A stretch of 35,914 bases of DNA, taken from NCBI GenBank assembly GCA_903936705.1, contig CAIZWN010000032.1, positions 1-35,914 of the forward strand, read 5' to 3'. This document shows positions 1-35,914 of this stretch, piece by piece. The translations under genes were made by a program, and so were the position numbers. The notes under the pieces are model-generated. The model worked only from the letters and a program-made list of their open reading frames with translations, searched no databases and was not told where the DNA came from. The stretch's first letter is position 1. Each line of letters begins with the position of its first letter. This DNA is from an uncultured Myxococcales bacterium. Lineage in GTDB: Bacteria > Myxococcota_A > UBA9042 > DTJE01.

Positions 1-167
1 AGCAGACGCCGGACGGCCTGCCGGTCCACAGCTTCGGGACGCTCCTCACGGAACTCGCCACTCAGGCCCGCGTCACCTACCGTGTCGGCGCCGCCGAAAC
101 GACCTTCGACCAGCTCGCCAAGCCCACACCCCTGCACCAGCGAGCCTTCGACCTGCTCGGGGTGTAG
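1..167 (+). CDS. Transposase C-terminal fragment, IS1634/IS4-like (partial, runs off the left edge)
   Basis: An open frame enters at the left edge and stops at TAG 165-167, giving about 54 residues. The piece contains DGLPVHSFGTLL, then KPTPLHQRAFDLLGV at the very end. From memory this resembles the conserved C-terminal tail of IS1634/IS4-type DDE transposases, where a 'PV-SF-(T/S)LL' motif is followed by 'PTP-Q-RAF-LLG' and the stop. The catalytic core lies outside the window, so it cannot be said whether the element is intact. The family is a recognition by eye and could be a related DDE family. Confidence 0.6.
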   Translation, partial: QTPDGLPVHSFGTLLTELATQARVTYRVGAAETTFDQLAKPTPLHQRAFDLLGV

Positions 168-660
168 TCAGTCAGGCCGCACTGCATTTCCGGGATACGT
201 CAGGTGATGCGGGGACTTGGGCCTTGTAACCCGATCAAACTTCGGCCTAGCGTCCCCGCCCGTAGTGGCTCGAGGGTCTGAGCCGCAGCCGGAGCGTTAA
301 GCCGAGCCGATGCGGGCATCCAGATACGTCGATTAATCCGCAATAGAACTGCCCGACAGCGGCTCGGTAGCTCCGACTGCAGCGAAGGCCCCGAGCCACT
401 CGGGAAGGGGCGGGGGGGTGGTACTGGAGCGGCGCCGGCCCCCCCGCCGGACCCGTTACCAGGTACGTGAAGCTGCCTGCCAACGCCCTACGCCCCACAC
501 CCCAAGCGCCAGTGGATTCAGCAGTGGCTATAGGACCAACCAGGGTCTGGCAGCTCGGGCCAGGGTAATCCCAGCGTGGACACCACGGTTGGGGGCGGCG
601 ATAATCCGTTTGCGGCCTGGATTTCTGGCTGATTTTTCCTGCCTGATTCGGGGGGCTGTA
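168..660. other. Gene-less stretch downstream of the transposase
   Basis: No convincing gene is seen here. Open frames exist on both strands but have no family features, and one is only an in-frame upstream extension of the gamma-glutamyltransferase. The stretch holds a large inverted repeat (254-415) and a smaller CCGGC/GCCGG hairpin near 435-450. It probably contains the right end of the insertion sequence. The terminal inverted repeats cannot be defined without the left end. Confidence 0.5.
254..415. repeat. Long, multi-helix inverted repeat (possible structured RNA or mobile-element end)
   Basis: Four nested helices can be traced. They are 254-261 with 407-414 (CCCCGCCC/GGGGCGGG), continued by 264-272 with 392-400 (AGTGGCTCG/CGAGCCACT); 282-294 with 371-383 (10 of 13 pairs); 302-309 with 360-367 (CCGAGCCG/CGGCTCGG, perfect); and 313-318 with 350-355 (CGGGCA/TGCCCG). 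The apical loop is about 31 nt (319-349) and unusually AT-rich for this DNA. Mismatches are confined to internal loops, as in a structured RNA or a folded mobile-element end. It begins about 87 bp after the transposase stop. Its function is unknown. Confidence 0.55.
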
Positions 661-2391
661 GTGGCGGCGGGACAGTACGATGCGTTTCGGGTTCTGCGTT
701 CTGGCGGGGTGTCGGGTGCCGTATCTGTGGCGCGGGGCCCTGGTGCTGTTGCGTCGGCGTCACGACAGGCGTCGGATCTTGCGATTGATGTTTTGCAGGC
801 CGGTGGCAATGCCTTTGACGCCGCCTTTTCGCTGGCTTTTTCCTTGTGCCTTTACCACCCGCAGGCCGGCAACATTGGCGGGGGCGGCTATGTTCTGTTC
901 TGCAAGGCGGGTGACGATCCAGGTGCTTTCGATTACCGCGAGCAGGCGCCTCGTGCGGCCCGGCGCGAAGCGTTTCTTCTGCAGGACGGCACTGCGGATC
1001 CCGACCTGACGGCGTACGGTCCGGCATCGGTTTGCGTTCCCGGGACGGTCAAGGCGTTTTTTGAACTTCATCGACGGTTCGGGGTTCTGTCGGCCCGCGA
1101 CCTGTTGCATGGGATTGCCCGTCGTTGTGAAGAGGGAGCGCTGGTCACGCAGTACGAGGCCGACTGCCTGAACCGGCTGGGCCCGCGGCTGGCGGCTTCC
1201 CCGGAGGCCAGGCGGTTGTACGTGCGCCCCAGGCCGTTCGTAGTTGGCGACCTTTTGCCCAACCCAGGGCTGGCGCGCACGCTTGATCTGCTGTCCGTCG
1301 AGGGCGATGCCGCCTTCTACCGCGGGGCCATAGCCGAGTCGATCGTCTCGGACCTGTCCGCGAACGGTGGTTTTGTTGCCGCCGAGGATCTGGCCGACTA
1401 CGCGATCCGCGAGGTGCAGCCGATCTCGATGGAGGTTGCTGGGCAGCGTGTCTGGACGGTGCCACCGGAGGCTGGCGGAGGCCTGCTGCTGGAGATTCTG
1501 GGGATCCTGGACCGAGACGAGACGCGGCAGATCCCTCGGGACAGCCCACGGATCCACCACCTGCTTGCACAGGCTTGCAAGATCGCGTTCATCGACCGGT
1601 TGGACTGGCATGGCGACATTCCCGAGGCCGCGGGGATCCTGTCGGAAAAGCTGGGCCGGAATGCGCTGGATGCGCGGTTCGCGTGTCTGGATTTGCTGCG
1701 CGACATCCCTACCGACGTGCTGGCGAACCGGATCCGCTTGCTGGGCAGCGACGTGTTGAACCAGGCGCCGCAGGCTGGCCCGGGAGCCGCCTCGGGTCCG
1801 TCGGGAAAGAACACCACACATTTCGCTGTTGTCGATGCGCAGGGCAACGCAGTCTCGAATTCATACACACTGAACCTTCGATACGGATCAAAATGGGCGG
1901 TCGATGGCGCAGGGTTCCTTCTGAACGGCAGCATCGACTCGTTCTCGTTCGCCGAAGGGGCTTGCAACTACTACGGCGTGCCCGGCAGCGCTCCAAACCG
2001 TTTCCGGCCTGGAGCCCGGCCTGCCAGCAACATGGCGCCAGTGCTGGTCACAGCAGGAGGACAGGTCAGGATGGCGCTGGGCACGCCTGGAGGACCGACG
2101 ATTCCGACTGCATTGGCCGGCGTATTGTTCGCGATTCTTAGCCACGGCGTCCCGCCTGACCAGGCCGTGCGTGCAGGCCGTTTGCACCATCAGGGTTGGC
2201 CGGACGTGCTGTCTCACGAACCAGGCTTTGACAGACCCGACCTGCTGACGGCTCTGGCGGCAATGGGCTATCCCTTGAAGGACAAGCAGGAGACGATCGC
2301 CGACGTGCATGGTGTGTTCCGCGATGGCGACTCGTGGTTGGCTGTCAGCGACCTTCGCCGCGAGGGCGCAGCAGCGGCCATCCAGGGTTGA
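661..2391 (+). CDS. ggt: Gamma-glutamyltransferase (Ntn-hydrolase)
   Basis: This is a gamma-glutamyltranspeptidase-family enzyme, which hydrolyses or transfers the gamma-glutamyl group of glutathione-like substrates after autocleavage into large and small subunits. The large-subunit N-terminus has the family pattern LQAGGNAFDAAFS. The autocleavage and nucleophile site is TTHF, with the first Thr near residue 385, followed by VVDAQGNAVS. Downstream are an ARPASNMAP segment and the oxyanion GTPGGP loop. About 576 residues from the chosen GTG, normal for the family. The GTG has only a G-rich stretch upstream, and the frame stays open back to 418, so the start is uncertain. No signal peptide is recognisable, although family members are usually exported. 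It converges on the exporter operon and is probably not part of the polyene pathway. Confidence 0.82.
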   Translation: MAAGQYDAFRVLRSGGVSGAVSVARGPGAVASASRQASDLAIDVLQAGGNAFDAAFSLAFSLCLYHPQAGNIGGGGYVLFCKAGDDPGAFDYREQAPRAARREAFLLQDGTADPDLTAYGPASVCVPGTVKAFFELHRRFGVLSARDLLHGIARRCEEGALVTQYEADCLNRLGPRLAASPEARRLYVRPRPFVVGDLLPNPGLARTLDLLSVEGDAAFYRGAIAESIVSDLSANGGFVAAEDLADYAIREVQPISMEVAGQRVWTVPPEAGGGLLLEILGILDRDETRQIPRDSPRIHHLLAQACKIAFIDRLDWHGDIPEAAGILSEKLGRNALDARFACLDLLRDIPTDVLANRIRLLGSDVLNQAPQAGPGAASGPSGKNTTHFAVVDAQGNAVSNSYTLNLRYGSKWAVDGAGFLLNGSIDSFSFAEGACNYYGVPGSAPNRFRPGARPASNMAPVLVTAGGQVRMALGTPGGPTIPTALAGVLFAILSHGVPPDQAVRAGRLHHQGWPDVLSHEPGFDRPDLLTALAAMGYPLKDKQETIADVHGVFRDGDSWLAVSDLRREGAAAAIQG

Positions 2392-2413
2392 CAGTTCCAG
2401 TCCGTGAATTCGT

Positions 2414-3070
2414 TCAGGGAGTGAAGGGTTTCCAGGCATCGACCTGGATCTCCCACTCGTAGCCCAGTTGATCGTTTTGCAGGTACACCTTGACCGGGTA
2501 TCGCATTTCGTTCGGGCCTGCCCATTCCGGGAAATCGATTTGGATGACCGCACCGTCCCGCAATAGCGATCGATGTCTGAGGTCTCCGGTGACCGGGTTG
2601 TCAGTTTCTCGAACCAGGGTGCTGCCCATCTTGCAGGTTCTCTCCGATGGACCGCCGGCAGTTTTGGTGCAGCCGCCAAAGAAGGCCCAGCGCACATCGG
2701 CCAGCAGGTGGCGGGCGTCAAGGCGGGCAAAAGCCTCGATGCGCGACTCGACAGACACCTTGTCACCGTCCGCACTTACCGTCAGCAGGCGGTTGCCGGC
2801 CGGGGACAAAAGCACCAGGTCCAGTCGCGAACCCTGTTTCTGCACGACTCCACGGCCAATGAACGAATGGCCCAGGTAGTTGACCCAGACCGACTGCTGG
2901 ATGGAAACGTCGGGTGACAGGGACGCTGGTGACACCGGGTCGGGTTCGGGCATGGCCGTGCCGGGGCGACAGGCCAAAGTGCCGGCGGACAGGCAGTATG
3001 CGGCAACGATCAGCGTGGCAAGCCTGGCTGATTCGAAAGCATTCTGCCGAAAGGGATCATGTCGGTTCAC
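2414..3070 (-). CDS. DUF3261-type lipoprotein of aryl polyene clusters (ApeN-like)
   Basis: A predicted exported protein of 218 residues, and the last gene of the long minus-strand operon. The GTG at 3070 is chosen because a perfect GGAGG (3076-3080) sits 5 nt upstream. An ATG at 3088 would overlap the exporter more and has no ribosome site. The N-terminus has a short basic stretch, a hydrophobic segment and a Cys after TLA, so it is probably a lipoprotein although the lipobox is not ideal. Family knowledge: a DUF3261 lipoprotein accompanies the MMPL exporter and LolA-like protein in aryl polyene clusters and is thought to help move the pigment-lipid to the outer membrane. It overlaps the exporter gene by 14 nt, implying coupled translation. 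The assignment rests on size, lipoprotein signal and position; motif support is modest. Confidence 0.65.
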   Translation of the reverse strand: MNRHDPFRQNAFESARLATLIVAAYCLSAGTLACRPGTAMPEPDPVSPASLSPDVSIQQSVWVNYLGHSFIGRGVVQKQGSRLDLVLLSPAGNRLLTVSADGDKVSVESRIEAFARLDARHLLADVRWAFFGGCTKTAGGPSERTCKMGSTLVRETDNPVTGDLRHRSLLRDGAVIQIDFPEWAGPNEMRYPVKVYLQNDQLGYEWEIQVDAWKPFTP

Positions 3071-5426
3071 GAAGGCCTCCGAAGGCAAGGGCGCGCACTG
3101 CGAATGTCAGAAGGCCCAGCACCGCAATCCCCACGCCAACGGTAACTCCGACAGACACCAGCGCCGACGTCCGGCAGAAACCCATCAAGCCGAACGACAC
3201 GGCAGTAGTCAGGGCCGACAGCAGAACCGTGGGCGCGGCGCCGGCTCCACCTGCAGTACCGGCATCGTCGTCCAGCAGGAACAGGCCCAGGTCGATGCCC
3301 ATGCAAAGTATCAGCAGCAGCGAAACGACATGCAGGAAGTTCAGGGGTATTCCGAGGGCAGCGATCCCGCCAGTCACCACCAGCAGAGTCAGCAGCGTTG
3401 GCGCGAGAGTGGCCAATGCCAGGCGCGGACGGCGTCGGACTGCGGCGATCAAAATGATGTTCAGCAGGACACCGGTTGCAACCAAAGCCAGGGTCTGACG
3501 CTGGGACGAGGTGACCAGCGAGGAAACCAAGGCGCGTGGGTCCATGACCGTCACGGATCCATCGGGCTTCTCCAGGTCCAGCAGGTCCCCAGGTGTGACT
3601 TCGGGCCCGGCGAGAGTCAGGACGTATGCACGGTCCGCGTGCGTGAACGTGAACCCCTGGAGGAGGCCATCAAGCGACGTGCCGGCCAGGTCCGATGGCA
3701 GCAAGGGGTGGACCAGGCCATCCCTGACGCGACCAAGTTCGGTGATGAAGGGCTGGAATCGTTCGGGCCGGAACCCTGCCGATCGTAGTGAGGCATCAAT
3801 CAGGGTAGCGGGATCGGGCAGTGCCGCAAGTGTGTCCAGGTTGCCTTGCTGCAGTTCGGCCGATGGAAGAAGCGCGTGCATGGATGCGAAATCAGGTCCG
3901 GTTCCAGCAGCCCTGCGGGCGGCAAGGTCGGCGTGCACGGTATCGGAACGGGCCAGAGCCTGCTGAAGGTCGGACCCAGAGGCCAGCACGACGCGCGGGA
4001 AGGCCGATGAAGGCAGGTGTGACCGGATTGCGGCGTCCTCGGCCAACGTGACCGGTTCGCCGGCATCCAGTGCACGAGCATCCTGTTCGAGGCGCAGGGA
4101 GGGGAGCATGGCGGTGGCGGCGACAGCCATGACTACCAGCAGTCCCAAAATTACCGCGCGGTGTCGGCGCAAGACCGCAAGCGCCCGATCGATAGGGATG
4201 TGGAATGCGGTCGCTGGCCTGCCGCCCGGCCGCGGGGCAAGCCAAGGCTTCAACGGCGGCAGGAACAAGACCGTCGATGCGAACGCTACTGCGATTCCCA
4301 CCATGCAGAAGACCGCGATCTCCCTGATGCCAGGGTAGTCCGAGAAGCACAGTACCAGGAAGCCTGATAGCGACGTCACGACACCGGCCCCAAGATTACG
4401 CCGCATGGCTCGCGCTGCCGCCTTTTGGGCAACGTCATCTGCCTCGGGGGGGGTTCGAAGGCCGTTCAGAAGATGGATCGGGTAGTCGATGCAGGCGCCT
4501 ATCAGGACACCACCAAACCCAAGCGTCAGGCCGTGGATCGACCCCTGGAATCCAGCCAGCACTCCTACGGCGGCGGCCACGCCAATCGACACTGGCAGGA
4601 AGGCCAGAACCAGGAAGCGCAGGCGCCGAAAAAACATCAGGAAAAGCAATGCGCACGCGATCGTGGAGGATATCGAAGCAAACGAGATGTCCGACTTTGC
4701 GCGGTCTTCCGACTCGGTTACGAAGCGTCCAAGCCCGGTAAACGACAGGACGTACCCGCCGCCAGCCTCGGCGTTCCGGGCAGCAAAGCGATCGCGGACA
4801 AGGACCATGGCCGCGCGCTGGGCGTCGGTGTCGAAGGCTGCGGCCGTCGTCTCGGTAAGTATCAGTGCATGTCGCAGATCGGCGCTGTACCACTGGCCGT
4901 TCAACTGGCGAGGCGCCAGCTTCGCGATCCCACCCTCTGCACGCTGGAGGAGGTCGGCGAAGGACATCAGTGGATCGGACGGTGCCAGGCTTTTTACCAG
5001 AGGGCCCGTCGGCAGCACCAACGCGTCCTTCAGGCGGCGCATTGCGGCAGCCAGGCCATCGGGTGAAAACAGCCGGGGCACTTCCTGCTGGGGATCATCC
5101 GACAGGAAGGCGAGCCTGCGCGGGAAGTACAGGCGCTGAAAATCCTCGGCGGTGGATGCGCCCGGACCGGTGCGCACCGACTTGAAAAGGGTGGATGACG
5201 CCAGATCCGATGCCAGCCCGGTAACCATTGTGGCGGCAGCGTCGGTCGCGGCATCGCTTGGCATCGAATCGGGAACGGCGATATCGATGACCAGCCCCCG
5301 GGAAAAGCCGGTGGCCTTTACAAGACCCGACAGGGCCAGACGGTCCCGCTGGTTGCCCTCGGGCAGGAAGCGCGTGATATCGGTTTCCAGGCGAACCGAA
5401 CGCCACTGGGCAAGGCTCCAGGCCAA
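3057..5426 (-). CDS. MMPL/RND-type exporter (ApeM-like)
   Basis: A large inner-membrane transporter of the MMPL (RND-like) family, about 789 residues. The order is one N-terminal membrane helix, a long periplasmic loop that opens with an LETDITRFLP-type motif, a cluster of about five helices, a second helix (VILGLLVVMAVAATAML), a second loop, and a final helix cluster ending near the C-terminus. In aryl polyene clusters this protein is assumed to export the lipid-linked polyene. The start is a problem. The only in-frame canonical start is TTG at 5426, which falls inside the first membrane helix. The reading frame continues upstream through a Leu run to the end of the LolA gene without another ATG, GTG or TTG. 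A GTG at 5465-5467, overlapping the LolA stop as GTGA, is in the wrong frame by one base. The true N-terminus is therefore probably longer. Confidence 0.85.
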   Translation of the reverse strand: MAWSLAQWRSVRLETDITRFLPEGNQRDRLALSGLVKATGFSRGLVIDIAVPDSMPSDAATDAAATMVTGLASDLASSTLFKSVRTGPGASTAEDFQRLYFPRRLAFLSDDPQQEVPRLFSPDGLAAAMRRLKDALVLPTGPLVKSLAPSDPLMSFADLLQRAEGGIAKLAPRQLNGQWYSADLRHALILTETTAAAFDTDAQRAAMVLVRDRFAARNAEAGGGYVLSFTGLGRFVTESEDRAKSDISFASISSTIACALLFLMFFRRLRFLVLAFLPVSIGVAAAVGVLAGFQGSIHGLTLGFGGVLIGACIDYPIHLLNGLRTPPEADDVAQKAAARAMRRNLGAGVVTSLSGFLVLCFSDYPGIREIAVFCMVGIAVAFASTVLFLPPLKPWLAPRPGGRPATAFHIPIDRALAVLRRHRAVILGLLVVMAVAATAMLPSLRLEQDARALDAGEPVTLAEDAAIRSHLPSSAFPRVVLASGSDLQQALARSDTVHADLAARRAAGTGPDFASMHALLPSAELQQGNLDTLAALPDPATLIDASLRSAGFRPERFQPFITELGRVRDGLVHPLLPSDLAGTSLDGLLQGFTFTHADRAYVLTLAGPEVTPGDLLDLEKPDGSVTVMDPRALVSSLVTSSQRQTLALVATGVLLNIILIAAVRRRPRLALATLAPTLLTLLVVTGGIAALGIPLNFLHVVSLLLILCMGIDLGLFLLDDDAGTAGGAGAAPTVLLSALTTAVSFGLMGFCRTSALVSVGVTVGVGIAVLGLLTFAVRALAFGGLREPT

Positions 5427-5463
5427 CAGCAGCAGCAGGAGAATCCTGGCATAGGTGCGCGGG

Positions 5464-6117
5464 TCACGGAGTGAAATAGGCCTTTGCCTCCTCGTCCGTG
5501 AAGGGACGGTTGGCCACGGTGTCCCGGAAGGTCATCGTGGATGCGTCCCCGCCAAGCTCCTCGACGCGGACTTCTCGCAGTGTTCCGTCGCGGGCCATGC
5601 GAACGTCCATCTTGCGCACGGCCTTGGCAAGCGGGTCGCGCAGGGGGACCAGGGTCAGTCGCCAGGCATCCTCCTCGGGCACGGCCTCGCATCGATACAA
5701 CGAGGAAAGTGCGTCGATCCTGCCGCCCAGGACCAGCAGCATGTTGGCTACTACAGCGCGTGCCACTTCGGAAGCACCTAGATCCATTGATGATTCCCGG
5801 CCCAGGTCGGCCTGGACAACCTTGATGCGGGCGCCAGACAGGGTGACAGACTGGCGCGCCGGAGCTTCTGTGACAATGTGCAGACGGTCGGGGCGCTGGT
5901 AGTAGACGTGTCCTTTCGACACCAGCGGCGCATTCAGGATGGCGATTTCCTTGCGATCGGTGAATGCCGCCCGCAGGGTCGAAACGTCGGTGAAGGATTG
6001 GGTCAACCCAGGGACTTCGTTGCATGGCCTGGGCGCGACCGAAACTGGCGCGTCAGCCGCCATCGCGCGGGAAGCGAGGCAGGCCAGCAGCGTCGCGGGC
6101 AGGATCCACGATCTCAT
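5464..6117 (-). CDS. LolA-like periplasmic lipid/lipoprotein carrier (ApeL-like)
   Basis: A periplasmic carrier of 217 residues. The ATG at 6117 has a GGAG 8 nt upstream and begins a textbook signal peptide (MRSW, hydrophobic core, SRAMA-AD cleavage). The mature part has the LolA-type layout: a segment that reads 'G(H)VYYQRPDRLHI' where LolA proteins have an F-(R/K)-RP-L-W-type motif, then beta strands that would form an open barrel around a hydrophobic ligand. In aryl polyene clusters a LolA homologue sits next to the MMPL exporter and probably shuttles the lipidic product across the periplasm. The gene overlaps the thioesterase gene by 65 nt and ends next to the exporter, so it is co-transcribed. 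It is not the housekeeping LolA, judging by its context. Confidence 0.8.
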   Translation of the reverse strand: MRSWILPATLLACLASRAMAADAPVSVAPRPCNEVPGLTQSFTDVSTLRAAFTDRKEIAILNAPLVSKGHVYYQRPDRLHIVTEAPARQSVTLSGARIKVVQADLGRESSMDLGASEVARAVVANMLLVLGGRIDALSSLYRCEAVPEEDAWRLTLVPLRDPLAKAVRKMDVRMARDGTLREVRVEELGGDASTMTFRDTVANRPFTDEEAKAYFTP

Positions 6118-6565
6118 GCGGCAGCTCCAGTACGAGTTCAAAGGTGTCCACGGCCAGCGCGACCTGGAGGGTGTATCCCTCGGCCGCCTTTTTCTGCGAG
6201 GTGTCGTTGAATATTTCGTACGCGATCAGCAGGGAACGGTCTGCATCCACGATGTAGGCACGTGCGCGCCCGTCGTCGCCGTTGCGCAGCGGCGACAGGT
6301 AGCGGCAGTGCGCATCCACGACCGGGCATACCAGTCCGTACCGCAGGATCGCTTCATGGGTCAGACCCATGCGTCGTTCCAATTCGGTGCGCGCAATCTC
6401 GAAATACTTGATGTAGTTTCCGTGCCAGACCACCTGCATCGCGTCCACGTCGTGGAATGGCACCCGGAAGGGGACATCGACCACCAGGGCCCCGGGTGCG
6501 GGACGCATGCGTGGCATTCGAGGCGGTCGCGGCGGATTGTGTGCAGGTGGATCACGTTCCGGCAT
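6053..6565 (-). CDS. 4-hydroxybenzoyl-CoA thioesterase-family hotdog thioesterase (ApeK-like)
   Basis: A hotdog-fold acyl-CoA/acyl-ACP thioesterase of 170 residues. The catalytic segment HDVDAMQVVWHGNYIKYFE matches the 4HBT motif, with the Asp near residue 41 as the expected catalytic acid and WHGNYIKYFEIAR forming the start of the central helix. The ATG at 6565 has AAGGA about 9 nt upstream and leaves 5 nt after the acyltransferase stop. A start at 6613 would overlap that gene and lacks a ribosome site. The first 25 residues are Pro/Arg-rich and probably disordered. In aryl polyene clusters a thioesterase of this family is conserved and may release or edit stalled acyl-ACP chains. The substrate cannot be told from the sequence. 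Confidence 0.82.
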   Translation of the reverse strand: MPERDPPAHNPPRPPRMPRMRPAPGALVVDVPFRVPFHDVDAMQVVWHGNYIKYFEIARTELERRMGLTHEAILRYGLVCPVVDAHCRYLSPLRNGDDGRARAYIVDADRSLLIAYEIFNDTSQKKAAEGYTLQVALAVDTFELVLELPHEIVDPARDAAGLPRFPRDGG

Positions 6566-6570
6566 CGGCT

Positions 6571-7473
6571 TCAGTCCTTCTTGGGTCCCCAGAAATCGTA
6601 GAAATTGTACCACTGCGTCGGATAGCGACGGGCGTATTCTTCAAGACGCACCGAGTACCGAAGCGCCAGGGCTTCGACACCGGCGGATCGATCGCGGCGG
6701 TTCGGAAGATCCTCGGGTTCGGCAAATCGCTCGATCAACAGCGAGTATTTGCTGACATCGGTCTTGACCAGGAACATCAGCAGGATCGGGGCCTTCAGCG
6801 CTGCCGCCAGAAGGAATGGCCCGGCCGGAAATTCCCGTTCGACGCCCATGAATGGGACCTTGACCCGCGGACCATTGGCGAACGTGCGATCACCCAGGAT
6901 GCCCACGTATTCACCGCGGTCCAGGCGGGCGCGAACTTCCAGCAGCGGCGCAACGGAATCGGCGTCGGAGGCCACCTGTATAACGTTTCGCTCGATGCCC
7001 GGGTCCAGCCGTTTCAACTCGTCGTACAAGCGCGAGGATGGCGCATCGTGCATCATCATGCTGAAGTTCACGCGCTCGGTTTCGGCAAAGGCGCGTGCCA
7101 TCTCCATCACCCCGAGGTGGGCTCCGATGACGAGGTGGCCGCGGGGAGGCTCGGTTCCATCCAGAAGGCCGGCTGGGGACTGCACCTTCAGATTGAAGCT
7201 GCGTCCACGGCCCATGACAGCGAAGGCCCTGTCAAGGATCGACTCGGCAAAAGCGAAAAACGACCGGTAGGTCAGCCAGTGCGAGGAACGACCCAGCGCG
7301 TACCGGTGGAATTCTGCGAGGCAGCGGCGAGCCTCGGGGACCCGAAACGTGTAGTACAAGGCCAGCAATGCAACGAAGGCGCGGGTGGCCCGGTAGCCGA
7401 CTATGCGAATCAGGCCGAGGGTGAACCTGATACCCAGCCTTGATCCTACTTCGCGCGTGTTCTGCCAGTCCAT
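6571..7473 (-). CDS. LpxL/HtrB-type lysophospholipid acyltransferase
   Basis: A membrane-associated acyltransferase of 300 residues from the lipid A late acyltransferase family. It shows an HX4E catalytic motif (GAHLGVMEMA), a GDR motif followed by PRVKVPFMG, and the C-terminal QWYNFYDFW signature typical of this family. The ATG at 7473 is preceded by GAGGAG at good spacing. In E. coli-type aryl polyene clusters a glycosyltransferase and an acyltransferase of this type are fused in one protein; here they are separate adjacent genes (7498-8253 and this one). The likely role is to attach the polyene acyl chain, or a fatty acid, to a glyco-lipid anchor at the inner membrane. Confidence 0.85.
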   Translation of the reverse strand: MDWQNTREVGSRLGIRFTLGLIRIVGYRATRAFVALLALYYTFRVPEARRCLAEFHRYALGRSSHWLTYRSFFAFAESILDRAFAVMGRGRSFNLKVQSPAGLLDGTEPPRGHLVIGAHLGVMEMARAFAETERVNFSMMMHDAPSSRLYDELKRLDPGIERNVIQVASDADSVAPLLEVRARLDRGEYVGILGDRTFANGPRVKVPFMGVEREFPAGPFLLAAALKAPILLMFLVKTDVSKYSLLIERFAEPEDLPNRRDRSAGVEALALRYSVRLEEYARRYPTQWYNFYDFWGPKKD

Positions 7474-7497
7474 GACGGACTCCTCGTGGGCGGTCTC

Positions 7498-8253
7498 TTA
7501 TAGGGGCCCACGACTACTGAAAAAGGCCTTGGTAGTGTCGGAAACCTTTTTTGCCAGGGCTCCAAGGCTCAGGCGCGCATGCAATCGGGTCATCAGCACG
7601 TTGTCGATGAAGGGTTTGAAATGGGACCTGTGTTCCCCCGGGCGCCCATAGCGTACGCGTGTCGGAATTCCGCGAACGGTCCATCCCTGACGCACGGCGC
7701 GCACCAGGATCTCGACGTCAAAATCCATCCTGGCGCCCATAGGGGGGAGCGCATCGAAAAGGGCCAGCGGGTAGATGCGATATCCGCACTGCGTATCGGT
7801 CAGCGGATGGTTGCCAGTCTCCAGATGGTACCAGAACATTCCGAATCGGCGTCCGAAGCGTGACGATGCCGGGGCGTTGTGGTCAAACAGGCGCTCGCCG
7901 GCCAGTACCGCCCGATCGTCGGCACGGCAAGCTGCGATAAATACCGGAATGTCGTTTGCGTCGTGCTGTTCGTCGGCGTCCATCTGCAGGACGTGGGTGT
8001 ACCCGTGATTCCTGGCGACTGTGGCCCCGGTCTGGACGGCTGCGCCCTTGCCACGGTTTCGATCGTGGTGCACCAGGATGATTCCGTGGTCGGAAGGCAG
8101 GTTTGCAGGGCCACCATCGGTCGAGCCGTCATCAACCACAATCACGGTTGGCAGATGTACCCGCAGTGCCGCCACGACACGGGCAACGGTATCCCCGTTG
8201 TCGAACAGAGGCACAAGGCCACAGATGCGGGGGCCGTTTACGTGGTTGGTCAT
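7498..8253 (-). CDS. Family 2 glycosyltransferase (DPM1/DPG-synthase-like)
   Basis: A GT-A-fold, family 2 glycosyltransferase of 251 residues. It has the nucleotide-binding VVDDGSTD motif near the N-terminus, NRGKGAAVQTG, the metal-binding DxD (QMDADEQHD) and a TDTQCGYRIY segment typical of polyprenyl-phosphate and aryl polyene GT2 enzymes. No membrane helices are seen. Translation is coupled to the upstream dehydratase by an ATGA overlap. It probably transfers a sugar, likely a hexose, to the lipid anchor or to the polyene. Together with the next gene it would do the job of the fused glycosyltransferase-acyltransferase of gammaproteobacterial clusters. Confidence 0.85.
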   Translation of the reverse strand: MTNHVNGPRICGLVPLFDNGDTVARVVAALRVHLPTVIVVDDGSTDGGPANLPSDHGIILVHHDRNRGKGAAVQTGATVARNHGYTHVLQMDADEQHDANDIPVFIAACRADDRAVLAGERLFDHNAPASSRFGRRFGMFWYHLETGNHPLTDTQCGYRIYPLALFDALPPMGARMDFDVEILVRAVRQGWTVRGIPTRVRYGRPGEHRSHFKPFIDNVLMTRLHARLSLGALAKKVSDTTKAFFSSRGPL

Positions 8254-8606
8254 GGCGAGTTCTTTGCGAGCGAAAGCTCTCCGGTCGACACCTCGGCGCG
8301 TGCATCGGAAAATTTCCAGGCAATCCGACCCTTGGCGGGGAGAGGTTCGATCCGAAAATCAATTATCGCGCCGGGGCGGACTGGCGACGAAAATTTGACG
8401 CGATGCAACGTCAATACCCGCACAGGCGATTTACAAGCCGCCGCCAGCAAGCTGGTTACCAGGCGCACCTGGGCCACGCCCGGCAGCAGGGGCGAGTCCG
8501 GGAAGTGCCCGTCGAAAAAGGGAGAATCCTGCGGAATGCGGAAGTGGCCCGCATGCACCCCTTCTGCGGTGTCGAGTTCAAGCAGATCAAAATCGGAGCG
8601 CGTCAC
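8250..8606 (-). CDS. 3-hydroxyacyl-ACP dehydratase, FabZ/ApeI-like hotdog
   Basis: A short hotdog dehydratase of 118 residues with the FabZ-type catalytic segment FFDGHFPDSPLLPGVAQV, His near residue 34. A GTG at 8606 is used because GGAGGA lies about 9 nt upstream. The frame is open further but those residues have no family features. The LHRVKFSSPVRPG segment matches the second half of the hotdog. It would dehydrate 3-hydroxyacyl-ACP to the trans-2-enoyl-ACP in each elongation round, without the reduction step, leaving a polyene. Aryl polyene systems use two different dehydratases as a heterocomplex (ApeI and ApeP); the second is encoded at 30883-31305. Confidence 0.85.
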   Translation of the reverse strand: MTRSDFDLLELDTAEGVHAGHFRIPQDSPFFDGHFPDSPLLPGVAQVRLVTSLLAAACKSPVRVLTLHRVKFSSPVRPGAIIDFRIEPLPAKGRIAWKFSDARAEVSTGELSLAKNSP

Positions 8607-8653
8607 TTGAGGATCTCCTCCGCTTGGGGGTGTCGCACGATCGGCCGGCCGGG

Positions 8654-11077
8654 TCAAGTGTTCTGACGGCCCAGGACAACTACCCAGTTGGGACCCAGGG
8701 GGGATGTTCCTATCACCATTATTCGCCGCGGTGGAATCCCGGGGATCGTCGAGTCGGCCCAGATTCCACCTTCCAGGCAAGCTACCGCCGCCATCAGCGC
8801 CGATGATGCGTCAGCGTAGCCGGCGGCGTCAACGGTTGATATCAGCGGCGGCAGGTGCTGGCCAAAGACTTTTTGCAGCGCGTCCAGTTCCCGTTTGAAA
8901 CCGGGGCCGCCAACCGGGGCTGCGGCTATGGCGTCCACCTGCGACGGAAGGCATTCGGCACGCTCCAAAGCCTCGCTGATGGCGGCGGCCAGGGCATCTC
9001 CCGAGGTAGACAGTTGGACCAGGTCGCCGGTATCGGTCGAGGCCGCCCAACCCAGGATGCAGGCCAGCGGACATGCCCCTCGACTTGCGGCCTCGTCAGC
9101 CGTTTCGATCACCATCATGGCGGCACCCTCGCCCGGATGGCGCCTGCGCCACCCGTTGCCGCCAGTTGTCGCGTCGTCTGGTGGCAGCCAGCCGGCAGCG
9201 TCGTCGTTGCGGAAGGCTTGTTCGTAGACCTCGTCGGCAGACCCGGTAACGATGCGAACGGCGTGGCCTCGCGATACGGCCTCGGCGGCCACGGCAAGGG
9301 CGGCAATTCCGGCCTGTGGCCCCGAGGACACCGTGGTCCCGTACCCCTTCAGGTACAGCGCCTGCGATACGTATCCTGCGACCGAATTGGCGACGCTTTC
9401 CGCAAAGCCTGTCGGGTCGGCCATGTGGTCCGGCGTGGACCAGACGCGGCGCATCAGAGTCTCCTCGGAAGGTCCGACGTTGACTCCGATGACCAGTCCG
9501 GACGACTCCAGTACCTTTGGCCGAAGCTGCAACCCGGCTCGTTCCAGGGCCTCGCGGGCCGCCATGGTGGCGAAACGGCCGATGGGGTTCATCGGCCTCA
9601 GGTCGATCCGGCGTTCGTGCTGTCGCCAGTCGAAGGGATCCAGCAGGGCCCCGTATCTCGACGTGCAGCCGGAGGTGTCAAAGCGAGTGATGGGTCGTAT
9701 TGCCGTCAGTTTTTCCGACAGTGCATTCCACAGTGCGCCAGTCCCGATTCCCAGGGGCGTAACGGCCCCGATTCCCGAGACCACGACCTTCCGGTTCGGC
9801 ATGTGTGGCTGGTTGCCCCTGGAAGTATCGGGGCGCGACATCAACAAGGCTGCGTTATTGCCGGAAAACGCCAGATTTACCTTCATGAACGGGTCGCGTT
9901 CCATGGGTCGCGGCCCCGGTCCTACCACGTCCAGTCCAATCCCTGGTCGAGGACCGTCAAATCCCAGCGTTGGCGGGATGAATCCATCCAGCATGCCAAT
10001 GACCGATGCCGTCGCCTCGAGGATCCCCGCGGCGCCCAGTGTATGTCCCAGGAACGACTTGGCCGAGGTGACAGGAACCTTGGCGTTCCCCAGCAGGAGC
10101 TGCATTGCTCGCGATTCGGCTCTATCGTTGGCCTCGGTGCCGGTCCCGTGGGCGTTGATCGATCCCAGTTCGTCAGGTCTCATGCCTGCGCGGTCCAAAG
10201 CTGCGCGCATCGCCCGTGTCGCACCGCTGCCCGATGGTTCCGGTGCCGTCAGGTGATGGGCATCGCCCGACAAGCCATAGGACAGCAACTCGGCCAGGGG
10301 CCGTGCCCCCCGCGCGGTGGCCGATCTTTCGGACTCAACCACCCATATCGCGGCGCCCTCGCTGAGCGTCATGCCGTATTCCGCCGGCGATCCCGAGAAC
10401 GGGCGGCAGGGACCAGGTTCGGCCATTGCCTTGACCGCCGAGAATCCCGCCCAGGTGGTCAGGCACAATGCGTCCGAGCCGCCTGCCAGTACAAGGTCGG
10501 CCCGTCCCGACTGGACCAGGTCGATGGCGCTTCCAATGGCGTTGGTCGATGACGAACATGCCGTTGTAATGATGACAGTAGCCCCGGACACGCCGAACGT
10601 GTGTGCCAGCGCCCGGCCCAGAGCCGAGTAGCGCAGCAGGTGGGCATCACGCTGATCCAGAGGGGCGCTTGGGTTTGCCAGGACCGCCTGCCACCTGACC
10701 TCGGCGGTCCGCAGGCCGCCGTTGCACGTCCCCACGCAAAGGGCGGCCCGTCGATCCCTGAGGTTCGCAGGGAGACCTGCATTGGCGATGGCCCGCCGCG
10801 CTGCTGCCAGCGCGAACTGGATATAGCGGTCGGGGTACGCCTGCGCCTCGCCCTCCGGCAAGTCGCTGTCGGGATTGAAATCGTGGATCTCTCCACCAAG
10901 ACCACTGCGAAAGCATGACGTGTCGAAGCTGTGGACCGAACGGATGCCGGAGCGCCCTTCCAGCAGGGCGTTCCTGAATGCCTCAATCGAATGGCCGAGT
11001 GGGCTGACCAGCCCGATGCCGGTCAAAACTGCGCGTAGGCTGCCGGGGGCATCTTGGGTTGGGGCAGGGTTCGTCAT
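8654..11077 (-). CDS. Fused beta-ketoacyl-ACP synthase / chain length factor (KS-CLF)
   Basis: One 807-residue reading frame with two thiolase-fold ketosynthase units. Residues about 18-410 are a complete KS: TACSSS with Cys near 174, HGTGT with His near 310, and LGHTLGAAG with His near 345. Residues about 426-807 are a KS-like unit without catalysis. The Cys position is replaced by Gln (SSGPQAG, near 588), the HGTGT His motif is missing, and this Gln is the hallmark of chain length factors. The linker is only about 15-20 residues. The ATG at 11077 overlaps the radical SAM stop (ATGA). An ATG at 9802 starts the second half but has no well-placed ribosome site and there is no stop before it. 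In known type II systems KS and CLF are separate heterodimer subunits. Likely role: iterative malonyl elongation and chain length control. Confidence 0.88.
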   Translation of the reverse strand: MTNPAPTQDAPGSLRAVLTGIGLVSPLGHSIEAFRNALLEGRSGIRSVHSFDTSCFRSGLGGEIHDFNPDSDLPEGEAQAYPDRYIQFALAAARRAIANAGLPANLRDRRAALCVGTCNGGLRTAEVRWQAVLANPSAPLDQRDAHLLRYSALGRALAHTFGVSGATVIITTACSSSTNAIGSAIDLVQSGRADLVLAGGSDALCLTTWAGFSAVKAMAEPGPCRPFSGSPAEYGMTLSEGAAIWVVESERSATARGARPLAELLSYGLSGDAHHLTAPEPSGSGATRAMRAALDRAGMRPDELGSINAHGTGTEANDRAESRAMQLLLGNAKVPVTSAKSFLGHTLGAAGILEATASVIGMLDGFIPPTLGFDGPRPGIGLDVVGPGPRPMERDPFMKVNLAFSGNNAALLMSRPDTSRGNQPHMPNRKVVVSGIGAVTPLGIGTGALWNALSEKLTAIRPITRFDTSGCTSRYGALLDPFDWRQHERRIDLRPMNPIGRFATMAAREALERAGLQLRPKVLESSGLVIGVNVGPSEETLMRRVWSTPDHMADPTGFAESVANSVAGYVSQALYLKGYGTTVSSGPQAGIAALAVAAEAVSRGHAVRIVTGSADEVYEQAFRNDDAAGWLPPDDATTGGNGWRRRHPGEGAAMMVIETADEAASRGACPLACILGWAASTDTGDLVQLSTSGDALAAAISEALERAECLPSQVDAIAAAPVGGPGFKRELDALQKVFGQHLPPLISTVDAAGYADASSALMAAVACLEGGIWADSTIPGIPPRRIMVIGTSPLGPNWVVVLGRQNT

Positions 11078-12435
11078 CTGCAAAGAAACTCCCACATGGG
11101 TCCGATGATACGTCCGCGCGCATGGGCGCGTCGGACCAGGGCAGCCATTTCGTCGGATGAATCGTCCATGACGAAATTCGAGCGTAGGGACCCTTCCTGG
11201 GCCATGCGTTCCTTAAGCCAGGCTGGGTCAACGTCGGGCGAACAGTAGAAAACGGGGTCGAACAGTGTGTCTTCTGGCGTCACGACGCCTTCGGCCAAGG
11301 CCCTTTGATGCAGCGGCGTGCCGGGATATATTCGAATGGTCATCCCTGGAAAGAAGACCGAATTTGCCAGTGTCGCGGATCTGGCCAGCGTCTCCTCGAC
11401 GGTGGCCCGGGTCTCGCCAGGCCCACCGAACAGCAGGAAATGCGCCCGGTGCACGCCGGCCTCGCCCAGGACAGCATGGGCACGTACGACATCATCAAAA
11501 CGGAACGGCTTGCCGTATGCCTCCAGAACAGGATCGCTGAGCGATTCGGTGCCCAGTTCGGCATGAGTCAATCCGGCAGCGCGCAGCAGTCCTACGTAGG
11601 ACGGTGTCAGGCGCCACGGGGCGATATAGGCGGCGAAAGGCACCTTGACCCCTCGTCGCAACAGTGCCTCGGCAAAGGCCGTCGTGTGGTCCACGTCAAG
11701 GTTGAACACGGAATCCACGAAGAACAGAAAGCGGGCGCCGCCGTCGCGCAGGCGCTCGACTTCGTCAACAAGCGAATCGACGTCGTGGCGGCGCAGGACA
11801 CGTCCTTCGACCATCGGATACGTGCAATAGCAGCATCGCAGGCTGCATCCTCGCTTGGTCTGCAGGTTCAGCATTCCGCCGAAACCCTGGTAGGTCTGGA
11901 AAAGACGCCGAGACGCGGCGGCATGACCAACGCGACCGGTCCACCTGCCTGGCGGCGTCGGTGGCCGTCCGGGTCGGATCAATCCGGGAACCCCGTGTCC
12001 ACCGTTGGCCTCGTCAGGGTCAAGGCCGGCATCAATGGCGTCCACCAGGATTCCCAGGAACTCGCCCTCGCCTACGATGCCGTAATCTGCCCCAAGTTCC
12101 TCCATGTATCGCTGCGGAAAAAGGGTGAAGGCCGCCCCTCCTAGAACAAGGGGGGCGGTCGTAGCCGACTTGATGATGTCAGCCACGCGCCGGTAGTCCG
12201 ACGCGTAAACGCGACCGCCGGGTTGCGGCATGTCGACGTTTCGCAGGCTGATGCCTACGAGGTCAGGCTCGAAGGTGCGGATGGCCTCGGGCAGGGCATC
12301 CTCGCCGTCCACGATGCAGTCGAACAGCGACACCTCGTGGCGGGGCTGAAGGGCGTGAGCCACGTACGATATCCCGATCGGGAAGACCGGGTTGGGGAAT
12401 TTTTCCGGATTGGCCGAGATCAGGAGGACTCTCAC
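11074..12435 (-). CDS. B12-binding domain radical SAM enzyme
   Basis: A 453-residue protein with an N-terminal cobalamin-binding Rossmann domain (VLLISANPEK, PVFPIGISYVA, about 1-130). A radical SAM TIM barrel follows with the cluster motif CSLRCCYC (CxxxCxxC, near residues 190-197), then an HAELGTES segment and an FLLFGGPGET segment typical of this class. The DxHxxG lower-ligand motif is not seen, as is usual for class B enzymes. The GTG at 12435 is chosen because GAGG lies 5 nt upstream; a GTG at 12441 forming GTGA with the previous stop is also possible. It lies between the KS pair and the KS-CLF, with start-stop overlaps on both sides. Likely reaction: C-methylation or another radical step on the polyketide or starter. 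The substrate is unknown. Confidence 0.85.
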   Translation of the reverse strand: MRVLLISANPEKFPNPVFPIGISYVAHALQPRHEVSLFDCIVDGEDALPEAIRTFEPDLVGISLRNVDMPQPGGRVYASDYRRVADIIKSATTAPLVLGGAAFTLFPQRYMEELGADYGIVGEGEFLGILVDAIDAGLDPDEANGGHGVPGLIRPGRPPTPPGRWTGRVGHAAASRRLFQTYQGFGGMLNLQTKRGCSLRCCYCTYPMVEGRVLRRHDVDSLVDEVERLRDGGARFLFFVDSVFNLDVDHTTAFAEALLRRGVKVPFAAYIAPWRLTPSYVGLLRAAGLTHAELGTESLSDPVLEAYGKPFRFDDVVRAHAVLGEAGVHRAHFLLFGGPGETRATVEETLARSATLANSVFFPGMTIRIYPGTPLHQRALAEGVVTPEDTLFDPVFYCSPDVDPAWLKERMAQEGSLRSNFVMDDSSDEMAALVRRAHARGRIIGPMWEFLCR

Positions 12436-12437
12436 CG

Positions 12438-13172
12438 TCACCTCGCCTGGGCCGGGCCGCAATGAATGCGAACCAGCGAACCGCACATCAGGGCCGTTGT
12501 GTCGAATTCTACAGATCCCGGCAGATCCAGGAAGGGCTTCAGCAGGGAATCCAGCCTTGCTGGCGGCCCATCGTCGCCCGAAGCCTCTCGCACAACGGTT
12601 ATCTGACGTGACCTCCCCTGTGGGGACGGCCGGGAACCCAGGATGCACAGTGTTGCGAACCCACTGCATCCGACTCCCGACACGGCGCCGAATTCTCCCG
12701 CTACAGCGGCCTCGCAAGAGCCGGCTGAGACCTCGTGGATCGCGGCGACCAGGGCCGCCACGCCTGCGGATGAGTCCTGGATGATGGCGAAATTGGCACC
12801 GCGATATCCTCGAAGGATGGCCAGTTCCGCGCCGGGAGTGGACGGTAGCGTCCTGGCATACGTGGCGGGCGAAGGGCGCTCGTTGATCGACTTTGCAAAC
12901 GCAAGATCCGCGTCCAGGCTGCCGGTCGAGGAACCGAGTATTACAGATGTCGCGTCGGGCATGTCGGGACACGGAGGCGGCAACAGGCCCGCAGCGCATA
13001 TGACGTAGCGACTTGGCAGATCCAGGCGGGCCAGGCGTGGCTGGTCGGGGAAGAACCGCCGCGGATCGGGCGGTACGTCGTGACCATCGGGATTCCAGGA
13101 CTCGTAGCCATCCGGCCCAGCCAGGACCTGCTGTTCCACCCACGCGATGGCCTGCAGAAAGACTGGTCGCAT
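12438..13172 (-). CDS. Truncated ketosynthase-like protein without active-site Cys (probable CLF/partner subunit)
   Basis: A 244-residue protein resembling only the N-terminal half of a ketosynthase. It has VILGSSTGSLDADLAF and then QDSSAGVAALVAAIHEV, which aligns with the nucleophile elbow of a KS but with Ser instead of Cys. The C-terminal His motifs are absent. Length and content fit the short KS-like 'chain length factor' group found in aryl polyene clusters. ATG 13172 is chosen because GGAGG is 6-7 nt upstream; ATG 13178 overlaps the KS stop (ATGA) but is too close to that site. It directly follows the KS gene 13175-14251, so the two probably form a heterodimer. It has an N-terminal WVEQQVLAG segment of unknown meaning. 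Confidence 0.65.
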   Translation of the reverse strand: MRPVFLQAIAWVEQQVLAGPDGYESWNPDGHDVPPDPRRFFPDQPRLARLDLPSRYVICAAGLLPPPCPDMPDATSVILGSSTGSLDADLAFAKSINERPSPATYARTLPSTPGAELAILRGYRGANFAIIQDSSAGVAALVAAIHEVSAGSCEAAVAGEFGAVSGVGCSGFATLCILGSRPSPQGRSRQITVVREASGDDGPPARLDSLLKPFLDLPGSVEFDTTALMCGSLVRIHCGPAQAR

Positions 13173-13174
13173 GG

Positions 13175-14251
13175 TCATCCCTCCAGCACCAGGGCGGCGT
13201 CCAGCCCACCGAATCCCGCATTCACGGTCATGATTCTTCCTGGTGCGACGTGACGGGTTGATGCGACGATGTCAATGCCGCTGTCGTTAGCGGTGAACCC
13301 GACCGTCCCAGGAATGTATCCCCCATTTATTGCCAGCACGCATGCCACCGCCTCCAGGACTCCGCAGGCCCCCAGCGTATGGCCTGTGGCGCCCTTCAGG
13401 CCGAACACCGGAGGTGCCCCGCCAGGGAAAAAGGCGCGGAATGCGGCAATCTCCATTGCGTCGTTCGCCACGGTGGCAGTGCCGTGGCCGCAGATTGCAT
13501 CGACTTCACGGCCTCCGGAATCGGCAGACGCACGGGCCATTGCCAGGGCCAAGCCAGATCCGTCGTCGCAAGGTCGAACGATCGTGAATGCGTCGCCGGC
13601 CAGGCCCACGCCAGCCAATCGCACACCCGGCACGTGGTCGTCCACCAGCAGGACGGCTGCAGCAGCCTCTCCCAGGGACAGGCCGTCACGGCTGCCGTCG
13701 TAGGGCCTGCACGCAGTTGTTCCCAGGGCACCCAGACACCCGAACCCTTTTGCCAGGAAGGGATCCAGACGGTCGAATCCCAGGACCAGCACCCGCCTTC
13801 CAAAACCCTCTTCGAGCAGCCTGGAGGCCCTGGCAATGGCAACAGCGCCTGACGCGCAAGCAGCCGACACCAGTTCCGCATGGCCACGGTGGCCAGCCGC
13901 TCGTCTGACGCGCGCCAGGAAAGGGCCAAGGCTAGTGGAGCCGCCTGCCGCCAGGAGGCCGGATATGTCCCCCTTTGTCGTGGCGACTATCAGGGCGGTA
14001 TCCGGATCGGCCAGCACGTCAGGATGCTCGCCAGCGCGTCGGCACGTAGATTCCAGCACGCGGACCAGAAACTCGGCAAGAACATCTCCCGGTCCATCCC
14101 AAGCCGGGTGTGGCATGTTTCCAAGCCAGGCCCCGTCTGGTTGCACGCCCAGGCCACCTATTCCGGATTTGATGGCGCTGGTGAAGGCATCAAGATCTGC
14201 GCCCAGGGCGCTGACGACCTCCATGCCCGCAAATCTGGGTTGTATGCGCAT
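13175..14251 (-). CDS. Beta-ketoacyl-ACP synthase (KS)
   Basis: A complete but compact ketosynthase of 358 residues, the first gene of the eleven-gene operon. The catalytic triad is present: Cys near 132 (SAACASG), His near 256 (GHGTAT) and His near 291 (TGHTLGACG). It would catalyse decarboxylative Claisen condensation of malonyl-ACP with an acyl primer. The ATG at 14251 is chosen because residues upstream in the open frame are unlike any KS; the ribosome site is weak. The next gene encodes a KS-like protein lacking Cys, its likely partner. By analogy with aryl polyene systems, one KS initiates on the aryl starter and others elongate. Which role this one has cannot be told from sequence. Confidence 0.85.
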   Translation of the reverse strand: MRIQPRFAGMEVVSALGADLDAFTSAIKSGIGGLGVQPDGAWLGNMPHPAWDGPGDVLAEFLVRVLESTCRRAGEHPDVLADPDTALIVATTKGDISGLLAAGGSTSLGPFLARVRRAAGHRGHAELVSAACASGAVAIARASRLLEEGFGRRVLVLGFDRLDPFLAKGFGCLGALGTTACRPYDGSRDGLSLGEAAAAVLLVDDHVPGVRLAGVGLAGDAFTIVRPCDDGSGLALAMARASADSGGREVDAICGHGTATVANDAMEIAAFRAFFPGGAPPVFGLKGATGHTLGACGVLEAVACVLAINGGYIPGTVGFTANDSGIDIVASTRHVAPGRIMTVNAGFGGLDAALVLEG

Positions 14252-14281
14252 GCCGGGACATCCGTCAGAAACCAGGGGGCG

Positions 14282-14310
14282 ATTCTCGCTGTTCGAGTGA
14301 TGGCGGGCAA
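14282..14310 (-). promoter_or_regulatory. Candidate sigma-70 promoter of the eleven-gene operon
   Basis: On the minus strand TTGCCC (14305-14310) and GAGAAT (14282-14287) are separated by 17 nt, each matching 4 of 6 consensus bases. The predicted transcript starts near 14275, about 24 nt before the KS start codon at 14251. This is a motif match only. Confidence 0.35.
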
Positions 14311-14330
14311 GCCTATTCCGCCTGTGTGCG

Positions 14331-14359
14331 TTGAATTCCAGGGGGACCGCGGGTATCCT
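14331..14359 (+). promoter_or_regulatory. Candidate sigma-70 promoter of the reductase-dehydratase operon
   Basis: TTGAAT (14331-14336) and TATCCT (14354-14359) have a 17-nt spacer. Transcription would begin near 14366, about 58 nt before the GTG start of the reductase gene. It lies back to back with the minus-strand candidate promoter, so the two operons may share control. Confidence 0.45.
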
Positions 14360-14423
14360 ACGCCGGCTTCCGGGTGACTCTCCGCTTCGCATCGATTCGG
14401 GGAATCCCGGCCATGGAGTGCGC

Positions 14424-15377
14424 GTGCAGGCGGGATGCAACCTGGTGATTGGCCTTGGGCCGGTCGGGGCCATAGTGGCATTCCGATTGAAGGCGGCTGG
14501 CGAGCGCGTCTTTGCCGTAGAGAGAAATGTCGAAAGGGCGATGGCCGTCAGGAAGAGCGGCATTCTGCTGACCGACGAGACCGGCAGTCGGACCGAGGTT
14601 CTGGACGGGGTTTTCGACACTCCTTCGGACGCCGTGGCGTCCGGCCATTTCGATTGCGTGTTCGTTTGCGTCAAGGCGAACGATCTTCCGTCGCTTCGTG
14701 CCGACCTGGGCGTACTGGGCGCGTCCGGGGCCACCGTGACAAGCCTGCAGAACGGCCTGGGTATCGAGGACCTGCTGCTGTCGTCGGTGGGTGCCGACCG
14801 TTTCATTCGGGGCGTTGTCAATTTTGCCGGCCAGATGGAAAATCCGGGCTGCGTCAGGGTGACCTTTTTCCAGCCGCCAAATCGACTGGGAGGGCTGGTT
14901 CCGGCGGCTGAAGGGCGCGCCCGCGCCGTGGCCGAGTTGCTGACTCGCGTCGGCCTGCAGTCAGAGGTTCCCGCCGACATCGGCCTGTACGTCTGGCACA
15001 AGATTGTCCATCTGGCCATCCTGGCCCCGGTGTGCGCCGTGACGCGCATGAACATGCGGACCGTTTTGTCCCACAAGGAATTGCGCCATCTGTCGCAGGG
15101 GCTGCTGTCCGAATGCATCGAGGTTGGTTCCCGTCTTGGTTACGATTGCGGCAACGGCTTCTTCGAGATGTCGATGAGGTACGTGCTGGAGGCGGGCGAT
15201 CACCCCCCGTCGATGCTGGTCGATATGCTGCGTGGACGTCCGACCGAGGTTTCGTACATCAACGGCAAGGTCGTCGAGGCGGCGGCGCGACTGGGCGTGG
15301 ATGTGCCGTTGAACCGGACCATCTGTGCCCTGGTCCAGGCGATGGAGACCGGCCGTCCTCATTCCCAGCGACCGTGA
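14424..15377 (+). CDS. Ketopantoate reductase-family 2-oxo acid reductase, probably not acting on ketopantoate
   Basis: A PanE/ApbA-family NADPH-dependent reductase of 317 residues. The N-terminal Rossmann fold has VIGLGPVGAIVAFRL; the catalytic-domain motif SLQNG keeps the conserved Asn. The C-terminal domain has the catalytic Lys in VWHKIV and the Glu of RGRPTEVSYING. The two Asn residues that bind the pantoate part in E. coli PanE (VNCVINP) read HLAILAP here, so the pocket is hydrophobic. That suggests a different 2-oxo acid, for example arylpyruvate to aryllactate; family members acting as D-2-hydroxyacid dehydrogenases are known. GTG 14424 has GGAG 5 nt upstream; GTG 14418 is an alternative. 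The next gene encodes a 2-hydroxyacyl-CoA dehydratase-type protein, 10 nt away, which would use its product. Confidence 0.82.
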   Translation: MQAGCNLVIGLGPVGAIVAFRLKAAGERVFAVERNVERAMAVRKSGILLTDETGSRTEVLDGVFDTPSDAVASGHFDCVFVCVKANDLPSLRADLGVLGASGATVTSLQNGLGIEDLLLSSVGADRFIRGVVNFAGQMENPGCVRVTFFQPPNRLGGLVPAAEGRARAVAELLTRVGLQSEVPADIGLYVWHKIVHLAILAPVCAVTRMNMRTVLSHKELRHLSQGLLSECIEVGSRLGYDCGNGFFEMSMRYVLEAGDHPPSMLVDMLRGRPTEVSYINGKVVEAAARLGVDVPLNRTICALVQAMETGRPHSQRP

Positions 15378-15387
15378 GGCATGCGCC

Positions 15388-16617
15388 ATGTCGGGACGCA
15401 TCGAGTCAACCACACTCCTCCAGTCACTGATGGCCACCGCGTTTCGCGAGTGCGATGCGGCAGCACGCGACCCTTCGCGTCGTGTTGCCTGGTGCAGCAG
15501 CGTCGGTCCGGTTGAACTGCTGCGTGCGCTGGATTTCACCGTGTTCTTCCCGGAAAACCATGCAGCCATGCTGGGCGCTTCCCGCATGTCTACCGGGCTG
15601 ATTCCCTTCGCCAATGCCGAAGGTTTTTCCCCGGAGGTCTGTTCGTACATGACCTCCGATATCGGAGCCTTCAGGCGCAATGTGACGCCACTTTCGCGAG
15701 TCGACCCCTCGATAACGTCGGTTCCGAAGCCGGACGTGCTGGTGTACGACTCGAACCAGTGTCGCGACGTTGTGGACTGGTTCTCGTTCTATGGCCGTGA
15801 ACTGGGTGTGCCAGTGATCGGAGTGGCGGCCCCGCGTGGAGTGCAGGAACCGACCGAGGATCTGGTGGCCGCGGTGGCGTCGCAGATCCGCGCGCTGGTG
15901 TCGCCGCTTGAGGCGATTGCCGGCCGGCGTCTTGACCCGGATCGACTGCGCGAAGCCGTCGCCGTGTCTCGCGACACCTCCGATCTGTGGCGCAGCGTCC
16001 TGTCGTGCGGGGAGGCGCTTCCATCGCCGTTGACCTTCTTCGACGGGTGCATTCACATGGGGCCGGCCGTGGTGTTGCGCGGCGATCCCAGGGCGCTGGA
16101 ATACTACCGGGCCCTGCTGGCCGAGTTGCAAGCCAGGATCGCGGCGGGCCAGGGCGCGGTTTCGGGCGAGCGGGTGCGCCTGTACTGGGACGGGATGCCA
16201 GTCTGGGGCCGTTTGCGTGATCTGTCGGACCTTCTGGCAGGCCTGGGCGCCAGCGTGGTCGGATCTACCTATTGTTCGTCGTGGGTGTTCGGGCAACTGG
16301 ATCCAGATGAGCCGTTCGACAGCATGGCTCGGGCGGCCATCGAGCTTTTCATTGCGCGCACCGACGCTGTGAAGGAAATGGTTCTGGCGGGCGAGGCGCT
16401 CCGTTATCGCGTGGACGGGATAGTGTTCCACGACGCGAAGACCTGTCCGAACAACAGCAACTGTCGTTACGGGATGCCGGCGCGCCTGCGGGAAGGGAAG
16501 GGTCTTGCGTCCGTCATCGTCCACAGCGATCTGAACGATCTTCGTCTGCACGCCGACGAAGGGGTGCGCCTTGCCTTGGAGGCCTTCGTGGAACAATGCC
16601 TGGAGGCGCGCCGGTGA
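15388..16617 (+). CDS. 2-hydroxyacyl-CoA dehydratase D-component-like iron-sulfur protein (HgdB/FldC/BcrC family)
   Basis: A 409-residue protein of the 2-hydroxyglutaryl-CoA dehydratase D-component family. These proteins hold a [4Fe-4S] cluster and eliminate water from 2-hydroxyacyl-CoA through a ketyl radical. Family hallmarks are WCSSVGPVELLRAL, Cys85 in EVCSYMTSDIGAF, Cys125 in YDSNQCRD, Cys353/Cys359 in KTCPNNSNC, and a final VHSDLNDLR segment where relatives have a (I/E)-D-C/D-R-type motif. ATG 15388 has GAGG about 8 nt upstream. It overlaps the activator gene (GTGA). Classic dehydratases need two different D subunits (such as FldB and FldC); only one is encoded here. It may be a homodimer, have a partner elsewhere, or be a YjiM-like double-cubane protein. 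The enzyme class is oxygen-sensitive. Confidence 0.85.
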   Translation: MSGRIESTTLLQSLMATAFRECDAAARDPSRRVAWCSSVGPVELLRALDFTVFFPENHAAMLGASRMSTGLIPFANAEGFSPEVCSYMTSDIGAFRRNVTPLSRVDPSITSVPKPDVLVYDSNQCRDVVDWFSFYGRELGVPVIGVAAPRGVQEPTEDLVAAVASQIRALVSPLEAIAGRRLDPDRLREAVAVSRDTSDLWRSVLSCGEALPSPLTFFDGCIHMGPAVVLRGDPRALEYYRALLAELQARIAAGQGAVSGERVRLYWDGMPVWGRLRDLSDLLAGLGASVVGSTYCSSWVFGQLDPDEPFDSMARAAIELFIARTDAVKEMVLAGEALRYRVDGIVFHDAKTCPNNSNCRYGMPARLREGKGLASVIVHSDLNDLRLHADEGVRLALEAFVEQCLEARR

Positions 16618-17405
16618 ACGCCTGTTTTTACTGCGGCGTCGATGTAGGTTCATCGTATTCCAAGGCCGTTCTGCTGGACGCGTCTGGAGGGTTTGCTGCC
16701 GGTGCCATTCGCCGGACCGGCCTGGATTTTGCCCGTGTTGCAATGGAGTTGCACCAGGATCTGCTGGTGGCAGTGCCGGATGCGCGGGACAACGTGGCCA
16801 GGACCGTTGCCACCGGCTACGGCCGCGACAACGTGGCATTCGCCACCAGTCGCATTACCGAGGTTTCCTGCCAGGCTGCGGCTTGCTGGCACCTGTTTCA
16901 CCAGGCGCTGACCGCGATCGACGTGGGCGGCCAGGATACAAAGATCATCGTGCTGGGTGAGACCGGCCGTCGAACCGATTTCCGGATGAACCGGCGTTGC
17001 GCCTCGGGCACGGGTGCGTTTCTGGAGGAAATGGCTGCCCGTCTTGACACGACGCCGGATGGTCTGGAGGCGCTGGCCGGGAGGGGGCGTGATGCCGTGC
17101 CTTTGTCGTCGTTTTGCACGGTATTCGCCAAGGGCGAATTGTTGTCGTTGATCCGTGCCGGACGCCCGGTCGAGGACATCGCGCTAGGTGTCTACGACGC
17201 GGTGGTTCGCAGGGTCGTGGAAATGGCGTCGTTGCAATCGGGAACCATCGTGCTGACGGGTGGCGCCGCGCGACCCGGTGGCGTTCTGGTTGGTCGCTTC
17301 GAGGCCGCTCTGGGACGTCAGGTGCTGGTGCCCGACCGACCCCAATTGACGGTCGCTTTGGGGGCGGCGTTGCTGGCGATGCGGGAAGGGGAGGGCGTGC
17401 CATGA
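16614..17405 (+). CDS. ATP-dependent activator of 2-hydroxyacyl-CoA dehydratase (HgdC/FldI/YjiL family)
   Basis: A 263-residue ASKHA-fold ATPase that donates one electron to the partner dehydratase on ATP hydrolysis. It contains the phosphate-1 loop GVDVGSSYSKAV, DVGGQDTK, and the two conserved Cys that bind the shared [4Fe-4S] cluster between two monomers (NRRCASGTGAF and SSFCTVFAKGE). The adenosine motif is LTGGAARPGG. GTG 16614 forms GTGA with the dehydratase stop and has GGAGG 7 nt upstream. The stop overlaps the synthetase start (ATGA). Tight coupling with the dehydratase gene indicates they work as a pair. Activators of benzoyl-CoA reductase are related, so that family remains an alternative. 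Confidence 0.92.
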   Translation: MNACFYCGVDVGSSYSKAVLLDASGGFAAGAIRRTGLDFARVAMELHQDLLVAVPDARDNVARTVATGYGRDNVAFATSRITEVSCQAAACWHLFHQALTAIDVGGQDTKIIVLGETGRRTDFRMNRRCASGTGAFLEEMAARLDTTPDGLEALAGRGRDAVPLSSFCTVFAKGELLSLIRAGRPVEDIALGVYDAVVRRVVEMASLQSGTIVLTGGAARPGGVLVGRFEAALGRQVLVPDRPQLTVALGAALLAMREGEGVP

Positions 17406-19558
17406 GTTTCGCCGGGGCTTTGCGCCAAGGTGCGACGTTGGCGGTCGAAGGTCAGCCTCCTGCCGGCGACCTGTCCTTCCTGTTCAGGCCACGTGGCGTA
17501 GCGGTGCTGGGCGCATCGTCAAGGGAACTCAGCATCGGTTATCGCGTCGTTCGAAACCTGCTTGATGCCGGGTTCACGGGCGGGATCTACCCCGTGCATC
17601 CTACCGAGCGAGAGGTGTGTGGGCTGCCGGCATTTCATTCCATCAGCGATGTTCCGGGGCCAATCGACCTTGTAAACGTGGCTCTGCGCGCCGACCGGGT
17701 GCCCGAGGCTTTGGATGCGTGCGGGCTGGCCGGTGTCCGGGCGGCGATCATACATTCGGCCGGGTTCGCCGAGGTCGGCCCGCAGGGGGCTGTCCTGGAA
17801 TCACAGGCGCTGGAGACCGCGCGCCGGCATGGGATGCGGCTGCTTGGCCCGAATGCGCAGGGCCTGATGAACAGCGACCCCGACGTGCGGCTGTACGCGT
17901 CGTTCACGTTCACGCCGCTGGTGCCCGGCCCGGTGACGATCCTGGCCCACAGCGGGGGCGTGGCCGAGCTTTTGAACCTGCATCTGCGTCGGGCGGGCGT
18001 AGGGATTCGCTGGTACGCCAGTCCTGGGAATTCGTGTGACGTGGATCTGTCTGAACTGCTGGCCGCTGCAGCCACCGACGAAGGGACGCGCGTCATTCTG
18101 ATGTACATCGAGTCGGTGCGCGACATGCCAGCCTTCGCTGACGCGGCGTTGCGCGCTGGCCGCGACAAGGCGCTGCTGGTCCTGAAGGCCGGCCGCACAC
18201 CCGACGGCGCTCGCGCTGTGACTTCGCATACCGGTGCGCTGGCTTCGGGGGATGTACCTTTCGACGCAATCCTGAACAGGGCCGGAGCCCTGCGGATGCC
18301 TACGTTGCGGGAGGCTGTTGCAGCGGCGACCGCCATCGCACGGCAGCCTCTTCCTCGTGGCAGGCGGACGGCGTTGGTTTGCAATGCTGGCGGGCCCGGC
18401 ATCGCGGCGCTTGACGATGCCTGCCTGAGCGGGCTGGAGTGCGCCACTTTGACCGACGCTACGCGGGCTTCTTTGCGTGATTCGCAGTCGCCTTTTGCCA
18501 CCATCGGTGCCCTGGTCGACCTTGCGGCCACTGCCGGTCCGCTCGAGTTCAGATCGGCGCTGAATACCCTTCTTGCCGCGGATGAAGTTGACGGCCTGGT
18601 CCTGTCCATGGTTACACCGTTCTTCGTGGACTGCGATGCAGTGGCAGATGCCGTGGCCCTGGCCGCTGCCACGTCGGACAAGCCGGTCGTTGTGAACGTG
18701 ATCACGGATGGCCGTTGGTCCGGTGTGGAGGATCGCCTGCGGTCTTCCGGCCTGCCGGTGTTCGAGTTCCCGGAGGACGCCTCGCGTGCCATGGCGGCGT
18801 TGACCAGAGTTGCCGAGATGCGAACTCGCTTGCCGGTTTCACCTCCATGGGAACGGCTGGACCGGTCGCGTCTTGAGGCTGTCCTGCGGGCATCCCGGAT
18901 CAATTCCGATGGCTGGCTTTCACAGGGCGACGCTTACGCGATGCTTGCTGCCGCCGGGATTCCATCTGCGCCAATCGTTGTGTTGCGGGACGATGCGCAG
19001 CTTTCAGCCTTTGTCGAAACCGTCGCGCGACAACTTGGTTTTCCGGTGGTCGTGAAGGCTGACATGCCCGGCCTTGTGCACAAGTTGGCTGCCGGAGCGG
19101 TGCTGCTGAATATCGCTGACCGGGCATCCCTGGTTGCCGCAGTGACCGCCTTGCGTTCCCGTTTCGGCGAGGCGCACATGTACGCACAGCGCCAGGTTGA
19201 TGGCGGCATCGAGGCGATCCTTGGAGTCGTTGCGCAGTATCCGGGCTTGCCGCTGGTGATGGCCGGCCAGGGCGGCACGAACGTCGAAAAACGCGGGAGC
19301 GTCGCTTTCGCCTTGGCCCCGCTGGACGATGTTGCTGCGCTGCGATTGATTGCCGGATCGCGATGTCCGGCTTTCGATGACACGGCATGGGACTGCGAAA
19401 TCCAGGGTGAAGGGGCTCAGTTGGCAGATGCCCTCGTGCGCCTGTCGCTGCTGGCGGTCATCTTGCCGACGGTACGGGAGATCGACATCAACCCGCTGAC
19501 GGTCCTGCCTTCAGGCGGCGGCTGCATCGCACTGGACTGCCGCATGCGTGTGTCCTGA
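17402..19558 (+). CDS. ADP-forming acyl-CoA synthetase (fused alpha-beta subunits)
   Basis: A 718-residue NDP-forming acyl-CoA synthetase: a CoA-binding Rossmann domain (FLFRPRGVAVLGAS, about 25-150), ligase-CoA/succinyl-CoA-synthetase-like domains with the phospho-His motif TSHTGALASGD, and a C-terminal ATP-grasp domain (VVVKADMPGLVHKLAAGAV to INPLTVLPSGG, about 510-710). It interconverts acid, CoA and ATP with acyl-CoA, ADP and phosphate, through a phosphohistidine. The ATG overlaps the activator stop. In this operon the simplest role is to make the 2-hydroxyacyl-CoA substrate of the dehydratase. In other organisms these enzymes often run in the ATP-forming direction, so the direction is an inference. 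Confidence 0.88.
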   Translation: MSFAGALRQGATLAVEGQPPAGDLSFLFRPRGVAVLGASSRELSIGYRVVRNLLDAGFTGGIYPVHPTEREVCGLPAFHSISDVPGPIDLVNVALRADRVPEALDACGLAGVRAAIIHSAGFAEVGPQGAVLESQALETARRHGMRLLGPNAQGLMNSDPDVRLYASFTFTPLVPGPVTILAHSGGVAELLNLHLRRAGVGIRWYASPGNSCDVDLSELLAAAATDEGTRVILMYIESVRDMPAFADAALRAGRDKALLVLKAGRTPDGARAVTSHTGALASGDVPFDAILNRAGALRMPTLREAVAAATAIARQPLPRGRRTALVCNAGGPGIAALDDACLSGLECATLTDATRASLRDSQSPFATIGALVDLAATAGPLEFRSALNTLLAADEVDGLVLSMVTPFFVDCDAVADAVALAAATSDKPVVVNVITDGRWSGVEDRLRSSGLPVFEFPEDASRAMAALTRVAEMRTRLPVSPPWERLDRSRLEAVLRASRINSDGWLSQGDAYAMLAAAGIPSAPIVVLRDDAQLSAFVETVARQLGFPVVVKADMPGLVHKLAAGAVLLNIADRASLVAAVTALRSRFGEAHMYAQRQVDGGIEAILGVVAQYPGLPLVMAGQGGTNVEKRGSVAFALAPLDDVAALRLIAGSRCPAFDDTAWDCEIQGEGAQLADALVRLSLLAVILPTVREIDINPLTVLPSGGGCIALDCRMRVS

Positions 19559-19592
19559 ACACGCTTGATGGACATTCCAGCACGCTGGTATT

Positions 19593-20006
19593 TCAGACAG
19601 CCACCGGCGTGGTCTTCAAAACCAGGCAGCCAACCCGCACGATCCGTCGGAAGTGGTCGTCGTACGTGAGGACCGTTGCCCCCTCCCGGACGGCCATGGC
19701 GGCGACCCACAAATCGTTCGTCGGCACAGGCGTGCCTGCACGACGCAGGTCGGCGAACAGTTCTGCATATGTGTCGGCAGTCTCGTGGTCAACGTTGACC
19801 ACCCTTACAGCCGGGTTGGACAGAAACTGGATCAGGCCTGCTTCGTTTTCTTCCGTACGCGAACCCAGTTGGAACCCTGCGTGGAGTTCGCCCAGGACGA
19901 TCACAGGAACCAGGACGGACCTGGCGCGGGTTATGGCCTGGACAGCCTCGGGGCTGCCACGCCGGAAGTTGGTATAGGCAGAGGTGTCCAGGCATATCCT
20001 GGTCAT
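19593..20006 (-). CDS. vapC: VapC-family PIN-domain ribonuclease toxin
   Basis: A 137-residue PIN-domain protein. The four acidic active-site residues are in ICLDTSAY, VLGELHAGF, TNDLWVAAMA and LTYDDHF. VapC toxins cut RNA, commonly tRNA or rRNA, and are held in check by their antitoxin. The ATG at 20006 overlaps the antitoxin stop (ATGA), a standard vapBC layout. It converges on the acyl-CoA synthetase gene with 34 nt between the stops. It has no evident tie to the polyketide genes and was probably acquired as a small mobile module. Confidence 0.92.
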   Translation of the reverse strand: MTRICLDTSAYTNFRRGSPEAVQAITRARSVLVPVIVLGELHAGFQLGSRTEENEAGLIQFLSNPAVRVVNVDHETADTYAELFADLRRAGTPVPTNDLWVAAMAVREGATVLTYDDHFRRIVRVGCLVLKTTPVAV

Positions 20007-20254
20007 CGCCACATCTCCGCATCGACAACTTCGAAGGCTTTGGTTGCCTGCTCGAACTCTGCGAGATCTGCGGGCGACCAGGTGCCGGCAAGATGCCCAA
20101 GCCCGTTGTCGAAAAAGGCGCGTCGAGCGATCCCGGTCGCCTGGCTCAACAAATCGATGACCGTCTGGTTCAGCGATAGTCCCCTTTCGCGCTGTTCCTG
20201 CTGCAGTTGGCGCGCAAGTTCCTCTGGCACATTCCGAACCGTCAAATGTCGCAT
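20003..20254 (-). CDS. vapB: VapB-family antitoxin with Arc/FitA-type ribbon-helix-helix
   Basis: An 83-residue protein starting at ATG 20254 with GGAG 5 nt upstream. The N-terminus (RHLTVRNVPEELARQLQQ, then GLSLNQTVIDLLSQATG) is a ribbon-helix-helix DNA-binding fold of the FitA/Arc type. The acidic, Trp-containing C-terminus (FEQATKAFEVVDAEMWR) would wrap the toxin. It should bind the toxin and repress its own promoter; a direct repeat straddling the promoter is a candidate binding site. Confidence 0.88.
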   Translation of the reverse strand: MRHLTVRNVPEELARQLQQEQRERGLSLNQTVIDLLSQATGIARRAFFDNGLGHLAGTWSPADLAEFEQATKAFEVVDAEMWR

Positions 20255-20277
20255 GCCGACTCCGTGTATTCACATGG

Positions 20278-20307
20278 TGCATTCTATCAATGCTGAGTGA
20301 TGCATTC
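20278..20307. repeat. Direct repeat overlapping the vapBC promoter (candidate operator)
   Basis: TGCATTC occurs at 20278-20284 and again at 20301-20307, 23 bp apart, about two helical turns. The copies touch the -10 and -35 boxes. Ribbon-helix-helix antitoxins bind such repeated half-sites as paired dimers, so this may be the autoregulatory operator. Confidence 0.4.
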
Positions 20308-20309
20308 AA
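20281..20309 (-). promoter_or_regulatory. Promoter of vapBC
   Basis: On the minus strand TTGAAT (20304-20309) and TAGAAT (20281-20286) are separated by exactly 17 nt. Transcription would begin near 20274, 20 nt before the antitoxin ATG. This is one of the best promoter matches in the window. Confidence 0.65.
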
Positions 20310-20345
20310 CTGATCCTCATGAGCCAGTCCCTGCATGGAATATCG

Positions 20346-20368
20346 CCGAAAGCGACGTGTCGTTTCGG
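20346..20368. repeat. Near-perfect palindrome between vapBC and acpS
   Basis: A 23-bp palindrome with arms CCGAAA/TTTCGG and inner CGAC/GTCG, spoiled only by one bulged base. It is not followed by a T run on either strand, so it is more likely a regulator site than a terminator. It lies about 73-96 bp upstream of the acpS -35 box. Confidence 0.35.
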
Positions 20369-20441
20369 ACCGCGTTGAATCTCTGTCATCCCAACCGTCA
20401 TGTCATGTGCCCGTCTGCGCCCGGCGCCAAAGCCGGTCGTC

Positions 20442-20470
20442 TTGACGCCCACTGTCCTGTCTGATAGTTT
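20442..20470 (+). promoter_or_regulatory. Candidate promoter of the acpS-ACP operon
   Basis: TTGACG (20442-20447) and TAGTTT (20465-20470) have a 17-nt spacer. The transcript would start near 20477, about 43 nt before the acpS ATG. Confidence 0.5.
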
Positions 20471-20519
20471 TTCCGGCGCCATTGCAGGCGTTTGCCAGCC
20501 TTTATACGGCGGTTTTTCG

Positions 20520-20912
20520 ATGGTCCGCGGGGTCGGAACCGACATCGTGGTGATTGAGGACCTCAGGCTGCGGATGGAACGCTCGCCGGGGCTGGAGCAG
20601 AAGGTCTTCGACCCCGGTGAATCGGCGTATTGCCGTTCGATGGCCAGGCCATTCCAGCACTTCGCGGCGCGGTTCGCGGCGAAGGAGGCTGTAATGAAGG
20701 CGTTGGGGACGGGCTGGGGCGCGGGAGTGGACTTCGCGGATATCGTGGTGGTCCGTGGGGCGGAAGGCGCGCCGACCGTTGAATTGAAGGGCGAGGCCGC
20801 CCGGCGGGTGCTCGCGGCCAGTGGGCGGGTGCACGTGTCCCTGTCGCATGCCGGCGAACATGCCGTTGCATTTGCGGTTTTCGAGGCCCAGGAGGAGTTG
20901 CATCATGGCTGA
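20520..20912 (+). CDS. acpS: AcpS-family 4'-phosphopantetheinyl transferase
   Basis: A 130-residue AcpS-type enzyme that moves the phosphopantetheine arm of CoA onto a Ser of an ACP. The Mg-binding Asp8 is in GVGTDIVVIEDL, and Glu56 is in RFAAKEAVMKALGTG, both in the usual AcpS arrangement. The C-terminal SLSHAGEHAVAFAV is typical. ATG 20520 fits the normal AcpS length; the ribosome site is weak. Its last codons overlap the ACP gene, so it is very likely the dedicated activator of the cluster's ACPs (20905 and 27799), like the transferases of other aryl polyene clusters. It may also be the cell's only AcpS; that cannot be judged here. Confidence 0.9.
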   Translation: MVRGVGTDIVVIEDLRLRMERSPGLEQKVFDPGESAYCRSMARPFQHFAARFAAKEAVMKALGTGWGAGVDFADIVVVRGAEGAPTVELKGEAARRVLAASGRVHVSLSHAGEHAVAFAVFEAQEELHHG

Positions 20913-21177
20913 TATCCCCGCGGACCTGAACGGCGAGATCAAGCGAGTGATTGTCGAGGCGCTGAACCTGGATACCCCTCCGGAGGATATCTTGGACGAC
21001 GCTCCGCTGTTCGGCGAGGGTCTTGGTTTGGATTCGATTGACGCACTGGAGATCGCGATGGTGCTGGAGAAGCGCTTTGCAATCAAGGTGCAGCCGGACA
21101 AGGAAACCAAGAAGTACTTTTTCTCGATTGCGACCCTGGCCGACCTGGTCCGCCAGCGACTGGCCGGCGTGTCCTGA
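20905..21177 (+). CDS. Acyl carrier protein
   Basis: A 90-residue ACP. The phosphopantetheine attachment Ser is Ser44 in GLGLDSIDALEIA, followed by a basic VLEKRFAIKV helix and an unusual KETKKYFFS insertion before helix IV. ATG 20905 has GGAGGAG at ideal spacing and overlaps the acpS stop by 8 nt. Aryl polyene clusters carry two ACPs (ApeE and ApeF); the second is encoded at 27799-28107. It should carry the growing polyene or the starter unit. Confidence 0.95.
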   Translation: MADIPADLNGEIKRVIVEALNLDTPPEDILDDAPLFGEGLGLDSIDALEIAMVLEKRFAIKVQPDKETKKYFFSIATLADLVRQRLAGVS

Positions 21178-21206
21178 CCGTCCGGGCCCCGCGCCGAGGG
21201 AGGCCC

Positions 21207-21920
21207 ATGTCAGAAAACCCCGATGAAACAGACCTGGCCGTTGTTCCGGTGGCGCCGGTGCAATCACCGCAGGTTGGCCAGGCTGCTCCAGGCTTCGCAC
21301 GGCGGTTGGTTGGTATTTTCGCCGGGTTGCTGCTGGTGGTCTACCCGTTGGTGGTGTATCTCGCCCTGACGCGCCTTGGTGCGCGGGCCACGGCCGCGCT
21401 GGTCCTTCTTGCCCTGTTGCTGTGGGGATTGCGTGCGCGGCTGTTGGTGAAGCAGGGCTTTCGCACTCTTCTGGTGCAGGTTGGCGGGATCGCGGTGCTG
21501 TCGATCCTGACGTTGGCGTCAGGTTATCCGGCGTTTCTTCAACAGATGCCCGTCCTGGTCAGCGTGTTTCTTCTGGTGACGTTCCTGTCCAGCCTGGTGC
21601 GTCCGCCGCCGATGGTCGAGCGGTACGCTCGCCTGGTGACGCCTGACTTGTCGGACGCTGAGGTTCGCCACTGTCTGGTCGTGACGTGGGCCTGGGTTTT
21701 GTTCCTTGTTGCCAATGCTGCCACGGCCGAGGCGCTGGTGATTTGGGGTACCCCCGAGCAGTGGGCCATCTTTGCTGGCGGGATTTCATACGGGCTGATG
21801 GGCCTGATGTTTGCCGTAGAATACGTTGTTCGCAAGGCACGTTTTGGCCGGTTCGGTAACGGGCCGCTGGATCGAGTGCTGGCCGAGTTGCTGCGCGGCG
21901 ATTCCCAGGGGAACCCATGA
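21207..21920 (+). CDS. COG4648-like membrane protein of aryl polyene clusters (ApeG-like)
   Basis: An integral membrane protein of 237 residues with about six predicted helices, grouped near residues 34-55, 62-75, 90-105, 114-128, 160-178 and 186-205. The first 30 residues are cytoplasmic-like and Pro/Gln-rich. ATG 21207 has GGGAGG 3-4 nt upstream. Its place between an ACP and a PlsC-type acyltransferase matches a conserved small membrane protein of aryl polyene clusters with no known biochemical function. The identification rests on context and topology. Confidence 0.7.
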   Translation: MSENPDETDLAVVPVAPVQSPQVGQAAPGFARRLVGIFAGLLLVVYPLVVYLALTRLGARATAALVLLALLLWGLRARLLVKQGFRTLLVQVGGIAVLSILTLASGYPAFLQQMPVLVSVFLLVTFLSSLVRPPPMVERYARLVTPDLSDAEVRHCLVVTWAWVLFLVANAATAEALVIWGTPEQWAIFAGGISYGLMGLMFAVEYVVRKARFGRFGNGPLDRVLAELLRGDSQGNP

Positions 21921-22753
21921 ACAGTCGCGGTCGTCGCATGCGCGGCGTCTTTCACACCCTGGTGTTCTACTCGCTGTGGGTGGTGGTTGGAGTCGCTTTC
22001 ACGCTTGTCTTCTTCCCGCCGCTGTACCTGTTGTCGCGTCTTGTGCCAGGGGCGGTGCGTCCGTTTCGCGTGTTCACGCGGCACTTCTACGGGGTGATCA
22101 TCCGGGCGCTGGAAGTTACCGGTGCCATTCGCCTTGGAGAAATGAAGGGTGTCGAACGGCTGCATCGAGGTGGAGCCGCGGTGGTGGTCGCAAACCATCG
22201 AACTCTTCTTGATGTGCTGATTTTGATGTGGCAACTGCCCCATGCATCGTGCCTGCTGAAACCGCTGAAAAAGGCGCCCGATGGCCAGTCGCGCAATACC
22301 ATGCCCGACTTCTGGAAGCCGTTCATAATGGCCCCGTTCTCATTGCTGGGCTATGTCCCGATGCCTCCGTCCTGGAACGACAGGGATGCTTTGAAGCAGA
22401 CGTTTGATCGGTGCATCGCCCTGTTGCGAGCAGGTCGGCCAGTAGTCATCTTCCCCGAAGGTACGCGTTCACCCGATGGACGCCTTCTGCCATTTCGTGA
22501 TTTCCCGTTCCATCTGGCCAAAGCAGCCGGGGTGCCGCTGGTGCCGGTGCTGATCCACACCGACACTCGCTTCATGCCGCAGGGTACTGTTGGCATTGAT
22601 GCGGCGCGGCGTTGCACATACCGACTGATGGTTCTTCCGGACATCCTTCTGGGTCCGCGCTTGCGATCGGCTGATCTGCTTGTCGAGGCTCGCATGCGAA
22701 TCCAGAAGGCCGTCGGCGAGTATGACCTGGAATACGGCTACCTGGACGAATGA
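21917..22753 (+). CDS. PlsC-type 1-acyl-glycerol-3-phosphate acyltransferase-like enzyme (ApeD-like)
   Basis: A 278-residue acyltransferase with one N-terminal membrane helix (about 13-40). It has the HX4D catalytic motif NHRTLLD near residue 93, and the glycerol-phosphate-binding FPEGTRSPDG block near 175. ATG 21917 overlaps the previous stop (ATGA). Such enzymes move an acyl group from acyl-ACP or acyl-CoA to a glycerol-type acceptor. In aryl polyene clusters one lipid acyltransferase of this kind and one of the LpxL type are thought to build the membrane anchor to which the polyene is attached. The acceptor here is not known. Confidence 0.85.
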   Translation: MNSRGRRMRGVFHTLVFYSLWVVVGVAFTLVFFPPLYLLSRLVPGAVRPFRVFTRHFYGVIIRALEVTGAIRLGEMKGVERLHRGGAAVVVANHRTLLDVLILMWQLPHASCLLKPLKKAPDGQSRNTMPDFWKPFIMAPFSLLGYVPMPPSWNDRDALKQTFDRCIALLRAGRPVVIFPEGTRSPDGRLLPFRDFPFHLAKAAGVPLVPVLIHTDTRFMPQGTVGIDAARRCTYRLMVLPDILLGPRLRSADLLVEARMRIQKAVGEYDLEYGYLDE

Positions 22754-22794
22754 TTTCAGGGTCATTCACGTTGCAAACCACCGGCGGCGGGCGG

Positions 22795-24867
22795 CTACAA
22801 GGCAATACGCACGTCCACGACCGTTGCTCCGAGTCCATTCGCGTGGACCAGCACCGGATTAAGATCGATCTCGCGGATTTCCGGACAGGTGGCCATGAGG
22901 CCTCCGACTGCCTCGATGACCGCCACAAGGGCATCGATGTCGGCGGGCGGCTGGCCGCGAACGCCGTCCAGAAGCTTTGCCGCGCGAAGATCTGACAGCA
23001 TGTCTCGCGCCTCGAACGCCGTGACCGGCGCCAGGCGGAATGACGTGTCCTTGAGAACCTCGACCAGCACGCCTCCCAGACCCACAACTACCAGGGGCCC
23101 GAACACCGGATCCCTGGTGCCGCCCACAATCATCTCGATGCCTCGCGCGGCCATCGCCTGTAACAAAACTCCTTCGCCGGTATCGAACGGCCCGAACCTT
23201 TCTGTGAGGTCGGAAAAGACCTCGGCCAGACGGACCCCGTCATTGATTCCCAGGACGACTCCGCCGGCATCGCTCTTGTGGACGGCTTTTGCCGAGATGA
23301 CCTTGGCGGCAACCGGGAACGAGGCAACCTTCATGAGGTCGGATGCCTCCTTGGCCATGGTCCATGGCGCCACGCTGACGCCGGCAGCCTGGAGCACATC
23401 AAACCCTTCGGACAGCAGCGACGTCCGTCCCGCCTTCGCCAGCGCGCTGACCTTGTCGGCTGCCGCCTGCACGCGCTGGGGAACCTGCCACGATCCATTC
23501 GACGACCGGCGCTGCTTCAGCAGTACGTTCCGGTGCGACGCGGAAAGTGCCTTGATCCCCTGCTCCACCGAAGTGAAGAACGGGTAGTTGTTCAGCTTCT
23601 TCAGCTCGGCCAGCTCTACCGCATCACTGTAAAGGGCGACAACGATCGGCTTGTCGTACTTTTTTGCCAGTTCCTCGGCCTTGGAAACCAGTTTTCTGGA
23701 CCCGTGGCGCCGGGAGTCGGCGACATACGTGTGGGCCAGGATCACCGCGTCGAAGTCGGGATGGGCGGCGGCCTCTTCCATCAGTTCGGCGTAAACCTCG
23801 AAGTTGAAAAGGTCCCCCAGATCCAACGGGTTGCGTGGGCGAATAACTGACGACGAATGCAACCTGGCGAACGTGGCAAGAAATTCTGGTGGCAGGGGAG
23901 GCAGCGTAAATCCGCATTCGGCGGCGCTGTCGGCGCTGATGACAGCGTGACCGCCGGAACGCGAGATGACGGCCACCCTGGGGCCCTTCATCGGTGGCAT
24001 CAGGAAGCCCTTAACCTGGGTGATCATGTCGTCGGTGTCGATGACCCGCAGCGCGCCGGCCTGCTGAATCGCCGCCGTCAGTACGGCATCGTCCGAGGCT
24101 AGTGCCGCGGTGTGCGAGAACGCTGCGGCAGACCCAAGCGAAGTGCGTCCCGACTTCTGTATGAGGACTGGCTTGTCACATGCCCGCAGCGCCTCGAAAA
24201 ACGCGCGTCCCCTAGACACACCCTCCAGATACATTGCAATGATGCCAGTCTGTTCGCCATTTGCCAGCGCGTTCAGGAAGTCCGTTTCGTCCAGGTCCAG
24301 CTTGTTTCCAAGAGATGCGAAGTGCGAGACTCCAATGTTCTCGCTGGCCATGTCGAAGAGGTAGGTCACGCCGACCCCGCCCGACTGCGCCGCGATGGCT
24401 ACGTTCCCGGTGCGCCACAAAACTGGGCACGGCACGAATATCGTGAACATCCCGTGACTGAATGTGGACATCCCCAGACAGTTCGGTCCCTGGAAGCGGA
24501 TACCGTGCCGGCGCGCTATTGCAAGGACTTCCTCACCCAGAGCCTCGCCCTCGGGTCCCATCTCCTTGAAGCCGGCGCTTTCGATGACCACGTGGCGGAT
24601 CCCCTTGGTGCCGCAGTTTTCCATCATCCCGGGGATCGTCTTGGCTGGCGTGATGATCAGCGCCATGTCGATTCCCTGCGGAATCTCGTCCCAGGACGTC
24701 TTGATCCGGTGGCCGATAAGTACGCCCGGATCGCGCCCCATAAGGTGCAGTTCTCCCTTGAACCGGAACTCCATCAGGTTGGCTACGATGTTGCGACCCA
24801 GGTTGTCTGCCTTCGGCGAGACGCCGATAACCAGCAGGCTTTTCGGGAAGAACAGTTGATCCAGCAC
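22795..24867 (-). CDS. ADP-forming acyl-CoA synthetase, second copy
   Basis: A 690-residue fused alpha-beta NDP-forming synthetase: a CoA-binding domain (LFFPKSLLVIGVSP), a phospho-His motif FSHTAALASDD, and a C-terminal ATP-grasp domain (VAAKVISAKAVHKSDAGGVV to EIREIDLNPVLV). GTG 24867 is used because GGAGG sits exactly 5 nt upstream and the CoA-binding domain then begins at once; ATG 24903 and 24888 fall in a hairpin and add residues without family features. It is divergent in sequence from the copy at 17402, so it is not a recent duplicate. It is the last gene of the FabD-side operon but separated by 85 nt. Possible roles are making malonyl or aryl acyl-CoA, or recovering acids. Confidence 0.87.
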   Translation of the reverse strand: MLDQLFFPKSLLVIGVSPKADNLGRNIVANLMEFRFKGELHLMGRDPGVLIGHRIKTSWDEIPQGIDMALIITPAKTIPGMMENCGTKGIRHVVIESAGFKEMGPEGEALGEEVLAIARRHGIRFQGPNCLGMSTFSHGMFTIFVPCPVLWRTGNVAIAAQSGGVGVTYLFDMASENIGVSHFASLGNKLDLDETDFLNALANGEQTGIIAMYLEGVSRGRAFFEALRACDKPVLIQKSGRTSLGSAAAFSHTAALASDDAVLTAAIQQAGALRVIDTDDMITQVKGFLMPPMKGPRVAVISRSGGHAVISADSAAECGFTLPPLPPEFLATFARLHSSSVIRPRNPLDLGDLFNFEVYAELMEEAAAHPDFDAVILAHTYVADSRRHGSRKLVSKAEELAKKYDKPIVVALYSDAVELAELKKLNNYPFFTSVEQGIKALSASHRNVLLKQRRSSNGSWQVPQRVQAAADKVSALAKAGRTSLLSEGFDVLQAAGVSVAPWTMAKEASDLMKVASFPVAAKVISAKAVHKSDAGGVVLGINDGVRLAEVFSDLTERFGPFDTGEGVLLQAMAARGIEMIVGGTRDPVFGPLVVVGLGGVLVEVLKDTSFRLAPVTAFEARDMLSDLRAAKLLDGVRGQPPADIDALVAVIEAVGGLMATCPEIREIDLNPVLVHANGLGATVVDVRIAL

Positions 24868-24884
24868 GTCGACCTCCGCAGGTG

Positions 24885-24905
24885 GCATGCCTACTTCAGG
24901 CATGC
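24885..24905. repeat. Perfect inverted repeat upstream of the second acyl-CoA synthetase
   Basis: GCATGCCT (24885-24892) and AGGCATGC (24898-24905) form an 8-bp perfect stem with a 5-nt loop, ending 18 nt before the GTG start. There is no T run, so it is not an intrinsic terminator. It may be an operator or an RNA hairpin in the leader. Confidence 0.4.
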
Positions 24906-24952
24906 GGGACTACGACCGTTCTACCAGGGACTTTGGTAAAATAAAATGACGT

Positions 24953-25924
24953 TCAAGGGGTCGAGGTCGTCCAAGAATCAGCCAGTCGTCTCATGGAGGC
25001 CACGTCGCAGACCGAATGGACCTGATATGCATCGGCATCCGGCCAGATCCGCCGCAGCGTACCGCGCAGCACCTTACCGGGGCCGACCTCGACAAAACGT
25101 GTGACACCGTCTGCCTTCAGCCCCTCGATGATGTCCACCCAGCGGACCGGATTGCGCAGCTGCGAAACCAGTGCCTGGCGAATAGCGGCAGGGTCGTCTG
25201 ACGGCGTTCCGGTTACGTTCAGATACAAGCGTTTCGCTGGGGTGGAGATCCTGAGCAAATCCAGTGCTGCCGTGAACGGGGCCTCGGCCGGGGCCATCGC
25301 CTCGCTGTGCCACGCGCCCGACACCGCCAGGGGCACGCATCTGGCACCCTGCGCCTCGAAGTGCGCCACCGCCATGTCCATCGCCGCGATCGTCCCCGAC
25401 AGCACCACCTGATCGGGCCCGTTCAGGTTGGCCACGCCTCCGTCCTGCACCGCCAGTAGTTCCCTTGTCTGGGCGATCACGTCCGCCGCAGCAAGGCCGA
25501 CAACGGCAATCATCGTTCCAGGGGTTGCCAAGGCGGCATCATCCATCGCCTGGCCGCGAACGGCAGCCAGCCCTATTGCCTCAGCGTCCGACACGCAGCC
25601 TGCGCACGCGAGGGCAGACAACTCCCCCAGCGAGTGGCCGGCGGTTGCATCTGGAATCACCCCGTGTGATTCCAGCCATGCTCGGCAAGCCAGGTTCACG
25701 ACGGTTATGGCTGGCTGCAGCACGCGCGTTCTCGAGAGGGCCTCGAACGGTCCCTTGAAGCACATGGCCGCCAGGTCGCAGCCTGCTGATTCGCTGGCTG
25801 CCTGGAACAGCGCGCGCGCCGCGGGTTCATCCCGGAAAAGGTCGGCGCCCATCCCGACGGATTGCGAACCCTGACCTGGGAAAAGGAATGCCGTACGTAC
25901 CTGAACCGTGACATCAGTCGACAT
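24953..25924 (-). CDS. fabD: Malonyl-CoA:ACP transacylase
   Basis: A 323-residue FabD-type acyltransferase that loads malonyl from CoA onto the ACP. It has FLFPGQGSQ at the N-terminus, the nucleophile Ser98 in TAGHSLGELSAL, the catalytic His in SGAWHSEAM, and a conserved NVTGTP to QLRNPVRW segment. ATG 25924 has GGTGA at better spacing than ATG 25930, which overlaps the FabG stop. Gammaproteobacterial aryl polyene clusters usually borrow FabD from fatty acid synthesis; a dedicated copy here suggests that malonyl-ACP supply is self-contained. Confidence 0.92.
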   Translation of the reverse strand: MSTDVTVQVRTAFLFPGQGSQSVGMGADLFRDEPAARALFQAASESAGCDLAAMCFKGPFEALSRTRVLQPAITVVNLACRAWLESHGVIPDATAGHSLGELSALACAGCVSDAEAIGLAAVRGQAMDDAALATPGTMIAVVGLAAADVIAQTRELLAVQDGGVANLNGPDQVVLSGTIAAMDMAVAHFEAQGARCVPLAVSGAWHSEAMAPAEAPFTAALDLLRISTPAKRLYLNVTGTPSDDPAAIRQALVSQLRNPVRWVDIIEGLKADGVTRFVEVGPGKVLRGTLRRIWPDADAYQVHSVCDVASMRRLADSWTTSTP

Positions 25925-25926
25925 CG

Positions 25927-26673
25927 TCATATCACCGTGACCGACAGGCCGCCGTCCACCACCAGCGCCTGTCCGGTGATGTAGGACGACTCGTCGGAAG
26001 CAAGAAACAAGGCGGCAGCCGAGACTTCTTCCGGTCGCCCGAAGCGGCCCATCACTATGCGTTCCCTGTAGTTCCGTCTTGCCGGTGAAGGAATGCTGGC
26101 GGTCATGTCTGTGTCCACGAAGCCAGGCACCAGACTGTTGACGCGGATGCCCTTGCCGCCCGCCTCGGCAGCCAGCCCCCGCGTAAGGGACATTATCGCT
26201 CCCTTGGACATGCTGTATGCCACCTGGCCAGGCAGACCGAAAAGGCCGGCGACCGATGCCACGTTAACGATCGACCCGGACTTTCGTAAAAGCATCGGGC
26301 GAAAGACTGCTCGCGCCCAGTTCACGGTTCCAAGCACGTTTGCATCCAGCACCTGCCGGACATTGTCGGCAGGCATCATTGCGAACAGCCCGTTGTGCGC
26401 GACACCGGCATTGTTGACAAGGATATCGACGCGCCCATCCCTGGCGAGCACCGTCTGAAGGGCGGCTTCTACCGCAGCCGGATCACGTCCGTCGCACAGG
26501 ATCGCGACGGCGCCCGGGACGGCAGCCTCGACCTCGCGCGCGGCCTCCTCGTGACGTATGTAAGTGAACCAGACCTTCGCCCCTTCGGCGGCGAACCGTT
26601 CGACAACGGCTCGACCGATGCCCCGGCTTCCGCCCGTGACGATCGCGACCCGGTCTTCAAGTCTTCCGGGCAT
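25927..26673 (-). CDS. fabG: 3-oxoacyl-ACP reductase (SDR family, FabG)
   Basis: A 248-residue short-chain dehydrogenase. It has the NADP-binding [15 protein letters not shown], the catalytic Ser (NVASVAG) and YxxxK (YSMSKG), and the C-terminal GQALVVDGGLS. ATG 26673 has GGAG 7 nt upstream; the longer open frame upstream has no SDR features. It reduces 3-oxoacyl-ACP to 3-hydroxyacyl-ACP in each round. A second reductase is encoded at 31305-32039. Two copies in one region suggest different partner chains, such as starter-proximal and elongating substrates. Confidence 0.9.
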   Translation of the reverse strand: MPGRLEDRVAIVTGGSRGIGRAVVERFAAEGAKVWFTYIRHEEAAREVEAAVPGAVAILCDGRDPAAVEAALQTVLARDGRVDILVNNAGVAHNGLFAMMPADNVRQVLDANVLGTVNWARAVFRPMLLRKSGSIVNVASVAGLFGLPGQVAYSMSKGAIMSLTRGLAAEAGGKGIRVNSLVPGFVDTDMTASIPSPARRNYRERIVMGRFGRPEEVSAAALFLASDESSYITGQALVVDGGLSVTVI

Positions 26674-26704
26674 CCAGGCACTCCAATTCGAAATCCGAAA
26701 TAAG

Positions 26705-27802
26705 TCAGACCTCGTCCAACCGGACAAGAAGGCTGGCCGGAATGAATGGTGGAAGAGAAATCGAGGCAGCAGCCAGTGCACCGTCTGCCCCTTGGACGAC
26801 CAGTTCCAGGCCGGCCCAGGCAACCGGGCGGTCCATGATGGCAAGGCCCATTTCGCGGGACAGCCTGCCAGACCACCCGCAAGCGACGACCCGGCCCGCA
26901 ACGCCACCGTCAAGGAACACGGTGTCGCCATTCGAGCTGCCACGCAATCCCTGGGCCAGTGCGAACCCGATCACCTTCTCGTGAACGCCCGAGGATCGCC
27001 TGGACAAAATCGCTTCACGACCCGAAAACCGTTCCTTCTGGAAGTCGAACATCCACTGAAGCCCCAGGGCCAAAGGATCCCCGACAACACGTCCCTCGCA
27101 ATTCACGTTGAAGAAACGGCCATCCAGTTTCAGCAGGTCCAGGGCATCCTGGCCGTACGGTTGAATGCCGATCTTTCGGCCTGCCGCCAGTAACCGATCG
27201 TACACGGCGGGCGCGCCCTCAACTGGTGCCACAAGCCAGTACCCGAACTCGGCGGTCTTGCCGGCCCTCAACATGGCCACAGGCACCCCGTCGATATTCT
27301 GGTTCTCAACCGAGAGATACGGCATGCCCAGGATATCCCGTCCGGCCAGTTCGCGCAGGGGGGCCCAGGCTTTCGGGCCGTCAATGCAAAGCACTTCGAC
27401 GTCGTCGGTGACGTCAATAACCTGGCAGCGAGACAGCAGGGAAACCACTTCCTCGCGCGGTCGGCATGCCTCGCACAGGACCATGATTTCGTCGTCGTTG
27501 CAGGCGATGTATGCGTCTGCCACTACCTGCCCCAACCGGTCGGCCAGGAGCGTGTGCAGCACGCGACCGAATCTCAGATTGGCGACGTTACCGGCAAACA
27601 CCTCGTCCAGGGGGAACAGTGCGTCATCGACCGTTCCCTTGAAGACCATCACGTGCGAGGCAACCATCAGCCCGGCAGCCTCGCGAACCGCGCGGTACTC
27701 GGTGCCAACATCTCCAAAACCGGCGATTACGGTCGTACCGTCGCGGTCCGATATCAAGGCGCCCTGGGACTGAAGTCGAGCGGTCAATGGGGACGGATTC
27801 AT
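26705..27802 (-). CDS. GcvT/YgfZ-family folate-binding-type protein
   Basis: A 365-residue protein of the glycine cleavage T-protein family. Visible family features are GTEYRAVREAAGLMVASH near the N-terminus (where T-proteins have E-YR/H-A-GL-D), the central LCIDGPKAWAPLREL, the RFFNVNCEGRVVGDPLALGL segment, and KERFSGREAIL in the place of the usual K-FIGREAL. Folate-dependent members move one-carbon groups; others only bind folate to assist iron-sulfur assembly. The start ATG overlaps the ACP stop (ATGA), so it is truly part of the polyketide operon. Such a gene is not part of the standard aryl polyene set. A role in one-carbon transfer to or from the product is an inference. Confidence 0.75.
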   Translation of the reverse strand: MNPSPLTARLQSQGALISDRDGTTVIAGFGDVGTEYRAVREAAGLMVASHVMVFKGTVDDALFPLDEVFAGNVANLRFGRVLHTLLADRLGQVVADAYIACNDDEIMVLCEACRPREEVVSLLSRCQVIDVTDDVEVLCIDGPKAWAPLRELAGRDILGMPYLSVENQNIDGVPVAMLRAGKTAEFGYWLVAPVEGAPAVYDRLLAAGRKIGIQPYGQDALDLLKLDGRFFNVNCEGRVVGDPLALGLQWMFDFQKERFSGREAILSRRSSGVHEKVIGFALAQGLRGSSNGDTVFLDGGVAGRVVACGWSGRLSREMGLAIMDRPVAWAGLELVVQGADGALAAASISLPPFIPASLLVRLDEV

Positions 27803-28107
27803 CGCGTTCCCCCGGCCTTGATTGGGGTTCCAGCGCCTTTTTCCAGAACGAAATCCACGAGGGTGTTGATGGATCGCAGAAGCCCGACGTTGCCTTCCGC
27901 AATCTTCACCCCGAATTCCTGCTCGATTCCCAGTACCACTTCCAAAGCGTCCAGGCTGTCCAGGCCAAGGCCGGATCCAAGCAGGGAGACATCCTCGTGC
28001 AGGTCATCCTCGGTGTACGGAAGGGACAGTCGGGAAATCAGGTTGCGCTTGACGCGAGTGACCACATCAGAGCGTGCGGCAATGATCAAGGCAGTTCCCG
28101 ATTCCAT
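27799..28107 (-). CDS. Acyl carrier protein (second copy)
   Basis: A 102-residue ACP with the attachment Ser at about residue 51 in GSGLGLDSLDALEVV. ATG 28107 has GAGGA 4 nt upstream; the upstream residues of the open frame lie inside a palindrome and look non-coding. The C-terminus ends in an Arg/Gly tail that overlaps the GcvT-like gene. It is distinct from the ACP at 20905 and matches the second carrier of aryl polyene systems; one may hold the starter and the other the extender chain. It is the first gene of a five-gene minus-strand run. Confidence 0.93.
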   Translation of the reverse strand: MESGTALIIAARSDVVTRVKRNLISRLSLPYTEDDLHEDVSLLGSGLGLDSLDALEVVLGIEQEFGVKIAEGNVGLLRSINTLVDFVLEKGAGTPIKAGGTR

Positions 28108-28121
28108 TCGTTCCTCGTTAA

Positions 28122-28138
28122 CCGGCGTGCCACGCCGG
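28122..28138. repeat. Perfect 17-bp palindrome in the leader of the ACP operon
   Basis: CCGGCGTG and CACGCCGG flank a single central base (28130). It lies 14 nt before the start codon and just after the predicted transcription start (about 28147), where a repressor would block transcription. No T run follows, so it is not a terminator. Confidence 0.45.
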
Positions 28139-28153
28139 CCCAAGTGCGGCGAT

Positions 28154-28181
28154 ACTCTAGCAGATTCGGACCTGAGTGCAA
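28154..28181 (-). promoter_or_regulatory. Candidate promoter of the ACP-GcvT-FabG-FabD operon
   Basis: On the minus strand TTGCAC (28176-28181) and TAGAGT (28154-28159) have a 16-nt spacer, placing the start of transcription near 28147. Confidence 0.45.
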
Positions 28182-28186
28182 GCCGG

Positions 28187-28759
28187 TCAGAACGAAAACG
28201 ACAGTGAGGGAAGGAAGCGGGAAGCCGGCTCGGCCCTGCCGGCGGCCAGACGGAATCGTGGGCCGGTAAGGGCTTCGGGTCGCAGGAATGATTCCTTGTT
28301 TTCCTGCCAGTAGCGGATCATCTCGTTTTCGGCGCTGGAATTGCTGGCAGCAATGGCGACCCCTGGGATGAAGAGAGCAAAGCCGCCGCCTATTCCGCCT
28401 GCCAGGGTTCCGACAGCAACGTCTCGCAAGCCAGGATCGCCAACGTAGATTGCGGAGCCGATTATCGAACCGAGAATGATGAAAATTGCGCCGAACGCGA
28501 TCAGGGCCCGGCCACCGGACAGGCGGCTGCGGCTGGCTGGAATGAAACGTTCTGCCAGCTCCTTGAACTGCTTGTCGGAACCGAGGATCTCCTCGATCAG
28601 TTCGGGGTCGTCCTTCAGGGACTTGACGACCATCGCGAAATGGCGGGACGGCATCCCGGAGGATGTCCTTGTCGCCTGGCGGGCCGGGCGTGCCAGCAAA
28701 GCTGGTTGGACGGCCAGCAGGACGACAAGGGCAAGAACCAGTGGCGCAAATCGCGACAT
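28187..28759 (-). CDS. Exported or membrane protein of unknown function
   Basis: A 190-residue protein that I do not recognise. It has a signal peptide (MSRFA, hydrophobic core, ALLARP). A charged, helical segment of about residues 40-75 is rich in Lys/Glu (KSLKDDPELIEEILGSDKQF). Two membrane helices follow near 84-107 and 112-137, the second Gly-rich, and the protein ends in a Phe-rich SLSFSF tail. ATG 28759 has GGGGAGG about 6 nt upstream. It has its own candidate promoter, and is divergent from the KS-CLF-dehydratase-FabG operon. A membrane role in handling the pigment or its anchor would fit the context but is a guess. Confidence 0.75.
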   Translation of the reverse strand: MSRFAPLVLALVVLLAVQPALLARPARQATRTSSGMPSRHFAMVVKSLKDDPELIEEILGSDKQFKELAERFIPASRSRLSGGRALIAFGAIFIILGSIIGSAIYVGDPGLRDVAVGTLAGGIGGGFALFIPGVAIAASNSSAENEMIRYWQENKESFLRPEALTGPRFRLAAGRAEPASRFLPSLSFSF

Positions 28760-28796
28760 GGAATACCTCCCCAGGCTGTTACGTTTTCACCGTCGA

Positions 28797-28826
28797 ATAC
28801 TAGCAGCGACGACCTCGCTACGTCAA
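28797..28826 (-). promoter_or_regulatory. Candidate promoter of the unknown membrane protein
   Basis: On the minus strand TTGACG (28821-28826) and TAGTAT (28797-28802) have an 18-nt spacer. The transcript would begin near 28790. Confidence 0.5.
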
Positions 28827-28848
28827 CGGACGCTGTCCGGCCAACGCG

Positions 28849-28877
28849 TTGACAGCTTCCCGGGCTTCCCGGATACT
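28849..28877 (+). promoter_or_regulatory. Promoter of the KS-CLF-dehydratase-FabG operon
   Basis: A perfect TTGACA (28849-28854) and GATACT (28872-28877) with a 17-nt spacer. Transcription would start near 28884, about 25 nt before the GTG of the KS gene. This is among the strongest sigma-70 matches in the window. Confidence 0.65.
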
Positions 28878-28908
28878 CCGGTCCGAATCGGCATGGAGCT
28901 AGATCCTC

Positions 28909-30084
28909 GTGGAACCGTTGCCTATCCTGGGTTTTTCGGCCGTGAGCGCGCTGGGGACGTCCCTTGATGAAATGCGCGATTGCTTGCGTGCCGGACGTAC
29001 CGGATTGCGCCTTGGTTCGACAGTCCTTCCCGGGGCGAAGGCGCCGCTTGGGGAGGTTCGGGTATCGCTGCCGCCATTGCCTGCCGGGCTTGGTGCCTTT
29101 GACAGTCGCTGTGCCCGGCTGTCGGCGCTTGCGATGGCCCCTCTTTCCGATGTGCTGGGCGTTCTGCGGGATCGCGTGTCGTCCCGACGCATTGGTGTGG
29201 TCGTGGGGACTAGTGCCTCGGGGAACCGTGACCTGGAGGATGCCTTTCTGGGCGATGGAGCCTTGGGGTACGACTACCACAATAGGCAGTCTTTCGGTGC
29301 GGCAGCGGTTGTGGTTGCCAGGCTGGCAGGCGCCGATGGGCCCGCCTGGACCATCTCGACGGCGTGTTCGTCGGGTGCTAACGCCGTGATTTCGGCGGCA
29401 CGTATGCTGCGCACCGGTATGTGCGATGCGGTAGTGGCGGTCTCGGTTGATGCCCTTTGCTGGACGACATATCACGGTTTTCGTGGCCTGGGGGTGATGG
29501 ATGACGGCCCTTGTCGGCCTTTTGATGCCGATCGCTGCGGCCTTAATCTGGGCGAAGGTGCGGCGGCGATGGTGATGGCGCGCCCCGGGATAATGGCAAC
29601 AGCCGCGGGAGCTGACCTGTACCTTGCCGGATGGGGTGCCGGTTCCGAGGCGTATCACATGACGGCTCCGGAACCGGAAGGCGATGGTGCTGCGAAAGTG
29701 GTGGCCAAGGCGATTGCCAGCGCGGGGATCGTCCCTGAAGACGTGGGTTACGTGAACATGCACGGTACTGCGACGATGGCAAACGACACCGCCGAGTCTC
29801 GTGGCGTGGTCAGGGTGCTGGGAAGGGACGTGCCGTGTTCGTCAACCAAGGGATTCACAGGGCACCTTCTGGGGGCGGCGGCGGGGGTCGAGGCGGCAAT
29901 TACCTTGCTGGCATTGATTGACGAACGACTGCCGCCCAACCTGGGCCTCACGACTCAGGATCCCGATGTTGCAGCCTTCATTATTCGAGAGGACCTCCAT
30001 GCGCCGGGTATCCGGTTTGCCCTTTCCAACTCGTTCGCTTTTGGCGGCAACGACACCTCCCTTGTGTTCGGGGTTCGGCGATGA
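28909..30084 (+). CDS. Beta-ketoacyl-ACP synthase (ApeO/ApeR-like KS)
   Basis: A full ketosynthase of 391 residues. Active-site residues are Cys153 (STACSSG), His285 (MHGTAT) and His319 (TGHLLGAA). GTG 28909 has GGAG about 11 nt upstream; TTG 28918 is a close alternative. The next gene, overlapping by ATGA, is an ApeC-type short chain length factor, which is the known KS partner in aryl polyene elongation. The KS thus probably forms the elongating KS:CLF heterodimer, or competes with the fused KS-CLF for a different step. Confidence 0.9.
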   Translation: MEPLPILGFSAVSALGTSLDEMRDCLRAGRTGLRLGSTVLPGAKAPLGEVRVSLPPLPAGLGAFDSRCARLSALAMAPLSDVLGVLRDRVSSRRIGVVVGTSASGNRDLEDAFLGDGALGYDYHNRQSFGAAAVVVARLAGADGPAWTISTACSSGANAVISAARMLRTGMCDAVVAVSVDALCWTTYHGFRGLGVMDDGPCRPFDADRCGLNLGEGAAAMVMARPGIMATAAGADLYLAGWGAGSEAYHMTAPEPEGDGAAKVVAKAIASAGIVPEDVGYVNMHGTATMANDTAESRGVVRVLGRDVPCSSTKGFTGHLLGAAAGVEAAITLLALIDERLPPNLGLTTQDPDVAAFIIREDLHAPGIRFALSNSFAFGGNDTSLVFGVRR

Positions 30085-30890
30085 ACGGTTTTTCGATACT
30101 TGGTGCGGCTGGCCTTCTGGACGGCAGCATCCAGTTGCACCATGACGAAACCTGGGGTGATGGCGACTTCATCCCGAAGAATGTCAGACGGCGAATATCC
30201 AGGCTGATTGCGCAGGTTCTACGCGTCACGTACGAGGCTGGTGGCATGGCCGCCAGCGAGGATGCCGCGATGATCTTCGCCACGGCCAACGGAGAGATCA
30301 ACACCATAGGAGCCATCCTTCAGGCGTTGCTGGCCGTCGAACCACAGGTATCCCCGACGCTGTTCCACAACTCGGTTCACAATGCAGCTCCCGGCTACTG
30401 GGCCATCCTCGCGAAACGGCTTGCTGCGTCGACCACTCTGACAATGGGGGTGGCGTCGTTCGAGGCCGCCATGCTGGAGGCGTGGATGCGTCTGTCGGAC
30501 GGCGAGTCCGAGGTCCAAGTCTCCGTTGGTGACGAGGCGATAACCGGGGCGCCATGGGCAGACCCGGCACACTGCACGGTCGATTTCGCCGGTTCGTTCA
30601 GGGTCGGTTGCGGGACCGAACCGGGTCTGGGGCGCCTTGCGTTGGTCGAGTTTGTTCCCGAGGAGCCGGATGGATTTGATGAGATGGCTCGCGCCCAGGT
30701 TCTTGGGGCTACCGAGGTTGTCTGTGACCCGATGACTGTCCCTGGAGGGGCCATGCACCCTTGCGCGGGTGCCGCTGTGGCGCTGTCTTTTCTGCTGCGA
30801 CCCGGCGATGCCGGTCGGTTGTTGCTGGTTCGCCGATCCCCCGCAGGAGGGCGCTTCATCCTCGTGTTCGATCGGGGGGTACATGACTGA
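30081..30890 (+). CDS. ApeC-type chain length factor (short KS-like, no Cys)
   Basis: A 269-residue KS-like protein of the short chain length factor group. The segment SPTLFHNSVHNAAPGYWAI, followed by TTLTMGVASFEAAMLEA, is typical of these proteins: the usual KS Cys position reads Val/Ala and the HGTGT motif is absent. A C-terminal part ends with LSFLLRPGDAGRLLLV. ATG 30081 overlaps the KS stop. Family knowledge: in aryl polyene synthases this subunit pairs with KS and sets chain length. This is one of three KS-like proteins without catalytic Cys in the window, the others being 12438-13172 and the second half of 8654-11077. Confidence 0.85.
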   Translation: MNGFSILGAAGLLDGSIQLHHDETWGDGDFIPKNVRRRISRLIAQVLRVTYEAGGMAASEDAAMIFATANGEINTIGAILQALLAVEPQVSPTLFHNSVHNAAPGYWAILAKRLAASTTLTMGVASFEAAMLEAWMRLSDGESEVQVSVGDEAITGAPWADPAHCTVDFAGSFRVGCGTEPGLGRLALVEFVPEEPDGFDEMARAQVLGATEVVCDPMTVPGGAMHPCAGAAVALSFLLRPGDAGRLLLVRRSPAGGRFILVFDRGVHD

Positions 30891-31305
30891 ACTGCCTGCC
30901 ATCGAGGCTCTTCTGCCCCATCGGGGCGCCATGCGCTTTCTGGATCAGGCGATTGAACTGGGACCCGAGCACGCCGTTTGCACGGGTCAGGTGCGGCCCG
31001 AAAATCCATTCCTGGACGACGGAATCCTTGATCCGCTGGCGCTGATTGAATTCATTGCTCAGGCAGCTGCGGCACTTGTCAGCGGTCAGGACCCAGATAG
31101 GGGCCCGGTTCGCGGGTGGCTTGTGGCAGGTCGGAACCTGGAACTGGCCGATGGCAGTGTGCGGGTAGGGGATGTCCTGGAAGTCATGGTCGATCAGGCA
31201 GCCAGGGTGGGCGATTTCGCGTCGTTCGACGGCATCGTTCGGTGCCGTGGCGTGACCCTGGCGCATGGCAACGTGAAGGTCTTCAGGGCTGCCGAGGAGA
31301 CGTAA
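30883..31305 (+). CDS. 3-hydroxyacyl-ACP dehydratase, ApeP-like hotdog
   Basis: A 140-residue hotdog dehydratase of the ApeP/FabA-like group. It begins with the catalytic segment [13 protein letters not shown] (His13) and has the central helix [16 protein letters not shown]. The ATG at 30883 overlaps the CLF stop by 8 nt. It has the [13 protein letters not shown] opening commonly seen in aryl polyene dehydratases. It should act with the ApeI-like protein (8250-8606), since paired dehydratases make the conjugated double bonds in these systems. Confidence 0.85.
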
Positions 31306-32039
31306 TGACGACAGGAAAGGCGAGGCGTGCGCTGGTTACGGGTGCCAGCAGGGGCATTGGTCGGGCGGTGGCCCTGGAACTGGGGTTGGCCGGCTTCGAT
31401 GTGCTGGTGAACTACCGGGCCCAGGCAGCAAAGGCAGTCGAGGTTTGCGATGCGATCGTGGCGTCCGGTGGTAGTGCCGTTCCCGTATGTTTCGACGTGA
31501 CCGACGCCGAAGCCGTTGCTGTTGCGCTGGCGCCCTTCATCGAGGATGCCGATGGCATTGATGTCCTGGTCTGCAATGCTGGCGTGACGTCCGACGGCCT
31601 TTTTGTGGGGATGGATCTTGATTCCTGGCAGCGTCCGATTCGAGCGTCTCTGGACGGCTTCTACAATGTGGCACGTCCGATTGTGCGCGGAATGGCAAAA
31701 AGACGACGAGGTCGTGTCGTCGTGGTTTCGTCCGTAAGCGGCATTACCGGCAACGCCGGGCAGGTGAACTACTCGGCGGCCAAGGCTGGCCTGATTGGTG
31801 CCACGAAAGCCCTGGCTCGTGAGCTGGCTGCGCGCAACGTCATCGTCAACTGCGTCGCTCCTGGCCTTATCGACACTGACATGTCGCAGGATGCCCCTCG
31901 CGATACGATGCTGGCGGCGATTCCCATGCGCCGGATCGGACGCCCCGAGGAAGTGGCCAAGGTGGTGGCTTTTCTGTGCAGCGAGGCCGCATCCTACCTG
32001 ACGGGACAGGTTATTGCGGTGGACGGTGGCCTGACCTGA
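31305..32039 (+). CDS. fabG: 3-oxoacyl-ACP reductase (ApeQ-like FabG)
   Basis: A 244-residue SDR-family ketoreductase: [15 protein letters not shown] instead of the usual NNAG, catalytic Ser in VSSVSG, YSAAKAG, and [11 protein letters not shown] at the end. ATG 31305 overlaps the dehydratase stop by one base (TAATG) and has GAGGAG upstream. It closes the four-gene KS-CLF-dehydratase-reductase operon, which matches the order apeO-like KS, CLF, ApeP, ApeQ of other clusters and ends the pathway part of the window. Confidence 0.9.
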
Positions 32040-32093
32040 ATGGTCCGGATTACAACGGGTTGGTAGGTTGCTGAAAAGGTGCGGGCTGGGGCG

Positions 32094-33836
32094 TTACTTT
32101 TCGGTAATCACGAACTCGACTCGGCGGTTCTTGGCCTTGCCTTCCTTGGTTGTGTTGTCCGCGATCGGGCGGGTCTGCCCGAAGCCCTCGGCCACTAGTC
32201 GGTCGGCCGCGACGCCCTGATTGATCAGGTACTCGCGGACCGATTCGGCGCGCTTCTGCGACAGCACCAGATTCTTTTGTGCCTGGCCGGTGACGTCGGA
32301 GTGGCCCTCGACCCTCAGTTTCTTGATGAACACGTTGTCCCTGAGAACCTTTGACACGTCGTCAAGAATCCCGAAAGACGCCTTCTTTATCACGGCCTTG
32401 TCGGTTTCGAAGAAGACCATCTCCAGGATCTCGATCTTCTCGGCTGTCAGCTTGATATTGACGGGCGTGGGAGGTGGGCAGCCCTCGAATTCGAGCGTGC
32501 CGGGCATGTCGGGGCACTTGTCCTTGTCATCCGGGATCCCGTCGTTATCGCGGTCGGGGCAGCCCTCAAGTTCGATCTTTCCGAACACCTTCGGACAGCG
32601 GTCTATGTAGTCCGGCACGCCGTCGGTGTCGGTGTCGGGGCACCCCTCGAACTTTGCCGGACCCGGGTCGTTCGGGCAGCGATCCTTGGTGTCCTCGATA
32701 CCGTCGTTGTCGGTGTCGGGACATCCGTAGAACTCCTTTTTACCGGGTACGTCGGGGCAGCGATCTTCCGGGTCGATGATACCGTCGCGGTCGCGGTCCG
32801 GGCACCCCTGAAGCTCGGCTGGTCCGGCCAGCTTCGGACACTTGTCCGTGTCGTCCGGAATTCCGTCCTTGTCGGTATCTGCAGTACAACCGCGGCTGAT
32901 TGGCGGTTCATAGCTGACGCCGGCCGTAACCCGGTACGCCGAGCTTCCGTAGCCCTTCAGGGCGCCGCCGCCTGCAGCCATCATAAGGGTCACGCCGCCT
33001 ACGCGCCCACGGATGCCTCCCAGGAATTCCAGTGAGTTGGCATACTTGCCGAAGGCGCCTTGAATGCCGCTGCTCTGCATGCCGCCTCGATACTCCATTG
33101 TTCCGATGCCTTCCAGCTTTCCGCAGATGAACGGGACGACAAGGCCGGCGCCTATCAGCAGTTCGTTTCCGATTTTATAGACTTCACCCAGCGGCAAGGG
33201 AATAGAGGCCGATGCTCGCAGTCGCACCCCCAGGTTGACGGACACATTCCATCCCTTCTTCTGGTAGTCGGCTATCAAAGTAGTGGTGCCAGACACCAGA
33301 CGGTCACCGTTGAAGTAACGGGGGTTTGCCGACGGGAACGTCAATTCTTCGGCCAGCGCGACACCGAATCCCTTCTTGCGCTGCTTGCCGAATACAGACA
33401 CCTTCATCGCCAGTCGCATGTCGCCCACGGCCGCACCGTTCGACCTGCTGAGTGAAGGCACCGCAATCGAAGTGCTGCCGGTGGTGTACATGAACACAGG
33501 CAGGCCCAACGCAAGGTCGAAGTAGTCCGAAAGACCCAGACTGATGAACAAGTCCGCGACGTACTGATTGGAGACAACCGCAAACGACGTGTTGGACGCC
33601 GGATTCTGTATGGATAGCGGCTTGCTGTTCCAGGTCAGGAACAGCCCTCCACCTACCTTGAGGTGCCCTGGTTGGTTGCTGGTCTGGATCGCAAGGATGT
33701 CCCCGGGGTGCAGCGACGGCCGATAGAAATTCAGGTTCACTTGCGGGTTTTTGGCTTCTGCCGGTGAGGGCAGTGCCGTCAATACCAGCATCAACGGCAG
33801 GATCCACCCGGCCCGTAACCAGGTTCCAATGTTCAT
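32094..33836 (-). CDS. OmpA-family outer membrane protein with thrombospondin type 3 repeats
   Basis: A 580-residue outer membrane protein. A signal peptide (MNIGTWLRAGW, core, PAEA-KN) is followed by a roughly 290-residue beta-barrel region with Gly/aromatic strand patterns. Five calcium-binding TSP3-type repeats of 27 residues follow (DxDxDGxxD and CP spacing). A C-terminal OmpA/MotB peptidoglycan-binding domain carries the EGHSDVTG and NRRVEFVI motifs. ATG 33836 has GGAGGGG upstream. It probably anchors the outer membrane to the cell wall. OmpA proteins with TSP3 linkers are common in Myxococcota and relatives. It is convergent with the FabG gene, and not obviously part of the polyene pathway. 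Confidence 0.92.
   Translation of the reverse strand: MNIGTWLRAGWILPLMLVLTALPSPAEAKNPQVNLNFYRPSLHPGDILAIQTSNQPGHLKVGGGLFLTWNSKPLSIQNPASNTSFAVVSNQYVADLFISLGLSDYFDLALGLPVFMYTTGSTSIAVPSLSRSNGAAVGDMRLAMKVSVFGKQRKKGFGVALAEELTFPSANPRYFNGDRLVSGTTTLIADYQKKGWNVSVNLGVRLRASASIPLPLGEVYKIGNELLIGAGLVVPFICGKLEGIGTMEYRGGMQSSGIQGAFGKYANSLEFLGGIRGRVGGVTLMMAAGGGALKGYGSSAYRVTAGVSYEPPISRGCTADTDKDGIPDDTDKCPKLAGPAELQGCPDRDRDGIIDPEDRCPDVPGKKEFYGCPDTDNDGIEDTKDRCPNDPGPAKFEGCPDTDTDGVPDYIDRCPKVFGKIELEGCPDRDNDGIPDDKDKCPDMPGTLEFEGCPPPTPVNIKLTAEKIEILEMVFFETDKAVIKKASFGILDDVSKVLRDNVFIKKLRVEGHSDVTGQAQKNLVLSQKRAESVREYLINQGVAADRLVAEGFGQTRPIADNTTKEGKAKNRRVEFVITEK
32481..32888 (-). repeat. Five tandem 81-bp TSP3 repeats
   Basis: The stretch codes for five tandem repeats of 27 residues (the first has one extra), each with Cys-Pro pairs 15 residues apart and an Asp-rich loop DxDxDGxxD that binds calcium. 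Copies differ in DNA and protein, so they are old rather than recently duplicated. Confidence 0.85.
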
Positions 33837-33865
33837 GTCGCCCCTCCGTGTTCCCAAAATACCCC

Positions 33866-33890
33866 CCCCCGGGTCCACTGGAACCGGGGG
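33866..33890. repeat. Inverted repeat in the OmpA leader
   Basis: Arms 33866-33877 and 33879-33890 pair with one mismatch (CCCCCGG outer stem, TCC/GGA inner). On the minus strand it lies between the predicted promoter and the OmpA start, and is followed by a short G run and TATTTTG. It could stabilise the mRNA leader or slow transcription. Confidence 0.4.
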
Positions 33891-33934
33891 TTACAACGGT
33901 CGAAACCCTAAAAGCAGGTCTGCCTGGAAGACGA

Positions 33935-33962
33935 AGTATAATGCCCCCCTGATTTCTTGCAA
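33935..33962 (-). promoter_or_regulatory. Candidate promoter of the OmpA/TSP3 gene
   Basis: On the minus strand TTGCAA (33957-33962) and TATACT (33935-33940) have a 16-nt spacer. The leader would be about 90 nt. Confidence 0.5.
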
Positions 33963-34043
33963 AGTAGCGATTCGTCGAATGTCTTGATTTGGCAGGTGAT
34001 TCCGGTGGCGCATGTGGGCATCTGGCGGCGATTTCAGCCGCCT

Positions 34044-34325
34044 TCAACCGATTCCCATCGCCTGGGCCAGATGCCTGGGGCACAGGTCTGTGGAATCGCC
34101 TGACGCCAAGCGTCTGGCGGCGCATTCCGCACAGATCGCCGCGGCCTCGCCTGCATTTTGCAGGCGCTGCACATGAAGCGCATCTGCAACCTTTGTCGAC
34201 GCATCCGCTGGCTGGACAGCGGCCTTGAATGGATTCCACCCTGGAGTGTTCAGCAAACGCCTGACACCACCGTCAACAATTCGCTTCCGGGCACGGTTCG
34301 AAAGTGATCTGTCGTCGTCGGTCAC
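34044..34325 (-). CDS. Small Cys-rich protein of unknown function (possible zinc-binding)
   Basis: A 93-residue open frame after the porin gene, 25 nt from its stop, starting at GTG 34325 with GAGGTG 5 nt upstream. Its C-terminal part has CAEC, 14 residues, then CPRH (CxxC and CxxH), the pattern of a small zinc-binding finger. The N-terminus is acidic then basic (TDDDRSLSNRARKR). I do not recognise a family. The good ribosome site and cysteine pattern favour a real gene, but it could be a chance frame. Confidence 0.45.
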   Translation of the reverse strand: MTDDDRSLSNRARKRIVDGGVRRLLNTPGWNPFKAAVQPADASTKVADALHVQRLQNAGEAAAICAECAARRLASGDSTDLCPRHLAQAMGIG

Positions 34326-34350
34326 CCGAACACCTCGGTGTCATGCAGTA

Positions 34351-35826
34351 TCAGAACGACCACGACGTGCGTGCCAACGTCCTGATGTTGTAGTTGTTGC
34401 CGCAGTCCTTCAGATACTCGGTTCGGGTGTATGACACCTCCAGGCCGACTCGCCAGGCGCCGCCTATCGCGTAGTGCGCCGCACCATACACCGAAAGGTT
34501 GTACTCGCGCGGGGGCGCTTTCGCGTTGTATATCGGTGCCAAATCCGACGAGTTCGGGCGGTCTATGCCAGCGCCGGCATACAGGCGCAAATCGCGGATA
34601 GGCTTGATCGACAACTGACCCCATCCGCCCATGGTACGAATCGATTTGACGTTGTAGGCAAGTGGAACGCCATCCTTCGCGGGCGTAGCCGTAACGGCCA
34701 CGCCCTGCAGGATGCCTGCGAAGAAAGTGTTTACGTTCGCCCCGATGAAAAACTCGCCCATCAGGTCCAGGTACTTCGTGGTCAGCTTCAGGTCCATGTT
34801 GGCCATCCACACGTCCACGGTCTTCGAATGCAGTTCTCCTTCGTCGGTTCTTGCCATGATCTTGCCGGTCGTCACATTGACGATGCGCTTGACCTTCTCG
34901 CGGCCATAAACGCCCGAAACGCCCCAGCCCAGCGCGACTCCAGCGCCAAGGTCATGCTGACCTCCAAGGCGTCCCATGAAGAAGGGGAGGTTGCTCCATT
35001 CTCCGTCGCTGATATGGTCGTTGACCGTATCCGTCAGGATCTCGTTGGACCCCATCGGACGATTCGCGCTGAGGTCCAGCTGGAGGCCGGCCCCGCGGAC
35101 AGTCAGACGCACCTGCGGAAGGCGGATCCACGGGTTGCCGGATGTCCCCAGGGAGATCCAGTTGGCTGTGTCTGGAAACAGAGGGGCGAAGATCCCGAAG
35201 TGCTGTCCTGCAAGAATCGTCACGTACTTGTTGTCCAGGCTGACCCAGGCCTGCTTCAGGCGCAGCAATGGCGAGTAGGAACTGCTGCCGCCGGTGACGA
35301 AACCACCAACAAAATCGATTTCGACGCGCGCGTTCAGTGCCATGCCGCCTACAACCTTCGGCCAGTTCATATGCATGCCAATAGGCGACCCGCGTACGGA
35401 CATGCTGAATGAATCCTCGTCTCCGTTCAGGGTACCTTTTGGCTCGACCCATGCCAGCCAGTCGCTGATATAGGGGGTCGTCGTGTCGTAGTGAGCCAGC
35501 AGTTCAAGCTTGCCGTACAGCTTCAGCGTCACGCCGTTCTTGAAGGCGAAAACAAATGGTTCCTGCAGATGAGCCGTGTCATCAAAAGTGGTGGCTGGGG
35601 ATGTCGCAGGCCTGGTGATTTCGGTTGGCGCGGGCGCCGTGATAGCGGTGAATGCTGGTGCCGTCTTGACTGGCGCGGCGTCGATTGGCTCGATCGTTAC
35701 GACTGCTGCGGCGGCTGGCGTTGGCGTGTTGGCCGGCGCCTCGGCAGGCGCAGTCGGTGGGGGGGCCGCCATGGCGGTCATCGACCAGAAAAATGCAAGT
35801 GCTGCTGCGGCTTGTCGACAATGCAC
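34351..35826 (-). CDS. Porin-like outer membrane beta-barrel protein
   Basis: A 491-residue exported protein. GTG 35826 has GGAGG 4 nt upstream and begins a signal peptide (MHCRQAAAALAFF, TAMA-AP). A linker of about 60 residues, rich in Ala/Pro/Thr, precedes a beta-barrel region that starts at VTLKLYGKLELLAHYDTT. It has alternating hydrophobic strands throughout and ends in aromatic SWSF, the usual C-terminal signal for barrel insertion. The barrel start resembles DcaP-like or OprB-type porins, but no family is assigned. It may take up a small solute. It sits upstream of the small Cys-rich frame and is not evidently tied to the polyene genes. Confidence 0.8.
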   Translation of the reverse strand: MHCRQAAAALAFFWSMTAMAAPPPTAPAEAPANTPTPAAAAVVTIEPIDAAPVKTAPAFTAITAPAPTEITRPATSPATTFDDTAHLQEPFVFAFKNGVTLKLYGKLELLAHYDTTTPYISDWLAWVEPKGTLNGDEDSFSMSVRGSPIGMHMNWPKVVGGMALNARVEIDFVGGFVTGGSSSYSPLLRLKQAWVSLDNKYVTILAGQHFGIFAPLFPDTANWISLGTSGNPWIRLPQVRLTVRGAGLQLDLSANRPMGSNEILTDTVNDHISDGEWSNLPFFMGRLGGQHDLGAGVALGWGVSGVYGREKVKRIVNVTTGKIMARTDEGELHSKTVDVWMANMDLKLTTKYLDLMGEFFIGANVNTFFAGILQGVAVTATPAKDGVPLAYNVKSIRTMGGWGQLSIKPIRDLRLYAGAGIDRPNSSDLAPIYNAKAPPREYNLSVYGAAHYAIGGAWRVGLEVSYTRTEYLKDCGNNYNIRTLARTSWSF

Positions 35827-35914
35827 GATACCTCCAGGGATCTGCAGGAACGGCCAGATACTATCCGGGTTGCAAAAGGGATAAAAGCGGCTTTGCATCG
35901 GCAAAAGTTCGTAT

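Follow-up and report, generated by a model that had tools for sequence, protein, structure and literature searches.

In type II polyketide and aryl polyene systems the ketosynthase (KS) and the chain length factor (CLF) are separate proteins that pair as heterodimers, as described in the available parts of two articles (PMC8358021, PMC12664062). In the 35,914-nt stretch of DNA analysed here (hereafter the window), a single gene of an uncultured Myxococcales bacterium carries both on one frame. This locus raises the question of whether the fusion is genuine, whether its halves act together as a KS:CLF pair and what kind of lipid the surrounding cluster makes. A sequence-only reading of the window had proposed the fusion and had correctly stated that the two proteins are separate in type II and aryl polyene systems, without mentioning the covalent precedent of polyunsaturated fatty acid (PUFA) synthases, to which we return below.

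Translation of positions 8654–11077 on the minus strand, a strand that the sequence-only reading had left unstated, gives 807 residues in one continuous frame, as claimed, from an ATG at 11077 to a single, terminal stop (8654–8656). A Pfam scan of the protein placed ketoacyl-synt twice and Ketoacyl-synt_C twice, and nothing else passed its cut-off; the chain stops after the CLF, without dehydratase or isomerase domains. The KS half (about residues 15–411; 9845–11035, minus strand) includes C174, H310 and H345, the Cys-His-His triad of type II KSs, at exactly the positions previously assigned, as well as K340. It is FabF-like: the fused protein passes NF005589 (442.7 bits, cut-off 387), while its score with TIGR03150 stays under the cut-off (462.7, cut-off 493.75), and the identity of this half to FabF-type KSs is about 33–38%.

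The C/H/K/H catalytic set kept in the KS half is gone from the CLF half (about residues 431–807; 8657–9787, minus strand). When KS and CLF domains are aligned together (20 rows), C174, H310, K340 and H345 face Pro587, Ala720, Val749 and Tyr754, respectively, without gaps. The CLF half carries GPQAG at residues 586–590 and no HGTGT, in line with the motifs initially noticed. The accompanying claim that Gln replaces the catalytic Cys did not hold, since Pro587 faces C174 and Gln588 is the adjacent residue. Nor is Gln conserved: the Cys position is occupied by P, Q, H or A in the CLF halves of the aligned fused relatives. The classical actinobacterial CLF mark, a Gln at the Cys position, is thus absent from the window protein and variable among its relatives and, as far as these alignments indicate, the common feature of these CLF halves is the loss of the catalytic residues, not a Gln. 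These data also bear on whether the second half could act as a KSQ-like decarboxylase and make an acetyl starter. Although a Gln does lie near the former Cys position, it is Pro that stands opposite the Cys, relatives vary at this position, and both His residues required for decarboxylation are absent from the window protein, so that we regard such an activity as extremely unlikely.

A short linker, as expected from the earlier reading, joins the two halves (about 20 residues, approximately residues 412–430; 9788–9844, minus strand). It is variable and weakly conserved; in each of five pairwise comparisons, 19 of its codons could be compared without a gap. The linker contains Met426 (9802), located exactly at the junction, and translation could conceivably restart there, giving a free CLF beside the fusion. 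However, neither a stop nor a good internal ribosome site intervenes, as the sequence-only reading had also concluded: the only candidate is an AGGGG about 14 nt upstream of the Met426 ATG, a long spacing. Moreover, this ATG is not conserved among fused relatives. Other proteins of the window's family (f1) have no ATG nearby, Met426 is absent from the six other fused proteins of alignment A1, and among 20 fused proteins, junction starts with a Shine-Dalgarno-like motif are sporadic and not conserved (for example, a GTG in the fused gene G372a). Restart, which had been named as an event that could undo the fusion, is therefore very unlikely.

The other event named, a sequencing or assembly error hiding a stop between two genes, was a legitimate concern for a draft genome of 84 contigs. 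It was addressed through independent assemblies rather than through reads, and the frame was confirmed. We searched 52 related genomes, of which 13 belong to f1, the window's genome included. In six of these 13 the fusion is present at full or nearly full length with no internal stop, and the five relatives are 75, 73, 59, 58 and 52% identical to the window protein. Across 377 genomes of the phylum, at least four further genomes gave a strong match over both halves, namely G052 (family f13) and G176, G364 and G249 (family f45); at a strict threshold, 7 of the 14 f45 genomes match, a contig end cutting the match in one of the seven. Fused copies lie side by side in tandem in six genomes (G009, G052, G364, G379, G386 and G388). 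With the same fusion recovered in other draft assemblies, the probability of an error is negligible. Intact fused relatives occur in three families, often in tandem, which makes the fusion genuine and ancient rather than a product of faulty sequencing or a peculiarity of one species. No relative was found in viral contigs. Matches from Eremiobacterota are single KSs.

The survey of relatives, which had been suggested at the outset, showed that fused and split pairs both occur in this phylum. In G315, G152, G257, G261 and G200, a KS frame is followed by the frame of a KS-like partner with only a stop codon between them. The separate CLF-like genes of the first four genomes (loci L129, L130, L131 and L132, in G315, G152, G257 and G261) share a DGNCG motif: Asn occupies the Cys position with a Cys adjacent to it, the Lys is retained and Glu replaces the second His. 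These four genes form a clade of their own in the KS/CLF tree. A different arrangement is seen in family f17, where a KS is fused to a shorter unit resembling ApeC or the partner of KS1 (a second KS of the window, see below). Two adjacent fused genes of this kind are present in each of two genomes, G134 (L135, 11744–9432 and 9783–7579) and G372 (L136, 11619–9121 and 9563–6522), and possibly represent separate fusion events.

Since no catalytic residue is left in the second half, one could suspect a decaying, functionless duplicate of the KS, all the more so as this half is the more variable one (54 versus 63% identity for the KS half, window versus G011). Both halves are nevertheless under purifying selection, with dN of 0.18–0.19 against dS of 1.2–1.4 in the comparison of the window with G001 (0.187 and 1.446, respectively, for the CLF half), and three families retain the CLF half at nearly its full length. 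Furthermore, the second half and its own KS half lie apart in a joint tree of KS and CLF domains (61 rows). There, one branch (97*) splits all 26 KS rows from all 35 CLF rows, and the CLF side gathers the second halves, a Streptomyces CLF, ApeC and other partners. The assignment of the second unit as a CLF made in the sequence-only reading is supported by this separation from catalytic KSs together with the lost catalytic residues. Decay of a functionless copy appears to us scarcely credible. A recent duplication of the KS half as the source of the CLF was likewise rejected, as the CLF halves group apart from their own KS halves.

How often the two halves were joined was approached with the same kind of analysis, the trees being built without six additional complete f45 proteins. 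The KS tree of 48 rows unites 15 fused KSs, drawn from the four families f1, f13, f45 and f46, in a single starred clade (SH-aLRT 99 by a quick method). Five fused KSs lie outside this main clade: two each from G134 and G372, all four with shorter partners, and G197a. The tree requires four changes to account for its 20 fused rows, with G134a/G372a, G134b/G372b and G197a placed outside the main clade. An AU test did not reject a single clade of all 20 fused KSs (p 0.153), nor a grouping of the main clade with G134a/G372a (p 0.38). On the CLF side of the domain tree, the main clade contributes 14 CLF halves to one starred group (95*), and the CLF half G197b stands apart from it. Repeated fusion is thus possible on the basis of these alignments and trees.

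We then considered how the two halves would be arranged. Structure prediction of the full protein as an intramolecular KS:CLF pair, a check put forward with the initial proposal, gave a confident single-chain AlphaFold2 model (mean pLDDT 90.6, pTM 0.94) with alignment A6 (26 rows), composed of 21 fused proteins and 5 separate KSs. Separate CLFs were omitted from A6 because a previous alignment, A5, had placed them on the KS half; an initial model from six sequences was poor (pLDDT 66.2) and was not used. The top Foldseek match of the model was 6riw, the KS-CLF didomain of PfaC in one chain, which covers both halves (E 1.6e-50, 910 columns, TMq 0.80, TMt 0.70, rmsd 5.0, identity 18%). The other 49 of the best 50 Foldseek rows were KS chains with TMq of 0.45–0.49. 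The best 50 VIA-align rows covered the KS half only (about residues 1–420 of the model), and 6riw was not among them. The model supports an intramolecular pairing of the two halves, although the angle between the domains may differ somewhat from that in 6riw, given the rmsd of 5.0 and 18% identity, and a single-chain pTM is compatible with larger assemblies as well.

Such assemblies are relevant to another arrangement, in which the KS half would pair with the KS half, or in trans with the CLF half, of a second molecule, and the fusion would only raise the local concentration. FabF and FabB are homodimers, the KS half passes the FabF-like model cited above, and the AlphaFold2 prediction was made for one chain only, all of which speak for a dimer of chains. 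Against this stand the high pTM obtained for one chain, the match to PfaC KS-CLF along the whole chain and the conservation of the CLF and KS halves together; we consider this arrangement improbable. We favour, with good confidence, a single protein in which an active FabF-like KS and a non-catalytic CLF, connected by a linker of about 20 residues, form a built-in KS:CLF pair.

The closest known counterpart of this layout is PfaC of PUFA synthases, which also holds an active KS and an inactive CLF in one chain, with the agreement in predicted whole-chain layout reported above (TMq 0.80). According to the parts available of one article, PfaC continues into dehydratase/isomerase domains within a megasynthase (PMC13291983), whereas the window protein ends after the CLF. 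Two others, in the sections available, describe the covalent KS-CLF of PUFA synthases as a didomain for which an intramolecular dimer is proposed (PMC13311796, PMC9702510). An origin of the fusion from a PUFA synthase finds no support in these comparisons, as the protein shares 18% identity with 6riw and its KS half is FabF-like. The type II KS:CLF heterodimers of actinorhodin (1tqy), ishigamide (6kxd) and AntDE (6smp) also combine a C-H-H KS with a full-size CLF lacking the catalytic residues, and the second halves of the window type fall, like a Streptomyces CLF, opposite the KSs in the domain tree. Unlike the window protein, these systems employ two proteins, and their CLF carries the Gln mark.

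The gene contents of the window resemble those of an aryl polyene cluster. Downstream of the fusion on the minus strand come a FabZ/ApeI-like hot-dog dehydratase (8250–8606, its ApeI-like match being below cut-off), a family 2 glycosyltransferase (7498–8253), an LpxL/HtrB-type acyltransferase (6571–7473), a LolA-like protein (5464–6141, above the Pfam LolA cut-off and under that of NCBIfam LolA2_flexi) and an MMPL-family exporter (3057–5426). Upstream, also on the minus strand, are a B12-binding radical SAM gene (11074–12435), discussed below, a separate gene for a half-size KS-like partner of 246 residues (12438–13178) and, adjoining it, the separate gene of the second KS, KS1 (13175–14251). 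Farther away on the plus strand lie a third KS, KS2 (28909–30084), which groups with E. coli ApeO, a separate gene for an ApeC-like half-size CLF (PF13723; 30081–30890), an ApeP-like dehydratase (30883–31305, below the Pfam cut-off) and a FabG-type ketoreductase (31305–32039; NF004200, 307.7 bits, cut-off 273). The window also encodes a FabD malonyltransferase (24953–25930, minus strand; TIGR00128, 264.6 bits, cut-off 260.9), a second FabG-like reductase (25927–26670, minus strand), an AcpS-type phosphopantetheinyl transferase (20520–20912, plus strand), an acyl carrier protein with the LGLDS motif (20905–21174, plus strand) and a probable second carrier protein with the same motif (27802–28107, minus strand), which gave no NCBIfam match at 1e-10. 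A GcvT-like folate-binding protein (26705–27802) is encoded between the second FabG and the probable carrier protein, in an order also seen in G002.

The aryl polyene set of the window thus comprises an ApeO/ApeC-type pair, a ketoreductase, dehydratases (ApeP- and ApeI-like below cut-offs), LolA, MMPL, a glycosyltransferase and an acyltransferase. With the aryl polyene cluster of E. coli CFT073 it has in common MMPL, LolA, the glycosyltransferase, the acyltransferase and KS/half-CLF pairs. Aryl polyene ApeC is a half-size, separate protein, as described in the available part of the source (PMC8358021), while the window carries a fusion beside its separate KS/half-size pairs. The window genes scanned included no recognisable aromatic or ammonia lyase, AMP-binding ligase, phytoene-desaturase-like gene or distinct enoyl reductase. 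The window reaches the end of its contig, and one aromatic lyase is present on another contig of the same genome. At 16596–19558 and 22795–24903, genes for a BcrA/D-type acyl-CoA dehydratase activase (TIGR00241 above cut-off) and for two proteins resembling ADP-forming acyl-CoA synthetases flank the cluster. In G001 and G002, too, the activase and the first of these synthetases adjoin the cluster, and the flanking genes are a possible clue to the starter unit.

Drawing on established KS-CLF biochemistry, the KS half would load the chain on C174 and condense malonyl-ACP onto the growing chain, and the CLF half would shut the far end of the pocket at the pair interface, limiting its depth and hence chain length. 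FabG-like reductases and small dehydratases, encoded as separate proteins, would leave one double bond per round and so turn each unit into an alkene, as expected if the cluster lacks a distinct enoyl reductase, none having been recognised. The upstream B12 radical SAM enzyme may then alter the polyene or unsaturated acyl chain, and the glycosyltransferase, acyltransferase, LolA-like and MMPL proteins may build it into a membrane lipid. Fusion would guarantee a 1:1 pair; in a cluster holding three KSs and two separate half-size partners, the covalent link would also keep this CLF from engaging either of the other KSs.

The radical SAM gene lies directly upstream of the fusion, its end overlapping the KS-CLF start codon, and its product passes TIGR04072 (rSAM_ladder_B12; 376.2 bits, cut-off 360). 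The gene order KS, half-size partner, radical SAM, KS-CLF, FabZ, glycosyltransferase also occurs in G001, G002, G005 and G011; G009, whose contigs break there, is compatible with this order from the KS to the glycosyltransferase. The LpxL-like acyltransferase is missing between the glycosyltransferase and LolA in G001 (L040, 14260–14706) and is found elsewhere on the contig in G002 (L042, 12708–13592). A B12 radical SAM gene directly precedes a fused gene in G052 and at six f45 loci (L127, L128, L149, L150, L151 and L152) as well, so that this position is seen in three families (f1, f13 and f45). The two f13/f45 upstream proteins scanned were far under the TIGR04072 cut-off (49.3 and 44.2 bits), and a search beside the two G176 fusions (L125, L126) turned up no radical SAM gene. 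TIGR04072-like genes just below cut-off (353–359 bits) were noted on other contigs of G364 (L054), G249 (L055) and G176 (L056), in G364 and G249 in addition to the diverged radical SAM gene beside the fusion. The window's own genome holds, on contig C38, a partial second TIGR04072-like radical SAM gene (6–1022) and a further KS (8787–9998), perhaps a paralogous cluster.

This neighbourhood recalls the 'ladderane' clusters of anammox bacteria and Desulfotalea (kuste2802–2805, kuste3603–3608), in which, from the available parts of two articles, a B12 radical SAM gene adjoins canonical and non-canonical FabF/FabB genes (PMC2649909, PMC4790861). The canonical and non-canonical KSs of those clusters are described as separate genes, unlike in the fusion. 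Ladderanes cannot be inferred for the window cluster. One may still entertain, as a speculative reading, that a so far undescribed Myxococcota lipid pathway centres on the fused KS-CLF and the B12 radical SAM enzyme, which would cyclise or methylate a defined polyene to yield an unusual membrane lipid, ladderane-like or otherwise; the defined polyene would be made by one covalent KS-CLF or by a tandem pair with different pocket lengths.

Covalent KS-CLF as such is already known from PUFA synthases, and in the open-access literature, as far as its texts were available, the term 'KS-CLF didomain' is tied to these enzymes. No natural stand-alone two-domain KS-CLF fusion was found in that literature, within the same portion of it. 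The novelty lies in finding the KS-CLF as a stand-alone protein of two domains, encoded in a discrete type II lipid cluster of aryl-polyene/ladderane-like character. Type II KS-CLF pairs are difficult to work with: KS/CLF structures number only three in the available part of a 2025 review (PMC12664062), and a CLF on its own can prove insoluble when its KS is missing, as the accessible part of an article on RemB indicates (PMC6638757). At about 83 kDa, this short, natural single chain already supplies the pair as a 1:1 construct and permits a direct test of whether the depth of the CLF pocket sets chain length. The fusion also suggests that the covalent joining of KS and CLF arose outside PUFA megasynthases, and the stable B12 radical SAM neighbour points to an uncharted lipid family.

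Follow-up and report, generated by a model that had tools for sequence, protein, structure and literature searches.

The window analysed here is one entire contig of 35,914 nucleotides from an uncultured Myxococcales bacterium, probably an anaerobe, whose genome is 96% complete. It carries four coupled plus-strand ORFs (14418–19558) encoding a PanE-family 2-oxo acid reductase, a component D of 2-hydroxyacyl-CoA dehydratases (HGD-D), an ATP-dependent activator and an ADP-forming acyl-CoA synthetase, hereafter the module (Table 1). These family assignments and the short gaps and overlaps between the ORFs agree with an earlier note on this DNA, which had described a coupled reductase, dehydratase-type iron-sulfur protein, activator and synthetase. 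PanE starts at an in-frame GTG at 14418 or 14424 and ends at 15377, HGD-D follows after a 10 bp gap, and the remaining ORFs overlap by 22 bp (HGD-D/activator) and by a 4-bp ATGA (activator/synthetase). The closest solved structure to PanE is 3hn2, with the KPR-family chains 3wfi and 2ew2 also matched, and the gene is kept in the operon in genomes G001, G002, G010, G011 and G004. The activator, a component A of the CoA_E_activ type (TIGR00241 above cut-off), matches HadI (4eht) with an E value of 7e-44, and the SHTGAL motif is kept in the synthetase. A divergent ketosynthase (KS) gene starts at 14251 on the minus strand, about 165 bp from the module; a sigma-70-type promoter scan of this gap found none and is uninformative.

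A gene-by-gene comparison with the aryl polyene (APE) cluster of E. coli CFT073 identified homologues of 15 of its 18 Ape genes, flanking the module on both sides. Counterparts of ApeC–G and ApeI–R are common to both clusters, whereas ApeH, ApeB and ApeA are missing among the cluster genes compared. The shared genes include the biosynthetic core (KS/chain-length factor (CLF), ketoreductase, two dehydratases and acyl carrier proteins like ApeO/C/Q/I/P/E/F, by phmmer) and the ApeJ–ApeN export and tailoring set, in which ApeJ is split into two genes and ApeN is a DUF3261 protein recognised by Pfam. The polyene genes reported earlier are thus real, but the module lies inside the cluster, with genes on both sides, rather than just back to back with it. 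Compared with E. coli, the extra genes are a radical SAM/B12 protein, two more KS/CLF pairs, FabD, a GcvT-like protein, AcpS and the module itself.

Several features go beyond the earlier note, namely the TIGR04072 radical SAM protein, three KS/CLF pairs and a second ADP-forming synthetase, a counterpart of which was not found at the G001 locus. The radical SAM protein has 33–34% homologues at other Myxococcota APE loci. It exceeds the TIGR04072 cut-off, yet a ladderane cluster was rejected, as similar radical SAM proteins occur at lyase-bearing APE loci.

Table 1 Genes of the module and of the surrounding APE cluster, in order along the window.
Feature	Position	Strand	Evidence
DUF3261 (ApeN type)	2414..3088	-	PF11659, E 1.3e-10
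ApeM-like MMPL/RND transporter	3057..5426	-	E 1.4e-28
ApeL-like LolA	5464..6141	-	E 8.5e-7
ApeK-like thioesterase (4HBT)	6053..6613	-	E 1e-27
ApeJ equivalent in two genes: GT2 (7498-8253) and LpxL-type acyltransferase (6571-7473)	6571..8253	-	E 2.6e-44, 4.3e-35
ApeI-like dehydratase	8250..8780 (ORF limits; true start probably internal)	-	ApeI E 3.5e-8
Fused KS-CLF: ApeR-like KS half and CLF half without Cys	8654..11077	-	
B12-binding radical SAM protein, TIGR04072	11074..12435	-	373.8 bits > 360 cut-off; CxxxCxxC
Small KS-like (CLF-like) protein lacking the catalytic Cys, pairs with the following KS	12438..13178	-	
KS with Cys-His-His, divergent from PanE	13175..14251	-	
PanE/KPR-family 2-oxo acid reductase	14418..15377	+	PF08546/PF02558; TIGR00745 178 bits > 141 cut-off
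HGD-D, 2-hydroxyacyl-CoA dehydratase component D, alpha (HadB) type, one subunit	15388..16617	+	PF06050 188.6 bits
ATP-dependent activator (ASKHA, [4Fe-4S] initiator)	16596..17405	+	PF01869; TIGR00241 181.9 bits > 125.4
ADP-forming acyl-CoA synthetase	17402..19558	+	PF13607/PF13380/PF13549; 8wzu E 7.5e-90
AcpS-type phosphopantetheinyl transferase	20400..20912	+	PF01648
ApeE-like acyl carrier protein	20821..21177	+	E 5.7e-21
ApeG-like membrane protein	21207..21920	+	E 2.4e-20
ApeD-like lysophospholipid acyltransferase	21917..22753	+	E 4e-10
Second ADP-forming acyl-CoA synthetase	22795..24903	-	
FabD-type malonyltransferase	24953..25930	-	TIGR00128 264.6 > 260.9
SDR ketoreductase	25927..26943 (ORF limits)	-	Comparison with E. 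coli Ape genes
GcvT-like folate-domain protein	26705..27802	-	Conserved in G001
Second ACP (ApeF position)	27799..28143	-	
ApeO-like ketosynthase	28909..30084	+	E 1e-67
ApeC-like chain-length factor	30081..30890	+	E 8e-10
ApeP-like dehydratase	30769..31305 (ORF limits)	+	E 3.9e-7
ApeQ-like ketoreductase	31302..32039	+	E 3e-66, 48% identity

Structure of the dehydratase component

HGD-D matches HadB of Clostridioides difficile (3o3m_A) with an E value of 5e-59 at 26% identity, and its AlphaFold model (pLDDT 95) superimposes on HadB with a VIA Z of 51.2 and an rmsd of 1.6 Å (393 aa). Cys85, Cys125, Cys353, Ser38 and Glu56 are invariant among 37 relatives and correspond to Cys84/117/346, Ser37 and Glu55 of HadB. 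The component D alpha fold and the three [4Fe-4S] cysteines are present in both sequence and model, and the HadB fold, cluster cysteines and Ser/Glu positions are common to HGD-D and the C. difficile HadBC/HadI system (3o3m, 4eht). The score of HGD-D against the HadB model is far below the cut-off (164.5 vs 750 bits).

Two other assignments were rejected. Assignment as a benzoyl-CoA reductase was set aside as HGD-D is without a BzdN-type partner, none of the window's annotated ORFs encoding a BcrC/BzdN-type subunit, and as the HadB fold fits best; the Ser shared by HadB and HGD-D is Ile in MbdO, and HGD-D aligns best to HadB. The match to double-cubane proteins is weak in sequence, with a Z of 34 vs 51 for HadB.

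Characterised 2-hydroxyacyl-CoA dehydratases are all alpha-beta dimers (PMC11574389). Here, HadC is absent and no alpha-beta pair was found, as each module, in the window and in relatives, contains one D gene; a second D-family match in the genome is alpha-like too and has its own activator. Judged by gene content, HGD-D apparently functions without the beta subunit typical of the class, although a beta partner may act in trans.

Conservation in relatives

The adjacency of the module to Ape homologues recurs in other genomes, as a search along the lines of the earlier note showed: in three species of one genus, APE genes flank the module to its left and right, with most proteins 61–89% identical and a similar gene order. 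Among 14 genomes of the order, HGD-D (at least 67% identity) and KS-CLF occur in the same six genomes and in no others, and the small CLF-like protein is kept in all six. The HGD-Ds of these six APE genomes group in a single clade (SH-aLRT 99), and the HGD-D found in two APE-less members of the family is a different, distant one. Physical linkage of the module to APE genes is limited to one genus, because the module and the ApeI–ApeN arm lie on different contigs in G010 and G011 and the module is on a separate contig in G004.

At the level of the phylum, ApeM homologues are present in 89 of 379 Myxococcota genomes, and their overlap with HGD-D exceeds expectation only weakly (7 observed, 3.3 expected, p 0.025). 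KS-CLF and HGD-D coincided in 10/10 genomes sampled across the phylum. Four of these belong to two other families and have a KS-CLF cluster of another kind, with no ApeM match in three of them. We take this last co-occurrence as support only, given these differing clusters and a possible explanation by lifestyle. More generally, radical SAM/B12 proteins and HGD-D both mark anaerobes, so that their co-occurrence may partly reflect lifestyle. Together, the co-distribution and the conserved embedding back a link between the module and the APE cluster.

Starter enzymes

The E. coli APE starter, 4-hydroxybenzoate, is derived from chorismate and loaded by ApeH (PMC8253772). An ApeH-type ligase is absent from the window and the genome under study, while the same query recovers ApeH from 13 control genomes with E values no higher than 1e-38; the six genomes with the arrangement have none, G001 giving only a 102-aa fragment match. 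The sole aromatic ammonia-lyase in each of the six is HutH (631–673 bits vs the 539 cut-off, S-H motif). In the host, the lone Lyase_aromatic match (TIGR01225, 672.9 bits, S-H motif) is HutH and was therefore rejected as the starter source. Thus, the earlier remark that neither an ammonia lyase nor an aryl ligase is visible holds genome-wide for lyases other than HutH and for ApeH. The searches covered TAL/PAL- and ApeH-type genes, and a CoA ligase of another AMP-forming family or a chorismate lyase (the 4-hydroxybenzoate route) may be present.

Eighteen other Myxococcota APE loci were inspected, and 15 of them carry a non-HutH aromatic lyase and/or ApeH, vs none of the seven with HGD-D (Fisher p ~2.5e-4, uncorrected for relatedness or selection). 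The lyase-bearing clusters (L193–L211) share ApeJ–ApeM-type genes with the present one, and some have a radical SAM protein, but their starter comes via an aromatic lyase and/or ApeH and they are without the HGD-D module. Since relatives carry the usual enzymes for making and loading a starter, the starter here is probably made by different chemistry. The earlier note saw oxygen independence as what sets such a route apart, which does not hold, because the usual routes (4-hydroxybenzoate with ApeH, or ammonia-lyase with ligase) are O2-independent as well; the new point would be an obligately anoxic route.

Role of the module

Several lines of sequence evidence (protein families, active-site residues, embedding, co-distribution and a lack of genes of the TAL/PAL and ApeH types) suggest to us, with reasonable though not high confidence, that a module from aromatic catabolism replaces lyase and ligase and supplies the arylacrylyl-CoA starter of the APE.

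The main alternative is that the module is catabolic, converting aromatic or other amino acids via 2-hydroxyacyl-CoA to enoyl-CoA, its position among APE genes being incidental or co-regulatory. The earlier note had regarded a wide occurrence of the module without polyene genes as contrary to its proposal, and this occurrence is literally the case: KS-CLF is absent from 37 of 39 module carriers checked, and many anaerobes that have no APE genes carry the module, often within aromatic degradation clusters. Its neighbours in such clusters are IorAB, PaaK-like, 6-OH-cyclohexene-CoA dehydrogenase, Oah and BzdN genes. A catabolic role elsewhere follows from this distribution, and the module could have one here; that G010 and G011 carry it apart from the APE arm points the same way. 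However, the APE-linked HGD-Ds form their own clade, which tracks APE, and this, with the aromatic-acid neighbourhoods elsewhere, speaks for recruitment rather than unrelatedness. Moreover, the embedding is kept in three diverged species, no beta-oxidation, IorAB or benzoyl-CoA genes surround the module in the window, and the APE cluster would be left without visible starter enzymes. An Oah query of the 14 genomes of the order, a search that had no positive control, gave no match. Overall, we regard a purely catabolic role as unlikely.

A second possibility, which we rate as less probable still, is that the module provides a non-aryl 2-enoyl-CoA starter (branched-chain or other) for a polyene lipid without an aromatic head. 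HadB, the nearest solved relative, uses 2-hydroxyisocaproyl-CoA, substrate specificity is not readable from the HGD-D sequence, and the TIGR04072 protein and extra KS/CLF pairs suggest an unusual lipid. An aryl substrate is instead favoured by gene neighbourhoods, as the module often lies beside arylpyruvate or benzoyl-CoA genes: aromatic markers were found at 23 of 76 loci of the wider family and at 17 of 45 loci of 14 kb or more, vs 0 of 36 unmatched controls; the majority of wider-family loci show none within view. The phylum's sister APE clusters also use aromatic lyases. Finally, it is very improbable that the dehydratase serves not the APE chain but a radical SAM/KS-CLF sub-module for a lipid resembling ladderanes or polyunsaturated hydrocarbons: the 10/10 co-occurrence and the name of TIGR04072, a ladderane-region family (cf. 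PMC2649909), fit it, but TIGR04072-like proteins at ammonia-lyase-bearing APE loci make the radical SAM gene a recurrent APE partner, and shared anaerobiosis can account for the remaining co-occurrence.

Proposed pathway

In the favoured aryl starter route, phenylpyruvate or 4-hydroxyphenylpyruvate, one step from prephenate, would be the presumed substrate, reduced by the PanE-family enzyme to the 2-hydroxy acid (aryllactate), which the ADP-forming synthetase would convert to aryllactyl-CoA. The activator, driven by ATP, would pass one electron to the single-subunit HadB-type dehydratase, and HGD-D would remove the alpha-OH and beta-H via a ketyl radical, giving cinnamoyl- or coumaroyl-CoA as the predicted CoA ester product. 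A KS/CLF pair or an acyltransferase would take this ester as the putative polyene starter, the surrounding type II enzymes would elongate it, and the products of the ApeJ–ApeN-type genes would glycosylate/acylate and export the product. We lean, cautiously, towards the specific proposal that an APE pathway is primed in this way from an arylpyruvate by a ketyl-radical dehydratase that is apparently beta-free.

To our knowledge, there is no report of the 2-hydroxyacyl-CoA dehydratase class in secondary metabolism, and a literature search, with subscription journals mostly outside its scope, found no known link between APE and this class. If correct, the proposal would add a third APE starter route beside ammonia-lyase chemistry and chorismate-derived hydroxybenzoate, for a pigment family that is among the most widespread in bacteria. 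It would be a non-homologous replacement of lyase and ligase, and would give natural-product biosynthesis an enzyme class familiar from fermentation. It would also account for the persistence of the pathway in those anaerobes of a pigment-making phylum that have neither the lyase nor the ligase gene.

The proposed chemistry resembles that of the Clostridium sporogenes FldH/FldA/FldBC/FldI system (2-oxo acid to 2-hydroxy acid, CoA ester and 2-enoyl-CoA, with an ATP-driven activator). This parallel, drawn in the earlier note, stands in its logic and four activities but not for the dehydratase, as FldBC has two D subunits and HGD-D one. In addition, the reductase here is of the PanE family, the presumed setting is anabolic, and in the absence of an FldA CoA-transferase the formation of the CoA ester is assigned to the ADP-forming synthetase. 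The cluster BzS1_26180-210 of a benzene degrader, with a proposed phenyllactyl-CoA dehydratase forming cinnamoyl-CoA, is similarly built, a dehydratase-domain protein standing beside an acyl-CoA synthetase, a likeness in the described gene content; its setting is catabolic and CoA-transferase-related proteins are described there (PMC13416013). The relatives of HGD-D would make up a large uncharacterised branch of the 2-hydroxyacyl-CoA dehydratases, apparently single-subunit and spread over hundreds of bacterial and archaeal anaerobes.

The aryl polyene-type cluster around the module

The window spans one contig from end to end (C32, 35.9 kb); the draft genome it belongs to, G000, measures 4.85 Mb and is 96% complete. 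The four genes described in the earlier note were all recovered, with successive genes separated or overlapping by 10, 22 and 4 bp. Compared with the annotated aryl polyene (APE) cluster of E. coli CFT073, the window contains counterparts of ApeC, D, E, F, G, I, J, K, L, M, N, O, P, Q and R; the ApeJ counterpart is present as two separate genes, and that of ApeN is a DUF3261 protein assigned by Pfam. In the same comparison, no window counterpart was found for ApeA, ApeB (a methyltransferase) or ApeH (a ligase for loading the aromatic starter). Since APE genes occur on either side of the four-gene module, it sits within the cluster; the APE-type neighbourhood claimed earlier thus stands, with the module flanked by these genes rather than merely beside them.

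Relative to the E. coli cluster, the window adds a radical SAM protein, two ketosynthase/chain-length factor (KS/CLF) pairs, called by whether the catalytic Cys is present, FabD, AcpS, a GcvT-like protein and a second ADP-forming synthetase. Whereas E. coli has one KS/CLF pair and one KS, this single polyene cluster has three KS/CLF pairs. With ApeB missing, the radical SAM protein might, as a guess, methylate the head group or the chain; homologues (33–34%) occur at several other Myxococcota APE loci. Another genome (G366, locus L150) has a GcvT-like protein close to a KS-CLF cluster that includes an ACP.

Features of the window
Feature	Position	Strand	Remarks
Three KS/CLF pairs	8654–14251 and 28909–30890		One pair fused
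B12-binding radical SAM protein	11074–12435	-	Above the cut-off of TIGR04072 (ladderane-region family)
Four-gene module	14418–19558	+	PanE/KPR-family reductase, 2-hydroxyacyl-CoA dehydratase D subunit (HGD-D), CoA_E_activ-type activator, ADP-forming acyl-CoA synthetase
PIN-domain protein	19593–20336	-	Between module and AcpS; the loci of G001 and G002 (same order) show no counterpart
Second ADP-forming acyl-CoA synthetase	22795–24903	-	No counterpart found at the locus of the congener G001
GcvT-like folate-domain protein	26705–27802	-	Between ACP and SDR; kept in G001
OmpA-domain protein, long N-terminal part	32094–33878	-	Cluster edge in G000 and G001; 288.8 bits with the TraB outer-membrane exchange model, below the cut-off of 700

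Predicted competence of the enzymes

By sequence and predicted structure, the module enzymes appear competent. In structural comparison, the HGD-D model (pLDDT 95) is closer to HadB (Z 51.2, 1.6 Å over 393 residues), which is the alpha subunit of 2-hydroxyisocaproyl-CoA dehydratase, than to benzoyl-CoA reductase subunits (Z 42–46) or a double-cubane protein (Z 34). HadB Cys84, Cys117 and Cys346, which we take to be cluster ligands, and Ser37 and Glu55, which presumably matter in HadB, correspond to Cys85, Cys125, Cys353, Ser38 and Glu56 of HGD-D, all invariant across 37 relatives. HGD-D would probably act as a homodimer. The closest match of the activator is HadI, and the synthetase retains the SHTGAL motif, whose His is presumably the phosphorylated residue. 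The dehydratase family operates by ATP-driven electron transfer and a ketyl radical (PMC11574389). From these enzyme types, the source organism is probably an anaerobe. Its genome also encodes a second HGD-D paralogue (34%; locus L017, G000:C35:56324–57418) with its own activator, likewise alpha (HadB)-like by NCBIfam and present in most of the family.

Conservation within the order

In G001 and G002, the module is flanked by APE genes on both sides in the same order, and most proteins are 61–89% identical. Six of 14 genomes of the order (G000, G001, G002, G004, G010 and G011) carry HGD-D at ≥67% identity, and exactly the same six have the KS-CLF fusion (Fisher p = 3e-4, uncorrected for kinship). 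The module operon and the conserved ApeI–ApeN arm sit on different contigs in the drafts G010 and G011, and the operon is likewise on a separate contig in G004. In a quick tree, HGD-D of the six APE-bearing genomes forms one clade (SH-aLRT 99); the proteins of G006 and G007, which belong to the same family but lack APE, are placed in the wider group, outside this clade.

The module outside APE clusters

The genome scan yielded at least 515 dehydratase relatives, the best 80 of which come from Desulfobacterota, Geobacteraceae, Acidobacteriota, Planctomycetota, Pseudomonadota, Thermoplasmatota, Lokiarchaeia and others. PanE, the activator and the ADP-forming synthetase recur beside them. Of 39 such module-bearing genomes, 37 gave no KS-CLF match, the two positives being G010 and G004 themselves; the module is thus common without polyene genes, a distribution that the earlier note had counted against its own proposal. 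Among the neighbouring genes are those for IorA, 6-hydroxycyclohexene-CoA dehydrogenase, Oah and BzdN (above NCBIfam cut-offs) as well as IorB, PaaK-like ligases, enoyl-CoA hydratases and thiolases. One or more aromatic markers are present at 23 of 76 module loci (17 of the 45 that span at least 14 kb) and at none of 36 other loci, an unmatched control. The module is therefore not APE-specific, but elsewhere it often occurs in an aromatic context. These neighbours fit a route leading from arylpyruvate by way of cinnamoyl-CoA towards benzoyl-CoA; such a route has been put forward in a benzene degrader, whose gene cluster has a similar composition (PMC13416013). In four loci of anaerobes (L110, L105, L104 and L113), the module lies within benzoyl-CoA/arylpyruvate clusters (IorAB, PaaK-like, Oah, Had, BzdN), candidates for a phenylalanine to cinnamoyl-CoA to benzoyl-CoA route. 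An Oah query, run without a positive control, gave no match in any of the order's 14 genomes.

Proposed substitution for lyase and ligase

The absence of an ammonia lyase and an aryl ligase, noted earlier for the window, was followed up by genome-wide scans, which covered aromatic lyases and, among ligases, the ApeH type: the six module-bearing drafts have one lyase each, all above the HutH cut-off (631–673 bits vs 539), and no ApeH save a 102-residue fragment match in G001. Four in-cluster lyases from elsewhere scored 366–412 with the HutH model, below the cut-off. ApeM homologues occur in 89 of 379 Myxococcota genomes. We inspected 20 further APE loci from the top ApeM matches and set aside one that was too short and that of G015, a genome of another family. 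An aromatic lyase (34–39% to HutH) and/or ApeH was present at 15 of the remaining 18, counting G304, whose ApeH is on the same contig just beyond the stretch read; among 16 APE genomes lacking the module, 13 had a clear ApeH. Lyase and/or ApeH thus occur in 0/7 module cases (G015 included) vs 15/18 others, where p = 2.5e-4 is only indicative, owing to relatedness among the genomes and to selection of the panel from top ApeM matches; by independent lineage, the comparison is 0/2 vs 15/18 (p = 0.05).

The most economical reading, which we favour, is that a catabolic module for converting arylpyruvate to arylacrylyl-CoA was recruited into the APE cluster, where it would take the place of lyase and ligase and its product would serve as the starter. 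The earlier note saw the novelty of such a route in its being oxygen-independent. This needs correcting, because ammonia-lyases consume no oxygen and the usual start from 4-hydroxybenzoate is likewise free of O2. In E. coli, that APE starter is supplied by chorismate lyase (PMC8253772). The novelty, if the reading is true, would be a radical, probably obligately anoxic starter route.

G015 is a possible second case of this substitution: its ApeM cluster has no lyase or ApeH in view, and a PanE gene adjoins HGD-D elsewhere in the genome. A locus of this HGD-D-bearing genome (L146, 7333–15947) contains a probable radical SAM protein, two KS-CLF fusions, an ACP, a KS and KS-like genes.
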